A stretch of DNA of 64,000 bases from Allobosea sp. (GTDB lineage Bacteria; Pseudomonadota; Alphaproteobacteria; Rhizobiales; Beijerinckiaceae), in NCBI RefSeq assembly GCF_017308075.1, contig NZ_JAFKFX010000023.1, forward strand, positions 186,001 through 250,000, read 5' to 3'. The position numbers were made by a program, and so were the translations under genes. Below are positions 1 to 64,000 of this stretch, one piece after another. Numbering within the stretch: the stretch's first letter is position 1; the number at the start of each line of letters is the position of its first letter. The notes beneath the pieces are model-generated. The model had not been told where the DNA came from. It saw only the letters and a list, made by a program, of their open reading frames with translations, and did not search any database.

Positions 1-489
1 CGTGGCGATACCGTGCAGATCGGCTGGTGGTCGACCGGGCTTTTGACCACGAGCGGCCTGAAGTCGCTGGTCATGCCGGTGCTGACGCTGGGCTTCCTGC
101 AGCTCACCTTGATCATGCGCCTCGTCCGCTCCGAGATGCTCGAGGTGATGCGGGCCGATTTCATCCGCTTCGCTCGGGCCCGCGGCATTCCCGAGCGCCG
201 CATCGAGTTCCGCCACGCTCTGCGCAACACCATGATCCCGGTGATCACCATCGCCGGGCTTCAGCTCGGCGGGGTCATCGCCTTCGCCATCGTCACCGAG
301 ACGGTGTTCCAGTGGCCGGGACTCGGCGCGCTCTTCGTCAACGCCGTGCAGTTCGTCGACGTGCCGGTGATGTCGGCCTATCTGCTCTTCGTCGCCTTCG
401 TCTTCGTGGTGACCTCGCTCCTGGTCGATCTGGTCTATGTCGCCCTCGATCCGCGTCTGCGGTCGGGCTCCGCGGTTCCGGCGAAGTGA
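1..489 (+). CDS. Peptide/nickel ABC importer permease, DppB-like (5' truncated)
   Basis: Inner-membrane permease of a Dpp/Opp-type ABC importer. The frame is open from the first base, so the start lies outside the window; about 162 residues of a family usually 300-340 long are visible. The cytoplasmic EAA loop that contacts the ATPase is recognisable as DFIRFARARGIP followed by FRHALRNTMIPVITI, and the rest is hydrophobic helices. Seven bases separate it from the second permease, and two ATPase genes follow, giving the standard B-C-D-F order. The substrate (dipeptide, oligopeptide, nickel or another small molecule) cannot be told without the binding-protein gene. Confidence 0.9.
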   Translation, partial: RGDTVQIGWWSTGLLTTSGLKSLVMPVLTLGFLQLTLIMRLVRSEMLEVMRADFIRFARARGIPERRIEFRHALRNTMIPVITIAGLQLGGVIAFAIVTETVFQWPGLGALFVNAVQFVDVPVMSAYLLFVAFVFVVTSLLVDLVYVALDPRLRSGSAVPAK

Positions 490-496
490 GGCGGCG

Positions 497-1441
497 ATGA
501 GCGACGAACATCTGCCCGTGATCCCGCCCAGCCGCCTCGCCCGGTTCTGGGATTCCGATCTAGCCTATTCCTTCCGCTCCTCGCCGGTCACGGTGGTGGC
601 GAGCATCATGGCGCTCCTGCTCGTGCTGGCCGCGGTCTTCGCGCCGCTGATCGCGCCTTATGATCCGTTCGATCCGGCCTCGCTCGACCTCTCCGACGGG
701 TTCTCGCGGCCGATGCAGCCCAACGAGATCACCGGCAAGGTGTTCTGGCTCGGCTCGGACGGCCAGGGACGCGACATCTTCTCGGCCATTCTCTATGGCT
801 CGCGTGTTTCGCTGCTGGTCGGGGCGGCCTCGGTGGTCTTCTCGCTGATCATCGGAGTCGGCCTCGGCCTGGTCGCTGGCTATGTCGGCGGCCGCACCGA
901 GGCGCTGATCATGCGCATCGCCGACATCCAGCTCTCCTTCCCGGCGATCCTGGTGGCATTGCTGGTCTTCGGCGTGGCGCGCGGGCTGATTCCGCCGGCA
1001 GCGCAGGAACAAGCGACGCTGTTCGTCCTCGTCATTGCCATCGGTCTCGCCAACTGGGCGCAATATGCCCGCACCGTGCGCGGCTCGACCCTGGTCGAGA
1101 AGAACAAGGTCTATGTCGATGCGGCGCGCCTGATCGGGCTGAAGGCCTGGCCGGTGATGCTGAAGCACGTCCTGCCCAATGTCGCCGGCCCGGTGCTGGT
1201 CATCGCCACGATCAATCTCGCGCTCGCCGTGATCGAGGAGGCGACCCTGTCCTTCCTCGGCGTCGGCATGCCGCCGACGCAGCCCTCGCTCGGCACGCTG
1301 ATCCGCTTCGGCCAGCAATTCCTGTTCTCGGGCGAGTGGTGGATCCTGCTGTTCCCCTCGCTCGTCCTGATCCTGCTCGCACTGTCGATCAACCTGTTCG
1401 GCGACTGGCTGCGCGACGCGCTCAATCCGAAGCTGAGGTAA
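497..1441 (+). CDS. Peptide/nickel ABC importer permease, DppC-like
   Basis: Second permease of the same importer, 314 residues, a normal DppC length. The ATG at 497 is chosen because it follows the upstream stop by seven bases and gives the usual short cytoplasmic N-terminus before a first membrane helix near residues 35-58. The family sequence LGSDGQGRDIFSAILYGSR lies before the transmembrane core. The EAA loop is YVDAARLIGLKAWPVMLKHVLPN. Several hydrophobic segments follow and the protein ends DALNPKLR, typical of the family. It would pair with the truncated permease in the membrane. Confidence 0.93.
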   Translation: MSDEHLPVIPPSRLARFWDSDLAYSFRSSPVTVVASIMALLLVLAAVFAPLIAPYDPFDPASLDLSDGFSRPMQPNEITGKVFWLGSDGQGRDIFSAILYGSRVSLLVGAASVVFSLIIGVGLGLVAGYVGGRTEALIMRIADIQLSFPAILVALLVFGVARGLIPPAAQEQATLFVLVIAIGLANWAQYARTVRGSTLVEKNKVYVDAARLIGLKAWPVMLKHVLPNVAGPVLVIATINLALAVIEEATLSFLGVGMPPTQPSLGTLIRFGQQFLFSGEWWILLFPSLVLILLALSINLFGDWLRDALNPKLR

Positions 1442-1485
1442 GAGATGAACCGCCCCCCAATTCTGTCCAGGCCTTCGGAGCAGCG

Positions 1486-2502
1486 ATGACCCAGCCCGTC
1501 ATTTCGGTGAACGAACTGACCGTCGAGTTCGTGACGCGGCGCGGCACCTTGCGCGCCCTCGACAAGGTCTCGTTCGACGTCGCCCGTGGTGAGGTGCTCG
1601 GCGTGGTCGGCGAATCCGGTGCCGGCAAGTCGGTGACCGGATCGGCCATCATCGGTCTGATCGATCCGCCCGGCCGGATCGCCGGCGGGCAGGTCCTGCT
1701 CTCGGGCGAGCGTGTCGACAATCTTCCGCCGGATGCGATGCGCAAGATCCGCGGCAAGCGCATCGGCATGATCTTCCAGGACCCGCTGACCAGCCTCAAC
1801 CCGCTCTACCGGGTCGGCGAGCAATTGATCGAGACGATCCAGACCCATACCGATCTCAATGCAGCCGATGCCCGCAAACGCGCCATCGCCCTGCTTGACG
1901 AGGTCGGCATTCCCGCGCCGGAGCGGCGCATCGACGGCTATCCGCACGAGTTCTCCGGCGGCATGCGCCAGCGCGTCGTGATCGCGCTCGCCCTCTGTGC
2001 CGAACCCGAGTTCATCATCGCCGACGAGCCGACGACGGCGCTCGACGTCTCCGTCCAGGCCCAGATCATCGCCCTGATCAAGCGGCTCTGTCAGGAGCGC
2101 GGCACCTCGGTGATGCTCGTCACCCACGATATGGGCGTGATCGCCGAGACCGCCGACCGCGTGGCGGTGATGTATGCCGGCCGCGTCGCCGAGATCGGTC
2201 CGGTCCGCGACGTGGTCAAGCAGCCGCTCCACCCCTATGCCGTCGGGCTGATGGGCGCGATCCCCTCGATCGAGGGCGATGCCGAGCGGCTCGTCCAGAT
2301 TCCCGGCTCGATGCCGCGCCTTTCCAACATCCCCAAGGGCTGCGCCTTCAACCCGCGCTGCTCGAAGGCCTTCGACCGCTGTTTCGTCGAGCGGCCGGAG
2401 CTGATCGATGTCGGCGGCCGTCAGGTCGCCTGCCACCTCTACGACCAGTCGAAGGCCCCGAACGGCCAGAACCCGACTGACAAAGCGGAGATCGCCGCGT
2501 GA
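1486..2502 (+). CDS. Peptide ABC importer ATPase, DppD-like
   Basis: Cytoplasmic ATPase subunit, 338 residues. Walker A is GESGAGKS, the ABC signature is FSGGMRQR and Walker B is [13 protein letters not shown], followed by the H-loop VTHDMG. The C-terminal oligopeptide-transporter extension holds the cysteine-bearing segment [14 protein letters not shown], which in relatives can bind an iron-sulfur cluster. The ATG at 1486 starts MTQPVIS, the usual short lead before the first strand; the frame opens further upstream inside the permease gene but without a good start. Its stop overlaps the GTG of the next ATPase by four bases, implying translational coupling. Confidence 0.93.
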
Positions 2503-3503
2503 CCCAGGACGTCTCTTCGGCCCCTTATGTCCAGGTCCGTGACCTGAAGCGCGTCTTCGACGTTTCCAAACCCTGGCTCAACCGGGTGATCGAAAGCGCC
2601 CCGAAGCAATATCTCAAGGCGGTCGACGGCGTGTCCTTCGATATCCGCAAGGGCGAGACCTTCGCGCTTGTCGGCGAGTCCGGCTCGGGCAAGTCGACCG
2701 TGGCGCGCATGGTCGTCGGCCTGTTGCCGCCTTCCGGCGGCACCGTCTCGATCGACGGCGTCTCGATGACCGATCCTGCCGCTGCCCAGGAACGCCAGCG
2801 CCTGCGCCGCCGTATCCAGATGATCTTCCAGGACCCTTATGCCTCGCTGAACCCGCGCTGGCGTGTCGGCAGGATCATCGCGGAGCCGATCCGTGCCTTC
2901 GACCTGATCCAGGGGGATCGCGAGATCGAGGGCCGCGTCGGCGAGTTGCTCAGCCTGGTCGGCCTGCATCCGGACGACGGCAAGAAGTTCCCGCATGAAT
3001 TCTCCGGGGGCCAGCGCCAGCGCATCGCGATCGCCCGCGCGCTCGCCTCCAATGCCGAATTCATCGTCTGCGACGAGCCGACCTCGGCACTCGACGTCTC
3101 CGTGCAGGCGCAGATCCTCAACCTGATGCGCGATCTGCAGCAGAAATTCGGGCTGACCTATCTCTTCATCTCGCACAATCTCGCCGTCGTCCGGCACATG
3201 GCGACGCGGATCGGCGTGATGTATCTCGGCCGCCTCGTCGAGGTCTCCGAAGGCAAGCAGCTCTTCACCGCGCCGCGCCATCCCTACACGAAGATGCTGC
3301 TCGATGCGGTGCCGGATCTCGCCATGGTCGGCAAGCCGCGCGAAGGCGTGAAGGGCGAGATCCCGAACCCGATCAGCCCGCCATCGGGCTGCACCTTCCA
3401 TCCCCGCTGTCCGCTGGTCTTCGACCGCTGCCGGGTCGAGAATCCGCCGGCCATCGACGGCGTCGCCTGTCATGCGGTGAACCGGGGCCGGGAGGCGGCT
3501 TAG
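2499..3503 (+). CDS. Peptide ABC importer ATPase, DppF-like
   Basis: Second ATPase of the importer, 334 residues, starting at a GTG that overlaps the previous stop. Walker A is GESGSGKS, the signature is FSGGQRQR, Walker B is EFIVCDEPTSALD and the H-loop is ISHNLA. The C-terminal region contains CTFHPRCPLVFDRC, as in its partner. The two ATPases would form a heterodimer under the two permeases. This is the last gene of the operon; the following gap carries a dispersed palindrome and then a gene on the other strand. Confidence 0.93.
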   Translation: MTQDVSSAPYVQVRDLKRVFDVSKPWLNRVIESAPKQYLKAVDGVSFDIRKGETFALVGESGSGKSTVARMVVGLLPPSGGTVSIDGVSMTDPAAAQERQRLRRRIQMIFQDPYASLNPRWRVGRIIAEPIRAFDLIQGDREIEGRVGELLSLVGLHPDDGKKFPHEFSGGQRQRIAIARALASNAEFIVCDEPTSALDVSVQAQILNLMRDLQQKFGLTYLFISHNLAVVRHMATRIGVMYLGRLVEVSEGKQLFTAPRHPYTKMLLDAVPDLAMVGKPREGVKGEIPNPISPPSGCTFHPRCPLVFDRCRVENPPAIDGVACHAVNRGREAA

Positions 3504-3521
3504 GGGGGGTAAGAACCACCT

Positions 3522-3668
3522 CGGCATTCCGGGGCGACGCGAACCAGCGAGCCCGGAACCCATGAACACGACGATCCAGGGCGGCGTGCCGCGATCGCGG
3601 TGCGCCGTCCTCTACCTTGATGTTCCCGGGTTCCGGGCCCAGGCCTCTCGGCCTGTCCCGGAATGACG
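3522..3668. repeat. Dispersed palindromic repeat (TCATTCCGGG family)
   Basis: The ends form an inverted repeat: CGGCATTCCGGGGC on the left and GTCCCGGAATGACG on the right pair at 12 of 14 positions. It fills the gap between two convergent genes. It resembles the GTCATCCCGG elements elsewhere in the window, so it looks like an older or longer member of an intergenic repeat family. Confidence 0.6.
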
Positions 3669-3682
3669 AGGCAGCTCCGGCG

Positions 3683-4936
3683 CTACTGCCCAGCAGGCAG
3701 TTTCGGCGCCTTCGGCCGCCGGCTGAGCGGCGCGACGGGGCGCTCGGTCCGGTACTGGCCGCGGGCGATCGCCGTGAAGAGCAGGGCGACGGCCGTCAGC
3801 GTCATCAGCCACCAGGTCTGGAACGAGGCGAAGCCGAGCGCCGCCAGCGAGAAGGCGGTGGCATAGGCCGCGACGCCGCCCGCTGCGAGAGCGCCGGGCA
3901 TGCGGCCGGCGGCGGTGATGGCGAAATACAGGGCGAGCGCCGCGGTGGCCGCACCGACCAGCCCGAGCTCGTACCAGGTTTCGAACAGGATTGTGGTCGG
4001 CACTTCCAGCGGCAGCGCGCCGGTGACGCGGCCGCGCAGCACGGTGTCGAGCCCGTGCCCGGTGATCAGCTGGATTGGTCGGCTCGAGATGATATCGGCC
4101 CAGATGTCGAGCCCGACGGCGACCGTGCTGAAGGCGTTCGGCGAAAGCCGCAGGATCGGCGCCAGCAGGAAGGGCAATAGCGGCGCAAGCAGCATCAGCC
4201 CCGCGACGACGCAGCCGACCAGCCTGGCTCCGACGCGCCGATCGGCACTGACCGCGCCGAAGGCGATGGCGCCGAACAGCATGGCGGCCGCCTCGCCATC
4301 CTCGAAGCGCGTCAATGCCAGCAGGCCGACGACGAGAGCGAGGCCGAGCGCGGTCAGTCCGCGCTCGCGCGACAAGAGCCAGGCCAGGGCGGGCCAGGAC
4401 ATGATCAGCACGACGCTGACACCGCGCTCGACGCTGCCGGCCTCGTTGGCGGCACGCGAACCCGCCGGGCTCAGCGCCTCGGTCAGCAGCAGGCCAAGCG
4501 CCAGCAGCGCCGCGAGCCCGGTGCCGAGAGCGGCGAGATTGAGGTTGGAGGCGCGCATCCGTTCGGGCAGGGCCGCCGCCCCCGCAAAGCCGAGCAGCAC
4601 GGCGAGAAAGAGGTTGCCCGCCTTCTCGCTGGCCGAGCCCGTATAGGGGCTCCAGACCAGCGACAGCACCGCCCAGGCCACCAGCGCCAGCAATGTCAGC
4701 CCGGCGAGGCCGGATAGCGAACTCTTCAGATTATTGCCGAATTCGGAGGGGTTCTCGATCAGCGCGGCGATGACCAGCAGCACGACCCCGATCGGCGCCA
4801 GCACCACTGCGGCGCGGCGCGAGACCAGCGATGCGAGCGGCAGGGCGAGCGCCAGCGTCGCGAAGCCGATACGGCGCAGCAGCAACGCCGCGGAGGCGGC
4901 GGGATCGAGCGGGATCTGGGCGTTCGGGCGGGTCAT
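3683..4936 (-). CDS. Polytopic membrane protein, O-antigen ligase/polymerase-like
   Basis: About 417 residues with roughly ten to eleven hydrophobic helices and a basic C-terminal tail. The pattern of short loops, one longer loop containing TGHGLDTVLRG, and a nearby WYELGLVG segment recalls the Wzy_C/WaaL O-antigen ligase family, which joins or polymerises lipid-linked sugars at the periplasmic face. That assignment is inferred from pattern only; no glycosyltransferase genes adjoin it. The ATG at 4936 is used, although a GTG seven codons upstream at 4957 is in frame, has a distant GGAG and could be the true start. Confidence 0.65.
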   Translation of the reverse strand: MTRPNAQIPLDPAASAALLLRRIGFATLALALPLASLVSRRAAVVLAPIGVVLLVIAALIENPSEFGNNLKSSLSGLAGLTLLALVAWAVLSLVWSPYTGSASEKAGNLFLAVLLGFAGAAALPERMRASNLNLAALGTGLAALLALGLLLTEALSPAGSRAANEAGSVERGVSVVLIMSWPALAWLLSRERGLTALGLALVVGLLALTRFEDGEAAAMLFGAIAFGAVSADRRVGARLVGCVVAGLMLLAPLLPFLLAPILRLSPNAFSTVAVGLDIWADIISSRPIQLITGHGLDTVLRGRVTGALPLEVPTTILFETWYELGLVGAATAALALYFAITAAGRMPGALAAGGVAAYATAFSLAALGFASFQTWWLMTLTAVALLFTAIARGQYRTERPVAPLSRRPKAPKLPAGQ

Positions 4937-5133
4937 CGGCGGTACGCGTTCGAGCACGAGGCCGCGTCTCCGGAGGGATCGCCGGCGCCAGCCTTTGCTA
5001 CCTTAGCGTTTGTCGCCGCGGCCGACTGTAGGTGCGGTGCAACAGTGCCGCTGCATCTCGGCGGCGCAAATGCTGGCCGATGCGGCGAATGCGCACTGGC
5101 CGAAGGCCGGATTCCGTGAGATGAAAGGTCGAC

Positions 5134-5652
5134 ATGACCACTCCGCTTGCCGCGATCGTCTACGCTTCCGGCTTCCCCATCGACGAGTTGATGGCGGAGG
5201 TCGCCGCCTGCCTCAGGCAGGGCGAGGTTCGGCTCGGTGGCGTCGTCCAGCATAATCAGGACGATTGCAGCAGCGGCTGCGCCAGCATGGTGCTGGAGGA
5301 TCTCGCCTCCGGCCGGATTTTCGCGATCAGCGAGGACCGCGGCGCCGGCGCGACCGGCTGCCGGCTCGATGCTGCCGGGCTCGCCGCCGCCGGCGGGGCG
5401 GTCGCGAGCGCGATCGACGGCACCGTCGATCTGCTGATCATCAACAAGTTCGGCAAGCAGGAGGCGCTCGGCCAGGGTCTGAGGGCCGAGATCGCCGCCG
5501 GTTTCCTCAGCGGGCTACCGCTCCTGACCGCGGTGCGCGAGGACATGCTCGGCGCCTGGGGCGAGTTCGTCGGAGAGGCCTGGCAGCGTCTGCCGCCCGA
5601 GCGCGCCGCCATCGAAGGCTGGGCGCTGTCCTGCCTGCGCCAGCCTGCCTGA
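5134..5652 (+). CDS. DUF2478 family protein, molybdenum-cluster associated
   Basis: A 172-residue soluble protein beginning MTTPLAAIVYASG after an AAAGG ribosome site. It resembles DUF2478, a small nucleotide-hydrolase-like family often found beside molybdate transport or molybdenum-cofactor genes. Visible features are CSSGCASM near residue 46, the segment SEDRGAGATGCRLD and the conserved-looking LLIINKFGKQEA near residue 105. It is followed within 30 bases by fdhD and then mobA, which supports a role in molybdenum-enzyme biogenesis. The biochemical activity is unknown; a GTPase or regulatory role is only a guess. Confidence 0.75.
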   Translation: MTTPLAAIVYASGFPIDELMAEVAACLRQGEVRLGGVVQHNQDDCSSGCASMVLEDLASGRIFAISEDRGAGATGCRLDAAGLAAAGGAVASAIDGTVDLLIINKFGKQEALGQGLRAEIAAGFLSGLPLLTAVREDMLGAWGEFVGEAWQRLPPERAAIEGWALSCLRQPA

Positions 5653-5678
5653 CCGCCTGCGCGGAGCTTCGTGATACC

Positions 5679-6572
5679 TTGCCGACCGGTGGCGACTTCC
5701 TCGACGACTACCTCGTCCGCCCTGACCCCGCGGCGGCGCGACTCGGCGCCACCGTGCGCGGCATCGACCAGAGCGGGGCTGCGGTCGAGACCCGGGTCGT
5801 CACCGAGCGGGCACTGACGCTCTATCTCAACGCCCAGGAGATCGTCACCATGATGACGATCGGCGACCATCCCGATTATCTGGCGCTGGGCTATCTGCTC
5901 AACCAGAACATGCTTAAGCGCGGCGACCTCGTCGAGGCGGTCGACTATGACGAGGAGCTCGAGGTCGTGGTGGTGCGCACGCCCGAGCGCACCGATTTCG
6001 AGCAGAAGCTGAAGAAGAAGACGCTGACCTCGGGCTGCGCGCAGGGCACCGCCTTCGGCGACCTGATGGAGGCGATCGACGAGATCGAGCTGCCCGAGGC
6101 CGAGCTGCGCACCAGCTGGCTCTATGCGCTCACGCGCAAGATCAACACCACGCCCTCGCTCTATCTGGAAGCCGGCGCGATCCATGGCTGCGTGCTCTGC
6201 GAGCGCGACAAGCCCTTGGTCTATATGGAGGATGTCGGCCGCCACAATGCCGTCGACAAGGTCGCCGGCTGGCTGTTCCGCCATGATGTCGACCCCGGCA
6301 GGATGATCTTCTACACCACCGGCCGCCTGACCTCGGAAATGGTGATCAAGACGGTGCGCATGGGCATCCCGATCCTGGTCTCGCGCTCCGGCTTTACCGA
6401 GTGGGGCGTCGAGCTCGCCCGCAAGGCCGGGCTGACCCTGATCGGCCGGGCACGCGGCAAGCGCTTCATCGCGCTCTCCGGCGAGGATCGCATCGTCTTC
6501 GACCAGGATCCCGAGACGGTCGAGGAGGAGGGCGGCAAGCATCGTCGCAAGGGCGCCGGCGGCGATGACTGA
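5679..6572 (+). CDS. fdhD: Formate dehydrogenase accessory sulfurtransferase FdhD
   Basis: Transfers sulfur from a cysteine desulfurase to the molybdenum cofactor so that formate dehydrogenase becomes active. The core motifs [14 protein letters not shown] and [19 protein letters not shown] are present. The mobile sulfur-carrying loop reads TSGCAQGT and so has one cysteine, not the CxxC of the E. coli protein; a CVLCE pair lies further on. I chose the TTG at 5679 (297 residues, GGAG at 5663-5666) because no ATG or GTG lies in a sensible place after the upstream stop. It overlaps mobA by eight bases. Confidence 0.92.
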
Positions 6573-7197
6573 GCCACACCCTCCGACGCTCGGACTCCTG
6601 CTGGCCGGCGGACTCGCCCGCCGCATGGGCGGCGGCGACAAGCCGCTGCGCACCATCGCCGGTCGCACCATCCTGGCGCATGTGATCGAGCGCTTCGGCT
6701 CGCAATGCGACGGGCTGCTGATCAACGCGAATGGCGACCCGGCGCGCTTCGCCGAATACGGCCTGCCGGTCGCCGGCGACAGCGTGCCGGATTTCGCCGG
6801 CCCGCTCGCCGGAATCCTCGCCGGTCTCGATTGGCTGGCGCAGAACCGTCCGGGCATCGACTGGATGGTCAGCGTCGCCGCCGACACGCCCTTCATCCCA
6901 AAGGACCTGGTCGCGCGGCTGCATGCGGCTCGCAGCGCCACCGGCGTACCGCTGGCCTGCGCCGCCTCGGGCGGCTGGACGCATCCGGTGATCGGGCTCT
7001 GGCCGGTTACGCTGCGCGAAGCGCTGCGCCATGCGCTGACCGTCGAGGACGAGCGCAAGATCGACCGCTGGACCGCCCGCCACGGCGTCGCCAGTGCCGA
7101 ATGGCCGAGCGAGCCGGTCGATCCCTTCTTCAATGCCAATCGCCCGGAGGACTTGGCCGAGGCGGAGCGACTCCATGCCCGGCTCGGCACTGCTTGA
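6565..7197 (+). CDS. mobA: Molybdenum cofactor guanylyltransferase MobA
   Basis: Attaches GMP to molybdopterin to give the guanine dinucleotide cofactor used by formate dehydrogenases. The 210-residue protein has the nucleotide-binding signature [17 protein letters not shown] at its N-terminus, the metal-binding aspartate in [10 protein letters not shown] and the C-terminal [10 protein letters not shown] typical of MobA. Its ATG lies inside the end of fdhD, so DUF2478, fdhD and mobA form one tightly coupled operon. The partner genes mobB and moeA lie 19 kb away beyond the formate dehydrogenase cluster. Confidence 0.95.
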
Positions 7198-7268
7198 TCG
7201 CCTTTGGCGGAGTGACTAGCTTCAACTGATAAGCTCTGCCTATTGGCATGCTCTCGTGGGGAAGCAGC

Positions 7269-7391
7269 ATGAAGTCCTTCGTCTTCGCCGTCGTGTTCGC
7301 CGTTGCCGCCGCCTATGGCGCCAGCCTGGTGCTTGCTCACTTCCAGCGCCCGGTCGAGGTCGCCTTCGCGACCAGCGGCGTCCGGCTCTAA
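7269..7391 (+). CDS. Small membrane or secreted protein, 40 residues
   Basis: A short ORF preceded by a good ribosome site (GGGGAAG, five bases before the ATG). The product has a basic start and a long hydrophobic stretch (FVFAVVFAVAAAYGASLVLA), then a short polar tail ending TSGVRL. It could be a single-pass membrane protein or a signal-peptide leftover. Its TAA overlaps the stop codon of the convergent SRPBCC gene (four bases shared). I do not recognise a family. Confidence 0.55.
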   Translation: MKSFVFAVVFAVAAAYGASLVLAHFQRPVEVAFATSGVRL

Positions 7392-7789
7392 CCCGCCAGC
7401 AAGGCCTTGAGCTTTGCGAGATCGCGCGACACCCAGGCGGCGTCGCGCGCGAACTCGTCCTCGCTCATGCTGGGGCGCCGGTAGAGCGTGAAGACCAGCT
7501 CGCAGCCATCGCCATTTGCGAGCAGCCGCATCGGATTGTGCATCGGCTCGCCATCGTCCGGGATGACGCTGTGGTCGAGCACGCCATGATCATTGTGGCG
7601 GCTGAAGCGCAGCGTCATCGGCCCCATCGGCGTCCGGGCCCGCCAGTCGTGCCCACCGGCGGGCTCGAATCCATCGCCCAGCCCGGAAGCCCATTGCGGA
7701 AAATTGGCCGGCTCGGCCAGGAATTCATAGACTTCCGCGAAAGGGCGCTCGATTCCGATGCCGATATGGCGCGCCGGCTGCACTGCCAT
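7388..7789 (-). CDS. SRPBCC (START-like) family protein
   Basis: A 133-residue protein of the SRPBCC fold, which forms a hydrophobic ligand cavity. Typical pieces are IERPFAEVYEFLAEPANFPQWASGL at the start (split here by family comparison as IERPFAEVYEFLAEP then NFPQW), GPMTLRFSRHNDHGVLDHSV in the middle and a C-terminal helix with SRDLAKLKALL. The start at 7789 is fixed by a strong GGAGGAG site eight bases upstream, so the longer in-frame extension is discarded. Ligand and role are unknown. It is monocistronic and convergent with the 40-residue ORF. Confidence 0.8.
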   Translation of the reverse strand: MAVQPARHIGIGIERPFAEVYEFLAEPANFPQWASGLGDGFEPAGGHDWRARTPMGPMTLRFSRHNDHGVLDHSVIPDDGEPMHNPMRLLANGDGCELVFTLYRRPSMSEDEFARDAAWVSRDLAKLKALLAG

Positions 7790-7989
7790 GGCGAGTCTCC
7801 TCCATTGTCTGGAACATAGGGCGAACGGTAGTGCCTGCCGCCGGCCGGCGCCAGAGGGTGCGGGCGCTTGCAAGCCGGGCTGGAGCGTGGTCCGGTCGCT
7901 GCCGCTGGATTCGCCGCATGCGCATCGCTCGCGGGGAGCGCTGTCCTGGCCGGGATCGGCGGCATGGAAGGACAGTGGAATCTGGGTCG

Positions 7990-8667
7990 ATGAGCGATAC
8001 CGCCGAGCTTTCGAGAAAAATCGTTCGGATCACCGGCTATGGCACGGCGTTCGTCGCTGGCGTGCTGGCGGTTGCGGCCGTGACGCTCTGGCTGCTCGAT
8101 CTGTTCTTTCCGGCGCCGCTGACGGCGCCGAAAGCACCGCCTGCCGCCGTGCTGCATCCGGCCGGGGAGGCGGCCCTTTCGTCTCAGCCTTCGATCGCGA
8201 GCGCCCCCGGCTCTGATCCGCGGCCGGATCAGTTGCCGCGGATCAGGGCCGAGCTCGCTGCTGAGATCGCCAGCGGTGCCGTCACGGTCGATCCTTTCGG
8301 CGGCTATATCGCGATCCGTGTTGCCGCCTCCGGCAGTTTCGAGCCCGGCGGCGCCGCATTGCTGCCGGGCTTCACCGCCACCGGACGTCGGATCGCAGCG
8401 GTGGTCGAGCGGCAGCCGGGCGCGGTGCAGGTCGTCGGGCATACCGATGACCGGGCTCCGCCTAGGGGAGGCCGGTACAAGGACAATCAGGCGCTTTCGA
8501 GCGCCCGTGCGAGCGCCCTCGCCGAATTGCTGCGCGGCGGGCTCAGCGACGGATCGCGGCTGAGCGCCGAAGGGCGGGGCGGCCGCGAGCCGATTGCCGC
8601 CAATGCAACGTCCGACGGACGCAGCCGCAACCAGCGTGTCGAAGTGCTGCTGGTGCGGGCGCCGTAA
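7990..8667 (+). CDS. Membrane-anchored OmpA-domain protein, TssL C-terminal-like
   Basis: A 225-residue protein with one membrane helix at about residues 15-40, a proline/alanine-rich linker, and a C-terminal OmpA-like peptidoglycan-binding domain. In order it shows FEPGGAALLPGF, VQVVGHTDDRAPPRG, LSSARASALAELL and EPIAANATSDGRSRNQRVEVLLV. The spacing and wording of these motifs resemble the periplasmic domain of the type VI secretion protein TssL more than OmpA itself, but the DotU domain is absent and no other secretion genes are nearby. It may anchor an envelope complex to peptidoglycan. Confidence 0.75.
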   Translation: MSDTAELSRKIVRITGYGTAFVAGVLAVAAVTLWLLDLFFPAPLTAPKAPPAAVLHPAGEAALSSQPSIASAPGSDPRPDQLPRIRAELAAEIASGAVTVDPFGGYIAIRVAASGSFEPGGAALLPGFTATGRRIAAVVERQPGAVQVVGHTDDRAPPRGGRYKDNQALSSARASALAELLRGGLSDGSRLSAEGRGGREPIAANATSDGRSRNQRVEVLLVRAP

Positions 8668-8677
8668 GGGCTGATGC

Positions 8678-9802
8678 CTATTCGATGACGATGCGCGGCG
8701 CCGCCCGCACCGGGCCGCTCAGCCCATCCCGGACCTGCCGCGCGATCGCGAGATAGGCTTTCGCATGGGCGCTGTCCGGGTCGCTCGCGACGATCGGTCG
8801 GCCGCCATCGGAGGTCTCGCGGATCGGCATCGCCAGCGGGATCTCGCCGAGGAAGGGCACGCCCTGCCGCTCGGCCTCGTGCCGGGCTCCGCCATGGGCG
8901 AAGATGTCGGAGCGATGGCCGCATTCCGGGCAGACGAAATAGCTCATGTTCTCGACGATGCCGAGGATCGGCACCTCGACCTTCCTGAACATGGCGACGC
9001 CGCGGCGGGCATCGAGCAGAGCGAGGTCCTGCGGCGTCGAGACGATCACGGCGCCGGCGAGCGGGGTCTGCTGCGCCATGGTCAGCTGGGCGTCGCCGGT
9101 GCCGGGCGGCATGTCGACGACCAGCACGTCGAGCTCGCCCCAGGCGACCTCGCGCAGCATCTGGGTGATCGCCGAGATCACCATCGGCCCACGCCAGATC
9201 ATCGGTGTTTCCTCGTCGATCAGGAAGCCGATCGACATGATCTTCAGCCCATAGGCCTCCATCGGCGCGAGCGTGCGCCCGGAGACCAGGCGCGGCTTGC
9301 CGGAGATGCCGAAGATTTTTGGCACCGAGGGGCCGTAGATATCGGCGTCGAGCACGCCGACCTTGAGGCCGAGCGTCGCCAGCGCCACCGCGAGATTGGC
9401 TGTCGTCGTCGATTTGCCGACGCCGCCCTTGCCGCTGGCGACCGCGATGATCTGCTTGACGCCGGGCACGCCGGCGGCCTTCGGCACGGCGCCGCCCGGA
9501 CCGGCCTGCGCCTGGCGGCGGGCCTGGGTCGCGGCCGACGCTCCGGCGGAGGGCGCCTTGTCGGCGGTCAGGCCGACGAGCACCTGCCGTACGCCCGGCA
9601 GGCCGCTGACCGCGCTTTCGGCGGCTTTGCGCACCGGCTCCATCGCCGCCGCCTCGGTCGCGTCGATGCCGATGGCGAAGATGATCTTGCCGTCGTCGAT
9701 CAGGATGTCGCCGATCCGGCCGGAGGCGGCGAGCGATTGCCCGCTCGCCGGCAGCTTCACCAGTTCGAGCGCGCGCAGAATGTCGTTTCGGGAGAGGGCC
9801 AC
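8678..9802 (-). CDS. Mrp/ApbC family iron-sulfur cluster carrier ATPase
   Basis: A 374-residue P-loop ATPase that binds and delivers iron-sulfur clusters. Residues 1-80 form the N-terminal MIP18/DUF59-like domain (DILRALELVKLPASG). The deviant Walker [15 protein letters not shown] is at about 122-134, VDMPPGTGDAQL follows, and a CPEC pair late in the protein is the expected cluster-binding motif. It lies 34 bases downstream of a TusA-like gene in the same direction, probably as an operon. Iron-sulfur supply would suit the iron-rich formate dehydrogenase nearby, but such proteins are general housekeeping factors. Confidence 0.93.
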   Translation of the reverse strand: MALSRNDILRALELVKLPASGQSLAASGRIGDILIDDGKIIFAIGIDATEAAAMEPVRKAAESAVSGLPGVRQVLVGLTADKAPSAGASAATQARRQAQAGPGGAVPKAAGVPGVKQIIAVASGKGGVGKSTTTANLAVALATLGLKVGVLDADIYGPSVPKIFGISGKPRLVSGRTLAPMEAYGLKIMSIGFLIDEETPMIWRGPMVISAITQMLREVAWGELDVLVVDMPPGTGDAQLTMAQQTPLAGAVIVSTPQDLALLDARRGVAMFRKVEVPILGIVENMSYFVCPECGHRSDIFAHGGARHEAERQGVPFLGEIPLAMPIRETSDGGRPIVASDPDSAHAKAYLAIARQVRDGLSGPVRAAPRIVIE

Positions 9803-9836
9803 GGTCGCGGGCTCCGGTTGCTGCAGGCTGGCGGCG

Positions 9837-10067
9837 TCAGGCCGCCGCTTTGCGGATATGGAAGACGAGCAGACCGTCCTCGGCGCTGCTTTGCTCGATG
9901 CTGTCGCCGGTCTCGCGCATCAGGTTCGGGATGTCGATCGCGGCCATCGGATCGGTGCATTCGACCAGGAAGAGCGCGCCGGGCTCGGCCCCTTTCAGCG
10001 CCTTGCGGACGCGCAGGGCGGGGAGGGGGCATTTGAGGCCCCGCAGGTTGAGCGGGATCGAGGTCAT
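9837..10067 (-). CDS. TusA/YeeD-like sulfur carrier protein
   Basis: A 76-residue protein with the family signature RGLKCPLPALRVRKAL; Cys13 is the expected persulfide-carrying residue. TusA-like proteins move sulfur between cysteine desulfurases and tRNA thiolation, molybdenum cofactor or other pathways. The start at 10067 gives the normal family length; an upstream ATG at 10094 is possible. Its direct position before the Mrp-type gene suggests a sulfur/iron-sulfur delivery operon. A link to FdhD-mediated cofactor sulfuration is plausible but only inferred. Confidence 0.88.
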   Translation of the reverse strand: MTSIPLNLRGLKCPLPALRVRKALKGAEPGALFLVECTDPMAAIDIPNLMRETGDSIEQSSAEDGLLVFHIRKAAA

Positions 10068-10203
10068 CGGCGCAGCCTGTCGAAAACGATGCATCTCATA
10101 TGACGGCTTTTCGTGCCGGGGCAACTGCGGCCCTTCAACGCTCCGCCGTGGCGAAGTGCTGCGAGTGCCTTGCCAAGGCCGCAAGCTGCGACATGATCGC
10201 GGC

Positions 10204-11481
10204 ATGAGAACGCTTTGGACCGCCCTTTTCGCGCTGCTCACCCTCCTGTCTGCCGCCACCTCCGCCCAGGAACTGCGCGGCCATGGCGGCCCGGTGCGGG
10301 CGGTCGCCGTCGCCCCCGATGGCGGGCGGGCGCTGACCGGCTCCTTCGACCAGTCGGCGATTCTCTGGAACCTTGGTGCCGGAAGCGCCGAGACGGTGCT
10401 GCGCTTCCATCAGGGCGCGATCAATGCCGCGGTTGCGATCAAGGGGATCGGCTTCGCCACCGGCGGCGAGGACGGCAAGATCGCGCTCTGGCAGGGCGCA
10501 GCCGCCGAGCCGGCGAAGGTCTTTGACGGGCACAAGGGGCAGGTCGCGGCGCTGGCGCTTTCGCCGGACGGCACGCGGCTCGCTTCCGCCTCCTGGGACG
10601 AGACGGTGCGGATCACCGCGCTCGCCGATGGCGCAGTGCGGGTGCTCGAAGGCCACAAGGGGCCGGTCAACGGCGTCGCCTTCCTGCCGGGGGGCGGGCT
10701 CGTCTCCTCGGGCTATGATGCGAGTTTGCGGATCTGGCCGGCCGAAGGCGGCGTGCCTGTCGTCGTCACCGTGCCGGCGCCGATGAACGGTGTCGTCGTC
10801 GCGCCCGATGGCGAGATCGCGGTCGCCGCCGCCGATGGCCGGCTGCGCCTGTTCGGGCCGGATGGTTCGGCGCGGGCCGAGATCTCAATCGGCGAGACAC
10901 CGCTGATCGCGCTCGCCATCTCCGCCGATGGCGCGACGATCGCGGTCGGCGGGCTGCGCGGCCAGGTCGCCCTGATCGAGCGCCAGACGCGGGCGATCCG
11001 CGCCACCCTGATCGGGCCGGGCCTGCCGGTCTGGTCGCTCGCCTTTCTGCCCGATGGGCGTGAGCTCCTCTCCGGCGGGGCCGACCGGCTGGTCAGGCGC
11101 TGGAATGCGGTGACCGGCGAGCATGTCGGCACGGTCGTGCCGCGGGCCGGGGAGGATGCGCTCGCGGCCTTCAAGGGCGAGCGCGGCGCCGAGGTCTTCC
11201 GCGCCTGCGCCGCCTGTCACACCCTGACGCCTGCCGATGGCAACCGCGCCGGACCGACGCTGCACGGCATCTTCGGCCGCCGCATCGCCACCGCCCCGGG
11301 CTATGCCTTCTCGGCGGCGCTGAAGGGCATGGACATCGTCTGGAGCAAGGAGACGGTGTCCAGATTGTTCGAACTCGGCCCCAATGCCTACACGCCCGGC
11401 ACCAAGATGCCCGAGCAGACCATCGGCTCGGCGGCCGATCGGCAGGCGCTGGTCGATTGGCTTGAGAAGGTCACGCGCTGA
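10204..11481 (+). CDS. Secreted WD40-repeat protein fused to cytochrome c
   Basis: A 425-residue protein with a Sec signal peptide (residues 1-21, cleavage after TSA or SAQ). A beta-propeller of about seven WD40-like repeats spans residues 24-320 (LRGHGGPVRAVAVAPDG, FDGHKGQVAALALSPDG and similar). A class I cytochrome c domain follows: heme motif CAACH at residues 335-339 and the likely distal ligand Met402 in TKMPEQT. The propeller may be a docking platform for an electron-transfer partner in the periplasm. The ORF opens far upstream; the ATG at 10204 is chosen because it begins the signal peptide. Confidence 0.85.
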   Translation: MRTLWTALFALLTLLSAATSAQELRGHGGPVRAVAVAPDGGRALTGSFDQSAILWNLGAGSAETVLRFHQGAINAAVAIKGIGFATGGEDGKIALWQGAAAEPAKVFDGHKGQVAALALSPDGTRLASASWDETVRITALADGAVRVLEGHKGPVNGVAFLPGGGLVSSGYDASLRIWPAEGGVPVVVTVPAPMNGVVVAPDGEIAVAAADGRLRLFGPDGSARAEISIGETPLIALAISADGATIAVGGLRGQVALIERQTRAIRATLIGPGLPVWSLAFLPDGRELLSGGADRLVRRWNAVTGEHVGTVVPRAGEDALAAFKGERGAEVFRACAACHTLTPADGNRAGPTLHGIFGRRIATAPGYAFSAALKGMDIVWSKETVSRLFELGPNAYTPGTKMPEQTIGSAADRQALVDWLEKVTR

Positions 11482-11490
11482 GCAAAAGAA

Positions 11491-11512
11491 AAGGCGGCCC
11501 TCAGGCCGCCTT
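11491..11512. terminator. Bidirectional hairpin terminator between WD40-cytochrome c gene and minE
   Basis: A perfect 9-bp stem AAGGCGGCC / GGCCGCCTT with loop CTCA. A-rich and T-rich flanks lie on both sides, so it can serve both convergent genes. It overlaps the last codons of minE, whose stop is at 11501-11503. Confidence 0.7.
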
Positions 11513-11764
11513 CTTGCCCGCATCGAACGGGATCTCGATGTCGACGGCGAGGGTCGAGACCTTGGCGCCGCGCTCCATTTTGACGGTGACCTTCTCGTCG
11601 TCGATCTGCACATGCTTGGCGATGACGCGCAGGATCTCTTCGCGCAGCTTGGTGACGAGATCGGAACCGCCGACCGTGGCGCGTTCATGGGCGAGCAGCA
11701 CCTGCAGCCGATCGCGCGCGGCAGGGGCCGACTGGGAGCGGGAAAACAGGCGACGGAAGTTCAT
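11501..11764 (-). CDS. minE: Cell division topological specificity factor MinE
   Basis: An 87-residue protein that stimulates MinD ATPase and drives the oscillation restricting division to mid-cell. It has the amphipathic membrane-targeting N-terminus MNFRRLFSR, the contact helix [13 protein letters not shown], then the topological domain with [13 protein letters not shown]. Normal length. Its ATG overlaps the minD stop by four bases. Last gene of minCDE. Confidence 0.96.
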
Positions 11765-12576
11765 GCCGCTTTCCTTCCGAAGATCTTGCCGAAGAAGCTG
11801 CGCTTCTCGCCGGGGACGGCGACCGGCAGGGCCTCGCCCTTGAGGCGACGGGCCGCCTCGAAATAGGCGATTGCCGGAGCGCTGCGATTGTCGGCCAGCG
11901 TGACGGGCGAGCCGACATTGGAGGCGCGCAGCACGTCCATGCTTTCCGGAATGATGCCGAGCAGCGGGATCGAGAGGATCTCGAGGACGTCGTCGACCTT
12001 CAGCATGTCGCCGCGCTCGGCCCGGACCGGGTCGTAGCGGGTGAGCAGCAGGTGCTTCTCCATGCGCTCGCCGTTCTCGGCCTTCAGCGTCTTGGAATCG
12101 AGCAGGCCGATGATGCGGTCGGAATCGCGCACCGAGGAGACTTCCGGATTGGTCACGACGATGGCGACGTCGGCATGGCGCATGGCGAGTGTCGCGCCGC
12201 GCTCGATGCCGGCCGGGCTGTCGCAGATCACCCAGTCGAAGGCGGATTTCAGGGCTGCGATGACCTTCTCGACGCCTTCCTGCGTGAGATTGTCCTTGTC
12301 GCGGGTCTGGGAGGCCGCGAGCAGGTAGAGCGTCTCGACCCGCTTGTCGCGGATCAGCGCCTGCGCCAGCTTGGCTTCGCCCTGGATCACGTTGACGAGG
12401 TCGTAGACCACCCGCCGTTCGGCCCCCATGACGAGGTCGAGATTGCGCAGGCCGACGTCGAAATCGACGACCACGACCTTCTCGCCGTTTTGCGCGAGGG
12501 CGGCGCCGAGCGCGGCGGAGGAGGTCGTTTTGCCGACGCCGCCCTTGCCCGATGTGACTACGATGACCTTGCCCAT
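11761..12576 (-). CDS. minD: Septum site-determining ATPase MinD
   Basis: A 271-residue membrane-associated ATPase. The deviant Walker [13 protein letters not shown] follows the N-terminal strand [21 protein letters not shown] and the aspartate-rich [12 protein letters not shown] are present, and the C-terminal amphipathic membrane-targeting helix reads [14 protein letters not shown]. The start at 12576 is set by GGGAGAGG just upstream; the frame extends 11 codons further without a ribosome site. It sits between minC and minE. Confidence 0.97.
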
Positions 12577-12610
12577 GGACCTCTCCCGTTGATGTGGATG
12601 CGCCGTCATT

Positions 12611-13363
12611 TCAGGCGAGTGCTCCGACCTTGAACGTTTCGCCTTCCAGCCAGAACTGGACGGTCTTGCCGTGGAGGTCGGCCTCCAGGTCCTCGGCCGT
12701 CTTGTAGTAGCCGTCGATTGCGACGAGCTCGGCTTCGAGCTTGCGGCAGAAGATGCGCGCCGAGGCGTTGCCCATCGTGCCGGCCATAGCCCGTCCGCGG
12801 AGCGTGCCGTAGATATGGATCGAGCCGCCGGCGATGACTTCGGCCCCCGATGCGACCGAGCCGACGATGGTCACGTCGCCTTCGGTGAAGATGATCGACT
12901 GCCCCGAGCGCACCGGCTGGGTGATGACGATCGAAGGCGTCGCCTTCACGGGCTGCGGCTCGGCGGGAACCAACTCTTCTGCAGACTCGGCGCTTTCGAC
13001 GACCACGGCTTCCTTCGCCTCCTCGGCGGCCGGAGCCTCGAAATCCGCAGCCTCGCGCCCGCCGGACATGGCCGGCGGCAGATCCGGGCTGAGCCAGGAC
13101 GGCCGCGCGCCCTCGATGCCCATGATCCGTACCTTGCGCGCCGAAAGCTGGGCGACCAGATCGCGCAGCTGCTGGCGGTCGATCTCGAGGCCTTCGACGT
13201 CGAGCACCACCGGCCGCCGCAGGAAGAAGCCGGCGGAGCGGGCGGCGAGATCGTCGAGCCGCGTCAGCCAATCCTCGAAGGGCAGCTCCGGGTTCAGCGT
13301 CAGCGCGAGATAGGATCGCCCCTTGAGGCGTATCGGCCGAGATTGGGTTAACACGTTGGTCAT
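12611..13363 (-). CDS. minC: Septum site-determining protein MinC
   Basis: The FtsZ inhibitor of the Min system, 250 residues. The N-terminal domain (about 1-105) is followed by an acidic, alanine-rich linker (EAPAAEEAKEAVVVESAESA, about 125-145) and the C-terminal beta-helix domain with IIFTEGDVTIVGSVASGAEV and GSIHIYGTLRGRA, which binds MinD. The ATG at 13363 gives MTNVLTQSRPIRLKG, the family-like start. TTAA half sites upstream suggest cell-cycle control by CtrA. Confidence 0.95.
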   Translation of the reverse strand: MTNVLTQSRPIRLKGRSYLALTLNPELPFEDWLTRLDDLAARSAGFFLRRPVVLDVEGLEIDRQQLRDLVAQLSARKVRIMGIEGARPSWLSPDLPPAMSGGREAADFEAPAAEEAKEAVVVESAESAEELVPAEPQPVKATPSIVITQPVRSGQSIIFTEGDVTIVGSVASGAEVIAGGSIHIYGTLRGRAMAGTMGNASARIFCRKLEAELVAIDGYYKTAEDLEADLHGKTVQFWLEGETFKVGALA

Positions 13364-13810
13364 CTTGGTTAATTTTGCGTTTCCCGGATGTAGCCAGGGA
13401 ATGGTTAACAAGCGGTAAAACATTCGCCGCTGCCCCATCGGAACAGGCGTGGCGGAAATTGTACGGCGAGCGGAAAATCCCTTTCCGATCATGGCGTTGG
13501 GAAATGTCTGCGCGCTGTTGAAAACCCGCTTTGGCGGGTAGGAGGCCTGGCCGGCCGGCGGTCCGCAGGGGGCGTCCCTGAGCGCGGCCGATCGGGCGGT
13601 CTGGCCGTCCGGAAGCCCGATTTTGCGGGCGTGGCGCGTCCTTGGAGGGGCGCGATCGGGCGCGCTCGGAACGGCGGTCGAGTCGGGACGGCGCATCGGC
13701 CGATTCGCGTGCGTGGCAGGCTTGCAAGCCGCGCGGCGATCGACCGCCCCTGCAGGTGGCGGACAAGGGCGTGCAGAGCGGCTATCTCCGCGGATCGATC
13801 GGAGAGAGCG
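13364..13810. other. Intergenic region between minC and the nucleotidyltransferase gene
   Basis: About 447 bases without a convincing gene. It holds the divergent promoter zone: a CtrA-like site near 13405-13419 on the minC side, a 6-bp hairpin ACCCGC-TTTG-GCGGGT at 13524-13539, and the ribosome site GGAGAGAG before 13811. The rest is GC-rich sequence in which I see no further structure. Confidence 0.6.
13405..13419 (-). promoter_or_regulatory. Candidate CtrA-binding site upstream of minC
   Basis: TTAA-N7-TAAA on the plus strand (TTTA-N7-TTAA toward minC), one base off the alphaproteobacterial CtrA consensus TTAA-N7-TTAA. It starts 42 bases upstream of the minC ATG. Two further TTAA half sites lie at about 13348 and 13369. 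CtrA control of min genes is known in Sinorhizobium; binding here is inferred. Confidence 0.5.
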
Positions 13811-14554
13811 ATGTTTGCAGGATGCCCCACCCCGTCAGAGGCGCTCGCCGTGGCTCAGGCGGTGTTCGCCTCGCGTTATGCCGGCGCCGCATTCGCCTTC
13901 GCCGCGGGTTCGATCATGCGCGGCGAGGGCACGCGCCTCTCCGATCTCGACCTCGTGGTCCTCTACGACCAGCTTGAGGCGGCCTGGCGCGAATCGTTCC
14001 TGGCCGAGGGTATCCCGGTCGAGGCCTTCGTCCATGACCGCGAGACGCTGGGCTGGTTCATCGAGACCGATATCGCGCAGGGCAATCCCAGCCTGCTGCA
14101 TATGATCGCCGAAGGTGTGGTCATCGGCGACGCTCGCGACCGCGCAGCCGCTCTGCAGCGGGATGTCGCGCGACGGCTTGCCGAGGGGCCGCCGCGCCTG
14201 CCGCCCGCCAGGCTCAACGTCCTGCGCTATGAGATCACCGACGCCATCGACGATCTGCGTGGCGAAAGGAGCCCGGCCGAAACCCTGGCGATCGGCGCCA
14301 TGCTGTATCCGCGCCTGGTCGAGCTCGCCCTGCGCCGGCGTGGGCGCTGGAACGGAGCCGGGAAATGGGGGCCGCGCCGGCTCGCCGAGGCGGATGCCGG
14401 CCTCGCCGGGCGCTGCGACGCCGCCTTTCGCGCCCTTTTCGCGGCTGGCGCCTGCGAAGAGGTTATCGCCCTGGCCGAGGAGGAGCTGGCGCCTCATGGC
14501 GGACGCCTGTTCGATGGCGATTACCGCCGCGCTTCTCCGCTCTGCCGCGCCTAG
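13811..14554 (+). CDS. Nucleotidyltransferase-fold protein
   Basis: A 247-residue protein with a minimal nucleotidyltransferase (Pol-beta) active site: GSIMRGEGTRLSDLDLVV at about 33-50, where Gly33-Ser34 and the pair Asp45/Asp47 would bind metal and nucleotide. The C-terminal half is helical, as in aminoglycoside adenylyltransferase-like or MNT/HEPN-type proteins, but no partner toxin gene is visible. The ATG at 13811 follows a good GGAGAGAG site. It is convergent with the polyferredoxin gene and has no evident operon. Substrate unknown. Confidence 0.75.
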   Translation: MFAGCPTPSEALAVAQAVFASRYAGAAFAFAAGSIMRGEGTRLSDLDLVVLYDQLEAAWRESFLAEGIPVEAFVHDRETLGWFIETDIAQGNPSLLHMIAEGVVIGDARDRAAALQRDVARRLAEGPPRLPPARLNVLRYEITDAIDDLRGERSPAETLAIGAMLYPRLVELALRRRGRWNGAGKWGPRRLAEADAGLAGRCDAAFRALFAAGACEEVIALAEEELAPHGGRLFDGDYRRASPLCRA

Positions 14555-14595
14555 ATTTGGCTGTCCCGTGGGCCGGAGCGTGCTATCAGGCTGGC

Positions 14596-16635
14596 CTATT
14601 GCAGCGGATCCTCGCCGCGTTCGGCGCGCTCGCGCAGATAATCGTCGGTGGTGCGCACCGGCGGGCGCTGCGGCGCCAGATGCGGGTCGAAGCTCTCATT
14701 GACCACGACCTCGACCCGGCAATCCTCGCACATGCGCAGGATCGAGGCGCGCTTGGCGCCTTCGCCGGCGAACATCCAGTGCCGGTTTTCCAGTTTGGCG
14801 GCGATCTTCTCGATCGTGCTCTTGACCCCGAAAGCCTTGCCGCAGGCGATGCAGTGGAATGGCTCCTCCTGCTTCAGGACCCTGCGGCCGGCCTTCCAGG
14901 CGTCGAAATCGATTTGCGGCGCGAGCGTGATCACCTTTTCCGGGCAGGTCGCGGCGCAGAGCCCGCATTGCACGCAGAGATCTTCCTGGAAGCTCAGCGT
15001 CGGCCGTTCGGGATCGTCGCCGAGCGCGCCGACCGGGCAGGCCGAGACGCAGGCGAGGCAGAGCGTGCAGCCATCGGTGTCGAGATTGACTGTGCCGAAG
15101 GGCGCGCGGGCCGGCATCGCCACGCTGCCGGCCGGCTCGGGAGCCGCGGCGTGCAGTTCCTCGACGATCTGGCGCAGCAGCGGCCGACCGTCGCCCATCG
15201 GCCGGAACCGGGCCGGCTGCGGCGCGACCCGGCCGGGCAGGATGCTGGCGAGGGCTGCGCCGAGCGCCTCGGGGTCGTCGGTTTCGATCAGCGCCGCGCG
15301 CGCCTCGCCGAAGCCGAGTGCGTCGGAGAGCGCATTGGCATAGTCGAGATTGCGCTGGAGGCCCGAAAGGTCGTGCTTCGGCTTCGCCCGCGAGAGCACG
15401 CGCACCGCCGCGGCCCCGAAGGCGAGCGCGGCCGCGAAGCTCTCCATGCCGAGCTGGGTCGTCTCGTTGACGCGCAGCGGCAGGACGCGCGCCGGCAGGC
15501 CGTCGCCATGGCGGGCGAGGGCGTCGATCAAGGGTTCGCCATGCTCGGCGTCGTGCAGCAGCAGAATGGCGTCCTCGCCGCCGGCCTCGGCATAGGTGAC
15601 GAGCAAAGTGCGCAGTTTGCGCAGCAGCGCGTCGGTCGGCGGCAGGGCGTAGGTCACCGCGCCGGTCGGGCAGACCGCGGCGCAGGCGCCGCAGCCGGCG
15701 CAGATCTCCGCGGAAATCGCGACATGGTCGCCGGCGGGGCTGATCGCGCCGGTCGGGCAGAGCTCGAGGCAGCGCGTGCAGCCGGTCCGGCTGGCGCGCG
15801 AATGGGCGCAGAGCCCCTCGTCCAGGGCGACATAGCGTGGCTTGTCGAATTCGCCGACGAGCTGGCTCGCGGCGAAGATCAGGCGCTCGACCGCGGCAGG
15901 ATCGCGCGGGTCGGCACGCAGATAGCCGGCGCGCAGATCTCCGGCGGGAAAGAGCGGGGTGCCGCCGCTGATGTCGATGACGACGTCGCAATGCGAGACC
16001 GCCCCGTTGCGCGGGGCCTCGAAGACCAGCCTGGCCCGCGAGGAGGGGGAGGGGGCGGCATAGTCGTCGACGCTGAGCTCGAAGGCGCCGAGCCAGCCGG
16101 TCGCGCGGCCGATCGTCCCCTTCAGCACCGGGAAATTGTCGAGCCGCGGCGGCGCGATCTCGCCCGGCCGCGTCAGCAGCACGGTGACGTCGAGATGCTC
16201 GGCGAGGCGCTGCGCCAGCGCGATCGCGCCGTCGTCGCGGCCATAGATCAGCGCCACGCCCTTGCTGGTGAGCGTGGTGAAGCTGGCCGGCGGCAGCGGC
16301 TCGCTCGCGGCGGCGAGCAGCGCCGCCATTTTCGGGCCGGCGGATTTCGCCTCCCGCGACCAGCCGGCGGCCTCCCGGATATTGGCGAAGACGAGGTCGC
16401 CGGCGTAATCGAGATCGGCTGCGACCTCCTCGAACAACGGCGCCTCCTGGGTGCAGGCGACGGTGATCGCCTCGCTCTTGGCGAGCATGTCCTGGAAGCG
16501 TTCGATCTGGCTGCGGCAGAGATGACGGTGCTGGCTGATGCCGGCGCCCTTGCAGCCGCGCTGCAGGGCGGCGCCGTCGAGCGGCATCGTATCCTCGCAC
16601 GAGCAGACCATCAGCGTGCGTGCGACTTCGGTCAT
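14596..16635 (-). CDS. Polyferredoxin with HdrA-like N-terminus, formate dehydrogenase cluster
   Basis: A 679-residue cytoplasmic iron-sulfur protein. Residues 1-95 (CSCEDTM, HLCRSQIERF, ACTQEAPLF) recall the N-terminal segment of heterodisulfide reductase HdrA. A first ferredoxin module has Cys276/286/289/293 and 312/315/318/322. A middle segment (about 340-420) resembles an MvhD-type fold in layout only. A second ferredoxin module has Cys523/526/529/533 and 554/557/560/564. A C-terminal unit has CIAC at 595-598 and CEDC at 636-639. Up to four [4Fe-4S] clusters plus one further metal site are expected. It is transcribed divergently from the accessory and formate dehydrogenase genes, which suggests an electron-transfer role with them; partners are unknown. 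Confidence 0.85.
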   Translation of the reverse strand: MTEVARTLMVCSCEDTMPLDGAALQRGCKGAGISQHRHLCRSQIERFQDMLAKSEAITVACTQEAPLFEEVAADLDYAGDLVFANIREAAGWSREAKSAGPKMAALLAAASEPLPPASFTTLTSKGVALIYGRDDGAIALAQRLAEHLDVTVLLTRPGEIAPPRLDNFPVLKGTIGRATGWLGAFELSVDDYAAPSPSSRARLVFEAPRNGAVSHCDVVIDISGGTPLFPAGDLRAGYLRADPRDPAAVERLIFAASQLVGEFDKPRYVALDEGLCAHSRASRTGCTRCLELCPTGAISPAGDHVAISAEICAGCGACAAVCPTGAVTYALPPTDALLRKLRTLLVTYAEAGGEDAILLLHDAEHGEPLIDALARHGDGLPARVLPLRVNETTQLGMESFAAALAFGAAAVRVLSRAKPKHDLSGLQRNLDYANALSDALGFGEARAALIETDDPEALGAALASILPGRVAPQPARFRPMGDGRPLLRQIVEELHAAAPEPAGSVAMPARAPFGTVNLDTDGCTLCLACVSACPVGALGDDPERPTLSFQEDLCVQCGLCAATCPEKVITLAPQIDFDAWKAGRRVLKQEEPFHCIACGKAFGVKSTIEKIAAKLENRHWMFAGEGAKRASILRMCEDCRVEVVVNESFDPHLAPQRPPVRTTDDYLRERAERGEDPLQ

Positions 16636-16682
16636 CGGGGCCGTATTCCTCGAAAGCTGGCGAGCGCGTCTTTCGTCGCCCT

Positions 16683-16712
16683 TGCGATAATTCATGCTTA
16701 TATGGAATTGGA
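16683..16712. promoter_or_regulatory. AT-rich divergent promoter region with imperfect dyad
   Basis: A short AT-rich island in GC-rich surroundings between the polyferredoxin gene and the ligase-like gene. It contains ATTCAT-N6-ATGGAAT, an inverted repeat with one inserted base, and is the natural site for divergent promoters and an operator. No regulator can be assigned. Confidence 0.4.
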
Positions 16713-16764
16713 ACGACTCCAAAGAAGCAAGCCCGCTTCGAGCGGTCTCGGGGATGCGGGAGAG

Positions 16765-17508
16765 ATGGCGGCAGGGGTGGCTAGACCGGACGATCTCAGG
16801 CGCGAACCGGTGCTGCCGCCGGGGTTTTCGCTGGTGACGCTGCGCGAATCCGGCGACGCCTTCGGCCATGCCCAGGCGATCGCCGATGAGGCCGGCGCCG
16901 CGACCTTGGTCTGGGTGCGACGTTTCGACATCGTCGAATTCGCGGTCGTGCTGGAGCCCGACGCGATTCTCGCCGAGGCCCGGCTCGCCCACTACCTTGC
17001 GATGAATGCGCTCGCTGACGCGCTCGCCATCCATTCTCCGCCGGAGCGGCCCGTGCTGTTCCGCTGGCCCGACGCCCTGACCTATGATCTCGGCCTGATC
17101 GGCGGCGGCCGGCTGGCCTGGCCGGCCGATTGCCCGGAGAAGCAGGTGCCGGACTGGCTCGTCTTCGGCGCCATGGTCCGCGCCACCACAATGTCGCCTT
17201 TCCAGCCCGGCCAGACCGGCGTCGGCATGGCGGAGGAGGGCTTCGAGGAGGTCGATGCGGTCGACCTGATCGAGGCCTTCGCCCGCCATCTCATGCTCGG
17301 AGTTAGCCGCTGGCAGGCGGAGGGCGCCAAGCCGACGGTCAGGCGCTGGCTCGACCGGCTGGAGAAGGTGACGGGTGTGCGCCACGGCATCGAGCCCAAC
17401 GGCGATCTGGTCGCGACCTCGCAGCATGGGACAGAGCGCAACGGCCTCGTCGAGGCGCTCGCCAGGGTCGACTGGCTGGATCGCGAGAGTGGCGGGCCGA
17501 AGCTGTGA
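16765..17508 (+). CDS. Biotin/lipoate protein ligase-like protein (degenerate)
   Basis: A 247-residue protein related to biotin/lipoate protein ligases. The fold marker FRWPDALTYDLGLIGGGRLA lines up with the ligase segment usually read as KWPND followed by a catalytic lysine and AGI. Here the lysine is missing, and the glycine/arginine-rich adenylate loop is replaced by WVRRFDIVEFAVVLEP. It probably binds a ligand or protein and does not transfer biotin or lipoate. The ATG at 16765 has a GGGAGAG site; an upstream ATG at 16702 is possible but lies in the promoter island. First gene of the accessory series leading to formate dehydrogenase. Confidence 0.75.
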   Translation: MAAGVARPDDLRREPVLPPGFSLVTLRESGDAFGHAQAIADEAGAATLVWVRRFDIVEFAVVLEPDAILAEARLAHYLAMNALADALAIHSPPERPVLFRWPDALTYDLGLIGGGRLAWPADCPEKQVPDWLVFGAMVRATTMSPFQPGQTGVGMAEEGFEEVDAVDLIEAFARHLMLGVSRWQAEGAKPTVRRWLDRLEKVTGVRHGIEPNGDLVATSQHGTERNGLVEALARVDWLDRESGGPKL

Positions 17509-17560
17509 TGGGCAATGGCCGCGAGGCCTCGTGTTCGCTCCTCAGGATGAGGGGTTCGTC

Positions 17561-18115
17561 GTGAGCGCGCCTCTCAAGCTGCCGCGGGCGATCAGGCTCG
17601 ATCCTTCCGACGGCTTCGTCTTCCGCCGGGCCGCCGAGCCCGGCGAATGGCTCGTCAGCGGTTCCTTCCTGTTCGATCCGCAGCGCGTCGCCGCGCTCGA
17701 CGCCAAGGGGCGCTCCGCCTTCCGCTCCGGCTTTCTCGGCATCGACAGTTTTGGCTGGAGCACGCTCGCGGTGGTCACGGAAGCGACGCCGGCGGAATAT
17801 GAGCAGGCCTTGGTGCTGCTCGCCGGGCGCTTCGTCGAGAAGCTCGGCGCTCCCGGTCTTTCTGCTGCGCGGGACGCGGCCGCCGAGGAGCTCGCCTTCG
17901 CCGCCTCGCTCTGCGATCATCCCCCGCAGACCCTCCTCGCCTTGCACCGGACGCTGGAGGAGGGCGAGATCCGCGAGCGCTTCCGCATACTGGTGCCGCG
18001 TGGCGACCGGCCGAAGGACGCTTTCCGTGCCTTCGAGTTCGTCGAGGTGGAGGGCGAGGACGAGATCGTGGAGCGGGTCGATCTGATGAATCTCGGCAAG
18101 GGCGGCACGCCATGA
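17561..18115 (+). CDS. DUF6505-like protein of the formate dehydrogenase cluster
   Basis: A 184-residue protein starting at a GTG after GGATGAGGGG; another in-frame GTG at 17531 is an alternative. It begins VSAPLKLPRAIRLDPSDGFVF, has a central LAAD-type helical part (ATPAEYEQALVLLAGRF) and ends LMNLGKGGTP. The order ligase-like, this, DUF6352-like, DUF3305, DUF3306 is one I associate with alphaproteobacterial formate dehydrogenase loci, from which I take the DUF6505 label. There are no cysteines that look cluster-binding and no signal peptide. Function unknown. It overlaps the next gene by four bases (ATGA). Confidence 0.7.
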   Translation: MSAPLKLPRAIRLDPSDGFVFRRAAEPGEWLVSGSFLFDPQRVAALDAKGRSAFRSGFLGIDSFGWSTLAVVTEATPAEYEQALVLLAGRFVEKLGAPGLSAARDAAAEELAFAASLCDHPPQTLLALHRTLEEGEIRERFRILVPRGDRPKDAFRAFEFVEVEGEDEIVERVDLMNLGKGGTP

Positions 18116-19122
18116 CGCATTTCTGGGCGAGCTCCGGCCATCTCCTGCTCGATCGCGAGCCGGGCGGCGGCCTCCTCGTCACCGACGACTTCCTGAAGGC
18201 CTATCTGGCGCGTCCGGAAGTGCTGCCGCCGGACGAGGCTTGCGATGCCGAGCGGATGCTGCACACCAGGCTGATGGCGACGCCGCAGGCCGAGGTCGCG
18301 GCGAGCGAGATCGCGGCGCTGGCCGATGCCGATGCCCGTGAGAACTGGCGCTTCCTGCTCGGCTGGCGCGACCGGCTGCTTGCGGCGCCGACGCTGGAGG
18401 CCGCCTATGCCGGCATCATCCGGAAGGGCGTTTCCGGCGTGCCGCCGCTCTTCCTCGACCAGCTCGTGCACGTCATCCTGCGCGCTGCGCTCGACGAGGA
18501 GGACGATCCCTTCGTCGTCCGCGCCGCCGAATGCCTGTTCCGGCCGCAGCGCGTCACCGTCCACGAGAACACCATCCTCCTGGCCGATGCCGAGATGATC
18601 GAGGGCCATGAGGCCGACCGACACGCCTCGCCTCTGCTCGCCATGCTGGGCGGACCGGCCGCGACCGCGCTCGACCTCCTCAAGAGCACTAATTCGGCGC
18701 AGTATTGGCAGCGTTCGGATGCCTTCGACATGGTGCTCGATCTCGGCGGCAAGCCCTCCGGACGCGCCGCGCTCGGCCAGGCCTTGCGCCACTGGATCCG
18801 CCAGATCCACGGCTTCGACGTCGCGATCGAGGCGGTGGAGAGCGTCAAGGATGCCGATTGGCGCTGGTTCATCGGTCTCGACGCGCAGGCGACGGCGGTC
18901 GGCAACGCGCTCTGGCGCGGCGAGAGCCTGGAGCCGGAGGCGGCCTCGCGGCTGATCGCGCTCTATAGGCTCGACCTGCCGGCCGAGGTGCCGGTCGTGC
19001 CGGCGGCGAAGGGGCGGCCGGTCTATCTGCTGGCGGCGATGGGGCAGGACAAGGTCCTGCGCCTCAAGCCGCAGAACCTCGTCGTCGGCCTGCCCCTGGC
19101 CGAGCGCGAGATGGCGAATTGA
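18112..19122 (+). CDS. DUF6352-like protein of the formate dehydrogenase cluster
   Basis: A 336-residue soluble protein starting MTHFWASSGHLLLDREPGGG. It looks mainly helical and acidic, with a conserved-looking N-terminal segment LVTDDFLKAYLARPE, a central AAECLFRPQRVTVHENTILLAD and DWRWFIGLDAQATAVGNALW near the end. I recognise it as the DUF6352 type found only beside this class of formate dehydrogenase; no enzymatic motif is visible. It is translationally coupled to the gene before it and separated by ten bases from the DUF3305 gene after it. A role in assembling or sensing formate dehydrogenase is inferred from position. Confidence 0.72.
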   Translation: MTHFWASSGHLLLDREPGGGLLVTDDFLKAYLARPEVLPPDEACDAERMLHTRLMATPQAEVAASEIAALADADARENWRFLLGWRDRLLAAPTLEAAYAGIIRKGVSGVPPLFLDQLVHVILRAALDEEDDPFVVRAAECLFRPQRVTVHENTILLADAEMIEGHEADRHASPLLAMLGGPAATALDLLKSTNSAQYWQRSDAFDMVLDLGGKPSGRAALGQALRHWIRQIHGFDVAIEAVESVKDADWRWFIGLDAQATAVGNALWRGESLEPEAASRLIALYRLDLPAEVPVVPAAKGRPVYLLAAMGQDKVLRLKPQNLVVGLPLAEREMAN

Positions 19123-19132
19123 GGAGGCTGCG

Positions 19133-19642
19133 ATGACCCAGCTCTATCATGAGGTCGGCATCGTCGTGGAGCGCCGCGCCATCGACTCGCCCTGGGCCGA
19201 CCATGCCTGGGCGCCGATCGCGGTGCTTCCCGAACCGCCCGATCTCGCACCCTGGGCGAAGCTCACCGGCACGCCGGAGCGCCAGCAATTCTACCTCGGC
19301 CCGGCGACCTTGACGCTGCATTCGGTCGACACCGCGCATTTCCGCGAGAACTTCGAGAGCGGGCAAGCCAAGCTCTGGGTCGCGGTCCGGCCGACCGGGT
19401 TCGAGCCGGCGCTCGAAATGGTCGGCGTCACCGCCGACCCGTTCGAGGGTGAGGTCTTCTGCGAGAATGTCGACGATGTCGTCGAGGCGGTGCCGATGCC
19501 CGCCGCGGTCGCCCGGTTGGTGCTGGCCTTCTTCGAGGAGCACCATGTCGAGCGCGAATTCGTCAAGCGCAAGCGCTCTGAGCATGACCCGCGCAAGGGC
19601 GGTCCGCGGCCGCGTCCCGGCCTCGAACGCGGAGAGGGCTGA
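19133..19642 (+). CDS. DUF3305 family protein
   Basis: A 169-residue protein with the family opening VGIVVERRAIDSPWADHAWAP, then FYLGPATLTLHSVDTAHF, AKLWVAVRPTG and a basic C-terminal tail (SEHDPRKGGPRPRPG). DUF3305 proteins occur in formate dehydrogenase operons together with DUF3306; their activity is not established. The ATG follows a GAGGAGGC-type site. Its stop overlaps the start of the DUF3306 gene (TGATG), so the two are made together and may form a pair. Confidence 0.85.
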   Translation: MTQLYHEVGIVVERRAIDSPWADHAWAPIAVLPEPPDLAPWAKLTGTPERQQFYLGPATLTLHSVDTAHFRENFESGQAKLWVAVRPTGFEPALEMVGVTADPFEGEVFCENVDDVVEAVPMPAAVARLVLAFFEEHHVEREFVKRKRSEHDPRKGGPRPRPGLERGEG

Positions 19643-20343
19643 TGTCCGCCCGCGGCGAGGACGACGGGGATGACGGCTTCCTCGGTCGCTGGTCGCGCCG
19701 CAAGCGCGCCGCCGCTGAGCCGGTGGCGAAGGCCGCGTCGGAGCCCGCCTTGCCGCCCGCGCCTGAGCCCGAACCGGTCGAGCCGCCCTCGCTCGACCTG
19801 ATCGACAAGGATTTCGATCTCGCCCACTGGCTGAAGCAGAACGTCCCCGAGAGCTGGAAGCGCGCCGCGCTGCGCCGGGCCTGGGAGAGCGATCCGGCGA
19901 TCTCGGGCTATCTCGATCCGGCCCGCGACTACGCGCTCGACTGGAACACGCCGGGCGGCGCCCCAGGCTATGGCCCGCTCTCGGCTTCCGACAATGTCGA
20001 GGAGATGATCGCCAACATTTTCGGCAAGCAGCCCGAGCCACCCTCCGAATCGGCCGCAACGGGTCCGGCCATGCTGCGTGATGATGCCGCAGATCATCGA
20101 CTTTCGTCTAAGGAAGATGAGGCTGGTGCTTTGGGTGCGCCGCAACCGGACGAAGCAGAGCCGCCGCAGGAGCTGCTGCCAGTTCGCCGTAGCGATGCGC
20201 CGGAAAGCGCGGGAACCGTCGAAAAACCCGGTGAATTGCAGCCATTGCCGACTGCAGGTGTTGCTGCAGTGCGGGATCAATCCTGGTCGCAGCCCCCTGC
20301 GGCCCGACCGCGCAGGCGCGGCGGGGGCGCGACGCCGCTCTGA
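19642..20343 (+). CDS. DUF3306 family protein
   Basis: A 233-residue protein. The basic N-terminus FLGRWSRRKRAA is followed by a proline-rich linker and the family core LDLIDKDFDLAHWLKQNVPE, ALRRAWESDPAISGYLDPARDYALDWN and NVEEMIANIF (about 50-130). The last 100 residues are low-complexity and proline/alanine-rich, ending in a basic patch. No signal peptide, membrane helix or cofactor motif. The family co-occurs with DUF3305 at formate dehydrogenase loci. The long disordered tail suggests a scaffold or adaptor role, which is inference. Confidence 0.85.
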   Translation: MSARGEDDGDDGFLGRWSRRKRAAAEPVAKAASEPALPPAPEPEPVEPPSLDLIDKDFDLAHWLKQNVPESWKRAALRRAWESDPAISGYLDPARDYALDWNTPGGAPGYGPLSASDNVEEMIANIFGKQPEPPSESAATGPAMLRDDAADHRLSSKEDEAGALGAPQPDEAEPPQELLPVRRSDAPESAGTVEKPGELQPLPTAGVAAVRDQSWSQPPAARPRRRGGGATPL

Positions 20344-20345
20344 CT

Positions 20346-20395
20346 TTCAGTTGAGAACAATTGAAATCTGCGGTGATAAGGGAGCATTATCACCG
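20346..20395. promoter_or_regulatory. Tandem dyads upstream of the HTH-TorD gene (candidate operators)
   Basis: Two inverted repeats five bases apart fill the 100-base gap. The first, 20346-20365, is TTCAGTTG-AGAA-CAATTGAA (7 of 8 pairs). The second, 20371-20395, is CGGTGATAA-N7-TTATCACCG (perfect 9-bp arms). No T-tract follows the second, so it looks more like an operator than a terminator. The gene downstream encodes a protein with a DNA-binding domain. Confidence 0.6.
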
Positions 20396-20443
20396 GCGCT
20401 CGAGCGCGCCTGAAGCGCGTCGGCAGGGGAGGTGGCATCGTCC

Positions 20444-21235
20444 ATGCGGGACCAGGCTCTTGAACGGGCAATCGGAGCGGCTGGCGGCGTCAGGGCCCTG
20501 GCGCGTGCGCTCGGGGTTTCGCAGCCGGCGATCTCGAGCTGGAAGCGCGTGCCGGCCGACCGGGTGCTCTCGGTCGAGGCGAGTACCGGTGTCCCGCGCA
20601 GCGAGCTTCGGCCCGATCTTTACCCGCAGGAGCCGATCATCGTCCGGCAGGCCGTTCCGGAGCTCGACGAACTCGACGCCGCCCGTGCCGAGGAATGCGA
20701 GCTGATCGGCGCCCTGCTCTGGCGCGCGCCGACGGCCGAGACGCTGGCGGCGCTGCAGGGCCTGCGCGGCGACGCCTCGCCGCTCGGCATGGCTCATTTC
20801 GCGCTGGCCGAGGCTGCGGCCGAGACGACCCCGGAGGCGGTCCGCGACGAATTCTTCGAGCTCTTCATCGGCGTCGGCCGCGGCGAGCTCCTGCCCTATG
20901 CCTCTTATTATATGACCGGCTTCCTGCACGAGCGCCCGCTGGCGCTGGTGCGCGAGGATATGGGCCGGCTCGGCCTTGCACGCGACGAGCGCGCCGGTGA
21001 GCCGGAGGACCATATCGCCGTTCTGATGGACATCCAGGCGCAATTGATCCGCGGCGAGGCCACCGGCGAAGGCATCGACGAGCGCTCTTTCTTCGAGCGT
21101 CACATCCAGCCCTGGGGCGAGCGCTTTTTCGCCGATCTCGAGGTTGCCAGGACGGCGCGCTTCTACCGCGCCGTCGGCCGGGTCGGCAGCCTCTACCTTT
21201 CGATCGAGACGCAGGCCGCGAGCCTGCCCGCATGA
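20444..21235 (+). CDS. HTH-TorD fusion: DNA-binding domain plus molybdoenzyme chaperone
   Basis: A 263-residue protein in two parts. Residues 1-60 are a Cro/YdaS-like helix-turn-helix (IGAAGGVRALARALGVSQPA then ISSWKRVPADRVLSVE). Residues 80-255 are a TorD/DmsD-type chaperone domain with FFELFIGVGRGELLPYASYY and the hallmark PEDHIAVLMDIQ. TorD proteins bind Tat leaders and help insert molybdenum cofactor. This one could also read client occupancy out to DNA. The ATG at 20444 has GGGGAGG about 11 bases upstream; a GTG at 20432 is too close to that site. The Tat-tagged small protein and catalytic subunit follow at once. Confidence 0.88.
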   Translation: MRDQALERAIGAAGGVRALARALGVSQPAISSWKRVPADRVLSVEASTGVPRSELRPDLYPQEPIIVRQAVPELDELDAARAEECELIGALLWRAPTAETLAALQGLRGDASPLGMAHFALAEAAAETTPEAVRDEFFELFIGVGRGELLPYASYYMTGFLHERPLALVREDMGRLGLARDERAGEPEDHIAVLMDIQAQLIRGEATGEGIDERSFFERHIQPWGERFFADLEVARTARFYRAVGRVGSLYLSIETQAASLPA

Positions 21236-21261
21236 TGATGCCCGGCGCGGAGGAGACGACG

Positions 21262-21456
21262 ATGTCGCAGAAGAGCAAGGAAACGGGGCTCGACCGCCGC
21301 AACTTCTTCAAGGCGCTCGGTGCGGGCGCCACCGCGGCCGTCGCGCCCGTCGCCGTGTCGCCGGCCGCAGCGGTCGACCCCGGCAAGGAAGAGACGAAGT
21401 CCCGCTATCGCGAGACCGACCACATCAAGAATTACTACCGCACCAACCGGTATTGA
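21262..21456 (+). CDS. Formate dehydrogenase-associated Tat-signal small protein
   Basis: A 64-residue protein with a twin-arginine motif (DRRNFFKAL), a short hydrophobic stretch with an alanine-rich end (AVAPVAVSPAAA), and a charged tail ending HIKNYYRTNRY. It matches the formate dehydrogenase-region Tat target family (TIGR02811-like). The ATG at 21262 follows GGAGGAGACGACG; the longer frame from 21232 is less likely. It lies just before the catalytic subunit gene and may be a small exported partner of the enzyme. Confidence 0.85.
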   Translation: MSQKSKETGLDRRNFFKALGAGATAAVAPVAVSPAAAVDPGKEETKSRYRETDHIKNYYRTNRY

Positions 21457-21469
21457 GGAGGCTGGCGTC

Positions 21470-24448
21470 ATGCTGATCAAGCGAAAATCCGCCGACGTCC
21501 AGCGCGGCCGTCTCCAGTCCGCCCTCGGCGGCCTTGCCGCCGGCGTGATGGATCGCCGCTCCTTCCTGCGCCGCTCCGGCCTGGTGGCGGGCGGCGTCGC
21601 GGCTGCCGGCGCCCTGCAGATCGGCGCCGTCCGCAAGGCCGAGGCCGCGAGCCCCGGCCCGGCGACCGGCACCAAGATCGTCAAGAACATCTGCACCCAT
21701 TGCTCGGTCGGCTGCACCGTCAAGGCCGAGGTCGCCAATGGCGTCTGGGTCGGCCAGGAACCGGCCTGGGAGAGCCCGATCAACCGCGGCACGCACTGCG
21801 CCAAGGGCGCCTCGGTGCGCGAGCTCGTCCATGGCGACCGCCGCATCAAGTACCCGATGAAGCTGGTCGATGGGAAATGGCAGCGCCTGTCCTGGGACCA
21901 GGCGGTCGGCGAGATCGGCGACAAGATGATGGAGATCCGGGCCAAGTCCGGCGCCGATTCCGTCTACCTGCTCGGCTCGGCCAAGTTCTCGAATGAAGGC
22001 TCCTATCTGTTCCGCAAGTTCGCGGCCTTCTGGGGCACCAACAACGTCGATCACCAGGCGCGCATCTGCCACTCGACTACGGTCGCGGGCGTTGCGAACA
22101 CCTGGGGCTACGGCGCCATGACCAACTCCTACAACGACATCCGCAATTCGAAGACCGTGCTCTTCATGGGCTCGAATGCCGCCGAGGCGCATCCTGTCTC
22201 GATGCAGCACATCCTGGCGGGCAAGGAGACCCAGCGCGCCAACGTCATCGTCTTCGATCCGCGCTTTACCCGCACCGCGGCGCATGCGACCGACTATGTC
22301 CGCTTCCGCTCCGGCACCGACATCGCGGTGATCTGGGGGCTGATGTGGCACATCTTCCAGAATGGCTGGGAGGACAAGGCCTTCATCGCCAGCCGCGTGC
22401 ACGGCATGGACGACGTCCGCAAGGAGGTCGAGAAATACGATCCGAAGACCGTCGAGGACATCACCGGCGTCCCCGGCGAGCAGATGAAGCGGGCGGCCCA
22501 GACCTTCGCCACGGTCAAGCCCGCCACCTTCGTCTGGTGCATGGGCGTGACCCAGCACTCGGTCGGCACGGCCAACGTCCGCGCCATCTGCAACCTCCTG
22601 CTCGCGACCGGCAATGTCGGCGCCCGCGGCACCGGCGCCAACATCTTCCGCGGCCATTGCAATGTGCAGGGCGCCACCGATTTCGGCCTCGATGTCTCGA
22701 ACCTGCCTTGCTATTACGGGCTGGTCGAAGGCGCCTGGCGCCATTGGGCCCGGGTCTGGAACGTCGATTACGACTATTTCGTCTCGCGCTTCGACGAGGT
22801 TCCGGCCAAGGGCGGCCGGCCGGCGCGCACCCGCAAGCAGAACATGGAGCTTTCGGGCCTCACCTCGACCCGCTGGTTCGACGCCACCAACCTGCCGGCC
22901 GAGCAGGTCGACCAGCAGGACAATCTCAAGGCCATGTTCGTCATGGGCCATGGCGGCAACTCCATCCCGCGCATGACCGATCTGGCCAAGGGGCTGGAAA
23001 AGCTCGACCTGCTGGTGGTCTGCGATCCGCACCCGACGAATTTCGTCTCGCTGGGTGGCCGCAAGAACGGCACCTATGTGCTGCCGATCTGCACGCAGTT
23101 CGAGACTTCGGGCTCGCGCACCTGTTCGAACCGCTCGCTGCAATGGGGCGAGAAGATCGTCGAGCCGATCTTCGAATCCGCCAGCGACTACGCGGTCATC
23201 TACAAGCTTTCGCAGAAGCTCGGCTTCGCCGAGGCGATGTTCAAGCCCTATGAGATGGTGCAGGGCAAGATCGGTCCCGAGCCGACCGCCGAGTCGATCC
23301 TCAAGGAAATCAACCGCGGGGGCTGGTCGACCGGCTATACCGGCCAGTCGCCGGAGCGGCTCAAGCTGCACATGGCCAATCAGGACAAGTTCGACCTGGT
23401 GACGCTGCGTGGCGCCAAGGGCTCCCCGGTCGAGAATGATTTCTACGGCCTGCCCTGGCCGTGCTGGGGGACGCCGGAATTCAAGCATCCGGGTTCGCAC
23501 ATCCTCTACAACACCTCGCTCGAGGCCAGGGATGGCGGCGGCACCTTCCGCCCGCGCTTCGGCCTGACGCGCGAGCGCACTTTGCCGGATGGCAGCAAGG
23601 TCAACGACACCCTGCTGGCCGAGGGCGGCTCGTTCTCGCTCAACTCCGAGATCAAGGACGGCTATCCCGAGTTCACCATGGGCGTGCTGAAGAAGCTCGG
23701 CTGGGACAAGGACCTGACACCGGCCGAGCTGGAAGTCATCACCGGCATCGGCGGGAATAATATCGATGCGGTGAGCTGGTCGATCGACCTGTCGGGCGGC
23801 ATCCAGCGCGTCGCGCTCGAGCATGGCTGCGTGCCCTATGGCAACGGCAAGGCCAGGGCCAATGCCTGGAACCTGCCCGATCCCGTGCCGACCCATCGCG
23901 AGCCGATCTATTCGCCGCGCGTCGACCTCGTCGCGAAGTGGCCGGCCCGGCCCGACGAACGCACCTTGCGCATCCCGAACCTGCACACCTCGATGCAGAA
24001 GGCGGCGGTCGAGAAGGGCATCGCCAAGGCCTTCCCAATCGTCCTCACCTCCGGCCGCCTCGTCGAATACGAGGGCGGCGGCGAGGAGACGCGCTCGAAC
24101 AAATGGCTGGCCGAGCTGCAGCAGGACATGTTCGTCGAGATCAACCCGGCGGATGCCAGCGAGCGCGGCATTCGTGACGGGGCCTTCGTCTGGGTCTCCG
24201 GTCCGGAGAACGGCGCGAAGGCCAGGGTCAAGGCCCTGGTCACCGACCGGGTCGGCAAGGGTGCGGCCTTCATGCCCTTCCATTTCGGCGGCTTCTTCCA
24301 GGGCGTCGACCAGCGCGGCAACTACCCGCCCGGGACCGACCCGATCGTGCTCGGCGAGTCCGTCAACACGGTCACCACCTATGGCTACGACCCGGTGACG
24401 GGCATGCACGAAGGCAAGGCCACGCTTTGCCAGATCGCTGCGGCGTGA
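21470..24448 (+). CDS. Formate dehydrogenase catalytic (alpha) subunit, Tat-exported
   Basis: A 992-residue molybdenum or tungsten bis-MGD enzyme oxidising formate to CO2 at the periplasmic side. A Tat leader DRRSFLRRSG at 28-37 is followed by a hydrophobic segment. Cys75, 78, 82 and 110 bind the N-terminal [4Fe-4S] cluster. The metal ligand is Cys200 followed by His201 (QARICHSTTVAG). The codon is TGC, so this is not a selenocysteine enzyme. GTGANIFRGHCNVQGATDFG and a C-terminal molybdopterin-binding domain are present. The ATG at 21470 has GAGGAGG upstream. Alpha, beta and gamma follow in order with small gaps. Tungsten or molybdenum use cannot be told from sequence. Confidence 0.95.
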   Translation: MLIKRKSADVQRGRLQSALGGLAAGVMDRRSFLRRSGLVAGGVAAAGALQIGAVRKAEAASPGPATGTKIVKNICTHCSVGCTVKAEVANGVWVGQEPAWESPINRGTHCAKGASVRELVHGDRRIKYPMKLVDGKWQRLSWDQAVGEIGDKMMEIRAKSGADSVYLLGSAKFSNEGSYLFRKFAAFWGTNNVDHQARICHSTTVAGVANTWGYGAMTNSYNDIRNSKTVLFMGSNAAEAHPVSMQHILAGKETQRANVIVFDPRFTRTAAHATDYVRFRSGTDIAVIWGLMWHIFQNGWEDKAFIASRVHGMDDVRKEVEKYDPKTVEDITGVPGEQMKRAAQTFATVKPATFVWCMGVTQHSVGTANVRAICNLLLATGNVGARGTGANIFRGHCNVQGATDFGLDVSNLPCYYGLVEGAWRHWARVWNVDYDYFVSRFDEVPAKGGRPARTRKQNMELSGLTSTRWFDATNLPAEQVDQQDNLKAMFVMGHGGNSIPRMTDLAKGLEKLDLLVVCDPHPTNFVSLGGRKNGTYVLPICTQFETSGSRTCSNRSLQWGEKIVEPIFESASDYAVIYKLSQKLGFAEAMFKPYEMVQGKIGPEPTAESILKEINRGGWSTGYTGQSPERLKLHMANQDKFDLVTLRGAKGSPVENDFYGLPWPCWGTPEFKHPGSHILYNTSLEARDGGGTFRPRFGLTRERTLPDGSKVNDTLLAEGGSFSLNSEIKDGYPEFTMGVLKKLGWDKDLTPAELEVITGIGGNNIDAVSWSIDLSGGIQRVALEHGCVPYGNGKARANAWNLPDPVPTHREPIYSPRVDLVAKWPARPDERTLRIPNLHTSMQKAAVEKGIAKAFPIVLTSGRLVEYEGGGEETRSNKWLAELQQDMFVEINPADASERGIRDGAFVWVSGPENGAKARVKALVTDRVGKGAAFMPFHFGGFFQGVDQRGNYPPGTDPIVLGESVNTVTTYGYDPVTGMHEGKATLCQIAAA

Positions 24449-24462
24449 GGAGGCACTGAACC

Positions 24463-25059
24463 ATGGCCCGGATGAAATTCCTCTGCGACGCCGACCGCTG
24501 CATCGAATGCAACGCCTGCGTCACCGCCTGCAAGAACGAGAACGACGTGCCCTGGGGCATCAACCGCCGACGCGTCGTCACCATCAACGACGGCAAGCCC
24601 GGCGAGCGCTCGGTCTCGATGGCCTGCATGCACTGCACCGACGCGCCCTGCGCGGCGGTCTGCCCGGTCGACTGCTTCTACACCACGGCGGATGCCGTGG
24701 TGCTGCACAACAAGGACCTCTGCATCGGCTGCGGCTATTGCTTCTACGCCTGCCCGTTCGGCGCGCCGCAATATCCGAAGCTCAGCAATTTCGGTTCGCG
24801 CGGCAAGATGGACAAGTGCACCTATTGCGCCGGTGGTCCGGAGGTCGATCTCTCGCCCGCCGAGTTCCAGAAATACGGCTCGAACCGCCTCGCCGAGGGC
24901 AAGCTGCCGCTCTGTGCCGAGATGTGCTCGACCAAGGCGCTGCTCGCCGGCGATGGCGAGATCATTGCGCAGATCTACAAGGAACGCGTGGTCAAGCGCG
25001 GCTACGGTTCCGGCGCCTGGGGATGGCAGACCGCCTATCGGGAAACCATCGCCATCTGA
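24463..25059 (+). CDS. Formate dehydrogenase iron-sulfur (beta) subunit
   Basis: A 198-residue ferredoxin-type subunit carrying electrons from the catalytic subunit to the cytochrome b. Four [4Fe-4S] sites can be placed: Cys13/16/19/23, Cys55/58/63/67, Cys87/90/93/97, and Cys119/122/151/155. It has no signal peptide and no C-terminal membrane helix, so it probably travels through the Tat system with the alpha subunit. It is shorter than FdnH-type subunits (about 290 residues) and matches the FDH3-type beta subunit. The ATG follows GTGAGGAGG. Confidence 0.94.
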   Translation: MARMKFLCDADRCIECNACVTACKNENDVPWGINRRRVVTINDGKPGERSVSMACMHCTDAPCAAVCPVDCFYTTADAVVLHNKDLCIGCGYCFYACPFGAPQYPKLSNFGSRGKMDKCTYCAGGPEVDLSPAEFQKYGSNRLAEGKLPLCAEMCSTKALLAGDGEIIAQIYKERVVKRGYGSGAWGWQTAYRETIAI

Positions 25060-25146
25060 CTTCTGGGGGGAGGGGCGCGTCACGGCCGGAAAGGTCGGAT
25101 GCGTTCCTCCCGCAGTCCCGCCATGCCTTCGCGAAAGGACGCCGCA

Positions 25147-26154
25147 ATGCCGCTCGGTGCTCATCTCCGCTTCCTGTTCAGCGGGCTCCTGCTTGCGCTG
25201 GCGCTCGCCGTCGCGGCTCCCGCCGGCGCCCAGCAGGTCAACCCGACCGCCAATTCCGTTCGGGAGCAGCAATTCCTCGAGGTGCTGAAGGGCAACCCTT
25301 CCGCCGAGCTGCGCGGCAGGGTCTCCATCCCCGACACCAGGGCCGCCACGCTGGAGCGCCCGGCCGGGCGCGACTGGCGCAGCTTCCACCAGGGCACCAT
25401 GACCCGCATCGGCGCCGTCGCCGTGCTCGGCATGCTGGTCATACTGGTGGCCTTCTACCTGTTCCGCGGCAGGATCAGGATCGCCGCCGGTCCTTCCGGA
25501 CAGACGATCACGCGCTTCAACGCCTTCGAGCGCTTCATGCACTGGCTCACCGCTGGCTGCTTCATCATCCTGGCGCTGTCGGGCCTGAACGTCACCTTCG
25601 GCAAGGCCTTGCTGCTGCCGCTGATCGGGCCACAGGCCTTCACCAATCTCTCGGTGGCGGCCAAATGGTCGCATAACTTCCTGGCCTGGCCGTTCATGCT
25701 CGGCGTGGCGCTGATGTTCCTGGTCTGGATCAAGGACAACATCCCGAATCTCGGCGATCTGCGCTGGCTTGCTGCGGGCGGCGGCCTGATCGGCAAGGGC
25801 CATGCGCCGCCGGCCCGGCGCTTCAATGGCGGCCAGAAGGTGATCTTCTGGGCGGTGGTGCTCGGCGGTGCCGCGCTCTCGGTCTCCGGCGTCTACCTGC
25901 TGTATCCGAGCTTCTCCGGCGGCGTGCTCGACATGCAGTTCTGGAACATGGTCCACGGCATCGTCGCCGTGCTGATGATCGCCGTCATGCTGGCGCACAT
26001 TTATATCGGCTCGATCGGCATGGAAGGCGCTTTCGACGCGATGGGCTCGGGCGAGGTCGACCTCAACTGGGCCAAGGAGCACCACGCGCTCTGGGTCGCC
26101 GAGGAGGTCGAGAAGGGCCGGGCGCCCGGGGCGAGGCTGCAGCCGGCGGAGTGA
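25147..26154 (+). CDS. Formate dehydrogenase cytochrome b (gamma) subunit
   Basis: A 335-residue membrane subunit passing electrons to quinone. A signal peptide (residues 1-29, ending PAGAQ) precedes a periplasmic stretch, then about five hydrophobic segments. Histidines in RFMHWL, KWSHNF, NMVHGI and MLAHIYIG are the candidate axial ligands for two b hemes, as in FdnI-type subunits. The ATG at 25147 is preferred over in-frame starts at 25099 and 25123 because GAAAGGAC precedes it and it begins the leader. Last gene of the operon before a terminator. Confidence 0.93.
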   Translation: MPLGAHLRFLFSGLLLALALAVAAPAGAQQVNPTANSVREQQFLEVLKGNPSAELRGRVSIPDTRAATLERPAGRDWRSFHQGTMTRIGAVAVLGMLVILVAFYLFRGRIRIAAGPSGQTITRFNAFERFMHWLTAGCFIILALSGLNVTFGKALLLPLIGPQAFTNLSVAAKWSHNFLAWPFMLGVALMFLVWIKDNIPNLGDLRWLAAGGGLIGKGHAPPARRFNGGQKVIFWAVVLGGAALSVSGVYLLYPSFSGGVLDMQFWNMVHGIVAVLMIAVMLAHIYIGSIGMEGAFDAMGSGEVDLNWAKEHHALWVAEEVEKGRAPGARLQPAE

Positions 26155-26198
26155 CAATCGGCGCGCTTGACCCGCACATGCGATCCGCAGGATGACAG

Positions 26199-26228
26199 CC
26201 GGGCGCTTTTTGCGCCCGGTTCTGTTTT
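26199..26228 (+). terminator. Rho-independent terminator after the formate dehydrogenase operon
   Basis: An 8-bp GC stem CCGGGCGC / GCGCCCGG with loop TTTTT, followed by TTCTGTTTT. It lies between the gamma-subunit stop and mobB, so mobB-moeA may depend on read-through or their own promoter. Confidence 0.8.
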
Positions 26229-26244
26229 GGAGATGTCATCCTCA

Positions 26245-26775
26245 ATGCGCGTGATCGGGCTGGCGGGTTGGAGCGGAGCCGGCAAGACGACCCTTCTCAC
26301 CCGGCTGATTCCGGAGTTTTCAGGCCGCGGTATCGCCGTTTCGACGATCAAGCACGCCCATCATGCCTTTGATCTCGACACGCCCGGCAAGGATTCCTGG
26401 GCACATCGCCAGGCGGGCGCCTCCGAGGTGCTGATTTCCTCGGCCAAGCGCTGGGCGCTGCTGCACGAAGCGCGCGACGAGCCGGAGGCGACGCTGCCGG
26501 AGCTGCTCGCCCGACTCTCACCGGTCGACCTTGTCATCGTCGAAGGCTTCAAGCGCGATCCGCACGCCAAGCTCGAAGTGTTCCGCGCCGCGAACGGCAA
26601 GCCGCCGCTGCACCCGCAGGATGCAAGCATTGTGGGCGTGGCGAGCGATACGCCCTTCCCGCAGGCTGGCCGCCCCGTGCTCGGGCTCGATGATGTCCCC
26701 GGGATCGCCGATCTTCTGTTCGCCCGCGCCCAGCCATTGGCGCAGGTTCTGGCGCTGGCGCGCGAGGAGGCCTGA
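26245..26775 (+). CDS. mobB: Molybdopterin-guanine dinucleotide biosynthesis adaptor MobB
   Basis: A 176-residue GTP-binding protein that assists MobA in making the MGD cofactor. P-loop GWSGAGKTTLL at residues 8-18, then TIKHAHHAFDLDTPGKDS, the segment typical of MobB, and DLVIVEGFKRDPHAKLEV. The ATG at 26245 is chosen because a GGAG lies 12 bases upstream; that GGAG directly touches the earlier ATG at 26233. moeA begins one base after its stop. Confidence 0.93.
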   Translation: MRVIGLAGWSGAGKTTLLTRLIPEFSGRGIAVSTIKHAHHAFDLDTPGKDSWAHRQAGASEVLISSAKRWALLHEARDEPEATLPELLARLSPVDLVIVEGFKRDPHAKLEVFRAANGKPPLHPQDASIVGVASDTPFPQAGRPVLGLDDVPGIADLLFARAQPLAQVLALAREEA

Positions 26776-26776
26776 A

Positions 26777-28033
26777 ATGGCGCAGCTCAGTGAAGATGCC
26801 AAGGTCTTCGGCGGTCCGTTGATGACGATCGAGCAGGCGGCCGCACTGGCGGCGGAGCGCATCGGCGCCGTCGCCGAGATCGAGACCGTGCCGCTCGCAC
26901 TGGCCGATGGCCGTGTCCTGGCGGTCGACATCGCCGCGCCGCGCGACCTGCCGCCCTTCGCCAATTCGGCTGTCGATGGCTATGCCGTGCGCTTTTCCGA
27001 TCTCGCCTCGTCCGGCGAGACCCGGCTGCCGCTCTCCGGCCGGGTCGCGGCGGGGTCGGATGCGGCCGGGATCGCGGTCGCCGGCTTTGCGATCCGCGTC
27101 TTCACCGGCGCGCCGATGCCTGCCGGCGCCGACACCGTGTTCATGCAGGAGGACGTCGCGCTGGAGGAGGGCTTCGTGCGCCTCCCGGCCGGGCTGAAGC
27201 CGGGCGCCAATGCCAGACCGGCCGGCGAGGACGTGGCCATGGGTGCTCCGGTGCTGGCGGCCGGGCGTCGCCTGCGTCCGCAGGATCTCGGCCTGCTCGC
27301 CGCTCTCGGCCTCACCGAGGTCGCGGTGCGGCGCCGCGTCAGGATCGCGGTGTTCTCCACGGGTGATGAATTGAACGAGCCCGGCACGCCTTTGCCGCCG
27401 GCCGGGATCTACGACGCCAATCGCAGCGTGCTGCGGGCTCTGGTCGCCCGCGCCGGTGCGGAGGTGGTGGATCTCGGTATCCTCCGTGACGAGCCGGCGA
27501 GCCTGGGCGAGCGTCTGCGCGCCGCGGCGCGCGATTGCGATCTGATCCTGACCTCGGGTGGCGTCTCGACCGGCGAGGAGGACCACGTCAAGACGGCGGT
27601 TACGCAAGTCGGCGAGCTCGCCTTCTGGCGCATCGGCATCAAGCCGGGACGCCCGGTCGCGATGGGGCTGATCGACGGAAAGCCCTTTCTCGGCCTGCCG
27701 GGCAACCCCGTCGCGGTCTTCGTCACCTTCGCTTTCGTCGCACGCGCGGTGATCGCCCTGCTCGCGGGCACGACGCCGGCCCGCCCGCAGGCGCTGCCGG
27801 TCAGGCTCGGTTTTCCCTATCGCAAGAAGGCCGGCCGGCGCGAATATGTCCGGGTCTCCCTGGCGCCGGGTGCCGATGGTATCGCCGTCGCCCGCAAGCA
27901 TCCGCGCGACGGCGCCGGCATCCTGACCTCGCTGACCGAGACCGACGGGCTGGTCGAACTGGCCGAGGAGCTGACGGGCGTGGCGGAGGGCACGATCGCC
28001 CCCTTCTTCGCCTATGATCTGCTGACCGGCTGA
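26777..28033 (+). CDS. moeA: Molybdopterin molybdenumtransferase MoeA
   Basis: A 418-residue enzyme inserting molybdate into adenylylated molybdopterin. Motifs in order: FANSAVDGYAVRF, IRVFTGAPMPAGADTV, VFSTGDELNEPG, LTSGGVSTGEEDHVK and FLGLPGNPVAVFV. Normal length. The start at 26777 lies one base after the mobB stop; the much longer open frame upstream runs through mobB and is spurious. With mobB, mobA and fdhD it completes local cofactor synthesis for the formate dehydrogenase. Confidence 0.95.
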   Translation: MAQLSEDAKVFGGPLMTIEQAAALAAERIGAVAEIETVPLALADGRVLAVDIAAPRDLPPFANSAVDGYAVRFSDLASSGETRLPLSGRVAAGSDAAGIAVAGFAIRVFTGAPMPAGADTVFMQEDVALEEGFVRLPAGLKPGANARPAGEDVAMGAPVLAAGRRLRPQDLGLLAALGLTEVAVRRRVRIAVFSTGDELNEPGTPLPPAGIYDANRSVLRALVARAGAEVVDLGILRDEPASLGERLRAAARDCDLILTSGGVSTGEEDHVKTAVTQVGELAFWRIGIKPGRPVAMGLIDGKPFLGLPGNPVAVFVTFAFVARAVIALLAGTTPARPQALPVRLGFPYRKKAGRREYVRVSLAPGADGIAVARKHPRDGAGILTSLTETDGLVELAEELTGVAEGTIAPFFAYDLLTG

Positions 28034-28059
28034 GAGCCTCTTCGGGGTTTCCCGGAGCG

Positions 28060-28098
28060 CTCATCCTTCGAGGCGCTGCTTGGCGGCTTCGGGATGAG
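28060..28098. repeat. Short dispersed palindrome (CTCATCC...GGATGAG)
   Basis: CTCATCC and GGATGAG arms enclose TTCGAGGCGCTGC-like sequence, in the gap between convergent genes. It resembles repeats of the CTCATCCTTCGAG type seen in other Hyphomicrobiales, and could also act as a transcription end. Confidence 0.5.
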
Positions 28099-28151
28099 GG
28101 CTCGAATTCCCAACGGGTTCCGAACCCGCGGCGACAGGTGCCGCGTCGCAC

Positions 28152-28922
28152 TCAGTCGCGGCGGAAGATCGTCGTCGCCAGCCAGCCGAAGAACAGGGCG
28201 AGCGCCGCCGTGGCGAGGCCGTAGAGCAGCGGCCGGTCATGCGCGGCGGAGGCCAGGCTCTGCTCCATCCCGGTCTTGATCACCTCGAAATTGGTGGTCT
28301 GCCGCGCCAGCGCTGCTCCCCCGGCATAGAGCACGATCTCGATCTCGTAGGAGCCCGTCGGCGCGGTGGCCGGTACCCGGATCGGAGCGCTGAACAAGGT
28401 CGGCGACAGGAAGGTGACGCCGCGCTCGTGCTCGGCGTAGAGCCCCTTCGCCTCCATGATGCGGATCAGCGCGTCGCGGTAGGGGCCGATCCCGAACTCG
28501 AATTCGCGCGTGCTCTGGATGCGTTGCGCGTTCGCCAGGCCGATGCGCTCGCGTCGCGCGGCGTCCTCCGTGAGGATCTCCTCAATCGGCCGGTTGCTCG
28601 AGACGGAGAGGAAGATCGGGCGCTCGGGGAAGCGGCGCTGCTGCCGGTTGACCCAGAGCGGTCCGACGCGTTCCTTCTCGCGCACGATCAGCATGCGCGG
28701 CGGGCCGCGCACGGTGACGACGATGTCGTAGGGATCGGCCCGGGCCGCCGTGCGGCCCTCGCGCTCGACGAGGCCGAAGACGGTAAGCTGGTCGCCGGTA
28801 TAGTTCGAGGTGATGGCGATCCGGTGCGTCGACAGCGCCGCGATCAGCGTCTCGGCCTTGGCGGGCAGGCAGGCGGCGAGGCCGAGCGCCGCGGCGAGCA
28901 GCGTCTTGGAGAGCCGGCTCAT
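28152..28922 (-). CDS. TIGR02186-like envelope protein coupled to TauE/SafE exporter
   Basis: A 256-residue protein with a signal peptide (MSRLSKTLLAAALGLAACLP), a beta-rich periplasmic part and a C-terminal membrane helix (about 229-250) ending in RRD. Recognisable pieces are ISTHRIAITSNYTG-type wording (here LSTHRIAITSNYTGDQLTVF), DIVVTVRGPP and FLSPTLFSAPIRVPA. It fits the TIGR02186 family of unknown function, usually found beside TauE/SafE permeases. The ATG overlaps the permease stop by four bases, so the two are coupled. It may be a periplasmic accessory of the exporter. Confidence 0.8.
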   Translation of the reverse strand: MSRLSKTLLAAALGLAACLPAKAETLIAALSTHRIAITSNYTGDQLTVFGLVEREGRTAARADPYDIVVTVRGPPRMLIVREKERVGPLWVNRQQRRFPERPIFLSVSSNRPIEEILTEDAARRERIGLANAQRIQSTREFEFGIGPYRDALIRIMEAKGLYAEHERGVTFLSPTLFSAPIRVPATAPTGSYEIEIVLYAGGAALARQTTNFEVIKTGMEQSLASAAHDRPLLYGLATAALALFFGWLATTIFRRD

Positions 28923-29848
28923 CGCGCGCTCTCCGGCATCACCACCGAGAAGGGCTCGGCCGGGGGCAGGAAGAGCTCGATCGCGAAGCGCAGGCCAACC
29001 GAGAGGATCAGCAGGGCCAGCAGCAGCCGGAACGAGCCGACATTGAGATTGCGCGCCGCGCGTCCGCCGAACTGCGCGCCGACGACGCCGCCAACCAGCA
29101 GGAGGATGGCCAGCACGATGTCGACGGACTGGTTGGTGACGGCGTGCAGCACCGTCGCGCCGGTCATGGTGACGAGGATCTGGAACAGCGAGGTGCCGAC
29201 CACGACGGCGGGCGGAACCCGGAAGAAATACAGCAGCGCCGGCACGAGGATGAAGCCACCGCCGACGCCGAGCACGGCGCCGATGAAGCCGATCACGATC
29301 GCCAATGCCGCGATCGGCAGCACGCTGGCATAGAGCTGCGAACGGTAGAAGCGCATGCGCCAGGGCAGGCCCATCCATGCCGGGTGCATGCCCGCACGCC
29401 GGCGCAGGCGCGGCGGCTTGCCCTGGCGGTCGCGCAAGGCGGCGCGGATCGCGTCGAACAGCATCAGCCCGCCAATGCAGGTGAAGAGCGTGACATAGGC
29501 GATGGTGATGACGAGATCGAGCTGGCCGAGGCGGCGCATCGAGTTGAAGAACAGAACGCCGAGGATGGTGCCGAGGATACCACCGCCGACCAGTACGCTG
29601 CCTAACTTCAGATCGAGCGCGTTTCGTCGCCAATAGGTCAGCACGCCGGTCATCGACGATCCCGCGACCTGTGCCGCGACGGTCGCGACCGCCACCGCCG
29701 GGGGGATGTCGAGGAAGATCAGCAGCGGTGTCAGCAGGAAGCCGCCGCCGACGCCGAAAAGCCCGGAAATGAAGCCGACCGCGCCGCTCAGACCCAGAAC
29801 CAGCAGGATACTGATCGGCAATTCGGCGATCGGAAGATAGATTTGCAC
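28919..29848 (-). CDS. TauE/SafE family sulfite/organosulfur exporter-like permease
   Basis: About 309 residues with eight or so membrane helices. The duplicated family motifs are GFISGLFGVGGGFLLTPLL in the first half and GFIGAVLGVGGGFILVPAL in the second. Members export sulfite, sulfoacetate or related anions. I place the start at the GTG of VQIYLPIAELP because family N-termini begin there; a second in-frame GTG at 29884 would add 12 residues, and neither has a clear ribosome site. It is coupled to the TIGR02186-like gene. Confidence 0.88.
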   Translation of the reverse strand: MQIYLPIAELPISILLVLGLSGAVGFISGLFGVGGGFLLTPLLIFLDIPPAVAVATVAAQVAGSSMTGVLTYWRRNALDLKLGSVLVGGGILGTILGVLFFNSMRRLGQLDLVITIAYVTLFTCIGGLMLFDAIRAALRDRQGKPPRLRRRAGMHPAWMGLPWRMRFYRSQLYASVLPIAALAIVIGFIGAVLGVGGGFILVPALLYFFRVPPAVVVGTSLFQILVTMTGATVLHAVTNQSVDIVLAILLLVGGVVGAQFGGRAARNLNVGSFRLLLALLILSVGLRFAIELFLPPAEPFSVVMPESAR

Positions 29849-29913
29849 CCTGCTAAACCCCGTCAGCCGCGCGACGCTTCCCACGCGAAGGCGTCGAAAC
29901 GGTGACGCTAGAA

Positions 29914-29952
29914 CGAATCCCTTTCAGATTGCTTTGCTCTGAGAGGGTTTCG
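29914..29952. terminator. Imperfect hairpin downstream of the podJ-like gene
   Basis: CGAATCCCTTTCAG pairs with CTGAGAGGGTTTCG at 12 of 14 positions with an 11-base loop. It lies just past the stop of the podJ-like gene, but no T-rich tail follows on that strand, so termination is uncertain. Confidence 0.45.
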
Positions 29953-29953
29953 C

Positions 29954-32900
29954 TCAGCCGCGGGTCGGCTTTGCCGGCTTTCTGGCGGCGGCCGGCACCT
30001 CGTCCCACCCCTTGGCCGGTGCTGCGACCTCGTTGGCGAGCGCCTCGGGAACCTTCGGCTTCCAGGCTTCGACGGCAGCCTTGGCGGTGGCGAGATCGGC
30101 CGCAGAAAGACGGCCTGCGACCTCGTCGCGCTTGCGGCCTGCATCCTCGTCACCCTGCGCTGCGGCAATGGCGAACCAGCGATAGGACTGGCCGAGATCG
30201 GCCGGCGAGCCAAGACCGCGGCCGAGCAGCACCGCCAGATTGTACTGGCTGTCGCGGACACCGAACTCGGCAGCGCGGCGGAACCATTCCGTCGCGGTCG
30301 CGTAATCGGGCTTGCCGCTGGCGCCTTCCGCATAGAGCACGGCGAGATTGTGCATCGCCTTGGCATTGCCGCGTTCGGCGGCGCGCGCATACCAGAGCCG
30401 GGCGAGCGAGACGTCGCGGCCGGTGCCGATGCCCTTCTCGAACATGTTGCCGAGGCGGAACTGCGCGGGGGCCAGCCCGGCCACGGCGGCGCGCTCGAAC
30501 AGGTGCAGGGCGAGCTTCGGATCGCGGCCGGCGCCTGGTGCGTCGGCGGCCCGGGTGGCGAGCTCGTAGACGGCGCGAGCATCGCCGCCCTGCGCGGCCT
30601 TGCGCATGCCGGCGGTGCCGAGCGTCGCTGGAATCTCGTTGAGGCCGGTGACGTTGGCCGGCGGCTCGGGCGTCGCGGCGGGCGGCAGTGCGGCGACCAT
30701 CGGAGCGGCTTCGCCGGCGTCGGCCGCCGCGGTGGGAGCCGTCGGCGCTGCCGCCAGCGCGGGCGTGGTGCCGAGCTGGATCGGTAGCACCGCGTTCTGG
30801 TCCTTGGCCGGCGCGGCCGAGGCGGTGGTCTCCGCGACGTCCTTCTCCGCAGCCGCGCGCTGCGGCGCGATCTGGGCCTCGCTGGCGACCTGCTTCTTGG
30901 CGTCTCCCGACGACGGTCCGGACAGGATATGGGCGGCGCCCATGGCGAGGACGACTGCGGCGAGGCCGAGCAGAAGCGGTCGCCGGCGCTTTTCCATGAT
31001 CTCCTTGAGACGTCCACCGGCCGAGGCCGGCTTGCCGGGCTTAGCCGGCTCCGGCGTCACCACGGGTGCGGCGGCCGCTGCCTCGGAAGCCGCCTTGGCC
31101 GAACGCCGCGCAGCCGCGATCAGGCTCTGGCGCACGGATTGCTGATCGCCCGCCACGGCAGCGGCCTCGACGCGCGGACGTCCGGAGCCCGGCTCCAGCG
31201 GCATGTCGAAAGCGGCGGGCCCGCGCGACGCCACGATCCGCTCGTCCGGTTTGGTGGCGAGCTGGTGTGCCGGCGGTAACGTGGCGGGCTCGGCCGCCGT
31301 TCTTGCGCGCGGCGGCAGGGGCGGCGTGCTGCGAGCCGTCTGGCCGCGCTCGCCGCCGAGTTCGGTTTCGAGGCTGGCGAGGCGGGCAATTACCGTCTCG
31401 AGGGTCTGATGGACGGCGCTGATAGCGTCCTGGGTCTGGCGTCCCGAGGAGGCATGGGTGTCGCGCAGGCCGGTGACGAGGTTGCTGAGCTCGGCGAAGC
31501 TGGCGCCGCGCGGCGGCGCCATGTCGGCCATCGCGGCGCGTGCGGCGCGCTCGGCCGCGGCCGCCGTGTCCTCGCGCATGGTCTGCAGATGGGCGACGAG
31601 GTCCTGCAGCGTCCGCTCGATGCCGGTCTCGGCCGTACGGGTCGCGGCCGCCTCGTCGAGCCGATGCGCCAATCCGGCGATCTGCTGCTCCAAGGCGTCG
31701 AAGGAATCGGAGCCGGCACCGGGGCGCCCGGCCTCGTCGATCTTGCCGGCGAGCGCCCGCAGCATGTCTTCGACCGGCCGCATATCGACCTGGGCGACAG
31801 GGACGTGCGTGCCGTCCTCGACCAGACGGGCAAGGTTGCCGGAGGCGGTGAGCGCTTCGATCCGGCCCGCCAGGGCCTCGATCTGCTTCTCGACATTGGA
31901 CGGTCCCTGGCGGGCGATCGTCTCGAGTTGCTGCTGCAAGGCGTCGATGCGGCCATCGAGCGGCGTCGCGGAGCGGTCCGCGAGGCCTTCCAGCCGGACC
32001 ACCAGAGCCTCGATCCGCCCCGAAAGCTCGTCCGATGCCGGGCGGCCCATGGCGTGGAGCTCGTCGAGACGAGCCATGAGTTGATCGACCTGGCCGTCGA
32101 TGACCGAGGCCTTCATCGAAGGCAGGGTCTCGATCTTGTGTGCGAGCGCTTCGACCTGCCGCGAGAGAGCCGCCAGCGGCGCATTGTCGCCGGCGCGCTC
32201 GCGCGAACGGTCACTCAGCAGGGTGTCGCGCACATCTTCGATGGCGAGCGAGAGGTTGCGCAACTCGCGCCCGTCCGGCTGCGCATCGCGCAGGCGTCCG
32301 ATCTCCGAGGAGAGCGAGGAAAGCTGCTGAGACAGATCTTCCAGGCGCCGGCTGTCGGTGCCGGCGACCGTCAGTTCGCGCAATTCGGCGATCTCGCGCA
32401 GCACCGGCGCGATCGCGTTACGATCGCCGCCGCGCGCGACGAGCGCATCGACCTTGGCGGCGAGATGCGCGATCTCGAGTTCGAAGCGACCCAGCCCGTC
32501 CTGAGAGCGGTTGTCGGAGAGGCGCGCAATCTCGGCCTCGATCCGCGCCAGAGGCTTCAGGACGGGGTCGAGCCGGTCGCGGACGTCCAGGCGCTCCAGA
32601 CGGGAGCCAAGTTCGCCGATGGCGCGCTCCAGCGGCTGGTAGGCGGCGCGCTGTTCCTCGACGCGGGTGGCGGGCGAGACTGCCGGCTGAGCCGGGGCGA
32701 TGCGGGCGCTGAGCTGGCGCAGGTCCTCGCGCAGCCCGGCCAGGGCCTGCGCCGGATTGCCGTTCTCGAAGCGAACGGGTGCACTCGGCTCGCCGTCGAG
32801 CGCACGCTGGCGCGAACGGATATCGGAGACGGCGGCTGCCAGCCCGTCGCGGCTGAGGAAGGGGCGCGCGCTCGCAGCCGGTGGCGGGGCGGCAGCCTTG

Positions 32901-33424
32901 CGGCCGGCCTCCGCCGTCTTGCGCTCGATCTCGGCGATGCGCTCGCCCATCGTCTTGATCGCATCGGCGATGACGTTAGTGGCGCGTTCCTGCCGCTCGG
33001 CCGTGGCACGCTCGCCCATGGAAAGACGATTTTCGGTCTTCTCGATCCATTTGGCGATCGAATCGAGGGCGCCGGCCGTCTTGGCCCCGTTGTCGCGGGT
33101 GAGGCGCTCGGCCATTGCGGCCTGGGTGATGAAGGCGTCGATCCGCTCGCGCGAAAGTTCGGGCGTCGCCTGGGGGCGAGGAGGGGCCGGGCTGGCGGTC
33201 TGCATCTCGCCCTGCGAGAGGCGCGCGAGGCGCTCCGAGAGCGCCGCGATGTCGAGCTGTTCCTGCTGCGTGGGCGGCGGTGGGGTATTGTCTTCGGCTT
33301 CGTCGCGGATCTTGTTGTCGAGCCATTCGCCGAGCGTCATGCCGGCGCGGCGCGCAGCGGCCTTCGCCGCGTCGCGGGTGCGCGGATCGACGCCCTTCAC
33401 GCTCCAGGGCAGGCTAGTCGCCAT
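29954..33424 (-). CDS. PodJ-like polar organizer with Sel1 repeats
   Basis: A 1156-residue protein. The N-terminus MATSLPWSVKGVDPRTRDAA followed by AAARRAGMTLGEWLD matches the conserved start of alphaproteobacterial PodJ and related polar proteins. Residues 60-700 are long heptad-like coiled coil (repeated LSERLARL, IEALAGRIEAL and similar). A membrane helix near 855-875 (PLLLGLAAVVLAMGAAHIL) precedes a periplasmic part with about four Sel1-type repeats (AVYELATRAADAPG, AQFRLGNMFEKGIG, AMHNLAVLYAEGAS, SQYNLAVLLGRGLG). A terminal peptidoglycan-binding domain present in Caulobacter PodJ is not evident. It probably organises a cell pole. A CtrA-like box lies upstream. Confidence 0.82.
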   Translation of the reverse strand: MATSLPWSVKGVDPRTRDAAKAAARRAGMTLGEWLDNKIRDEAEDNTPPPPTQQEQLDIAALSERLARLSQGEMQTASPAPPRPQATPELSRERIDAFITQAAMAERLTRDNGAKTAGALDSIAKWIEKTENRLSMGERATAERQERATNVIADAIKTMGERIAEIERKTAEAGRKAAAPPPAASARPFLSRDGLAAAVSDIRSRQRALDGEPSAPVRFENGNPAQALAGLREDLRQLSARIAPAQPAVSPATRVEEQRAAYQPLERAIGELGSRLERLDVRDRLDPVLKPLARIEAEIARLSDNRSQDGLGRFELEIAHLAAKVDALVARGGDRNAIAPVLREIAELRELTVAGTDSRRLEDLSQQLSSLSSEIGRLRDAQPDGRELRNLSLAIEDVRDTLLSDRSRERAGDNAPLAALSRQVEALAHKIETLPSMKASVIDGQVDQLMARLDELHAMGRPASDELSGRIEALVVRLEGLADRSATPLDGRIDALQQQLETIARQGPSNVEKQIEALAGRIEALTASGNLARLVEDGTHVPVAQVDMRPVEDMLRALAGKIDEAGRPGAGSDSFDALEQQIAGLAHRLDEAAATRTAETGIERTLQDLVAHLQTMREDTAAAAERAARAAMADMAPPRGASFAELSNLVTGLRDTHASSGRQTQDAISAVHQTLETVIARLASLETELGGERGQTARSTPPLPPRARTAAEPATLPPAHQLATKPDERIVASRGPAAFDMPLEPGSGRPRVEAAAVAGDQQSVRQSLIAAARRSAKAASEAAAAAPVVTPEPAKPGKPASAGGRLKEIMEKRRRPLLLGLAAVVLAMGAAHILSGPSSGDAKKQVASEAQIAPQRAAAEKDVAETTASAAPAKDQNAVLPIQLGTTPALAAAPTAPTAAADAGEAAPMVAALPPAATPEPPANVTGLNEIPATLGTAGMRKAAQGGDARAVYELATRAADAPGAGRDPKLALHLFERAAVAGLAPAQFRLGNMFEKGIGTGRDVSLARLWYARAAERGNAKAMHNLAVLYAEGASGKPDYATATEWFRRAAEFGVRDSQYNLAVLLGRGLGSPADLGQSYRWFAIAAAQGDEDAGRKRDEVAGRLSAADLATAKAAVEAWKPKVPEALANEVAAPAKGWDEVPAAARKPAKPTRG

Positions 33425-33793
33425 TGTCACGCTCGCCTACGGGGCCGGTCTTCAATCCAGGATGCGCAGCCCCCTGTGCCGCCGCTTCCCTGCGCGAAAC
33501 CATGAAACGTGAATCTCCGGTTGCCGCGGAGTTTCGTCATGGTCGCCATGCCGACTTTTCGCAGTCACGGTAAACGGACGGTTAAGAAACCGGCCCCAGA
33601 GGTTAATTTTCTGGAAACGGTGGCCTGACGGCCGCCACCGGCGCCCTGCATAACGGTAACTTACCCATGGAGAGGCAAAAATTACCTGACGTAAGGGAGT
33701 GTTGCGCCTTATGTCGCGCCGCAATACGGATCGATCCAGCCATCGCAGCCGCCCAGCGCCGTTGCCCTGAAAAACGTCCTTCGAGGATCATAT
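33425..33793. other. Divergent intergenic region, podJ-like gene and MerR gene
   Basis: 369 bases with no credible gene. It contains the CtrA-like site at 33571-33585, TTAA half sites near 33603, and a small dyad TTAC-CTGAC-GTAA at 33682-33694, about 100 bases upstream of the MerR start, that could be the MerR protein's own operator. Confidence 0.55.
33571..33585. promoter_or_regulatory. Candidate CtrA-binding site upstream of the podJ-like gene
   Basis: TAAA-N7-TTAA, one base from the CtrA consensus, about 147 bases upstream of the podJ-like start in the divergent region. It has the same form as the site upstream of minC. Confidence 0.45.
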
Positions 33794-34258
33794 ATGTCGC
33801 GCCAAAGCTCCGCTCTGGCGGCCGCTTCAGTTCATGACGGCCGCAACCCGCTTCCCGCTGCCGAGACGTCCAATGACGCTGCCGGCGGCTTCACCATCAG
33901 CGATCTCGCCCGCGATTTCGGCGTGACGCTGCGCACGCTACGCTTCTATGAATCGCGCGGCCTGCTTTCGCCGGCCCGTTCGGGCATGACCCGGATCTAT
34001 TCCGGCCGCGATCGCGCCCGGCTCGCGTTGATTCTCAAGGGTAAGCAGCTCGGCTTCACCCTGGTGGAGATTCGCGCCATGCTCGCCAATGAGGAGAGCA
34101 AGGGCAGCGAAGGGCAGGAGACGTCGGCCTCGGTCGGCGGGCTGCAGCTCACCCGCTCCCAGATCGCCGAGCAGCTCGAGCTGCTGCGCACCCAGCGTAC
34201 CGAGATCGAGACTGCGATCGCCGAGCTCGAGGGCACGCTGGCCACGCTCGGCGCCTGA
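33794..34258 (+). CDS. MerR family transcriptional regulator
   Basis: A 154-residue regulator. After a 30-residue leader comes the MerR winged helix (FTISDLARDFGVTLRTLRFY then ESRGLLSPARSGMTRIYSG, about 33-72), followed by an effector-region coiled coil (QLTRSQIAEQLELLRTQRTEIETAIAEL). It has no cysteines for metal sensing. Its place directly before a beta-oxidation operon, and general likeness to LiuR-type regulators of acyl-CoA metabolism, suggest it senses acyl-CoA or a related metabolite. That is inferred from context. Confidence 0.88.
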   Translation: MSRQSSALAAASVHDGRNPLPAAETSNDAAGGFTISDLARDFGVTLRTLRFYESRGLLSPARSGMTRIYSGRDRARLALILKGKQLGFTLVEIRAMLANEESKGSEGQETSASVGGLQLTRSQIAEQLELLRTQRTEIETAIAELEGTLATLGA

Positions 34259-34303
34259 GCTACCGATCGGCGGCGATCAGCCGCACGCTATCGTCGACGC
34301 CTC

Positions 34304-34331
34304 GAACCCCGCCGGGTTCGGGGCGTTTTTC
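34304..34331 (+). terminator. Rho-independent terminator after the merR gene
   Basis: Stem CCCCG / CGGGG with loop CCGGGTT, followed by CGTTTTTC. It separates the regulator gene from the downstream operon's promoter. Confidence 0.75.
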
Positions 34332-34404
34332 GTTTGTCGGCAGCGCAAAGCTCGGTAGCCTGACCCGGGCGAGAGCCTGCGACCGAAAAATCCCGGGCTC
34401 CCCC

Positions 34405-34442
34405 TTGGCAACGGACGGCATAATAGTTTATATATGAACTAT
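34405..34442 (+). promoter_or_regulatory. Promoter and palindromic operator of the beta-oxidation operon
   Basis: A -35-like TTGGCA (34405-34410), a 17-base spacer and a -10-like TTATAT (34428-34433). The 20-base palindrome ATAGTTTATATATGAACTAT at 34423-34442 (9 of 10 pairs) covers the -10 element, which fits a repressor site. The acyl-CoA dehydrogenase start is 75 bases downstream. Confidence 0.65.
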
Positions 34443-34516
34443 CTCGGGGCGCCGCCGCCAGCTTGAGCCGGCAGGCTGCCTCGCCAGAATGCGACGATCT
34501 TGGCAGGGAGGATGCG

Positions 34517-36313
<1,797 letters not shown>

Positions 36314-36333
36314 CGGATCGCCCAACCTGGCCC

Positions 36334-36449
36334 CGTCATCCCGGACAAGCCGAGAAGCGGCGCCGATCCGGGATCCATCATCGAGATCCGGCACCCTTCT
36401 ATGGATCCCGGATCTCCGCTTCGCTCCGTCCGGGATGACCCGGGATGAC
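36334..36449. repeat. Dispersed palindromic repeat (GTCATCCCGG family)
   Basis: Ends CGTCATCCCGG and CCGGGATGACG are inverted. The interior holds GATCCGGGATCCAT and ATGGATCCCGGATC, also inverted. It lies between the acyl-CoA dehydrogenase and thiolase genes and has the same architecture as the copy at 61218. Confidence 0.75.
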
Positions 36450-36543
36450 GGAGTGTTTCTTTCGATTACTCTCGGTTCGATCCGGCGCAGTCTGACGCCG
36501 AGGCGACGAGCCGAAAACGACCGGCCACTCCGGGAGGAGCACC

Positions 36544-37752
<1,209 letters not shown>

Positions 37753-37763
37753 GGAGAGCAGCG

Positions 37764-39968
37764 ATGAACCTCGTCAATTTCCGCTTCGAGACCGACGCCG
37801 ACGGCATCGCCACCCTGACCTGGGACATGCCCGAGCGTTCGATGAACGTCATCACCCCGCAGGTGATGGAGGAACTCAACCAGGTCGTCGACAAGGTCGC
37901 TTCCGACGAGGCGATCAAGGGCTGCGTCATCGTCTCCGGCAAGGAGAGCTTCTCCGGCGGCGCCGACCTCACCATGCTGCAGGGCCTGCGCGACCTCTAT
38001 GTCGGACTGGCGAAGGAGCAGGGCGAGCAGATCGCGATGCAGCGCTTTTTCGACGAGAGCCGCAAGCTCTCGCTGCTATATCGCAAGCTCGAAACCTGCG
38101 GGAAGCCGTTCGCGGCGGCGGTGCACGGCGTCTGCCTCGGCGGCGCCTTCGAGCTCGCGCTCTCCTGTCAGCTCCGTGTCGTCTCGGACGATGCCTCGAC
38201 CCGCGTTGGCCTGCCCGAGATCAAGGTCGGCCTGTTCCCCGGCGCCGGCGGCACCCAGCGCGTCGCGCGCCTGATGCAGACCGGCGACGCGCTGCAGATG
38301 ATGTTCAAGGGCGAGCAGATCAAGGCGCTCCCGGCCCGCAATATGGGCCTCGTCCATGCCGTGCTGCCGCGTGACCAGATCGTCGCCGCCGCCAAGGAAT
38401 GGCTGAAGGCCAATCCGCAGGCCAAGCAGCCCTGGGAAGACCCCAAGTTCAAGCTGCCCTCCAACAAGGTCCACTCGCCGGCCGGCATGCAGATCTGGCC
38501 GCCGGCCAACGCGATCTATCGCCGCGAGACCAACGACAACTACCCGGCGGCGCGCGCCATCCTGAGCGCGGTCTATGAGGGGCTGCAGCTGCCGATGGAT
38601 CTCGCCCTCAAGGTCGAGAGCCGCTATTTCGCGAAGATCCTGCGGACGAAGGAGGCGGCCTCGATGATCCGCTCGCTCTTCGTCTCGATGCAGGAGCTGA
38701 ACAAGGGCGCGCGTCGCCCGGCCGAAGTCCCGCCGAGCAAGCTGAAGAAAGTCGGCATCGTCGGCGCCGGCTTCATGGGCGCCGGCGTCGCCTATGTCAC
38801 GGCGCTCGCCGGGCTCGATGTCGTGCTCGTCGACCGCGACATGGAAGCGGCCGAGAAGGGCAAGGCCTATTCGCACAAGCTGGTCTCCGACCAGATCATG
38901 AAGGGCCGCGCCAAGACCGCAGACCGCGACGCGCTGCTCGGGCGCATCAAGCCTTCGGCCGATTATGCCGACCTCAAGGGCTGCGACCTCGTCATCGAGG
39001 CGGTGTTCGAGGACCCGAAGGTCAAGGCCGAGGTCATCGCCAAGGTCGAGGCCGTGGTCGGTCCCAAGACGATCTTCGGCTCCAACACCTCCACCTTGCC
39101 CATCACCGGCCTTGCCTCGCATTCGCAGCGGCCGAAGAACTTCATCGGCATCCACTTCTTCTCGCCGGTCGAGAAGATGCTGCTGGTCGAGATCATCAAG
39201 GCCAAGAAGACTGGCGACAAGGCGCTCGCCATGGCGCTCGACTATGTCCGGGCGATCAAGAAGACGCCGATCGTCGTCAACGACGTCAGAGGCTTCTACG
39301 CCAATCGCTGCGTCGGCAACTACATCCGCGAGGGTCACCTCATGCTGATGGAAGGCGTGCCGCCGGCGATGATCGAGGCGGCCGGCAAGCAGGCCGGCAT
39401 GCCGGTCGGCCCGCTCTCGTTGAATGACGAGGTCGCGGTCGATCTCGCCTGGAAGGTGCTGAAGGCGACCAAGGCCCAGCTCGGCGAGGCTTCGGTCGAT
39501 CCGGCCCAGGAGAAGCTGCTCTCCGACATGGTCGAGAAGCATGGCCGGCTCGGCCGCAAGAACAAGAAGGGCTTCTACGACTATCCCGAAGCCGGCCCGA
39601 AGCGGCTCTGGCCCGGCCTTGCCGAGCTGACCGCGAACCGGCTCGAGCCCGAGCTCATCGACATGGCGGAGCTGAAGCACCGCCTCCTGGTCACCCAGGC
39701 GCTCGAAGCGGCCAAGACCTATGAGGAAGGCGTCGTCACCGATCCGCGCGAGGCCGATGTCGGCTCGATCATCGGTTTCGGCTTCGCGCCCTATAGCGGC
39801 GGCACGCTGAGCTATATCGACAATATGGGCGCTGCCGCCTTCGTGAAGCTCTGCGAAGGGCTGGCCAAGAAGCATGGCGAGCGCTTCAAGCCGAACCGTC
39901 TCCTGAAACGCATGGCCAAGACCGGCGAGAGCTTCTACGGCTCGGCGGAGAAGAAGGCCGCGGCCTGA
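37764..39968 (+). CDS. Multifunctional enoyl-CoA hydratase/3-hydroxyacyl-CoA dehydrogenase (FadB/FadJ-type)
   Basis: A 734-residue two-domain enzyme. The N-terminal crotonase domain shows GKESFSGGADLTM, the first oxyanion-hole region, and GLPEIKVGLFPGAGGTQRVA with the catalytic glutamate. The C-terminal NAD-binding domain has VGIVGAGFMGAGVA, then SNTSTLPITGLA and GIHFFSPVEKMLLVEII, as in 3-hydroxyacyl-CoA dehydrogenases. The ATG at 37764 is set by GAGGAGAGC. With the upstream thiolase and acyl-CoA dehydrogenase it gives a complete beta-oxidation turn. Its stop abuts the stop of the convergent LysR gene. Confidence 0.95.
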   Translation: MNLVNFRFETDADGIATLTWDMPERSMNVITPQVMEELNQVVDKVASDEAIKGCVIVSGKESFSGGADLTMLQGLRDLYVGLAKEQGEQIAMQRFFDESRKLSLLYRKLETCGKPFAAAVHGVCLGGAFELALSCQLRVVSDDASTRVGLPEIKVGLFPGAGGTQRVARLMQTGDALQMMFKGEQIKALPARNMGLVHAVLPRDQIVAAAKEWLKANPQAKQPWEDPKFKLPSNKVHSPAGMQIWPPANAIYRRETNDNYPAARAILSAVYEGLQLPMDLALKVESRYFAKILRTKEAASMIRSLFVSMQELNKGARRPAEVPPSKLKKVGIVGAGFMGAGVAYVTALAGLDVVLVDRDMEAAEKGKAYSHKLVSDQIMKGRAKTADRDALLGRIKPSADYADLKGCDLVIEAVFEDPKVKAEVIAKVEAVVGPKTIFGSNTSTLPITGLASHSQRPKNFIGIHFFSPVEKMLLVEIIKAKKTGDKALAMALDYVRAIKKTPIVVNDVRGFYANRCVGNYIREGHLMLMEGVPPAMIEAAGKQAGMPVGPLSLNDEVAVDLAWKVLKATKAQLGEASVDPAQEKLLSDMVEKHGRLGRKNKKGFYDYPEAGPKRLWPGLAELTANRLEPELIDMAELKHRLLVTQALEAAKTYEEGVVTDPREADVGSIIGFGFAPYSGGTLSYIDNMGAAAFVKLCEGLAKKHGERFKPNRLLKRMAKTGESFYGSAEKKAAA

Positions 39969-40871
39969 TCAGGCGAAGAGCCGCTCCCTCAGGAGCGGCT
40001 CCAGCCATTCGATGAAGACGCGTAGGCGGCGCGAGAGATGCTGCCGGTGTGGATAGAGCAGGGCGACCGGCAGCGGCTCCGCCCTGTGCTCCGGCATCAC
40101 CTCGACCAGTGCTCCGTCCGCAATCTCGGCCGCGACGTCATAGGCCGGGATCTGGATCAGACCGAGTCCGGCAAGGCAGCAGGCGATATAGGCCTCCGCG
40201 CTGTTGACGGTGACGCGTCCGGGCAGGGCGAGACTGTGCAGGTGCCCTCCATTCAGCCATTGCCAGTCCTCGACCGCGCCGGTTGAGGGCGAGGCATAGT
40301 TGACCGCGAAATGCCCGGTGAGGTCGCCCGGCGCCATCGGTGTGCCATGACGCGCGAGATAGGGCGGGCTCGCGACATTGATCAGCCGGAGACTGCCGAG
40401 ATTGCGGGCGATCAGGCTGGAATCGCTGAGCGGTCCGACGCGGAGCACGCAGTCGACGCTGTCCTCGACCAGATTGACGGCCCGGTCGGTGACGCCGAGT
40501 TCGATCGCGATGTCAGGATAGCGCGCCAGGAAATCCGGCAGGGCGGGGGCGATGATCAGCCGGCCGATCCGGCCCGGCACGTCGATCCTGAGCTTGCCGG
40601 ATGGCCCGTCGACGGCGCTGCGGAACAATGCCTCGGCCTCTTCGACCTCGGCGATCAGCCTTAGACAGCGCTCATAGAAGGCGAGCCCGTCCTGTGTCGG
40701 CGCGACATGGCGGGTGGTACGGTGGAGCAGCCGCGTCCCCAGCCTGTCCTCGAGCAGGCGGATCGCCGCCGAGACCGAGGAGCGCGGCTGACCCAGCGTC
40801 GCGGCGGCCCGCGTGAAGCTCGCGCATTCGACGACGCGGGCGAAGGTGGCGAAGAGGTCGATCCGGTCCAT
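39969..40871 (-). CDS. LysR family transcriptional regulator
   Basis: A 300-residue regulator with an N-terminal winged helix (FATFARVVECASFTRAAATL then GQPRSSVSAAIRLLEDRLG) and a C-terminal periplasmic-binding-like effector domain. It has the general look of the subgroup that often controls adjacent oxidoreductases. It is transcribed away from an SDR gene across a 127-base gap containing a perfect dyad, the standard layout for LysR regulation of the neighbour. Effector unknown. Confidence 0.92.
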   Translation of the reverse strand: MDRIDLFATFARVVECASFTRAAATLGQPRSSVSAAIRLLEDRLGTRLLHRTTRHVAPTQDGLAFYERCLRLIAEVEEAEALFRSAVDGPSGKLRIDVPGRIGRLIIAPALPDFLARYPDIAIELGVTDRAVNLVEDSVDCVLRVGPLSDSSLIARNLGSLRLINVASPPYLARHGTPMAPGDLTGHFAVNYASPSTGAVEDWQWLNGGHLHSLALPGRVTVNSAEAYIACCLAGLGLIQIPAYDVAAEIADGALVEVMPEHRAEPLPVALLYPHRQHLSRRLRVFIEWLEPLLRERLFA

Positions 40872-40899
40872 CGTCTCAGCGTTAGATTGTTCGTTAGAT

Positions 40900-40916
40900 C
40901 TGACAAGTCATGTCAG
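40900..40916. promoter_or_regulatory. Dyad CTGACA-N5-TGTCAG between LysR and SDR genes
   Basis: Perfect 6-bp inverted repeat in the divergent gap, 28 bases upstream of the LysR start and 83 upstream of the SDR start. Likely operator of the LysR protein. Confidence 0.65.
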
Positions 40917-40998
40917 CTTATCCTGCTTTATCGAAACAATCTGCCGCGTACCTTGCCGACAGGGCGAGCAGTTCGCAAAGACGGCAGGAGATCAGGCC

Positions 40999-41772
40999 AT
41001 GGCCGAGCACAGCATCAAGGGCAAGACCGTCATCATCGCTGGCGGCGCCAAGAATCTCGGCGGGCTCATTGCCCGCGACCTAGCCGCGCACGGCGCAGCC
41101 GCAGTCGCGATCCACTATAACAGCGCCGCCAGCCGGGCCGATGCCGAGGCGACCACCGCCGCCGTCAAGGCGGCGGGGGCGCAGGCCGTCGCCTTCCAGG
41201 CCGATCTGACCAGCGCAGGCGCGGTCGAGAAGCTCTTCGCCGATGCGACCGCAGCGCTCGGCAGGCCGGACATCGCGATCAACACCGTCGGCAAGGTGCT
41301 GAAGAAGCCGATCGCCGAGATCAGCGAGGCGGAATATGACGAGATGGCTGCGGTGAACGCAAAATCGGCCTTCTTCTTCCTCAAGGAGGCCGGCAAGGCG
41401 CTGAACGACAACGGCAAGGTCACGACCGTGGTGACCTCGCTGCTCGGCGCTTTCACGCCGTTCTACGCCGCCTATGCCGGCATGAAGGCCCCGGTGGAGC
41501 ATTTCACCCGCGCCGCCTCGAAGGAGTTCGGCGAGCGTGGCATCTCGGTGACCGCAATCGGCCCGGGTCCAATGGACACGCCGTTCTTCTACCCGGCCGA
41601 GGGGGCGGATGCGGTCGCCTATCACAAGACCGCGGCAGCCCTGTCGAAATTCTCGCCGACTGGCCTGACCCATATCGAGGACATCGTCCCCTTCATCCGC
41701 TTCCTCGTTTCTGAGGGGTGGTGGATGACCGGCCAGACCATTCTGGTGAATGGCGGCTACACGACGAAGTGA
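40999..41772 (+). CDS. Short-chain dehydrogenase/reductase
   Basis: A 257-residue NAD(P)-dependent oxidoreductase of the classical SDR fold. The cofactor loop is IIAGGAKNLGGLIA, then NTVGKV where NNAG is usual. The catalytic serine lies in VVTSLLGAF and the YxxxK pair in AAYAGMKAPVEH. The C-terminus ends TILVNGGYTTK. The ATG at 40999 follows GGCAGGAG. The divergent LysR gene probably controls it. Substrate unknown. Confidence 0.93.
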   Translation: MAEHSIKGKTVIIAGGAKNLGGLIARDLAAHGAAAVAIHYNSAASRADAEATTAAVKAAGAQAVAFQADLTSAGAVEKLFADATAALGRPDIAINTVGKVLKKPIAEISEAEYDEMAAVNAKSAFFFLKEAGKALNDNGKVTTVVTSLLGAFTPFYAAYAGMKAPVEHFTRAASKEFGERGISVTAIGPGPMDTPFFYPAEGADAVAYHKTAAALSKFSPTGLTHIEDIVPFIRFLVSEGWWMTGQTILVNGGYTTK

Positions 41773-41928
41773 ATGCGTCGGACTGCGCCGGCCTCTCGCC
41801 GGATCGCGATATCGTCATTGGGGAGATCGTGGCGTGACAGCGCCTGGCGCGTAGAGCGCGGCGATCCGGCTTGCTAGGCTACGTTCCCCCCAACGGCATC
41901 TCAGCCAGGAAACACCAAGAATACCGCG

Positions 41929-42423
41929 ATGCCTGTCCGACCGATCCTGAGTTTCCCTGATCCGCGTCTGCGCCTGACCGCGGCCCCTGTCCTGCGCTTC
42001 GACGCCGATCTGCGCGCCCTCGCCGACGATCTGCTCGAGACCATGCGGGCCGCGCCGGGCATCGGCATCACCGCGCCGCATATCGGCGTGCTCTCCCGGC
42101 TCGTCGTGCTCGAACTCTCGCCCGGCGAGGTCCGCACCTATGTCAATCCGGAGCTGGACCAGATCTCGCGCGAGACCACCCGCCACATCGAGGGCAGTGT
42201 CTCGATGCCGGGGGTGACCGACGAGCTCGAACGTCATGCGCGCATCCGCGTGCGCTATCAGGATCTGGACGGGAAGGAGCAGAGCGAAGAGGCGGATGGT
42301 CTTCTCTCGATCTGCCATCAGCACGAGATCGACCAGCTCGACGGGATCTTCTGGATCGACCGCCTGTCGCGACTCAAGCGCGACAGGCTGATCGCCCGCT
42401 ACAACAAGCTGCGGCGGGCTTAG
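41929..42423 (+). CDS. Peptide deformylase-like protein lacking metal ligands
   Basis: A 164-residue protein with the peptide deformylase fold, but altered at the active site. Motif 1 is GIGITAPHIG, fairly normal. Motif 2, canonically EGCLS with the metal-binding cysteine, is EGSVS with serine (codon AGT). Motif 3, canonically HEMDH, is HEIDQ, losing the second histidine. Two of the three iron ligands are therefore gone, while the glutamate is kept. It probably lacks standard deformylase activity and may bind formyl-peptide or ribosome, or act in another way. It has no operon partners. Confidence 0.88.
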   Translation: MPVRPILSFPDPRLRLTAAPVLRFDADLRALADDLLETMRAAPGIGITAPHIGVLSRLVVLELSPGEVRTYVNPELDQISRETTRHIEGSVSMPGVTDELERHARIRVRYQDLDGKEQSEEADGLLSICHQHEIDQLDGIFWIDRLSRLKRDRLIARYNKLRRA

Positions 42424-42435
42424 GAACCGGTTGCT

Positions 42436-43641
42436 TCACTTCTTGACGAGCGGGCACTCGCCCTCGCTGAGCGGGCGGAAGGCCTGGTCGCCGGGAATGG
42501 TGCGGATCAGCTTGAGATAATCCCAGGGGTACTTCGATTCCTCGGGCTTCTTGACCTCGAGCACATAGAGGTCGTGCACCATCCGGCCGTCCTCGCGGAT
42601 CACGCCGTTCCTGGCGAAGAAGTCGTTGACCGGCGTCGCCTTCATCTGTGCGGCGACCTTCTCGGTCTCGGTCGTGCCGGCCGCCTTCACCGCCTTGAGA
42701 TAGTGCAGGATCGAGGAATAGGTGCCGGCCTGGCCCATGGTCGGCATCGCCTTGTGGCGTTCGAAGAAGCGCTTCGACCAGGCGCGCGTCTCCTCGTTCA
42801 AATCCCAGTAGAAGGCCTGGGTCAGGATCAGTCCCTGCGCATCCTGCAGCCCGATGGCGTGGATGTCGGTGATATGCAGATAGAGCCCGGCAAGCTTGGT
42901 CCCGCTCTGCGGCAGGCCGAACTCGGTCGCCTGCTTGATGGTGGCGATCTGGTCGGCTCCGGAGCTGGCGATGCCGACCATCTTGGCGCCGGAGCTTTGC
43001 GCCTGCAGGAGATAGGAGGAGAAGTCGGTGGTGCCCTGAGGATGCTTGACGCTGCCGATGATCTTGCCGCCGGCCTTCTTTACCGCCTCCGAGGTGTCGC
43101 GCTCGAGCGCATGGCCGAAGGCGTAGTCGGCGGTGATGAAATACCAGGGGCCGTCCTTGGCGAGCGGCAGGCCGGTGCCGACCGCCAGCGCATAGGTGTC
43201 GTAGGTCCAGTGGATGCCGGTTGGGGCGCAGAACTTGCCGGTGAAGTCGGAGGAGCCGCCGGTCGAGGCGAGGACGAGCTTGTTCTTGCGCCGGCCGATC
43301 TCCTGGATGCCGAGCAGCACCGAGGAGGTCGGGATGTCGGCGATCACGTCCACGCCGTCCTCGTCGATCCAGCGGTTGACCAGGGCAGAACCGATATCGG
43401 GCTTGTTCTGGTGGTCGCCGGCGAGGATCTCGATCGGTCTGCCGAGAACTGTGCCGCCGAAATCCTCGACCGCCATCTGGGCGGCGATCACCGAACCGGG
43501 CCCGGCCATGTCGGCATAGATGCCGGCCATGTCGTTGAGCACGCCGATCCGCAATGGCTTGGGTGTCTGGGCGAAAGCGGGGGCGAGCAGGAAGGGCGTG
43601 AGAAGGGCTGCCAGTCCAGCGGAAATGCTGCGAAGCGACAT
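42436..43641 (-). CDS. Branched-chain-type ABC transporter substrate-binding protein
   Basis: A 401-residue periplasmic binding protein of the LivJ/amide type. The signal peptide (SAGLAALLTPFLLAPAFAQ) ends near residue 25, followed by the family strand PLRIGVLNDMAGIYAD. The ATG at 43641 begins the leader; the frame extends 34 codons upstream without support. No permease or ATPase genes are adjacent, so its transporter is elsewhere. Possible ligands include amino acids, aromatic acids or amides. Confidence 0.9.
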   Translation of the reverse strand: MSLRSISAGLAALLTPFLLAPAFAQTPKPLRIGVLNDMAGIYADMAGPGSVIAAQMAVEDFGGTVLGRPIEILAGDHQNKPDIGSALVNRWIDEDGVDVIADIPTSSVLLGIQEIGRRKNKLVLASTGGSSDFTGKFCAPTGIHWTYDTYALAVGTGLPLAKDGPWYFITADYAFGHALERDTSEAVKKAGGKIIGSVKHPQGTTDFSSYLLQAQSSGAKMVGIASSGADQIATIKQATEFGLPQSGTKLAGLYLHITDIHAIGLQDAQGLILTQAFYWDLNEETRAWSKRFFERHKAMPTMGQAGTYSSILHYLKAVKAAGTTETEKVAAQMKATPVNDFFARNGVIREDGRMVHDLYVLEVKKPEESKYPWDYLKLIRTIPGDQAFRPLSEGECPLVKK

Positions 43642-43727
43642 CGTTGGTCCCAAGAGAAACTGCGAAGATTTGCAGAGCCTTAGGTGTCGCTTTATCAGGT
43701 GGTCAATGCTGCGGTGCGCAAATAAGA

Positions 43728-43771
43728 ACGAACGGCTGAACAACGGGATTCGAAGAGACGAGGCCGTTCGT
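43728..43771 (-). terminator. Candidate terminator of the aminotransferase operon
   Basis: Inverted repeat ACGAACGGC / GCCGTTCGT with a 26-base loop; on the minus strand it is followed by TCTTATTTG. It would end transcription of the small gene at 43837 and the aminotransferase. The large loop makes it uncertain. Confidence 0.4.
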
Positions 43772-43836
43772 CAGGGCAGTCGTCGAGGGAAGTTTCTTCC
43801 CCCGACGCGCGCGACCGGTTGCGGTTTGGCTATGAC

Positions 43837-44073
43837 TTACCCGGGGCCGTAGGCCGCTTGCAGAACGGCGAGAAGTTGTCGCCCTGTGTTGCGGTCCAAC
43901 TGGATCGTTTGGCTGAGCTTCCCGGGAATCTCCCGATCGGGCGAACCAAACGTATCAATCTGGACGATGGGACCATCGATCCCATCGCCAAAGGTCTTAA
44001 CACGGGCGTGCACCTTGCTTGGGTGCAGGTTCCCTTCGCTAGGCCCGATCTCAAGCCTATCGATACGAGCCAT
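43837..44073 (-). CDS. Small conserved protein (often mislabelled methionyl-tRNA formyltransferase)
   Basis: A 78-residue basic protein: MARIDRLEIGPSEGN at the start, then VKTFGDGIDGPIVQIDTFGS and EIPGKLSQTIQLDRNTGRQL. I recall near-identical short proteins in Hyphomicrobiales that databases sometimes call methionyl-tRNA formyltransferase, though they lack that enzyme's catalytic domains. It lies 12 bases after the aminotransferase gene in the same direction, with codon use looser than its neighbours. No clear ribosome site. Function unknown. Confidence 0.65.
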   Translation of the reverse strand: MARIDRLEIGPSEGNLHPSKVHARVKTFGDGIDGPIVQIDTFGSPDREIPGKLSQTIQLDRNTGRQLLAVLQAAYGPG

Positions 44074-44085
44074 GAGAAACGCCGC

Positions 44086-45426
44086 TCAGTTCGCCACGGC
44101 CCGGATCGCCCGGCGCAGCTTGCCGATCAGCTCCTCGACCTGGTCCTCGGTGATGATCAGCGGCGGCGAGAAGGCGATCGTGTCGGCGGCGGTGCGGACC
44201 ATCAGCCCTTCCTCGCGGAACAGGCGGTCCATCGCCGCGAAGGCGCGCTTGCCGACTCCGTCGGCGCGCGGGGCGAGGTCGATGGCGCCGACCAGGCCGA
44301 CCGTGCGGATGTCGACCACGTTCGGCTCGCCCTTCAGGCTCATCACCGCATCAGCCCACATCGGCTCCATGGCGCGGGCGCGCTCGAACAGGCCTTCCTC
44401 GCGATAGACGTCGAGTGTCGCCAGGCAGGCCGCCGCCGCCAGCGGATGGCCGGAATAGGTGTAGCCGTGGAACAGCTCGATGACGTTGTCCGGCCCGTTC
44501 ATGAAGGCGTCGTAGATGTGCTTGCGCACGATCACGCCGCCCATCGGAACCGTGCCGGAGGTCACGCCCTTGGCGAAGGTGATCATGTCGGGGATCACGC
44601 CGTAGCGCTCGGCGGCGAAGGCGAAGCCGAGGCGCCCGAAGCCGGTGATCACCTCGTCGAAGATCAGGAGGATGCCGTGCTTGTCGCAGAGCTCGCGTAG
44701 GCGCTTGAGATAGCCCTTCGGCGCCGGCAACCCACCGGTCGAGCCGGCCATCGGCTCGACGATCACGGCGGCGATGGTCGAGGCGTCGTGCAGGGCGACG
44801 ACGCGCTCGAGGTCGTCGGCGAAATGCGCGCCATATTCGGGCTCGCCCTTGCTGAAGGCCTGCTTCTCGCGGTCATAGGTATGCGAGATGTGGTCGGTGC
44901 CGGTCAAAAGTCCGCCGAAGAACTTGCGGTTGTTGACCATGCCGCCGACCGAGATGCCGCCGAAGCCGACGCCGTGATAACCGCGCTCGCGGCCGATCAG
45001 GCGGGTCTTCGAGCCCTTGCCGGAGACATTCCAGTAGGCGAGCGCGATCTTCAGCGCCGAATCCGCGGCTTCCGAACCCGAGCCGGCGAAGAAGACGTGA
45101 TCGAGATCGCCCGGAGCGAGCGCCGCGATCCGCGCCGCGGCGGCGAAGACCTTGGGATGGCCGTATTGGAAGGAAGGGGCGTAATCGAGCTCGCGGGCCT
45201 GCGCCTGGATCGCCTGGATGATCGGCTCGCGCGCGTGGCCGGCATTGCAGCACCAGAGCCCGGCGGTGCCGTCCATCACCGGCTTGCCCTCCGGCGTATA
45301 GTAGAACATGCCCTCGGCGCGGGCGATCATGCGCGGGTTCTGCTTGAACGAGCGGTTCGCCGTGAACGGCATCCAGTAGGCTTCGAGGTCGTTCGGCGTG
45401 GCGATCGCGCCCATCGCGGAGGTCAT
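44086..45426 (-). CDS. Class III omega-aminotransferase (beta-alanine:pyruvate-like)
   Basis: A 446-residue PLP enzyme. FFAGSGSEAADSALK binds the PLP phosphate, LLIFDEVITGFGR carries the ring-nitrogen aspartate, and MITFAKGVTSG holds the Schiff-base lysine. The start (LEAYWMPFTANRSFKQNPR) and overall wording resemble omega-amino acid:pyruvate transaminases. It would use pyruvate as amino acceptor for beta-alanine or similar amines. The ATG is preceded by AAAGGGA, and a perfect palindrome lies just upstream. The small gene at 43837 follows. Confidence 0.92.
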   Translation of the reverse strand: MTSAMGAIATPNDLEAYWMPFTANRSFKQNPRMIARAEGMFYYTPEGKPVMDGTAGLWCCNAGHAREPIIQAIQAQARELDYAPSFQYGHPKVFAAAARIAALAPGDLDHVFFAGSGSEAADSALKIALAYWNVSGKGSKTRLIGRERGYHGVGFGGISVGGMVNNRKFFGGLLTGTDHISHTYDREKQAFSKGEPEYGAHFADDLERVVALHDASTIAAVIVEPMAGSTGGLPAPKGYLKRLRELCDKHGILLIFDEVITGFGRLGFAFAAERYGVIPDMITFAKGVTSGTVPMGGVIVRKHIYDAFMNGPDNVIELFHGYTYSGHPLAAAACLATLDVYREEGLFERARAMEPMWADAVMSLKGEPNVVDIRTVGLVGAIDLAPRADGVGKRAFAAMDRLFREEGLMVRTAADTIAFSPPLIITEDQVEELIGKLRRAIRAVAN

Positions 45427-45440
45427 GATCCGATCCCTTT

Positions 45441-45454
45441 AGTTTTTAAAAACT
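45441..45454. promoter_or_regulatory. Perfect palindrome AGTTTTTAAAAACT upstream of the aminotransferase gene
   Basis: 14-bp perfect palindrome in an AT-rich patch, 15 bases upstream of the aminotransferase ATG and within the divergent promoter region shared with the TPR gene. Candidate operator. Confidence 0.5.
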
Positions 45455-45545
45455 TCCTCAGCCTAGCAGCGTGCAACGGGCTGTAAATCCACGGTCCGGC
45501 GGGGCATCCCTGCGCCGGGCGGGCGGCAGGGCGCCTCTGTCGCAG

Positions 45546-47423
45546 ATGACGCAACGTCGTTTCCGGCGTAGCTTGAAGGAGGGGACTCTGGATCGCGCCC
45601 CAATGGTCGTTCGCGCCACAGCTCTGGATGGGGAGAACGGGCTGGCGCCGGATGAGATCCGCGCCGAGCTCGAGCGTGTGCTCGCCTCCGACATCTTTCG
45701 TGCCGCGCCTCAGCTGACGGCCTTCCTGAGCTTCATCGTCGAGCAGACTTTGGCAGGGCGGGCGAACGAGCTGAAGGGCTATACGATCGCCGTCGAGGCC
45801 TTCGGCCGTTCGCCGGATTTCGACCCGCAGGCGGACCCGATCGTCCGCGTCGAGGCCGGGCGCCTGCGAAAGGCGTTGAACCTCTATTTCGCCGCCGACG
45901 GCGTTGCCGATCCCGTGCGCATCACCGTTCCCGTCGGCGCCTATGTTCCGTCCTTCGAGCGTGCCGCTCCGCTGGCGCCCCCCGAAGAGGAGGTTTCCGA
46001 GCAGGACGGGCTCACGGCGCAAGAGGCGCATCACGAGAGCTCGGTGGCGGTCGAGAGCGGTGTGGCTGCCGCCGGGCCTTCGCGCTACTGGCTCTATGTC
46101 GCGGGCTTCGGGCTCCTGCTCGGCCTCGCCGCGATCGGCTTCTGGTACTGGGGAGAGCACGGCACGAACGGAATGGCAGCGCGATCGCCTGACATCGCCT
46201 CGCAATTGCCGCCGTTACCAGCCGCGCCGCGTTCGGATCCACCGCCCACGGTCCGGGCCGTACCTCTGGTGAGGGCGCGCCTGCCCGTGGTCTCGGTCGA
46301 GGTCGCCGAGACGGTTACGGATGCTTCGCTGGATGACATCACCCGCAATTTCGTCCGCGAGGTCGCGGACACGATGGCGCGTTTCGACGATCTCGTGGTC
46401 GTCAAGCTGCCGGAGCCGCTGACGCGTGCGGGCGAGGGGAGCGATTACATCTTGTCGATCAGTGCCCGGCGCGCCGGCAATGCGATCGAAGGCTTCGCCC
46501 GGCTGAGCGCCGCCAGGGACGGGCGGGTCGTCTGGACCACTTCGGGGGAGGGCAGCGTCGACAGGTTCGGCGAGGGCCTGCCGATGCGCGAAGTGGCACA
46601 GCGTCTGGCGATCCGGCTGGCGCAGCCTTTCGGCGTGCTCCACGCGGATGCGCGCCAGTCGCCTCCGACCCCGGCGGCTGCCTGTCTGTTCCTGGCCTTC
46701 AATCTGCGCCGCACCATGAAGGCCGAAGATCACCTCGCCGCGCGCGACTGCCTGGAAGACCTTGTCGCTCACAATCCGGAGTTCCATCCGGCCTGGTCGC
46801 AGCTCGCTTTGCTGGCGCTCGACGAATACGCCTCGGACTTCAATGCGAGGCCGGGCTCGGCTCTCGACCGGGCGCTCGCCGCCGCGGTCACCGCGGTCCG
46901 GCTCGCTCCGGCCAGTGCCCGGGCGCATCAGGCCATGATGGATGCGCAGTTCTTCCGGGGGGCGACCGAGGACGCGCTGAAGGCAGGTCGCGAGGCGCAG
47001 GCGCGCAATCCCTATGATCCCGACGTGCTCGCCGCCCTCGGCGCGCATTACGTCCAGCTCAACCGGCCGGCCGAGGGGCTGCCGCTGCTCGAGCAGGCGG
47101 TCGCGCTGTCGATCGGCAGGCCGCCCTGGTACGATTTCTATCTGTATCTCGCCGCCTATCTCACGGGTGCAACCAGGTTGGCGGAAGCGCATGCCGCTCT
47201 GATCAATGCTGAGGAGACCCCGTTCGGCCTGATCGGGCGCGCCATGGCTGCCGCTGCGAGCGGCGACGGATTCGCGCTTGAGCGCTCTCTGCGGATTTTG
47301 CGCCAGAAGGTGCCGCTCTTCGATCTCGATGCGGGACTCTATCTACGCCGGAGGGGATTTTCGCCCGAGGTCAGCGACCGGATCATCGCCGCGATCCATG
47401 CCCGGGGTGTGCCGCCGCGCTAG
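45546..47423 (+). CDS. Membrane TPR protein with N-terminal winged-helix-like domain
   Basis: About 625 residues. Residues 35-140 (ELERVLASDIFRAAPQLTAF, LKGYTIAVEAFGRSPDF, PIVRVEAGRLRKALNLYF) form the domain seen at the N-terminus of TolB-like/adenylate-cyclase-associated proteins. A membrane helix follows at about 185-205. The periplasmic part has a TolB-like alpha/beta region, then TPR-like helices (WSQLALLALDEYASDF, ALAALGAHYVQLNRPAEGL). No cyclase or kinase domain is present. The start is uncertain: 45546 and 45603 are both ATGs, and a GGAGGGG lies between them. Function unknown. Confidence 0.72.
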   Translation: MTQRRFRRSLKEGTLDRAPMVVRATALDGENGLAPDEIRAELERVLASDIFRAAPQLTAFLSFIVEQTLAGRANELKGYTIAVEAFGRSPDFDPQADPIVRVEAGRLRKALNLYFAADGVADPVRITVPVGAYVPSFERAAPLAPPEEEVSEQDGLTAQEAHHESSVAVESGVAAAGPSRYWLYVAGFGLLLGLAAIGFWYWGEHGTNGMAARSPDIASQLPPLPAAPRSDPPPTVRAVPLVRARLPVVSVEVAETVTDASLDDITRNFVREVADTMARFDDLVVVKLPEPLTRAGEGSDYILSISARRAGNAIEGFARLSAARDGRVVWTTSGEGSVDRFGEGLPMREVAQRLAIRLAQPFGVLHADARQSPPTPAAACLFLAFNLRRTMKAEDHLAARDCLEDLVAHNPEFHPAWSQLALLALDEYASDFNARPGSALDRALAAAVTAVRLAPASARAHQAMMDAQFFRGATEDALKAGREAQARNPYDPDVLAALGAHYVQLNRPAEGLPLLEQAVALSIGRPPWYDFYLYLAAYLTGATRLAEAHAALINAEETPFGLIGRAMAAAASGDGFALERSLRILRQKVPLFDLDAGLYLRRRGFSPEVSDRIIAAIHARGVPPR

Positions 47424-47717
47424 ATCGCCGAGCCTCCTATCGGACCCAAGCTGGCGATCTAGCCCGTCGTTCAGGCACCGGCTTTGTCCGGAAAGCGGAT
47501 GGCATTTTCTCGTCGGATGCTCGGCAAGGGGCGCAGCAGCCCCTTCCGAGGCATGAAGATCGGCGCCGCCCCGGCCCGCTTGGCTGGTTTTCGCCTGATT
47601 TTCGCCGTCGCGAGCCGGTCGCGGCCGTGCCCGCTCTCGCAGCCATCCGTCCGGGCGGCTATCCTGCGGCTGTCGCGGGTGATTCGCCACTCCGGCATTC
47701 CTTCCACCTCTTTTTGC

Positions 47718-49172
47718 GTGATCCTGCCCTTGGCTCGCATCCGCCTCAGCGCACTCCCACCGGCCGCCAGCGGCGTCGCCGGTTTTTCGCTGGGTGCCGC
47801 CGCCATGCTGCTGCTTCCGGGCGGGCTCGCCAATGCCGTCGGTCTGTTGGCTGCCGGGCTCGGCCTTTCCGGTTCGTTCGCGCTGATGCGCCGCAACTGG
47901 GCTGGCGAGCGCGAGCAGCTCCTGGCTGCGGTCGGCGAGGTCAAGGTTCGGTTGGCGACCAATGCCATCCGCCTGGATGGCATGGCGAAGCGCATCGACC
48001 AGCTGCCGATGAGCGAGGTCGAGGCCGCGCCGGCCCGGGCGATGCTCAACGAGCTGACCGCCGAGGTCGGCCTGCTCGGCGACCTGCTGCAGCAGGTCGC
48101 GACCACGCTTGGCGATCACGACGACCAGCTGCGACTGGTTCAGGATAAACTTGCAGCGGCGGCGCAGCCACCTGCGCGGCAGGGGCCGACGGCACTGACG
48201 GAGCGCGGTGCACCGCGCGAGGCCGAGCCGCTCGTCGCGGTCCGGCAATCGCCGGCCGAACTGGCGCAGATTCGGGCTGCCGAGCAGCGCGCCGCGGTGA
48301 TCAGCGACGCCCTCGCCAATGGCCAGGTCGAGGTCCATCTCCAGCCGATCGTGCAGCTGCCGCAGCGCCGGACCCGCGGCTACGAGGCACTGGTGCGCCT
48401 GCGGCTGGACGAGAAGACGCTGCTCCTGCCGGCCGAGTTCATGGAGACGGTCGAGCAGCGCGGTTTCGGGCCGACGCTCGATGCGCTCGTCCTGACCCGG
48501 GCGCTGGCGATAGCCCGCCATCTCGGCAGCAAGGAGGGCGGGCTCTTCGTCTCCTGCAATTTCAGCGGCGCGACCTGGGGCTCGTCGCGCGCGCTGGCCA
48601 CGCTGGCGCGTATCCTCGAAAAATATCATGCCCATATCGGCAATCTCGTCATCGAGATGCCGCAGCGCGTCTTCCGCACGCTCGAACCGACTGCCCTCGG
48701 TCTTCTGGGGGCGATGTCGGCGAACGGGGTGCGCTTCGCGCTCGATCACGTCACCGATCTGCGTCTCGATCCGGCCTCGCTGCATGATCGCGGCGTGCGC
48801 TTCGTCAAGGTCCCGGCCTCGCTGCTCCTGGCCGAGGCAAAGGGCGGGCCGGCGACCGACATCGCCACCGGCGACCTTGCCGCGCATCTCGCGCGTGCGA
48901 CGATCCAGCTCGTCGCAGACGAGGTCGAAGACGATCCGATGGTCGCCGACATGCTCGATCTCGGCGTCGGCTATGGCCAGGGCGCGGTCTTCTCCCCGCC
49001 GCGCCCGGTGCGACCGGAGGTCTTCGCCGAGCCGGAGGCCGTGGCGCCTGCACCGGCAGCCCCTGCGCCGGCGGCCGCCGAAGTCGTCAACTATCCGCCG
49101 CCGGCTCCCGCCGCGCCGCCTACCCCGACGCGGGTGCCTTTCCGCGATGTCCTGCGACGCGCGACCGGCTGA
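47718..49172 (+). CDS. Membrane-associated degenerate EAL-domain protein
   Basis: About 484 residues. A hydrophobic hairpin (VAGFSLGAAAMLLLPGGLAN and following) precedes a coiled-coil region, then a C-terminal EAL domain with YEALVRLR and LVIEMPQR. The metal-binding signature that should read DDFGTG is DHVTDL, and the usual KID is KVP, so cyclic-di-GMP hydrolysis is unlikely although ligand binding may remain. The tail is proline/alanine-rich. The start is uncertain: GTG at 47718, TTG at 47730 or ATG at 47484 are in frame. The stretch from 47424 to 47717 holds no other gene. Confidence 0.75.
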   Translation: MILPLARIRLSALPPAASGVAGFSLGAAAMLLLPGGLANAVGLLAAGLGLSGSFALMRRNWAGEREQLLAAVGEVKVRLATNAIRLDGMAKRIDQLPMSEVEAAPARAMLNELTAEVGLLGDLLQQVATTLGDHDDQLRLVQDKLAAAAQPPARQGPTALTERGAPREAEPLVAVRQSPAELAQIRAAEQRAAVISDALANGQVEVHLQPIVQLPQRRTRGYEALVRLRLDEKTLLLPAEFMETVEQRGFGPTLDALVLTRALAIARHLGSKEGGLFVSCNFSGATWGSSRALATLARILEKYHAHIGNLVIEMPQRVFRTLEPTALGLLGAMSANGVRFALDHVTDLRLDPASLHDRGVRFVKVPASLLLAEAKGGPATDIATGDLAAHLARATIQLVADEVEDDPMVADMLDLGVGYGQGAVFSPPRPVRPEVFAEPEAVAPAPAAPAPAAAEVVNYPPPAPAAPPTPTRVPFRDVLRRATG

Positions 49173-49289
49173 AACAGCCTGGACGCCGGCGCGTTATGCC
49201 CTGATCAGACTGGCCGGCCTGTCACTGGCGGCGTATTGAGCCCGATGCCGTGGCGCCAGCCGCCGCCCATTCCAAGCCGGAGCTTGCCC

Positions 49290-50147
49290 GTGCCGTCTTC
49301 AACCCGCCTGCTTTCCGGCGTTTCGCCGATCATCGGTCAGTATGAGCTTTGCCTCTGCGACATCTGGGGCGTCGTTCATAACGGCGTGGCGCCCTATGCC
49401 GAGGCCTGTGCGGCGCTGGCGAAGATGCGGGCCGGCGGCGTCACCGTCGTGCTCGTCTCGAACGCGCCGCGCCCGCGCTCCGAGATCGCGATCCAGCTCG
49501 GTCGTCTCGGCGTCCCGGGCGATGCCTTCGACGCGATCGTCACCTCCGGCGACGTCGCCCGCGACCTGATCGCCCATCGCGCCGGCGAGCCGCTCTATCA
49601 TCTCGGTCCGGATCGCGATCTTCCGCTGCTCGCGGGGCTCGACGCGCCGCGCGTCCCGGCCGCCGAGGGACGCTATGTCGTCTGCACCGGCCTGTTCGAC
49701 GACGAGACCGAGACGGCGGAAACCTATGCCGAGGCGCTTGCCGATTTCGCCCGTCGCGACCTCACCCTGATCTGCGCCAATCCCGATCTGGTGGTCGATC
49801 GCGGCGGTCGCATGGTGCCCTGCGCCGGCTCGATCGCACTCGCCTATGAGAAGCTCGGCGGCCGGGCGATCTATGCTGGCAAGCCGCACGCCCCGATCTA
49901 CGAGCTGGCGATCCGGCAGGGTCAGGAACTGCGCGGCGAAAATGTCGAGAGGTCGCGCATCCTCGCCATCGGCGATGCGATCCGCACCGATATCGCCGGC
50001 GCCGTGCATTACGGTCTGGGATCGCTGATGTGCCTCGCCGGCATCCATGCCGAGGAGACCGGAGAGCTCTCGCCAGCGGATTTGCAGGGCTGGTTCGCCC
50101 GCCAGAGCCACCGTCCCGACTACGCGATGCCGCAGCTGGCCTGGTGA
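49290..50147 (+). CDS. HAD-type hydrolase (TIGR01459-like)
   Basis: A 285-residue phosphatase of the HAD superfamily, NagD/HisB-III-like. The nucleophile motif is DIWGVVHNG (Asp in CDIWGV), motif II is VLVSNAPRP, and the C-terminal lysine and aspartates are in YAGKPHAPIY and ILAIGDAIRTDIAGA. The GTG at 49290 has GGAG nine bases upstream and gives normal family length; the frame extends to 49236 with a TTG. Substrate unknown. Confidence 0.9.
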   Translation: MPSSTRLLSGVSPIIGQYELCLCDIWGVVHNGVAPYAEACAALAKMRAGGVTVVLVSNAPRPRSEIAIQLGRLGVPGDAFDAIVTSGDVARDLIAHRAGEPLYHLGPDRDLPLLAGLDAPRVPAAEGRYVVCTGLFDDETETAETYAEALADFARRDLTLICANPDLVVDRGGRMVPCAGSIALAYEKLGGRAIYAGKPHAPIYELAIRQGQELRGENVERSRILAIGDAIRTDIAGAVHYGLGSLMCLAGIHAEETGELSPADLQGWFARQSHRPDYAMPQLAW

Positions 50148-50199
50148 TGAAAGGCGAAGAGCGCCAGCCGTACTGACCGGCGGTCGCCATTTCTGCCGC

Positions 50200-50294
50200 A
50201 GCGCAATGAAGCGCCGGAATCCATTATAGAGCGTAGCGCCTTGCGAAGGATTTCGGAGCGGCGCCGCTGGCGCGGCTTGTCCGGAATGATGGAG
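50200..50294. repeat. Degraded copy of the GTCATCCCGG-type repeat
   Basis: Contains CGGAATCCATTATAGAGCG, close to GGGATCCATTATCGAGCG of the copy at 61218, and ends TTGTCCGGAATGATGGAG. The left end (GCGCAATGAAGCG) is eroded. It lies between the HAD gene and cheY. Confidence 0.55.
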
Positions 50295-50329
50295 TTTCTG
50301 CGAGCGGAGCCCGAGCGACCGGCCGGCTC

Positions 50330-50713
50330 TCAGGCGGCGCAGACCGATTCGATCTTGGATTTCAGCGTCTGCGCGTTGAACGGCTTGACGATGTAGTTGT
50401 TCACGCCGGCCTTCTTGGCGGCGATGACGTTCTCGGTCTTCGATTCCGCGGTCACCATGATGAAGGGCGTCGCGGCGATCTCTTCCTCGTTGCGAACCTG
50501 GCGCAGCAGCTCGAACCCGGTCATCGGCTCCATGTTCCAGTCGGAGATCACCAGCCCGTATTTCTTGTCGCGCATCTTGGCGATCGCGCTGCTGCCGTCC
50601 GAGGCATCGTCGACATTCTCGAAGCCGAGTTGCTTCAGCAGGTTGCGGATGATGCGAACCATGGTCTGGTAATCGTCCACCACCAGGATCGGCATCGACG
50701 GGTCAAGGGCCAT
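50330..50713 (-). CDS. Single-domain response regulator, CheY-like
   Basis: A 127-residue receiver domain with all phosphorylation residues: acidic pair Asp13-Asp14, phospho-acceptor Asp58 (VISDWNMEP), Thr88 and Lys110. The sequence closely resembles chemotaxis CheY and alphaproteobacterial homologues used for flagellar or other control. The start at 50713 is set by GGAG seven bases upstream. No other chemotaxis genes are adjacent. Confidence 0.94.
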   Translation of the reverse strand: MALDPSMPILVVDDYQTMVRIIRNLLKQLGFENVDDASDGSSAIAKMRDKKYGLVISDWNMEPMTGFELLRQVRNEEEIAATPFIMVTAESKTENVIAAKKAGVNNYIVKPFNAQTLKSKIESVCAA

Positions 50714-50982
50714 GGTGGAACTCCGAACATGCAAGCGCGCACCGGGCAATACCGATGCGCTGGCCGCTCTCCCAGAGCGGCGACCATGGGTCAACCCTGA
50801 TAGCCGAGCGGTGTTTCAAAGCCGTTAACCCGTTCGTAGACTGACCTAGCGTCATCATCCAAAAGGCGACCTCCTCAGGGCACGAAAGTTCTATGGTGCA
50901 ATGCAGCGAATTGTGAAACGCTGCCATACCCTGCCCCGTGCGGCAGCGGGTTTTCACCGTTGCTGCGCATGCGAGACGACCG

Positions 50983-51429
50983 ATGATGACCAGCGCGCTC
51001 TATCAGGTCCATGCCTTCGAGGACCTGGCCATCGGCCAGCGCGAGAGCCTGATGCGTACCGTGATGGAGCGCGACATCTCGCTCTTCGCCGACCTCTCCG
51101 GTGACGCCAATCCGATCCATCTTTGCGACCGCTACGCCGCCGGCACGAAGTTCGGCCAGCGCATTGCCCATGGCATGCTGACGGCCAGCCTCGTTTCGGC
51201 CCTGCTCGGCACCCGCCTGCCGGGGCCGGGAGCGGTCTATCTCTCGCAGACCCTGAACTTCCTCGCCCCGGTCAAAATCGGCGATGTCGTCACCGCGCGC
51301 GTCGAGGTGGTAGAGCTGGTCGTCGAGCGCCGCCGCGCCCGGCTGTTCTGCGAATGCCTGGTCGACGGCAAGGCGGTTCTCGAAGGCGAGGCCTGGGTGG
51401 CGCTGCCGAAGGCGGCAGCGAAAGCCTGA
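50983..51429 (+). CDS. MaoC-type (R)-specific enoyl-CoA hydratase
   Basis: A 148-residue hot-dog-fold hydratase. The catalytic signature is DLSGDANPIHL, followed by RIAHGMLTASLVSALLG, typical of PhaJ/MaoC proteins. It could supply (R)-3-hydroxyacyl-CoA for polyhydroxyalkanoate or work in beta-oxidation. ATGs at 50983 and 50986 are both possible, with only a weak ribosome site. It stands alone before ribF. Confidence 0.9.
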   Translation: MMTSALYQVHAFEDLAIGQRESLMRTVMERDISLFADLSGDANPIHLCDRYAAGTKFGQRIAHGMLTASLVSALLGTRLPGPGAVYLSQTLNFLAPVKIGDVVTARVEVVELVVERRRARLFCECLVDGKAVLEGEAWVALPKAAAKA

Positions 51430-51510
51430 AGAGCAAGTCTTGACGCTTCCGCCGGCTTGAGGCCAAACACGGCCCGCCGGATGGTCCCGGCGCCCGGACG
51501 CTTGCGCTCC

Positions 51511-52494
51511 ATGACCTCATCAGCCGAAGCGCCGCGAACCGACACGCCGGCCGCCTTCATCCTCGAGCCGGGAAAGCCCGTGCCGGACGCCCTGCGCGGG
51601 CGGGTGCTGGCGCTCGGCAATTTCGACGGCGTCCATCGCGGCCATGCCGAGCTCGCGCGGGTGGCGAACGAGATGGCGGCAGGGCAGGGCGGCAAGGCGG
51701 CGGCGCTGACCTTCGAGCCGCATCCGCGCTCGGTCTTCCGGCCGGACCAGCCGGTGTTCCGGCTGACGCCGGCGGCGCTCAAGGTCGAATTGCTGGCCGG
51801 CGAGGGGCTCGCGCCGAGCTTCGTCCTGCCTTTCGACCGCGAGATCGCCGCGGTCGCGGCCGAGGCCTTCATCGACGAATTGCTGCTCGGCCGGCTCGGC
51901 GCCGCCGGTCTGGTCTGCGGTTATGATTTCCATTTTGGCGCCGGCCGCACCGGTTCCCCGGAGATGCTGCAGGCGCGTGCAGGCGCGGCGGGCGTGCCGG
52001 TGGCGGTGGTCGCGCCCTATTCCTGGCAGGGCGAGCCGGTTTCCTCGACCCTGATCCGGGCCGCTCTGGAGCAGGGCGATGTCGCCCGCGCCGCCGCCTT
52101 CCTCGGCCGGCCCTGGTTCGTGCGCGGCGTGGTCGCCCATGGCGACAAGCGCGGGCGCGAGCTCGGCTACCCCACCGCCAACATGCATCTGCCGCGCGAC
52201 TGCCGTCTGCGCTACGGCATCTACGCGGTGCGCATGCGCGTCGACGGCATCTGGCGCGACGGCGTCGCCAGCTTCGGCAGCCGTCCGACCTTCGACGACG
52301 GCGCGCCGCGGCTGGAAAGCCATCTCTTCGATTTCGCAGGCGACCTCTACGGCAAGACCGTCGACGTCGCCCTCGTCGGCTGGCTGCGTGGCGAGGCGAA
52401 GTTCGAGGCGCTGCCGCCACTGATCGCGCAGATGGACGCCGACAGCCGGCAGGCGCGCGACATTCTCGGCCGGACGCCGCCCTTCCTTCCCTAG
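51511..52494 (+). CDS. ribF: Bifunctional riboflavin kinase/FAD synthetase RibF
   Basis: A 327-residue enzyme that makes FMN and FAD. The N-terminal nucleotidyltransferase domain has ALGNFDGVHRGHAEL and ALTFEPHPRSVF. SSTLIRAALEQGDVARAA marks the join, and the C-terminal kinase domain has VVAHGDKRGRELGYPTANM and SFGSRPTF. Normal length. It is followed by ileS in the same direction, a common gene order (ribF, ileS, lspA). Confidence 0.95.
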   Translation: MTSSAEAPRTDTPAAFILEPGKPVPDALRGRVLALGNFDGVHRGHAELARVANEMAAGQGGKAAALTFEPHPRSVFRPDQPVFRLTPAALKVELLAGEGLAPSFVLPFDREIAAVAAEAFIDELLLGRLGAAGLVCGYDFHFGAGRTGSPEMLQARAGAAGVPVAVVAPYSWQGEPVSSTLIRAALEQGDVARAAAFLGRPWFVRGVVAHGDKRGRELGYPTANMHLPRDCRLRYGIYAVRMRVDGIWRDGVASFGSRPTFDDGAPRLESHLFDFAGDLYGKTVDVALVGWLRGEAKFEALPPLIAQMDADSRQARDILGRTPPFLP

Positions 52495-52700
52495 GCAACG
52501 CCTGCTAGAAGCCGCTCATGTCCGCTTTCCGCGCCACGATCATCGCACTGTCCCGGCGAATTACGAGCCCGGCTGCCGCCCTGCGCTGACGCGCGGGCGC
52601 CTGCGCAGTCCGGGATTTTGATCGCTTTCCCAGTTTTCGCGGACAAGAGCGCAGCGCCAGACCGATCTGGCCCGCCTGTCCGAACCGCCAGAGCCGGATC

Positions 52701-55700
52701 ATGAACGACAAGACCGCCGAAAAGCCCGCCGCCCAGGACGCCAAAGCCCAGGAGGCCAAGGGGCAGGACTATTCGCAGACCCTGTTCCTGCCGCAGACCG
52801 AGTTTCCGATGCGGGCCGGCCTGCCGCAGCGCGAGCCGGAGCTGCTCGCCCGCTGGGCCAAGATGGATCTCTACCGCAAGCTCCGCGAGACCGCGAAGGG
52901 CCGCGACCGCTTCGTCCTGCATGACGGCCCGCCCTATGCGAACGGCAACATCCATATCGGCCATGCGCTGAACAAGGTGCTGAAAGACCTCGTCACGCGC
53001 TCGCAGCAGATGCTCGGCCATGATTCCAACTATGTGCCGGGCTGGGATTGCCATGGCCTGCCGATCGAGTGGAAGATCGAGGAACAGTACCGCGCCAAGG
53101 GCCTGAACAAGGACGATGTCCCGGTCGTGGAGTTCCGCCGGGAGTGCCGCACCTTCGCCGAGCACTGGGTCGATGTGCAGCGCACCGAATTCAAGCGCCT
53201 CGGTGTCGAGGGCGATTGGGACGATCCCTATCTCACCATGGCCTATCCGGCCGAGGCGCAGATCGCCCGCGAGATCATGAAGTTCGCGCAGAACGGCATG
53301 CTCTATCGCGGCTCCAAGCCGGTGATGTGGTCGGTGGTCGAGAAGACCGCGCTCGCCGAGGCCGAGGTCGAATACGAGGAGCATGTCAGCGACACGGTGT
53401 TCGTGGCGTTCCCGGTGCTCGGCTCGGGGCCGCTTGCCGGGGCCTCGGTGGTGATCTGGACGACGACGCCCTGGACGATCCCTGGCAACCGCGCGATCTC
53501 CTTCCATCACAAGCTCGCCTACGGACTCTACCGCGTCACCGCGGCGCCGGAGAACAACTGGGCCAAGCTCGGCGCGACCTATGTGCTGGCGAAGAACCTG
53601 GCCGAAGGCGTCTTCAAAGCGGCCAAGGTCGAGGCCTTCGAGCTCGTGGCGGATGTGTCCGCCGAGCAGCTCGCCGGCCTGACGGCGGCCCATCCGCTGC
53701 GCGGCCAGGGCTACGAGTTCGACGTTCCCCTGCTTGATGGCGACCATGTCACCGACGATGCCGGTACCGGCTTCGTCCACACCGCGCCGGGTCATGGCCG
53801 CGAGGACTTCGACATCTGGATGGCGAGCGGGCGCATGCTCGCCGAGCGCGGCATCGAGACCAGGATCCCCTACACCGTCGATGCCGATGGCCGCTTCACC
53901 AAGGATGCGCCGGGCTTCGAGGGCGCGCAGGTCATCACCGACAAGGGGGAGAAGGGCAACGCCAACGACGTCGTGATCAAGGCGCTCGCCGCCTCCGGCA
54001 ACCTCGTCGCTCGTGGCCGGCTCAAGCACCAGTACCCGCATTCATGGCGTTCGAAGAAGCCGGTGATCTTCCGGAACACGCCGCAATGGTTCATCGCCAT
54101 GGACAAGCCTTATGGCGATGCGGGGGCGCCCAATCCGGCGGCTCTCGCGCCGGTGGCGGGTGGCAATGCCGACACGCTGCGCAACCGGGCGTTGAAGGCG
54201 ATCAAGGATACGCAATGGGTTCCCGCTGCCGGCGAGAACCGCATCAACGGCATGATCGCCAACCGGCCCGACTGGGTGGTCTCGCGCCAGCGCGCCTGGG
54301 GCGTGCCGATCACGGTCTTCGTCGCGAAGGAGACCAAGGAGGTCCTGGTCGACGCGAAGGTCAACGCCGCCATCGCCGAGGCCTTCGAGGCGGAAGGCGC
54401 CGATGCCTGGTTCAGCGACACCGACGGCGCCCGCTTCCTGAAGCCCTTCGGCTACGACCCGGCCCAGTATGAGCGCGTCACCGACGTGCTCGACGTCTGG
54501 TTCGATTCCGGCTCGACCCATGCCTTCACCTTGGAGAAGCGCGCCGATCTCAAGACGCATCGCGTCGTCGACGGCGGCAGGGACAAGGTGATGTATCTCG
54601 AAGGCTCGGACCAGCATCGCGGCTGGTTCCATTCGAGCCTGCTCGAAAGCTGCGGCACGCGCGGCCGGGCGCCCTATGACGTCGTCCTGACCCACGGCTT
54701 CTGCCTCGACGAGAAGGGCGAGAAGATGTCGAAGTCGAAGGGCAACGTCACCGCGCCGCAGGATGTGATCAAGGACAGTGGCGCCGACATCCTGCGCCTC
54801 TGGGTCGCGGCTGCCGACTATTCCGACGATCTGCGCATCGGCAAGGAGATCCTCAAGACCTTCGTCGAGACCTATCGCAAGCTGCGCAACACCATGCGCT
54901 GGATGCTCGGTACGCTCGCCCATTTCAGCGAGGAGATCCGCGTCACCGAGCCGGCCTCGATGCCGGAGCTGGAGCGGCTGATGCTGCATCGCCTCGCCGA
55001 GCTCGGCCCGCAGGTCGAGGAGGCCTATCGGACCTATGACTACAAGAAGGTCGTGAACCTGCTCTCGCAGTTCATGAACACCGAGCTCTCTGCCTTCTAT
55101 TTCGACGTCCGCAAGGACGCGCTCTATTGCGACCCGCGTTCCAGCCATGTCCGCAAGAGCGCGCTCACCGTCGTCGATCAGCTGTTCCGCTGCCTGACGA
55201 CCTGGCTCGCGCCGATCCTGGTCTTCACCGCCGAGGAGGCCTGGCTCGAGCGCTATCCCGATCAGAAGGCGGGGGAGGGCTCGGTCCATCTCGAGCTCTT
55301 CGCGCCCGTGCAGGAGAACTGGTTCGATCCCGAGCTCGCCGAGCGCTGGGCCAAGGTCCGGCGCGTGCGCCGCGTCGTCACCGGCGCGCTCGAGCTGGAG
55401 CGTGCGGCCAAGCGCATCGGCTCTTCGCTCGAGGCGGCGCCGGTCGTCCATATCACCGATGCCGATCTGCGCGCCGCCGTGAGCGGGCTCGATCTCGCCG
55501 AGATCTGCATCACCTCGGGTGCGAGGATCTCCGATGTCGAGGGTCCGGAAGAGGCCTTCCGCCTCGCCGACGTGCCCGGCGTCTCGGTCGTGCCGGTGCG
55601 GGCATCCGGGGTGAAATGCGCCCGTTCATGGAAGTATTTCGACCCGGCGACGGCCGAGGCCGACCATCCCGACGTCACGCCGCGTGACGCCAGGGCGCTG

Positions 55701-55724
55701 CGCGAGCTTCGCCGCGCCGCATGA
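52701..55724 (+). CDS. ileS: Isoleucyl-tRNA synthetase
   Basis: A 1007-residue class I aminoacyl-tRNA synthetase. The HIGH motif lies in [16 protein letters not shown] and KMSKS in [25 protein letters not shown] belongs to the editing domain. Length is normal for alphaproteobacteria; the C-terminus has a single cysteine ([11 protein letters not shown]), not the four-cysteine zinc site of E. coli IleS. It overlaps the lspA start by four bases (ATGA). Confidence 0.97.
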
Positions 55725-56251
55725 GTCCGCAGGAGCCGAACATGCTGCCGGCCGGTCCCGGCATGACGCCGCTGCGCCGCTTCGGCGCGGTCCTTGCCCT
55801 GGTCGTGCTGCTGCTCGACCAGGCGAGCAAGCTCTGGCTGCTGTTCGGTGCGCGCCTGGCCGAGGAGGGGCCGTTCCAGATCACCTCCTTCCTCGAATTC
55901 GTGCTCGCCTGGAACCGTGGCATCTCCTACGGCTTGTTCCAGCAATCGACCGATATCGGCCGCTGGGCGCTGGTGGCGGTCTCCTTCCTGGCGCCGATCT
56001 GGCTGGGGCGCTGGATGTGGCGCTCGCCGGACAGGCTGACGGTCGCGAGCCTTGCCCTGATCATCGGCGGCGCGATCGGCAACGGCATCGACAGGGCCGT
56101 GTTCGGCGCCGTGGTCGACTTCGTCCACGTCCATTTCGGCAGCTTCAGCTGGTACATCTTCAACATCGCCGATGCGGCCATCGTTGTCGGCGTGGCCGGG
56201 CTTCTGTATGAGTCCTTCCGGCCCGGCGGCGGCAAGCCGGCTGCGGAGTGA
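55721..56251 (+). CDS. lspA: Lipoprotein signal peptidase LspA
   Basis: A 176-residue inner-membrane aspartyl protease that cleaves prolipoprotein signal peptides. Four membrane helices are visible. Catalytic aspartates lie in [19 protein letters not shown] and [11 protein letters not shown], and the N-terminal DQASKLW motif is present. The start overlaps the ileS stop, so the two genes are coupled. Confidence 0.96.
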
Positions 56252-56322
56252 GTTTGCTCGCCATGGTTTTGCCGCGCCGATCGATCATGACGGGGTCTCG
56301 TACCCTGGGACGGAGAATGGAC

Positions 56323-56979
56323 ATGGCTTATCGGATCCGCGCCTCGCGCATGCTGCTCGCCGGCGGCTTGTTGCTGGCTGCGACCCCTGCCTTTGCCCAG
56401 GAAGGCGTGCTCTTCCAGAACCTGGTGAAAGGCATGGGGCTTTTCGGCAGCGACAAGGACGACATCGAATACAAGCAGCGCGCTCCGCTCGTCGTGCCGC
56501 CGTCCTCGGCACTGCCCCGGCCGCAGGAGCCCGGCGCGACGCGCACCGCCGCCTGGCCGGATGACCCGGACGTCGCCCGCCGCAAGGCTGACCGCGATGG
56601 CGCCCGCGCGCCCTTCTCCAGCACCGAGGCGTTTCGCGGCAACAACAGGCCGGAGATGTCGCAGCAGGAGCTGCGCCGCGGCCGTGTCGCCGGGCGAGCC
56701 AATGGCCCGGAAGGGATCGTTCCGGACCACAACAACTACAACAACCAGATCGCGCCGATCCGCATCGGCCGCGAGATGGCGGCGCGCCAGGCCCAGACCG
56801 ACACGTCCAATCTCGCCTATGGCGTCGAGCCGGAGCGCAAATATCTCTACGAGCCGCCGACCGGCTATCGCATGCCGGCCAGCACGGCGCCGCTCGGACC
56901 CGGCGCGCGCGGCCCGCAGGAAGACAAGCAGGCGGTCGGCCAGCGCGAATTCATCGCCGGCACCAAGCCGATGCAGTAG
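56323..56979 (+). CDS. Secreted hypothetical protein downstream of lspA
   Basis: A 218-residue protein with a signal peptide (RMLLAGGLLLAATPAFAQ) followed by a polar, proline/arginine/asparagine-rich region with no recognisable domain. GMGLFGSDKDDIEYKQRAPL and the HNNYNNQIAPI segment look conserved in Hyphomicrobiales relatives, as far as I recall. GGAG seven bases upstream supports the ATG at 56323. There is no lipobox, although lspA is upstream. Function unknown; its place between lspA and the peptidase pair suggests an envelope role. Confidence 0.75.
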   Translation: MAYRIRASRMLLAGGLLLAATPAFAQEGVLFQNLVKGMGLFGSDKDDIEYKQRAPLVVPPSSALPRPQEPGATRTAAWPDDPDVARRKADRDGARAPFSSTEAFRGNNRPEMSQQELRRGRVAGRANGPEGIVPDHNNYNNQIAPIRIGREMAARQAQTDTSNLAYGVEPERKYLYEPPTGYRMPASTAPLGPGARGPQEDKQAVGQREFIAGTKPMQ

Positions 56980-57137
56980 CGGCCGGGCCTGCCGGCCGGT
57001 ACGCACGCGCCCATGAGGCGATGCGGGCTGGTGTCCGGCGCGGCGCGGGCCTATCTTCCGGTTGAGCCAATTTTCGGCTCGGGGCTTCTTGCGCCCGGGC
57101 CGGCATCCGTCCGTTGCCCGAGGAGTCCGCCCAGCCC

Positions 57138-58430
57138 ATGACGGTCCACACGCCGCCCAGCAGCGTCGCCAGCACGGTCGAAACCTTCCGGCTCGCCAAT
57201 GGCCTCGAGATCGTCGTCGCCCCCGACCACCGGGCTCCGGTCGTGACCCATATGGTCTGGTATCGCAATGGCTCGGGCGACGATCCGGCCGGCAAGTCCG
57301 GCATCGCCCATTTCCTCGAGCACCTGATGTTCAAGGGCACGGCGAAATGGCCGGCCGGCGAATTCTCCAAGATCGTCGCCGGTTATGGCGGCCAGGAGAA
57401 TGCCTTCACCTCTTTCGATTACACCGCCTATTTCCAGCGCGTGCCGAAGGAGCACTTACGCGCGATGATGGATTACGAGGCCGACCGGATGACCGGCCTC
57501 GCCTTCGACGAGAGCGTCGTCGGTCCGGAGCGCGACGTGGTGCTCGAGGAACGGCGCATGCGCGTCGACGCCGACCCCGCCGCCCAGCTCGGCGAGGAGT
57601 TCTCCAGCGCGCTCTATGTCCATCATCCCTATGGCACGCCGATCATCGGCTGGGAGCACGAGATCGAGGGGCTCTCCCGCGACGATGCCTTCGCCTATTA
57701 TCAGCGCTTCTACACACCGGAGAACGCGATCCTCGTCGTCGCCGGCGATGTCGAGCCGGCCGAGGTGCTGCGCCTGGCGCAGGAGACCTATGGCACGATT
57801 CCGGCGCGCGGCGAGCCGCCGCGCCGCAACCGGCCGGCAGAGCCCGATCCGCGCGCCGCGCGCCGGGTCTCGCTGACCGATCCGCGCGTGCAGCAGCCTT
57901 CGCTGCGCCGCGCCTGGCTGACCCCGACCTATCTCTCCGACAAGCGCGATCATGCCTTCGCCCTCGAGCTGGCATCGGAGATACTCGGTGGCGGCACGAC
58001 CTCTCGGCTCTATCGCCGGCTCTGCGTCGAGCAGGAACTGGCGGCCGGCGCCGGCGCCTATTTCATGGGATCGATGGTCGACCGCTCCGCCTTCCAGGTC
58101 TCGGTGAGCCCGCGGCCCGGCGTCGCGATGACGGCACTGGAGGCGGGCCTCGACGCGGCACTCGCAGCGTTTATCGCGGATGGGCCGACTGAACTCGAAC
58201 TCGCCCGGGCCCGCACCCGCCTCGTCGCCGAGACGATCTTCGCCCGTGACAGCCAATCCTCGCTGGCGCGCATCTTCGGCGCTTCGCTCGCCGTTGGCGA
58301 GACCGTCGAGGATGTGCTGCTCTGGCCCCAGCGCATCGAGGCCGTCACCCGCGAGCAGGTTCTCGAGGCGGTGCGCCTCTATCTCAGGCCCGATCGTTCG
58401 GTCACCGGGCTGCTCCTGCCCGCCGCCTGA
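57138..58430 (+). CDS. M16 family zinc peptidase, catalytic member
   Basis: A 430-residue pitrilysin-type protein. The inverted zinc motif HFLEH is present in GIAHFLEHLMFKGT, with the downstream glutamate in VVLEERRMR, so it should be catalytic. The companion gene encodes the complementary subunit. The ATG at 57138 is used; an in-frame TTG at 57114 is possible. It has no obvious signal peptide. The family includes processing peptidases and the bacterial M16B pair. Confidence 0.93.
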   Translation: MTVHTPPSSVASTVETFRLANGLEIVVAPDHRAPVVTHMVWYRNGSGDDPAGKSGIAHFLEHLMFKGTAKWPAGEFSKIVAGYGGQENAFTSFDYTAYFQRVPKEHLRAMMDYEADRMTGLAFDESVVGPERDVVLEERRMRVDADPAAQLGEEFSSALYVHHPYGTPIIGWEHEIEGLSRDDAFAYYQRFYTPENAILVVAGDVEPAEVLRLAQETYGTIPARGEPPRRNRPAEPDPRAARRVSLTDPRVQQPSLRRAWLTPTYLSDKRDHAFALELASEILGGGTTSRLYRRLCVEQELAAGAGAYFMGSMVDRSAFQVSVSPRPGVAMTALEAGLDAALAAFIADGPTELELARARTRLVAETIFARDSQSSLARIFGASLAVGETVEDVLLWPQRIEAVTREQVLEAVRLYLRPDRSVTGLLLPAA

Positions 58431-58536
58431 TCCGCCGGAGCAGGCTACGAGAACGGAAGCCGGGTCTTTCGTGTCGAGCCTGTTCCGAACTCTGGACAGC
58501 AACCGGGCCTCAGCCGTCACGCCGTCAGGAAACGCC

Positions 58537-59829
58537 ATGAACGCGCCGACCATCCCCGCCCTTGCCGCCCCCGGCCCCGCGCTCGACGTGCAGCGCGTCA
58601 CCGCTTCCTGCGGCGTCGAGGCCTGGCTGGTCGAGGAGCACAGCCTGCCGCTGCTGGCGCTCGATTTCGCCTTCGACGGCGGTGCCAACCGCGACCCCGC
58701 CGACGCTGCTGGCAGCGTCAACCTGGTCTCCGGCCTGCTCGACGAGGGCGCCGGCGATCTCGACGCCGAGGCCTTCCAGGGGCGCATGGCCGACCATGCG
58801 ATCAGCCTGTCCTTCGATGCGCGGCGCGACGATTTCCACGGTCAGGTGCAGACCCTGTCGCGCCATCGGGACACCGCCTTCGAACTGCTCGGGCTCGCGC
58901 TCAACGCGCCGCGCTTCGACGCCGATGCCGTCTCGCGGGTCAAGGCACAGGTCATCGCCGGGCTGCAGCGCCAGGCCCAGAACCCCGATGCGCTCTGCCG
59001 CAACGCGCTCTTCGCCGCAGCCTTTCCCGGCCATGCCTATGGCCGCCCGGAGCGCGGCGAGATCGCCAGCGTCGGCGCCTTGCAGCCGGAGGCGCTGAAG
59101 AGCCTGACGCGTGATCTGCTGACGCGTGGCGGGCTCAGATTCGTCGCCGTCGGCGACATCACCGCCACCGAACTGGCGCAGCGCCTGGACGATCTTTTCG
59201 CCAGGCTCCCGGCCGGGCAGCCGCGGACCATGCCGGAGGCCGGCCTGCCGATCGCCGATCTCGGCAAGACCCATGTCGTCGATCTCGACGTGCCGCAGAC
59301 CGTGCTGCGCTTCATCGGCCCCGGCCTGATGCGGCATGATCCCGATTTCTTCGCCGGCACCGTGCTGAACCACATCCTCGGCGGCTCGGCCTTCACCTCG
59401 CGCCTGTTCATGGAGGTCCGCGAGAAGCGCGGCCTCGCCTATGGCGTCTCCTCCAGCCTGATGCCGCTGCGCCAGAGCGGGTTCCTGATCGGCGGGACCT
59501 CGACCCGTAACGACCGCGTCGCCGAATCCATGACGGTGATCCGCGAGGAGATCGCCAAGCTCGCCGCAGAAGGGCCGAGCGAGCATGAGGTCGAGGAGGC
59601 CAAGCGCTACATCATCGGCTCCTACCCGCTGCGGTTCGACACCTCGCCCAAGATCGCCGCCGAATTGCTCGGCCTCGCGGTCTCCGGCTACGGCCCGGAA
59701 TTCCTGGCCGAACGCAACCGGCGCTTCGCCGAGGTCACGCTCGCCGATGTCCGGCGTGTCGCATCGCGCCTCTTCGGCGATGGGCGCCTCCTGGTGCAGG
59801 CCGTCGGCCGCCCGGTCGGGCTCGCCTGA
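58537..59829 (+). CDS. M16 family protein, non-catalytic partner
   Basis: A 430-residue homologue, the same length as the gene before it. The zinc motif is missing: the HxxEH position reads NLVSG within SVNLVSGLLDEGA. The second-subunit signature RLFMEVREKRGLAYGVSSS, with the Arg/Tyr pair that completes the active site in M16B heterodimers, is kept. The two should form an obligate heterodimer. The ATG follows CAGGAAA. Confidence 0.93.
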   Translation: MNAPTIPALAAPGPALDVQRVTASCGVEAWLVEEHSLPLLALDFAFDGGANRDPADAAGSVNLVSGLLDEGAGDLDAEAFQGRMADHAISLSFDARRDDFHGQVQTLSRHRDTAFELLGLALNAPRFDADAVSRVKAQVIAGLQRQAQNPDALCRNALFAAAFPGHAYGRPERGEIASVGALQPEALKSLTRDLLTRGGLRFVAVGDITATELAQRLDDLFARLPAGQPRTMPEAGLPIADLGKTHVVDLDVPQTVLRFIGPGLMRHDPDFFAGTVLNHILGGSAFTSRLFMEVREKRGLAYGVSSSLMPLRQSGFLIGGTSTRNDRVAESMTVIREEIAKLAAEGPSEHEVEEAKRYIIGSYPLRFDTSPKIAAELLGLAVSGYGPEFLAERNRRFAEVTLADVRRVASRLFGDGRLLVQAVGRPVGLA

Positions 59830-59867
59830 GCGTTACCATCCTTCCTCCAGCCGTCCGGATCCGCTCC

Positions 59868-61184
59868 ATGCTCCAGCAAAGCCTCGATCTCGCGCTCGTC
59901 TCCGGTGTCGGCGAAGGCGGGATTCCCGATGCCGCCTTCGAGAAGGCGGTGGCCGATCTTGCTCCCGCTCTGGCGCGGTTGAATGGCGAGGCCAAGACCC
60001 TGCCGCTGCTCGGCCTGCCGGCCGATACCGCCGACCTCGCTCCGGTGCGGGCCGCTGCCGAGCGTCTGCGCCAGGGGGCCAGCGACGTGCTCGTGCTCGG
60101 CACCGGCGGCTCCAGCCTCGGCGGCCAGACGCTGGCGCAGCTCACCGGTTACGGCACCGCCGGCCTCTCGGCCTTCCTGCCGGAACCGCGCGTCCATTTC
60201 ATCGACAATCTCGACCCGCTGACCTTTGCGGCGCTGCTGAAGACATTGCCGCTGAAGACGACCAAGTTCGTCTCGATCTCGAAATCCGGCGGCACCGGCG
60301 AGACCCTGCTGCAGACCATCGCCGCGATCACCGCATTGCGCGGCGCCGGCATCGCCGAGGACAAGATCGGCTGGCATTTCCAGGGCCTCTCCGAGCCGGC
60401 CAGGCCCGGCAAGCTGCATGCGCTGCGGGCCCTGCTCGAGCCGTTCGGCGTGCCCTTCCTCGAGCATCATACCGGCGTCGGCGGGCGCTATTCGGTGCTG
60501 ACCAATTGCGGCCTGCTGCCGGCGGCGGTGCTCGGCCTCGACATCGTCGCGCTGCGCCAGGGTGCCGCCAAGGCGCTCGCCCCGGTCCTCGCCGGCAAGG
60601 GCGTCAAGGAGACCCCGGCGGCGCTCGGCGCCGCCCTCAACCTCGCGGCGATGCGCAACGGCAAGAACATCGCCGTGCTGATGCCCTATGCTGATAAGCT
60701 CGCTTTGCTCACCCGCTGGTGGATGCAGCTCTGGGCCGAGAGCCTCGGCAAGGACGGGCAGGGCACCCAGCCGGTCGGCGCGCTCGGGCCGGTCGACCAG
60801 CATTCGCAGCAGCAGCTCTATCTCGCCGGTCCGAAGGACAAGCTCTTCACGGTGCTGACCGTCGCCAACAAGGGCAAGGGCCCGGCGATCGACGCGGCGC
60901 TGGCAAAGCAGATCGGCGAAGGCGATTTCGCCGGCAAGACGATCGGCGACCTCGTCGCGGCGCAGGGTCTCGCCATGATCGACACCTTCGCCAAGAACGG
61001 CCGCGCGGTGCGCAAGCTTCATGTCGACGTGGTCGACGAGGCGAGCCATGGCGAGATCCTGATGCATTTCATGCTCGAGACCATCCTTACCGGCTACGCC
61101 ATGGGCGTCGACCCGTTCGACCAGCCGGCGGTCGAGCAGGCGAAGATCCTCGCCAAGCGTTATCTTGCCGAAGGGCGCGGCTGA
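59868..61184 (+). CDS. pgi: Glucose-6-phosphate isomerase
   Basis: A 438-residue enzyme interconverting glucose-6-phosphate and fructose-6-phosphate. VLGTGGSSLGGQTL, SISKSGGTGETLLQ, QLWAESLGKDGQG and VDQHSQQQLYL mark the sugar-phosphate and catalytic sites. It is shorter than the roughly 550-residue E. coli type and matches the compact alphaproteobacterial/archaeal-like group. It starts 38 bases after the M16 pair. Confidence 0.95.
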   Translation: MLQQSLDLALVSGVGEGGIPDAAFEKAVADLAPALARLNGEAKTLPLLGLPADTADLAPVRAAAERLRQGASDVLVLGTGGSSLGGQTLAQLTGYGTAGLSAFLPEPRVHFIDNLDPLTFAALLKTLPLKTTKFVSISKSGGTGETLLQTIAAITALRGAGIAEDKIGWHFQGLSEPARPGKLHALRALLEPFGVPFLEHHTGVGGRYSVLTNCGLLPAAVLGLDIVALRQGAAKALAPVLAGKGVKETPAALGAALNLAAMRNGKNIAVLMPYADKLALLTRWWMQLWAESLGKDGQGTQPVGALGPVDQHSQQQLYLAGPKDKLFTVLTVANKGKGPAIDAALAKQIGEGDFAGKTIGDLVAAQGLAMIDTFAKNGRAVRKLHVDVVDEASHGEILMHFMLETILTGYAMGVDPFDQPAVEQAKILAKRYLAEGRG

Positions 61185-61217
61185 GCGAATCGGCCGGACC
61201 GCTGCTTTCACCCACGA

Positions 61218-61307
61218 CGTCATCCCGGGCGAAGCGAAGCGCAGATCCGGGATCCATTATCGAGCGCGGAGCTCTGCGATGGATCCCGGTGCAAGGCCGG
61301 GATGACG
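61218..61307. repeat. Dispersed palindromic repeat (GTCATCCCGG family)
   Basis: Ends CGTCATCCCGG and CCGGGATGACG are inverted, and the interior holds GATCCGGGATCCAT facing ATGGATCCCGG. It lies between pgi and mutL. Same architecture as the copy at 36334. Confidence 0.8.
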
Positions 61308-61354
61308 CGATTTGAAGCTCGCGCCGAGCTTCAACGCTATTCCAGAACGTGCTC

Positions 61355-63172
61355 ATGACCGTCCGCCGCCTCGATCCCGTCCTTGTCGACCGCATCGCCG
61401 CCGGCGAGGTGATCGAGCGGCCGGCCGCCGCCGCCAAGGAATTGGTCGAGAACGCCCTCGATGCCGGCGCCCGCTCGATCGCGGTGACCATCGCCGCCGG
61501 TGGGCGCGAACTGATCCGCGTCGTCGACGACGGCGCCGGCATGACACCGGAGGATCTCGCGCTCTCGGTCGAGCGCCACGCCACCTCCAAGCTTCCCGAT
61601 GGCGACCTCTTCGCCATCCGCTCGCTCGGCTTCCGCGGCGAGGCCTTGCCCTCGATCGGCTCGGTGGCGCGGCTCTCGATCACGACGCGCCGGCGCGAGG
61701 CGGCGCAGGGCTCCGCACTGGTGGTCGAGGCCGGCGTCAAGGGACCGGTGCGGCCGGCGGCTGCGGCCCACGGCACCCGCATCGAGGTCAGCGACCTTTT
61801 CATCTTCACTCCGGCGCGGCTGAAATTCCTGAAAAGCGACCGGGCGGAGGCGCAGGCCGTCTCCGACATGCTGCGCCGCCTCGCCATCGCCCATCCCGAG
61901 GTGCGCTTCTCACTCGAAGGCGAGCATGTCAGCGCCTTCGACTGGCCGGCCGAGCCGATCGGCGCCGACGGCCGCCTGCGCCGGCTCGGTCGGGCGCTCG
62001 GACGCGACTTCCCGGAGAATGCGCTGCCGGTCGAGGCCGAACGCGAAGGCGTCAGGCTCTCGGGCTTCGCCGGCTTGCCGACCTTCCATCGCGGCACCTC
62101 GGCCGGCGTCCACATGGCAGTGAACGGGCGCCCGGTGCGCGACAAGCTGCTGCTCTCGGCGGTGCGCGGCGCCTATGCCGACGTCGTGCCCTCGGACCGG
62201 CATCCGGTGCTCTATCTCGACGTGCTCTGCGACCCCGCCGCCGTCGACGTCAACGTCCACCCGGCGAAGAGCGAGGTGCGCTTCCGCGATCCCGCCCTGG
62301 TGCGCGGCCTCGTGGTGTCCAGTCTCAAGGCGACGCTGGCGAGCGCCGGCCATCGCGCCACCTCGACCGGCGGCGCCCGCACGCTCGAAGCCTTCCGCGC
62401 CGTCTTCTCGGGCGGCGGCTCAGGCGGCGGCGCTGGTTCGATCCAGCGGCCAAACTTCGGCAGCGTTGCCGACTGGCGCCTGCCCGAGCCGCCTGCGCCC
62501 GCGGAGCCGCTCCAGTCCGGCTTTTCCGATTTCGCCATGCCCTCGGCCGATGCCCGGGCTCATCTCGCCGAGCCGGCGCAAGATGCGCTCGACCGGCCGC
62601 TCGGCGCCGCCCGCGCCCAGGTCCACGGCACCTATCTGATCGCGCAGACCCGCGACGGCATGGTCATCGTCGACCAGCACGCCGCCCATGAGCGGCTGGT
62701 CTATGAGCGGCTCAAGGCCGAGCGTGAGAAGAGCGGCATCGCCCGCCAGCCCTTGCTGCTGCCCGAGGTGGTCGAGCTTGACCCGGTCGATGCCGACCGG
62801 CTCAACGCGGCGGCCCCCGATCTCGCCTCGCTCGGCCTCGTCATCGAGAGCTTCGGCCCCGGCGCCGTGCTGGTGCGTGAGGCGCCGGCAGCCATAGCTG
62901 GCGGCAATCTCCAGGGCATCGTCCGCGATGTCGCCGACACGCTGGCCGAGCATGGCGATACCGGCTCGCTGGAGCGCCGGCTCGACCATGTGCTGGCGAC
63001 CATGGCCTGCCACAACTCGGTCAGGGCCGGACGCCGCCTGCGGCCGGAGGAGATGGACGCGCTGCTGCGCGAGATGGAGGCGACGCCGAATTCCGGCCAG
63101 TGCAATCACGGCCGGCCGACCTATGTCGAGCTCAAACTCGCCGATATCGAGAAGCTGTTCGGGAGAAGGTAG
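61355..63172 (+). CDS. mutL: DNA mismatch repair protein MutL
   Basis: A 605-residue GHKL ATPase acting with MutS. VIERPAAAAKELVENALDAG, VVDDGAGM and SLGFRGEALPSIGSV are the ATP-binding motifs. The C-terminal endonuclease-type region has LIAQTRDGMVIVDQHAAHER and ends TYVELKLADIEKLFGR. A variable linker lies between residues 340 and 430. The ATG at 61355 is preferred over a GTG six bases earlier. Confidence 0.96.
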   Translation: MTVRRLDPVLVDRIAAGEVIERPAAAAKELVENALDAGARSIAVTIAAGGRELIRVVDDGAGMTPEDLALSVERHATSKLPDGDLFAIRSLGFRGEALPSIGSVARLSITTRRREAAQGSALVVEAGVKGPVRPAAAAHGTRIEVSDLFIFTPARLKFLKSDRAEAQAVSDMLRRLAIAHPEVRFSLEGEHVSAFDWPAEPIGADGRLRRLGRALGRDFPENALPVEAEREGVRLSGFAGLPTFHRGTSAGVHMAVNGRPVRDKLLLSAVRGAYADVVPSDRHPVLYLDVLCDPAAVDVNVHPAKSEVRFRDPALVRGLVVSSLKATLASAGHRATSTGGARTLEAFRAVFSGGGSGGGAGSIQRPNFGSVADWRLPEPPAPAEPLQSGFSDFAMPSADARAHLAEPAQDALDRPLGAARAQVHGTYLIAQTRDGMVIVDQHAAHERLVYERLKAEREKSGIARQPLLLPEVVELDPVDADRLNAAAPDLASLGLVIESFGPGAVLVREAPAAIAGGNLQGIVRDVADTLAEHGDTGSLERRLDHVLATMACHNSVRAGRRLRPEEMDALLREMEATPNSGQCNHGRPTYVELKLADIEKLFGRR

Positions 63173-63179
63173 CGCCATC

Positions 63180-63261
63180 CGTCATTGCGAGGAGCGTAGC
63201 GACGACGCAATCCAGGGGGGCTGCGTGAGGCCCCTGGATTGCTTCGCTACGCTCGCAATGG
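63180..63261. repeat. Dispersed palindrome (GTCATTGCGAG family), left of the GIY-YIG gene
   Basis: CGTCATTGCGAGGAGCGTAG faces CTACGCTCGCAATGG with GCAATCCAGG/CCTGGATTGC inside. It sits directly after mutL and 42 bases before the GIY-YIG start. Confidence 0.8.
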
Positions 63262-63303
63262 CGGCTATTGAGACTCTGGGCCAGCGAAGCCGAAAGGTTG
63301 AGC

Positions 63304-63594
63304 ATGCGCGAACCGGCCGTTTACATCATGGCAAATCAGCGCAACGGAACGCTCTACGTCGGCGTGACCTCGAATTTGGCCGAGCGTGTCTGGCAGCACC
63401 GCGGAGGCCTGACGCCGGGCTTCACCAGACGATATGGCTGCAAGATTCTGGTTTGGCATGAACGTTACGAGCGCATGGCGGAGGCCATCGGACGGGAGAA
63501 GCAGATCAAGGGCGGTTCGCGTGCGAAGAAGTTGGCACTGATCGAGGCGGCGAACCCGAACTGGCGCGATCTTTACGAGGACTTGACCGGCTGA
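63304..63594 (+). CDS. GIY-YIG nuclease-domain protein
   Basis: A 96-residue protein that is a single GIY-YIG domain. VYIMANQRNGTLYVGVTSNL contains the two strand motifs, the arginine is in RVWQHR, and the glutamate is in GREKQIKG. It resembles the UPF0213/YhbQ-like short proteins. The ATG at 63304 begins the domain; the frame opens further upstream in the repeat. It is flanked on both sides by copies of the same dispersed palindrome, suggesting a role in repeat movement. Function not established. Confidence 0.85.
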   Translation: MREPAVYIMANQRNGTLYVGVTSNLAERVWQHRGGLTPGFTRRYGCKILVWHERYERMAEAIGREKQIKGGSRAKKLALIEAANPNWRDLYEDLTG

Positions 63595-63601
63595 CACCGA
63601 T

Positions 63602-63687
63602 CGTCATTGCGAGCGAAGCGAAGCAATCCGCAACCTGGAGCTCTGCCGCCTCTGGATTGCTTCGTCGCTTCGCGCCTCGCAATGACG
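63602..63687. repeat. Dispersed palindrome (GTCATTGCGAG family), right of the GIY-YIG gene
   Basis: CGTCATTGCGAGCGAAGCG faces the inverted CGCCTCGCAATGACG, with GAAGCAATCC/GGATTGCTTC inside. It begins eight bases after the GIY-YIG stop and ends next to rsmD. Confidence 0.8.
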
Positions 63688-63694
63688 GGGAGGT

Positions 63695-64000
63695 TCACAC
63701 CGCCCGCAGGAACCGCACCTGCGTCTCGCCATAATCCCGGCGGTCGAGCTCCTCGAAGCCCTCGGGAAGGGCGATCTCCGCACCAGACGCTTCCTCGAAC
63801 ACGACCAGCGCGTCCTTGGCGAGCCAGCCGCCTTCGCGGGCCGAGGCAAGCGCCTTCTCGCCCAGCCTCTTGCGATAGGGTGGGTCGCAGAAGACGAGGT
63901 CGAAGGGCGCCATCGCGCTGATCGGCCCGAGCTTCGTCGCGTCGCGGCGGAAGATCCGGCTGACCCCGGCGAGGCCGAAATTCATCTGGTTCTCGCGGAT
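63695..64000 (-). CDS. rsmD: 16S rRNA (guanine966-N2)-methyltransferase RsmD (N-terminus outside window)
   Basis: The C-terminal 101 residues or so of a family usually about 185 long; the frame stays open to the window edge, so the start lies beyond it. It shows the methyltransferase motif FDLVFCDPPYRKRLG with the DPPY catalytic loop and ends DYGETQVRFLRAV, as RsmD does. It methylates the 30S subunit RNA. Confidence 0.9.
   Translation of the reverse strand: MRENQMNFGLAGVSRIFRRDATKLGPISAMAPFDLVFCDPPYRKRLGEKALASAREGGWLAKDALVVFEEASGAEIALPEGFEELDRRDYGETQVRFLRAV

What the first reader, a model, noticed from the sequence alone, without database searches (positions are those of the whole stretch)
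14596..26154. Formate dehydrogenase locus with at least five uncharacterised, tightly linked accessory proteins
The plus-strand genes for a ligase-like protein, DUF6505-, DUF6352-, DUF3305- and DUF3306-like proteins lie in order ahead of an HTH-TorD fusion, a Tat-tag peptide and formate dehydrogenase alpha-beta-gamma, with a divergent polyferredoxin at the head. Several overlap by one to four bases. No function is established for most of them, so this may be a maturation, electron-transfer or quality-control module built around a periplasmic formate dehydrogenase.
Basis: partly seen in the sequence, partly recalled or inferred. Interest (0 to 1): 0.85.

Follow-up and report, generated by a model that had tools for sequence, protein, structure and literature searches.

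The report
Formate dehydrogenase locus with HTH-fused chaperone
A bacterial gene cluster for a formate-burning enzyme carries its own set of helper proteins, one of which is an assembly chaperone fused to a DNA-binding type of domain, with a short DNA mirror repeat directly in front of its gene; the cell may thus adjust the enzyme's supply to how busy the chaperone is.

Summary
Observation confirmed. The window (nearest named relatives: Bosea) encodes the named families; of the 80 nearest named loci, 49 have full flanks and 47 keep the whole gene order. DUF3305, DUF3306, DUF6352 and DUF6505 track a cysteine-type FdhABG formate dehydrogenase: of 54 genomes with FDH gamma among 199 Pseudomonadota, 31 carry DUF3305/3306 and no FdhE, 23 FdhE and no DUF3305. 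FdhE-class FdhA reads TGA at the active site in 18 of 19 loci; module-class FdhA has Cys in 138 of 138 readable. The 'ligase' is probably a pseudo-ligase (loop gapped in 145 of 145). New: the TorD chaperone carries a phage-repressor-type HTH, and a palindrome (ATAR-N7-YTAT) lies just upstream in 75 of 77 loci with the HTH, 1 of 68 without; 11 of 11 against 0 of 14 in a second set. Best reading: a dedicated maturation module in FdhE's place, whose chaperone autoregulates the structural operon. DNA binding, its sign and every function are untested; in 3 of 48 second-set loci no FDH genes were found nearby, and one genome has both systems.

The parts
14596..16635 (-). Divergent polyferredoxin (679 aa)
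   Evidence: Fer4 families; in 29 of 31 fetched first-survey loci with DUF3305 (not L012, L028) and 48 of 48 full-length second-set loci
16702..17508 (+). Biotin-ligase-fold protein without the biotinyl-AMP loop or catalytic Lys (pseudo-ligase); start by eye
   Evidence: PF16917 3.5e-50; PDB 3bfm E 7e-89 by profile; residues
17489..18115 (+). DUF6505 protein (start uncertain)
   Evidence: PF20115 1.3e-54
18112..19122 (+). DUF6352 protein
   Evidence: PF19879 3.1e-60; AF2 pLDDT 86.4, no PDB match at E <= 0.001
19133..19642 (+). DUF3305 protein
   Evidence: PF11749 5.9e-33; AF2 pLDDT 92.5, no PDB match at E <= 0.001
19642..20343 (+). DUF3306 protein
   Evidence: PF11748 1.5e-11
20361..20390 (+). 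Promoter-like site TTGAAA-N18-CATTAT; its second hexamer lies inside the palindrome
   Evidence: consensus match only
20371..20395 (.). Putative operator CGGTGATAA-N7-TTATCACCG
   Evidence: general motif ATAR-N7-YTAT
20432..21235 (+). HTH-TorD (FdhM-like) fusion: YdaS/Cro-like HTH residues 10-67, TorD/NarJ-type domain 115-233
   Evidence: PHROG phrog_35 'transcriptional repressor' 3e-15
21232..21456 (+). FDH-region Tat peptide (74 aa)
   Evidence: TIGR02811 59.2 bits, over cut-off
21470..24448 (+). FdhA, cysteine-type (ARICHS)
   Evidence: TIGR01591 3.2e-140, below that model's cut-off; Cys site
24463..25059 (+). FdhB
   Evidence: Fer4 families; the gene at this place in NZ_CP141214.1 is annotated FDH3 subunit beta
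25099..26154 (+). FdhG
   Evidence: TIGR01583 153 bits, over cut-off
26167..26775 (+). MobB (start uncertain)
   Evidence: PF03205
26774..28033 (+). MoeA (start uncertain)
   Evidence: PF03453, PF00994, PF03454
5580..6572 (+). FdhD (start uncertain)
   Evidence: PF02634
6565..7197 (+). MobA
   Evidence: PF12804 MobA-like

Best explanation
The cluster is a self-contained biogenesis unit for a cysteine-type, Tat-exported FdhABG formate dehydrogenase. SHOWN by comparison: DUF3305+DUF3306 with TorD, Tat peptide and (with two exceptions) polyferredoxin form its core; pseudo-ligase+DUF6505 and DUF6352 are optional outer layers; the module and FdhE behave as alternatives; the TorD carries an N-terminal repressor-type HTH in some lineages and, where it does, a palindrome stands just upstream of its gene. 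INFERRED: the core does in the cytoplasm for this FDH what FdhE does for the selenocysteine FdnGHI/FdoGHI type, i.e. it holds FdhA(B) until cofactor insertion and then releases it to Tat; the pseudo-ligase is a binding or scaffold protein, not an enzyme; the TorD domain acts like FdhM, binding the Tat signal of FdhA and perhaps of the small Tat peptide; and free HTH-TorD dimers bind the palindrome and repress the torD-tat-fdhABG operon, while chaperone occupied by unexported precursor changes binding, so that supply of enzyme is matched to maturation capacity. Repression is preferred over activation (about 60:40) because in the window a -10-like hexamer lies inside the palindrome.
For: Co-occurrence and linkage in 199 genomes: DUF3305 and DUF3306 in the same 31 genomes, all 32 DUF3305 places within 20 kb of an FDH gamma; DUF6352 in 13 genomes, all with the FDH locus although 4 are unlinked to it. 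Of 31 fetched loci with DUF3305, 31 have DUF3306, TorD and the Tat peptide and 29 the polyferredoxin. Partition with FdhE among 54 FdhG genomes: 31, 23, both 0, neither 0, with both states inside five taxonomic families; in the window's own order (199 genomes, overlapping the first sample) 75 DUF3305, 13 FdhE, 1 with both, at loci 2.3 Mb apart. Gene order in named genomes 47 of 49 full-flank loci. Palindrome: first set 64 of 66 HTH+ (63 of 65 plus the window) against 1 of 41 HTH-; second set with frozen motif and HMM 11 of 11 (four genera) against 0 of 14, shuffle means 0.03 and 0.09; thinned to under 75% TorD identity 28 of 29 against 1 of 47; seven independent pairs on supported branches of a 137-row FdhA tree, same direction 6.5 on average, opposite 0, sign test median p 0.0156, range to 0.0625; in the same HTH+ loci 0 in front of six other module genes (51-60 loci each) and 3 of 52 at the pseudo-ligase; one site in the own genome. 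Pseudo-ligase. FdhM precedent: C. jejuni TorD homologue required for FDH but not for TMAO reductase (passages of PMC4148689; PMC10609526).
Against: No experiment. Exclusion with FdhE may only mark two FDH subtypes: FdhE-class FdhA scores 143-226 with the window FdhA against 994-1,737 for the module-class FdhA of the first survey, so the module need not perform FdhE's chemistry, and no module profile resembles FdhE. It is not absolute: one genome, G371, has both, and Sinorhizobium and Azospirillum plasmids appear in both plasmid lists. Three of 48 full-length second-set DUF3305 loci showed no FDH in the DNA fetched. 68 TorD loci examined lack the HTH. In several Bradyrhizobium loci the palindrome lies upstream of a TTGAC box, where an activator could also sit. 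The motif was read off the first set before it was counted there; the second set's HTH+ loci are 11 from only four genera, seven of them one genus. A TorD-domain tree gave only 2 usable pairs.
Confidence: 0.62

Rival explanations
1. The module serves this FDH subtype as structural or electron-transfer partners (polyferredoxin as electron conduit, DUF3305/3306 as cytoplasmic docking proteins), not as maturation factors.
For: The polyferredoxin has Fer4 hits in three stretches and is nearly as constant as DUF3305 (29 of 31; 48 of 48).
Against: FdhA and the small peptide carry twin-arginine N-termini (TIGR02811; FdhA by eye), so the enzyme should be exported, whereas by eye the other module proteins start without an export signal (no signal predictor was run). 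The TorD gene and the FdhD/MobA/MobB/MoeA neighbours are maturation genes.
Confidence: 0.2
2. The palindrome is the site of another regulator (or a conserved DNA/RNA structure) and its match with the HTH-TorD fusion is a lineage effect.
For: Of 60 named HTH+ loci 46 are Hyphomicrobiales by title, most of the rest Bosea or unranked, one a MAG titled Burkholderiales; a second inverted repeat occurs in Bosea loci.
Against: Seven HTH changes on the FdhA tree, the palindrome going the same way in nearly all; contrasts inside one small clade: L063 (Mesorhizobium) HTH+ with motif, L059, L062 and L064 with neither, but L060 HTH+ with only a degenerate site; no Rfam match, no terminator-like site; half-sites 11 bp apart, as for an HTH dimer (recalled).
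Confidence: 0.2
3. The ligase-like protein is an active biotin/lipoate ligase that modifies an FDH-linked protein.
For: PF16917 family name; 4 of 145 have Lys at the catalytic column.
Against: 145 of 145 are gapped at the GRGRRGR loop that the one true BirA in the set (L015) keeps; 140 of 145 have another residue at the Lys, 1 a gap.
Confidence: 0.04
4. Exclusion with FdhE reflects selenium use and FDH subtype only: Sec-FDHs come with FdhE, Cys-FDHs with the module, and both travel as cassettes without functional equivalence.
For: TGA in 18 of 19 FdhA of FdhE genomes; Cys in 138 of 138 readable module-class FdhA; the whole cassette lies on a plasmid typed conjugative in S. meliloti LMB1.
Against: C. 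jejuni FDH is a selenoprotein with FdhM (recalled), so the TorD part is not tied to Cys.
Confidence: 0.35

Closest known systems
FdhE/FdhD system of E. coli FdnGHI/FdoGHI
   Same: Cytoplasmic accessory proteins for exported formate dehydrogenase (review passages); FdhD is shared
   Different: No FdhE match in the own genome; no sequence relation of five module profiles to FdhE; FdhA is Cys-type
FdhM (Cj1514, TorD family) with C. jejuni FDH
   Same: TorD-family chaperone gene upstream of fdhA, required for FDH but not TMAO reductase (PMC4148689 passages)
   Different: Here fused to a repressor-type HTH with a palindrome upstream. Whether C. jejuni has DUF3305/3306 was not tested
DUF3305/DUF3306-dmsD-fdhGHI operons (Bay et al. 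2015, PMC4464133)
   Same: That survey saw DUF3305 and DUF3306 upstream in 60% of its dmsD-fdhGHI operons (passages)
   Different: It calls them putative membrane proteins; the text has no 'HTH' and no 'ligase' and no DUF6352 or DUF6505
BirA-type biotin protein ligase; PDB 3bfm
   Same: Sequence match over the catalytic and C-terminal parts; 3bfm is deposited as biotin protein ligase-like, function unknown
   Different: Biotinyl-AMP loop gone, catalytic Lys replaced
P22 Cro / YdaS-type phage repressors
   Same: HTH domain match and a palindromic candidate site
   Different: Fused to a molybdoenzyme chaperone in a metabolic operon
M. extorquens fdh3DABC
   Same: Periplasmic FDH (PMC12180729 passages); Methylorubrum loci L071 and L072 have the full module
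   Different: Those TorDs lack the HTH

Membership tests
FDH3-type FdhABG periplasmic formate dehydrogenase | FDH gamma (TIGR01583) and FDH-region Tat peptide (TIGR02811) above cut-off | tested here: met
FDH3-type FdhABG periplasmic formate dehydrogenase | FdhA above the TIGR01591 equivalog cut-off | tested here: not met
   468 bits against cut-off 666; gene context and Cys site match loci annotated FDH3
FDH3-type FdhABG periplasmic formate dehydrogenase | Formate oxidation in the periplasm | not testable with these tools
   -
FdhE-dependent respiratory FDH | fdhE in the genome | tested here: not met
   no PF04216 match in the own genome G000; E. coli control rings
TorD/NarJ redox enzyme maturation protein | TorD/NarJ domain (PF02613) | tested here: met
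   2.9e-27
TorD/NarJ redox enzyme maturation protein | Binds the Tat signal of its enzyme | not testable with these tools
   -
Biotin/lipoate protein ligase | GRGRRGR biotinyl-AMP loop | tested here: not met
   gapped in the window and in 145 of 145 others
Biotin/lipoate protein ligase | Catalytic lysine | tested here: not met
   window Leu; others 140 of 145 non-Lys, 4 Lys, 1 gap
Autoregulated transcription factor | DNA-binding domain with a conserved candidate site directly upstream of its own gene | tested here: met
   (sequence only)
Autoregulated transcription factor | Binding of the site and effect on transcription | not testable with these tools
   -

The most novel reading that the evidence does not exclude
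HTH-TorD is a cargo-sensing transcription factor: one protein is both the Tat/cofactor-insertion chaperone of a molybdoenzyme and the repressor of that enzyme's operon, so the load of unmatured FdhA is read out directly as gene expression; and the surrounding DUF3305/DUF3306 module is a second, FdhE-independent way of building respiratory formate dehydrogenase that goes with cysteine instead of selenocysteine at the active site.
Probability: 0.42. Interest if true: 0.82.

Novelty: new variant of a known kind. Interest (0 to 1): 0.66.

Why it matters
If true, it gives the DUF3305/3306/6352/6505 families a testable role, removes a misleading 'protein ligase' annotation, explains how many bacteria make respiratory FDH without FdhE, and offers a simple control principle: a chaperone that reports its own workload to its operon. 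FDHs are sought for CO2 reduction, and alpha-subunit maturation is named as the bottleneck for producing one of them in E. coli (title of PMC13396061, listing only), so missing helpers matter in practice.

Tried and rejected
DUF3305 and DUF6352 as known folds: confident AF2 models, but Foldseek against PDB gave no match at E <= 0.001. PDB profile searches: none for DUF6352 and DUF3305, best E 0.16 for DUF6505 and 0.33 for DUF3306. Common origin of the five profiles, or relation to FdhE: hhalign probabilities all under 5%. Neighbours of unlinked DUF6352/DUF6505 genes: no repeated partner seen by eye. The same motif in the polyferredoxin/ligase divergent region: 4 of 68 loci, not consistent. Palindrome as terminator or known RNA: none found.

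Corrections of my own counts: the 'LIG_hi' list held 19 genomes, but G016's hit is an ordinary BirA, so 18 genomes have the FDH-type protein, all linked, and DUF6505 in G016 stands without it. One search gave 7 of 11 HTH+ second-set loci with the motif because my script kept the last HTH domain hit; with the first hit it is 11 of 11; the same slip had hidden L112. Of 48 full-length second-set loci 9 showed no FdhA, FdhB or FdhG; 6 of these showed them on extension and 3 did not (G300, G245, G282). The 17 shorter ones of 65 were not used for that count. My draft said gene order 49 of 49; recounted it is 47 of 49: L079 is rearranged (FdhG not found), DUF6505 was not found in L092.

Limits: genome samples are one genome per species drawn by the tool; the two samples share genomes (10 of the 75 DUF3305 and 4 of the 13 FdhE genomes of the second were in the first list). 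Hypergeometric values ignore kinship. The Tat-peptide rows used are not an independent count: I took the rows down to E 1e-6, left out G139 and G062 (long frames) and all weaker rows, and added one weak row beside the second G174 locus. The 145 ligase-like sequences include near-identical ones and one gene seen in two overlapping stretches (L211, L224). The FdhE-class FdhA rows come from 20 of the 23 genomes; one stretch (L132) was cut before FdhA, and L145's FDH lies far from that genome's fdhE.


Full report
Anatomy. The window lies in a 5.55 Mb genome in 62 contigs whose nearest named relatives are Bosea species (DUF6352 96% identical to Bosea sp. WAO). Between 14596 and 26154 there is a divergent polyferredoxin, then on the plus strand a biotin-ligase-like gene, DUF6505, DUF6352, DUF3305, DUF3306, a TorD chaperone with an N-terminal HTH, a small Tat peptide, FdhA, FdhB and FdhG, followed by MobB and MoeA and preceded, 7.4 kb away, by FdhD and MobA. 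Overlaps of 4, 1 and 4 bases tie DUF6505/6352, DUF3305/3306 and TorD/Tat peptide. An 88-base gap separates DUF3306 from HTH-TorD.

Are the accessory families really FDH genes? In 199 Pseudomonadota genomes, 31 have DUF3305, the same 31 have DUF3306, and all 32 DUF3305 places lie within 20 kb of an FDH gamma gene; DUF6505 is in 19 genomes and DUF6352 in 13, all among those 31. None of 14 well-known control genomes has DUF3305, DUF3306, DUF6352 or DUF6505. DUF6352 is more than 170 kb from the FDH locus in 4 of its 13 genomes and DUF6505 in 1 of 19, yet the FDH locus is there, which linkage alone would not explain. The ligase-like family as a whole is common (113 of 199), but high-scoring members are confined to 18 of these genomes once G016's ordinary BirA is removed. 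In named genomes, of the 80 loci nearest the window protein (of 584), 49 have both flanks; all 49 hold the pseudo-ligase, DUF6352, DUF3305, DUF3306, TorD, Tat peptide, polyferredoxin, FdhA and FdhB, 48 show DUF6505 and 48 FdhG by my thresholds, and 47 have the window's full gene order. A second set of 65 DUF3305 loci from other genomes of the window's order shows other orders; 48 are full length and FDH genes were found near 45. Three (G300, G245, G282) showed none in the DNA fetched; no genome search was left to look elsewhere in them.

Relation to FdhE. [quoted passage not shown] I therefore counted it. Of 54 genomes with an FDH gamma above cut-off, 31 have DUF3305 and no FdhE, 23 have FdhE and no DUF3305, none has both or neither; two further FdhE genomes have no such gamma gene. 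Five taxonomic families hold both kinds, one of them within one genus (G155 against G028 and G143). In a sample of 199 from the window's own order, which shares genomes with the first, 75 have DUF3305, 13 have FdhE and one has both (about 5 would be expected from the two frequencies); there the genes lie 2.3 Mb apart, the FdhE locus showing only weak FdhD and FdhA matches to my profiles, the other the whole module. Plasmid lists for the two genes share the genera Sinorhizobium and Azospirillum, so more genomes with both are to be expected. In 20 FDH loci from FdhE genomes I saw no DUF3305, DUF3306, TorD, Tat peptide or polyferredoxin gene at my thresholds. Their FdhA is a different subtype with an in-frame TGA before His-Gly-Pro in 18 of 19 loci checked, while module-class FdhA has Cys in all 138 of 142 loci whose stretch covered the site. 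So the module stands where FdhE stands in the other subtype. That is an analogy of position; no module profile resembles FdhE.

The pseudo-ligase. Its profile matches a solved structure, 3bfm, deposited as a biotin protein ligase-like protein of unknown function (E 7e-89), and BirA at E 4e-9. Against the true BirA that genome G016 supplied, all 145 FDH-type sequences are gapped at the GRGRRGR loop; at the catalytic lysine 140 have another residue, 1 a gap and 4, all of one genus by their genome codes, a Lys. Which column is the catalytic lysine and which motif binds biotinyl-AMP is recalled. An active ligase is very unlikely.

HTH-TorD and its palindrome. The window TorD begins with an HTH that matches YdaS and P22 Cro families in Pfam and a 'transcriptional repressor' family in PHROGs. 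The gap in front of it holds CGGTGATAA-N7-TTATCACCG; at up to 3 mismatches its core occurs once in the window (expected 0.02) and, at up to 2, once in the whole genome. Reading the loci gave the generalised motif ATAR-N7-YTAT. In the first set it lies within 160 bases upstream of the HTH in 63 of 65 loci, plus the window, and upstream of TorD in 1 of 41 without HTH (one search gave 63 of 66 with a parsing slip). With motif and HTH model frozen, the second set gave 11 of 11 and 0 of 14 (25 of 65 second-set loci show a TorD; shuffle means 0.03 and 0.09); its HTH+ TorDs are 57-80% identical to the nearest first-set TorD but come from four genera, seven of the eleven from one. Thirteen more TorDs from extension stretches had neither HTH nor motif. 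Altogether 75 of 77 against 1 of 68; thinned to under 75% identity 28 of 29 against 1 of 47. On an FdhA tree of 137 loci the HTH changes 7 times, and in 7 branch-disjoint pairs the palindrome goes with it 6.5 times on average and never against it (median p 0.0156, range to 0.0625; 99 rows gave median p 0.031); a TorD-domain tree with weaker support gave only 2 usable pairs. In the same HTH+ loci the motif is absent upstream of DUF6352, DUF3305, DUF3306, FdhB, FdhG and DUF6505 (51 to 60 loci each) and present in 3 of 52 upstream of the pseudo-ligase. In the window a TTGAAA-N18-CATTAT promoter-like match places the second hexamer inside the palindrome, which suits repression; in several Bradyrhizobium loci the palindrome instead lies before a TTGAC box.

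Interpretation. I take the polyferredoxin, DUF3305, DUF3306, FdhM-like TorD and Tat peptide as the core of a cytoplasmic maturation and export-control system for Cys-type FdhABG, with pseudo-ligase+DUF6505 and DUF6352 as added layers; in part of the Hyphomicrobiales the chaperone has gained a phage-type repressor domain and an operator and so ties transcription of the structural operon to its own state. Binding, sign, cargo sensing and every biochemical role are inferred.

What is in print. Full-text search of the held library finds DUF3305 or DUF3306 together with FDH in one paper, Bay et al. 2015 (PMC4464133, passages read), and DUF6352 or DUF6505 in none. Searches for TorD with YdaS, helix-turn-helix, DNA-binding domain, operator or repressor listed no paper whose title or abstract start is about such a fusion (listings only, except that the review PMC10609526 was searched inside and holds neither 'DNA-binding' nor 'regulator'). 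Most subscription literature is not in that library.

Noticed in passing
window 20345-20366 and Bosea-clade loci L050, L052, L055, L057, L061: A second inverted repeat (TTYCARTY-N6-8-RATTGRAA type) lies just upstream of the palindrome in Bosea-clade loci; not counted against a control.
   Followed up: no
window 19133-19642; NCBIfam NF011058: NCBIfam holds a model 'MobA, DUF3305 domain-containing' whose C-terminal part matches the window DUF3305 (4.9e-16, below the model's cut-off): a fusion of DUF3305 to the Mo-cofactor guanylyltransferase would support a cofactor-related role. I found no instance myself.
   Followed up: partly
L150 (Sinorhizobium meliloti LMB1 plasmid pB): The complete cassette with mobA/fdhD lies on a plasmid typed as conjugative, so it may move as a unit.
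   Followed up: partly
G016 (L012-L015): DUF6352 and DUF6505 lie about 285 and 384 kb from the FDH locus, no FDH-type pseudo-ligase was found and no polyferredoxin lies in the FDH stretch.
   Followed up: partly
L027 and L028 (G174): One genome carries two FDH loci with DUF3305/3306; in the stretch fetched the second shows no outer layers, no polyferredoxin and no HTH.
   Followed up: partly
L165, L172, L195: DUF3305/DUF3306/polyferredoxin trios with no FDH genes in the DNA fetched; a second role or a distant FDH is possible.
   Followed up: partly
window 28155-29884: Alph_Pro_TM (PF09608) and TauE/SafE exporter genes follow MoeA on the minus strand.
   Followed up: no
window 10207-11481: WD40 propeller fused to a C-terminal cytochrome c domain, near an Mrp/NUBPL gene and a TusA-like ORF (by eye).
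   Followed up: no
L198, L199, L186, L200: Four pseudo-ligases of one genus have Lys at the catalytic column although they lack the nucleotide loop.
   Followed up: no
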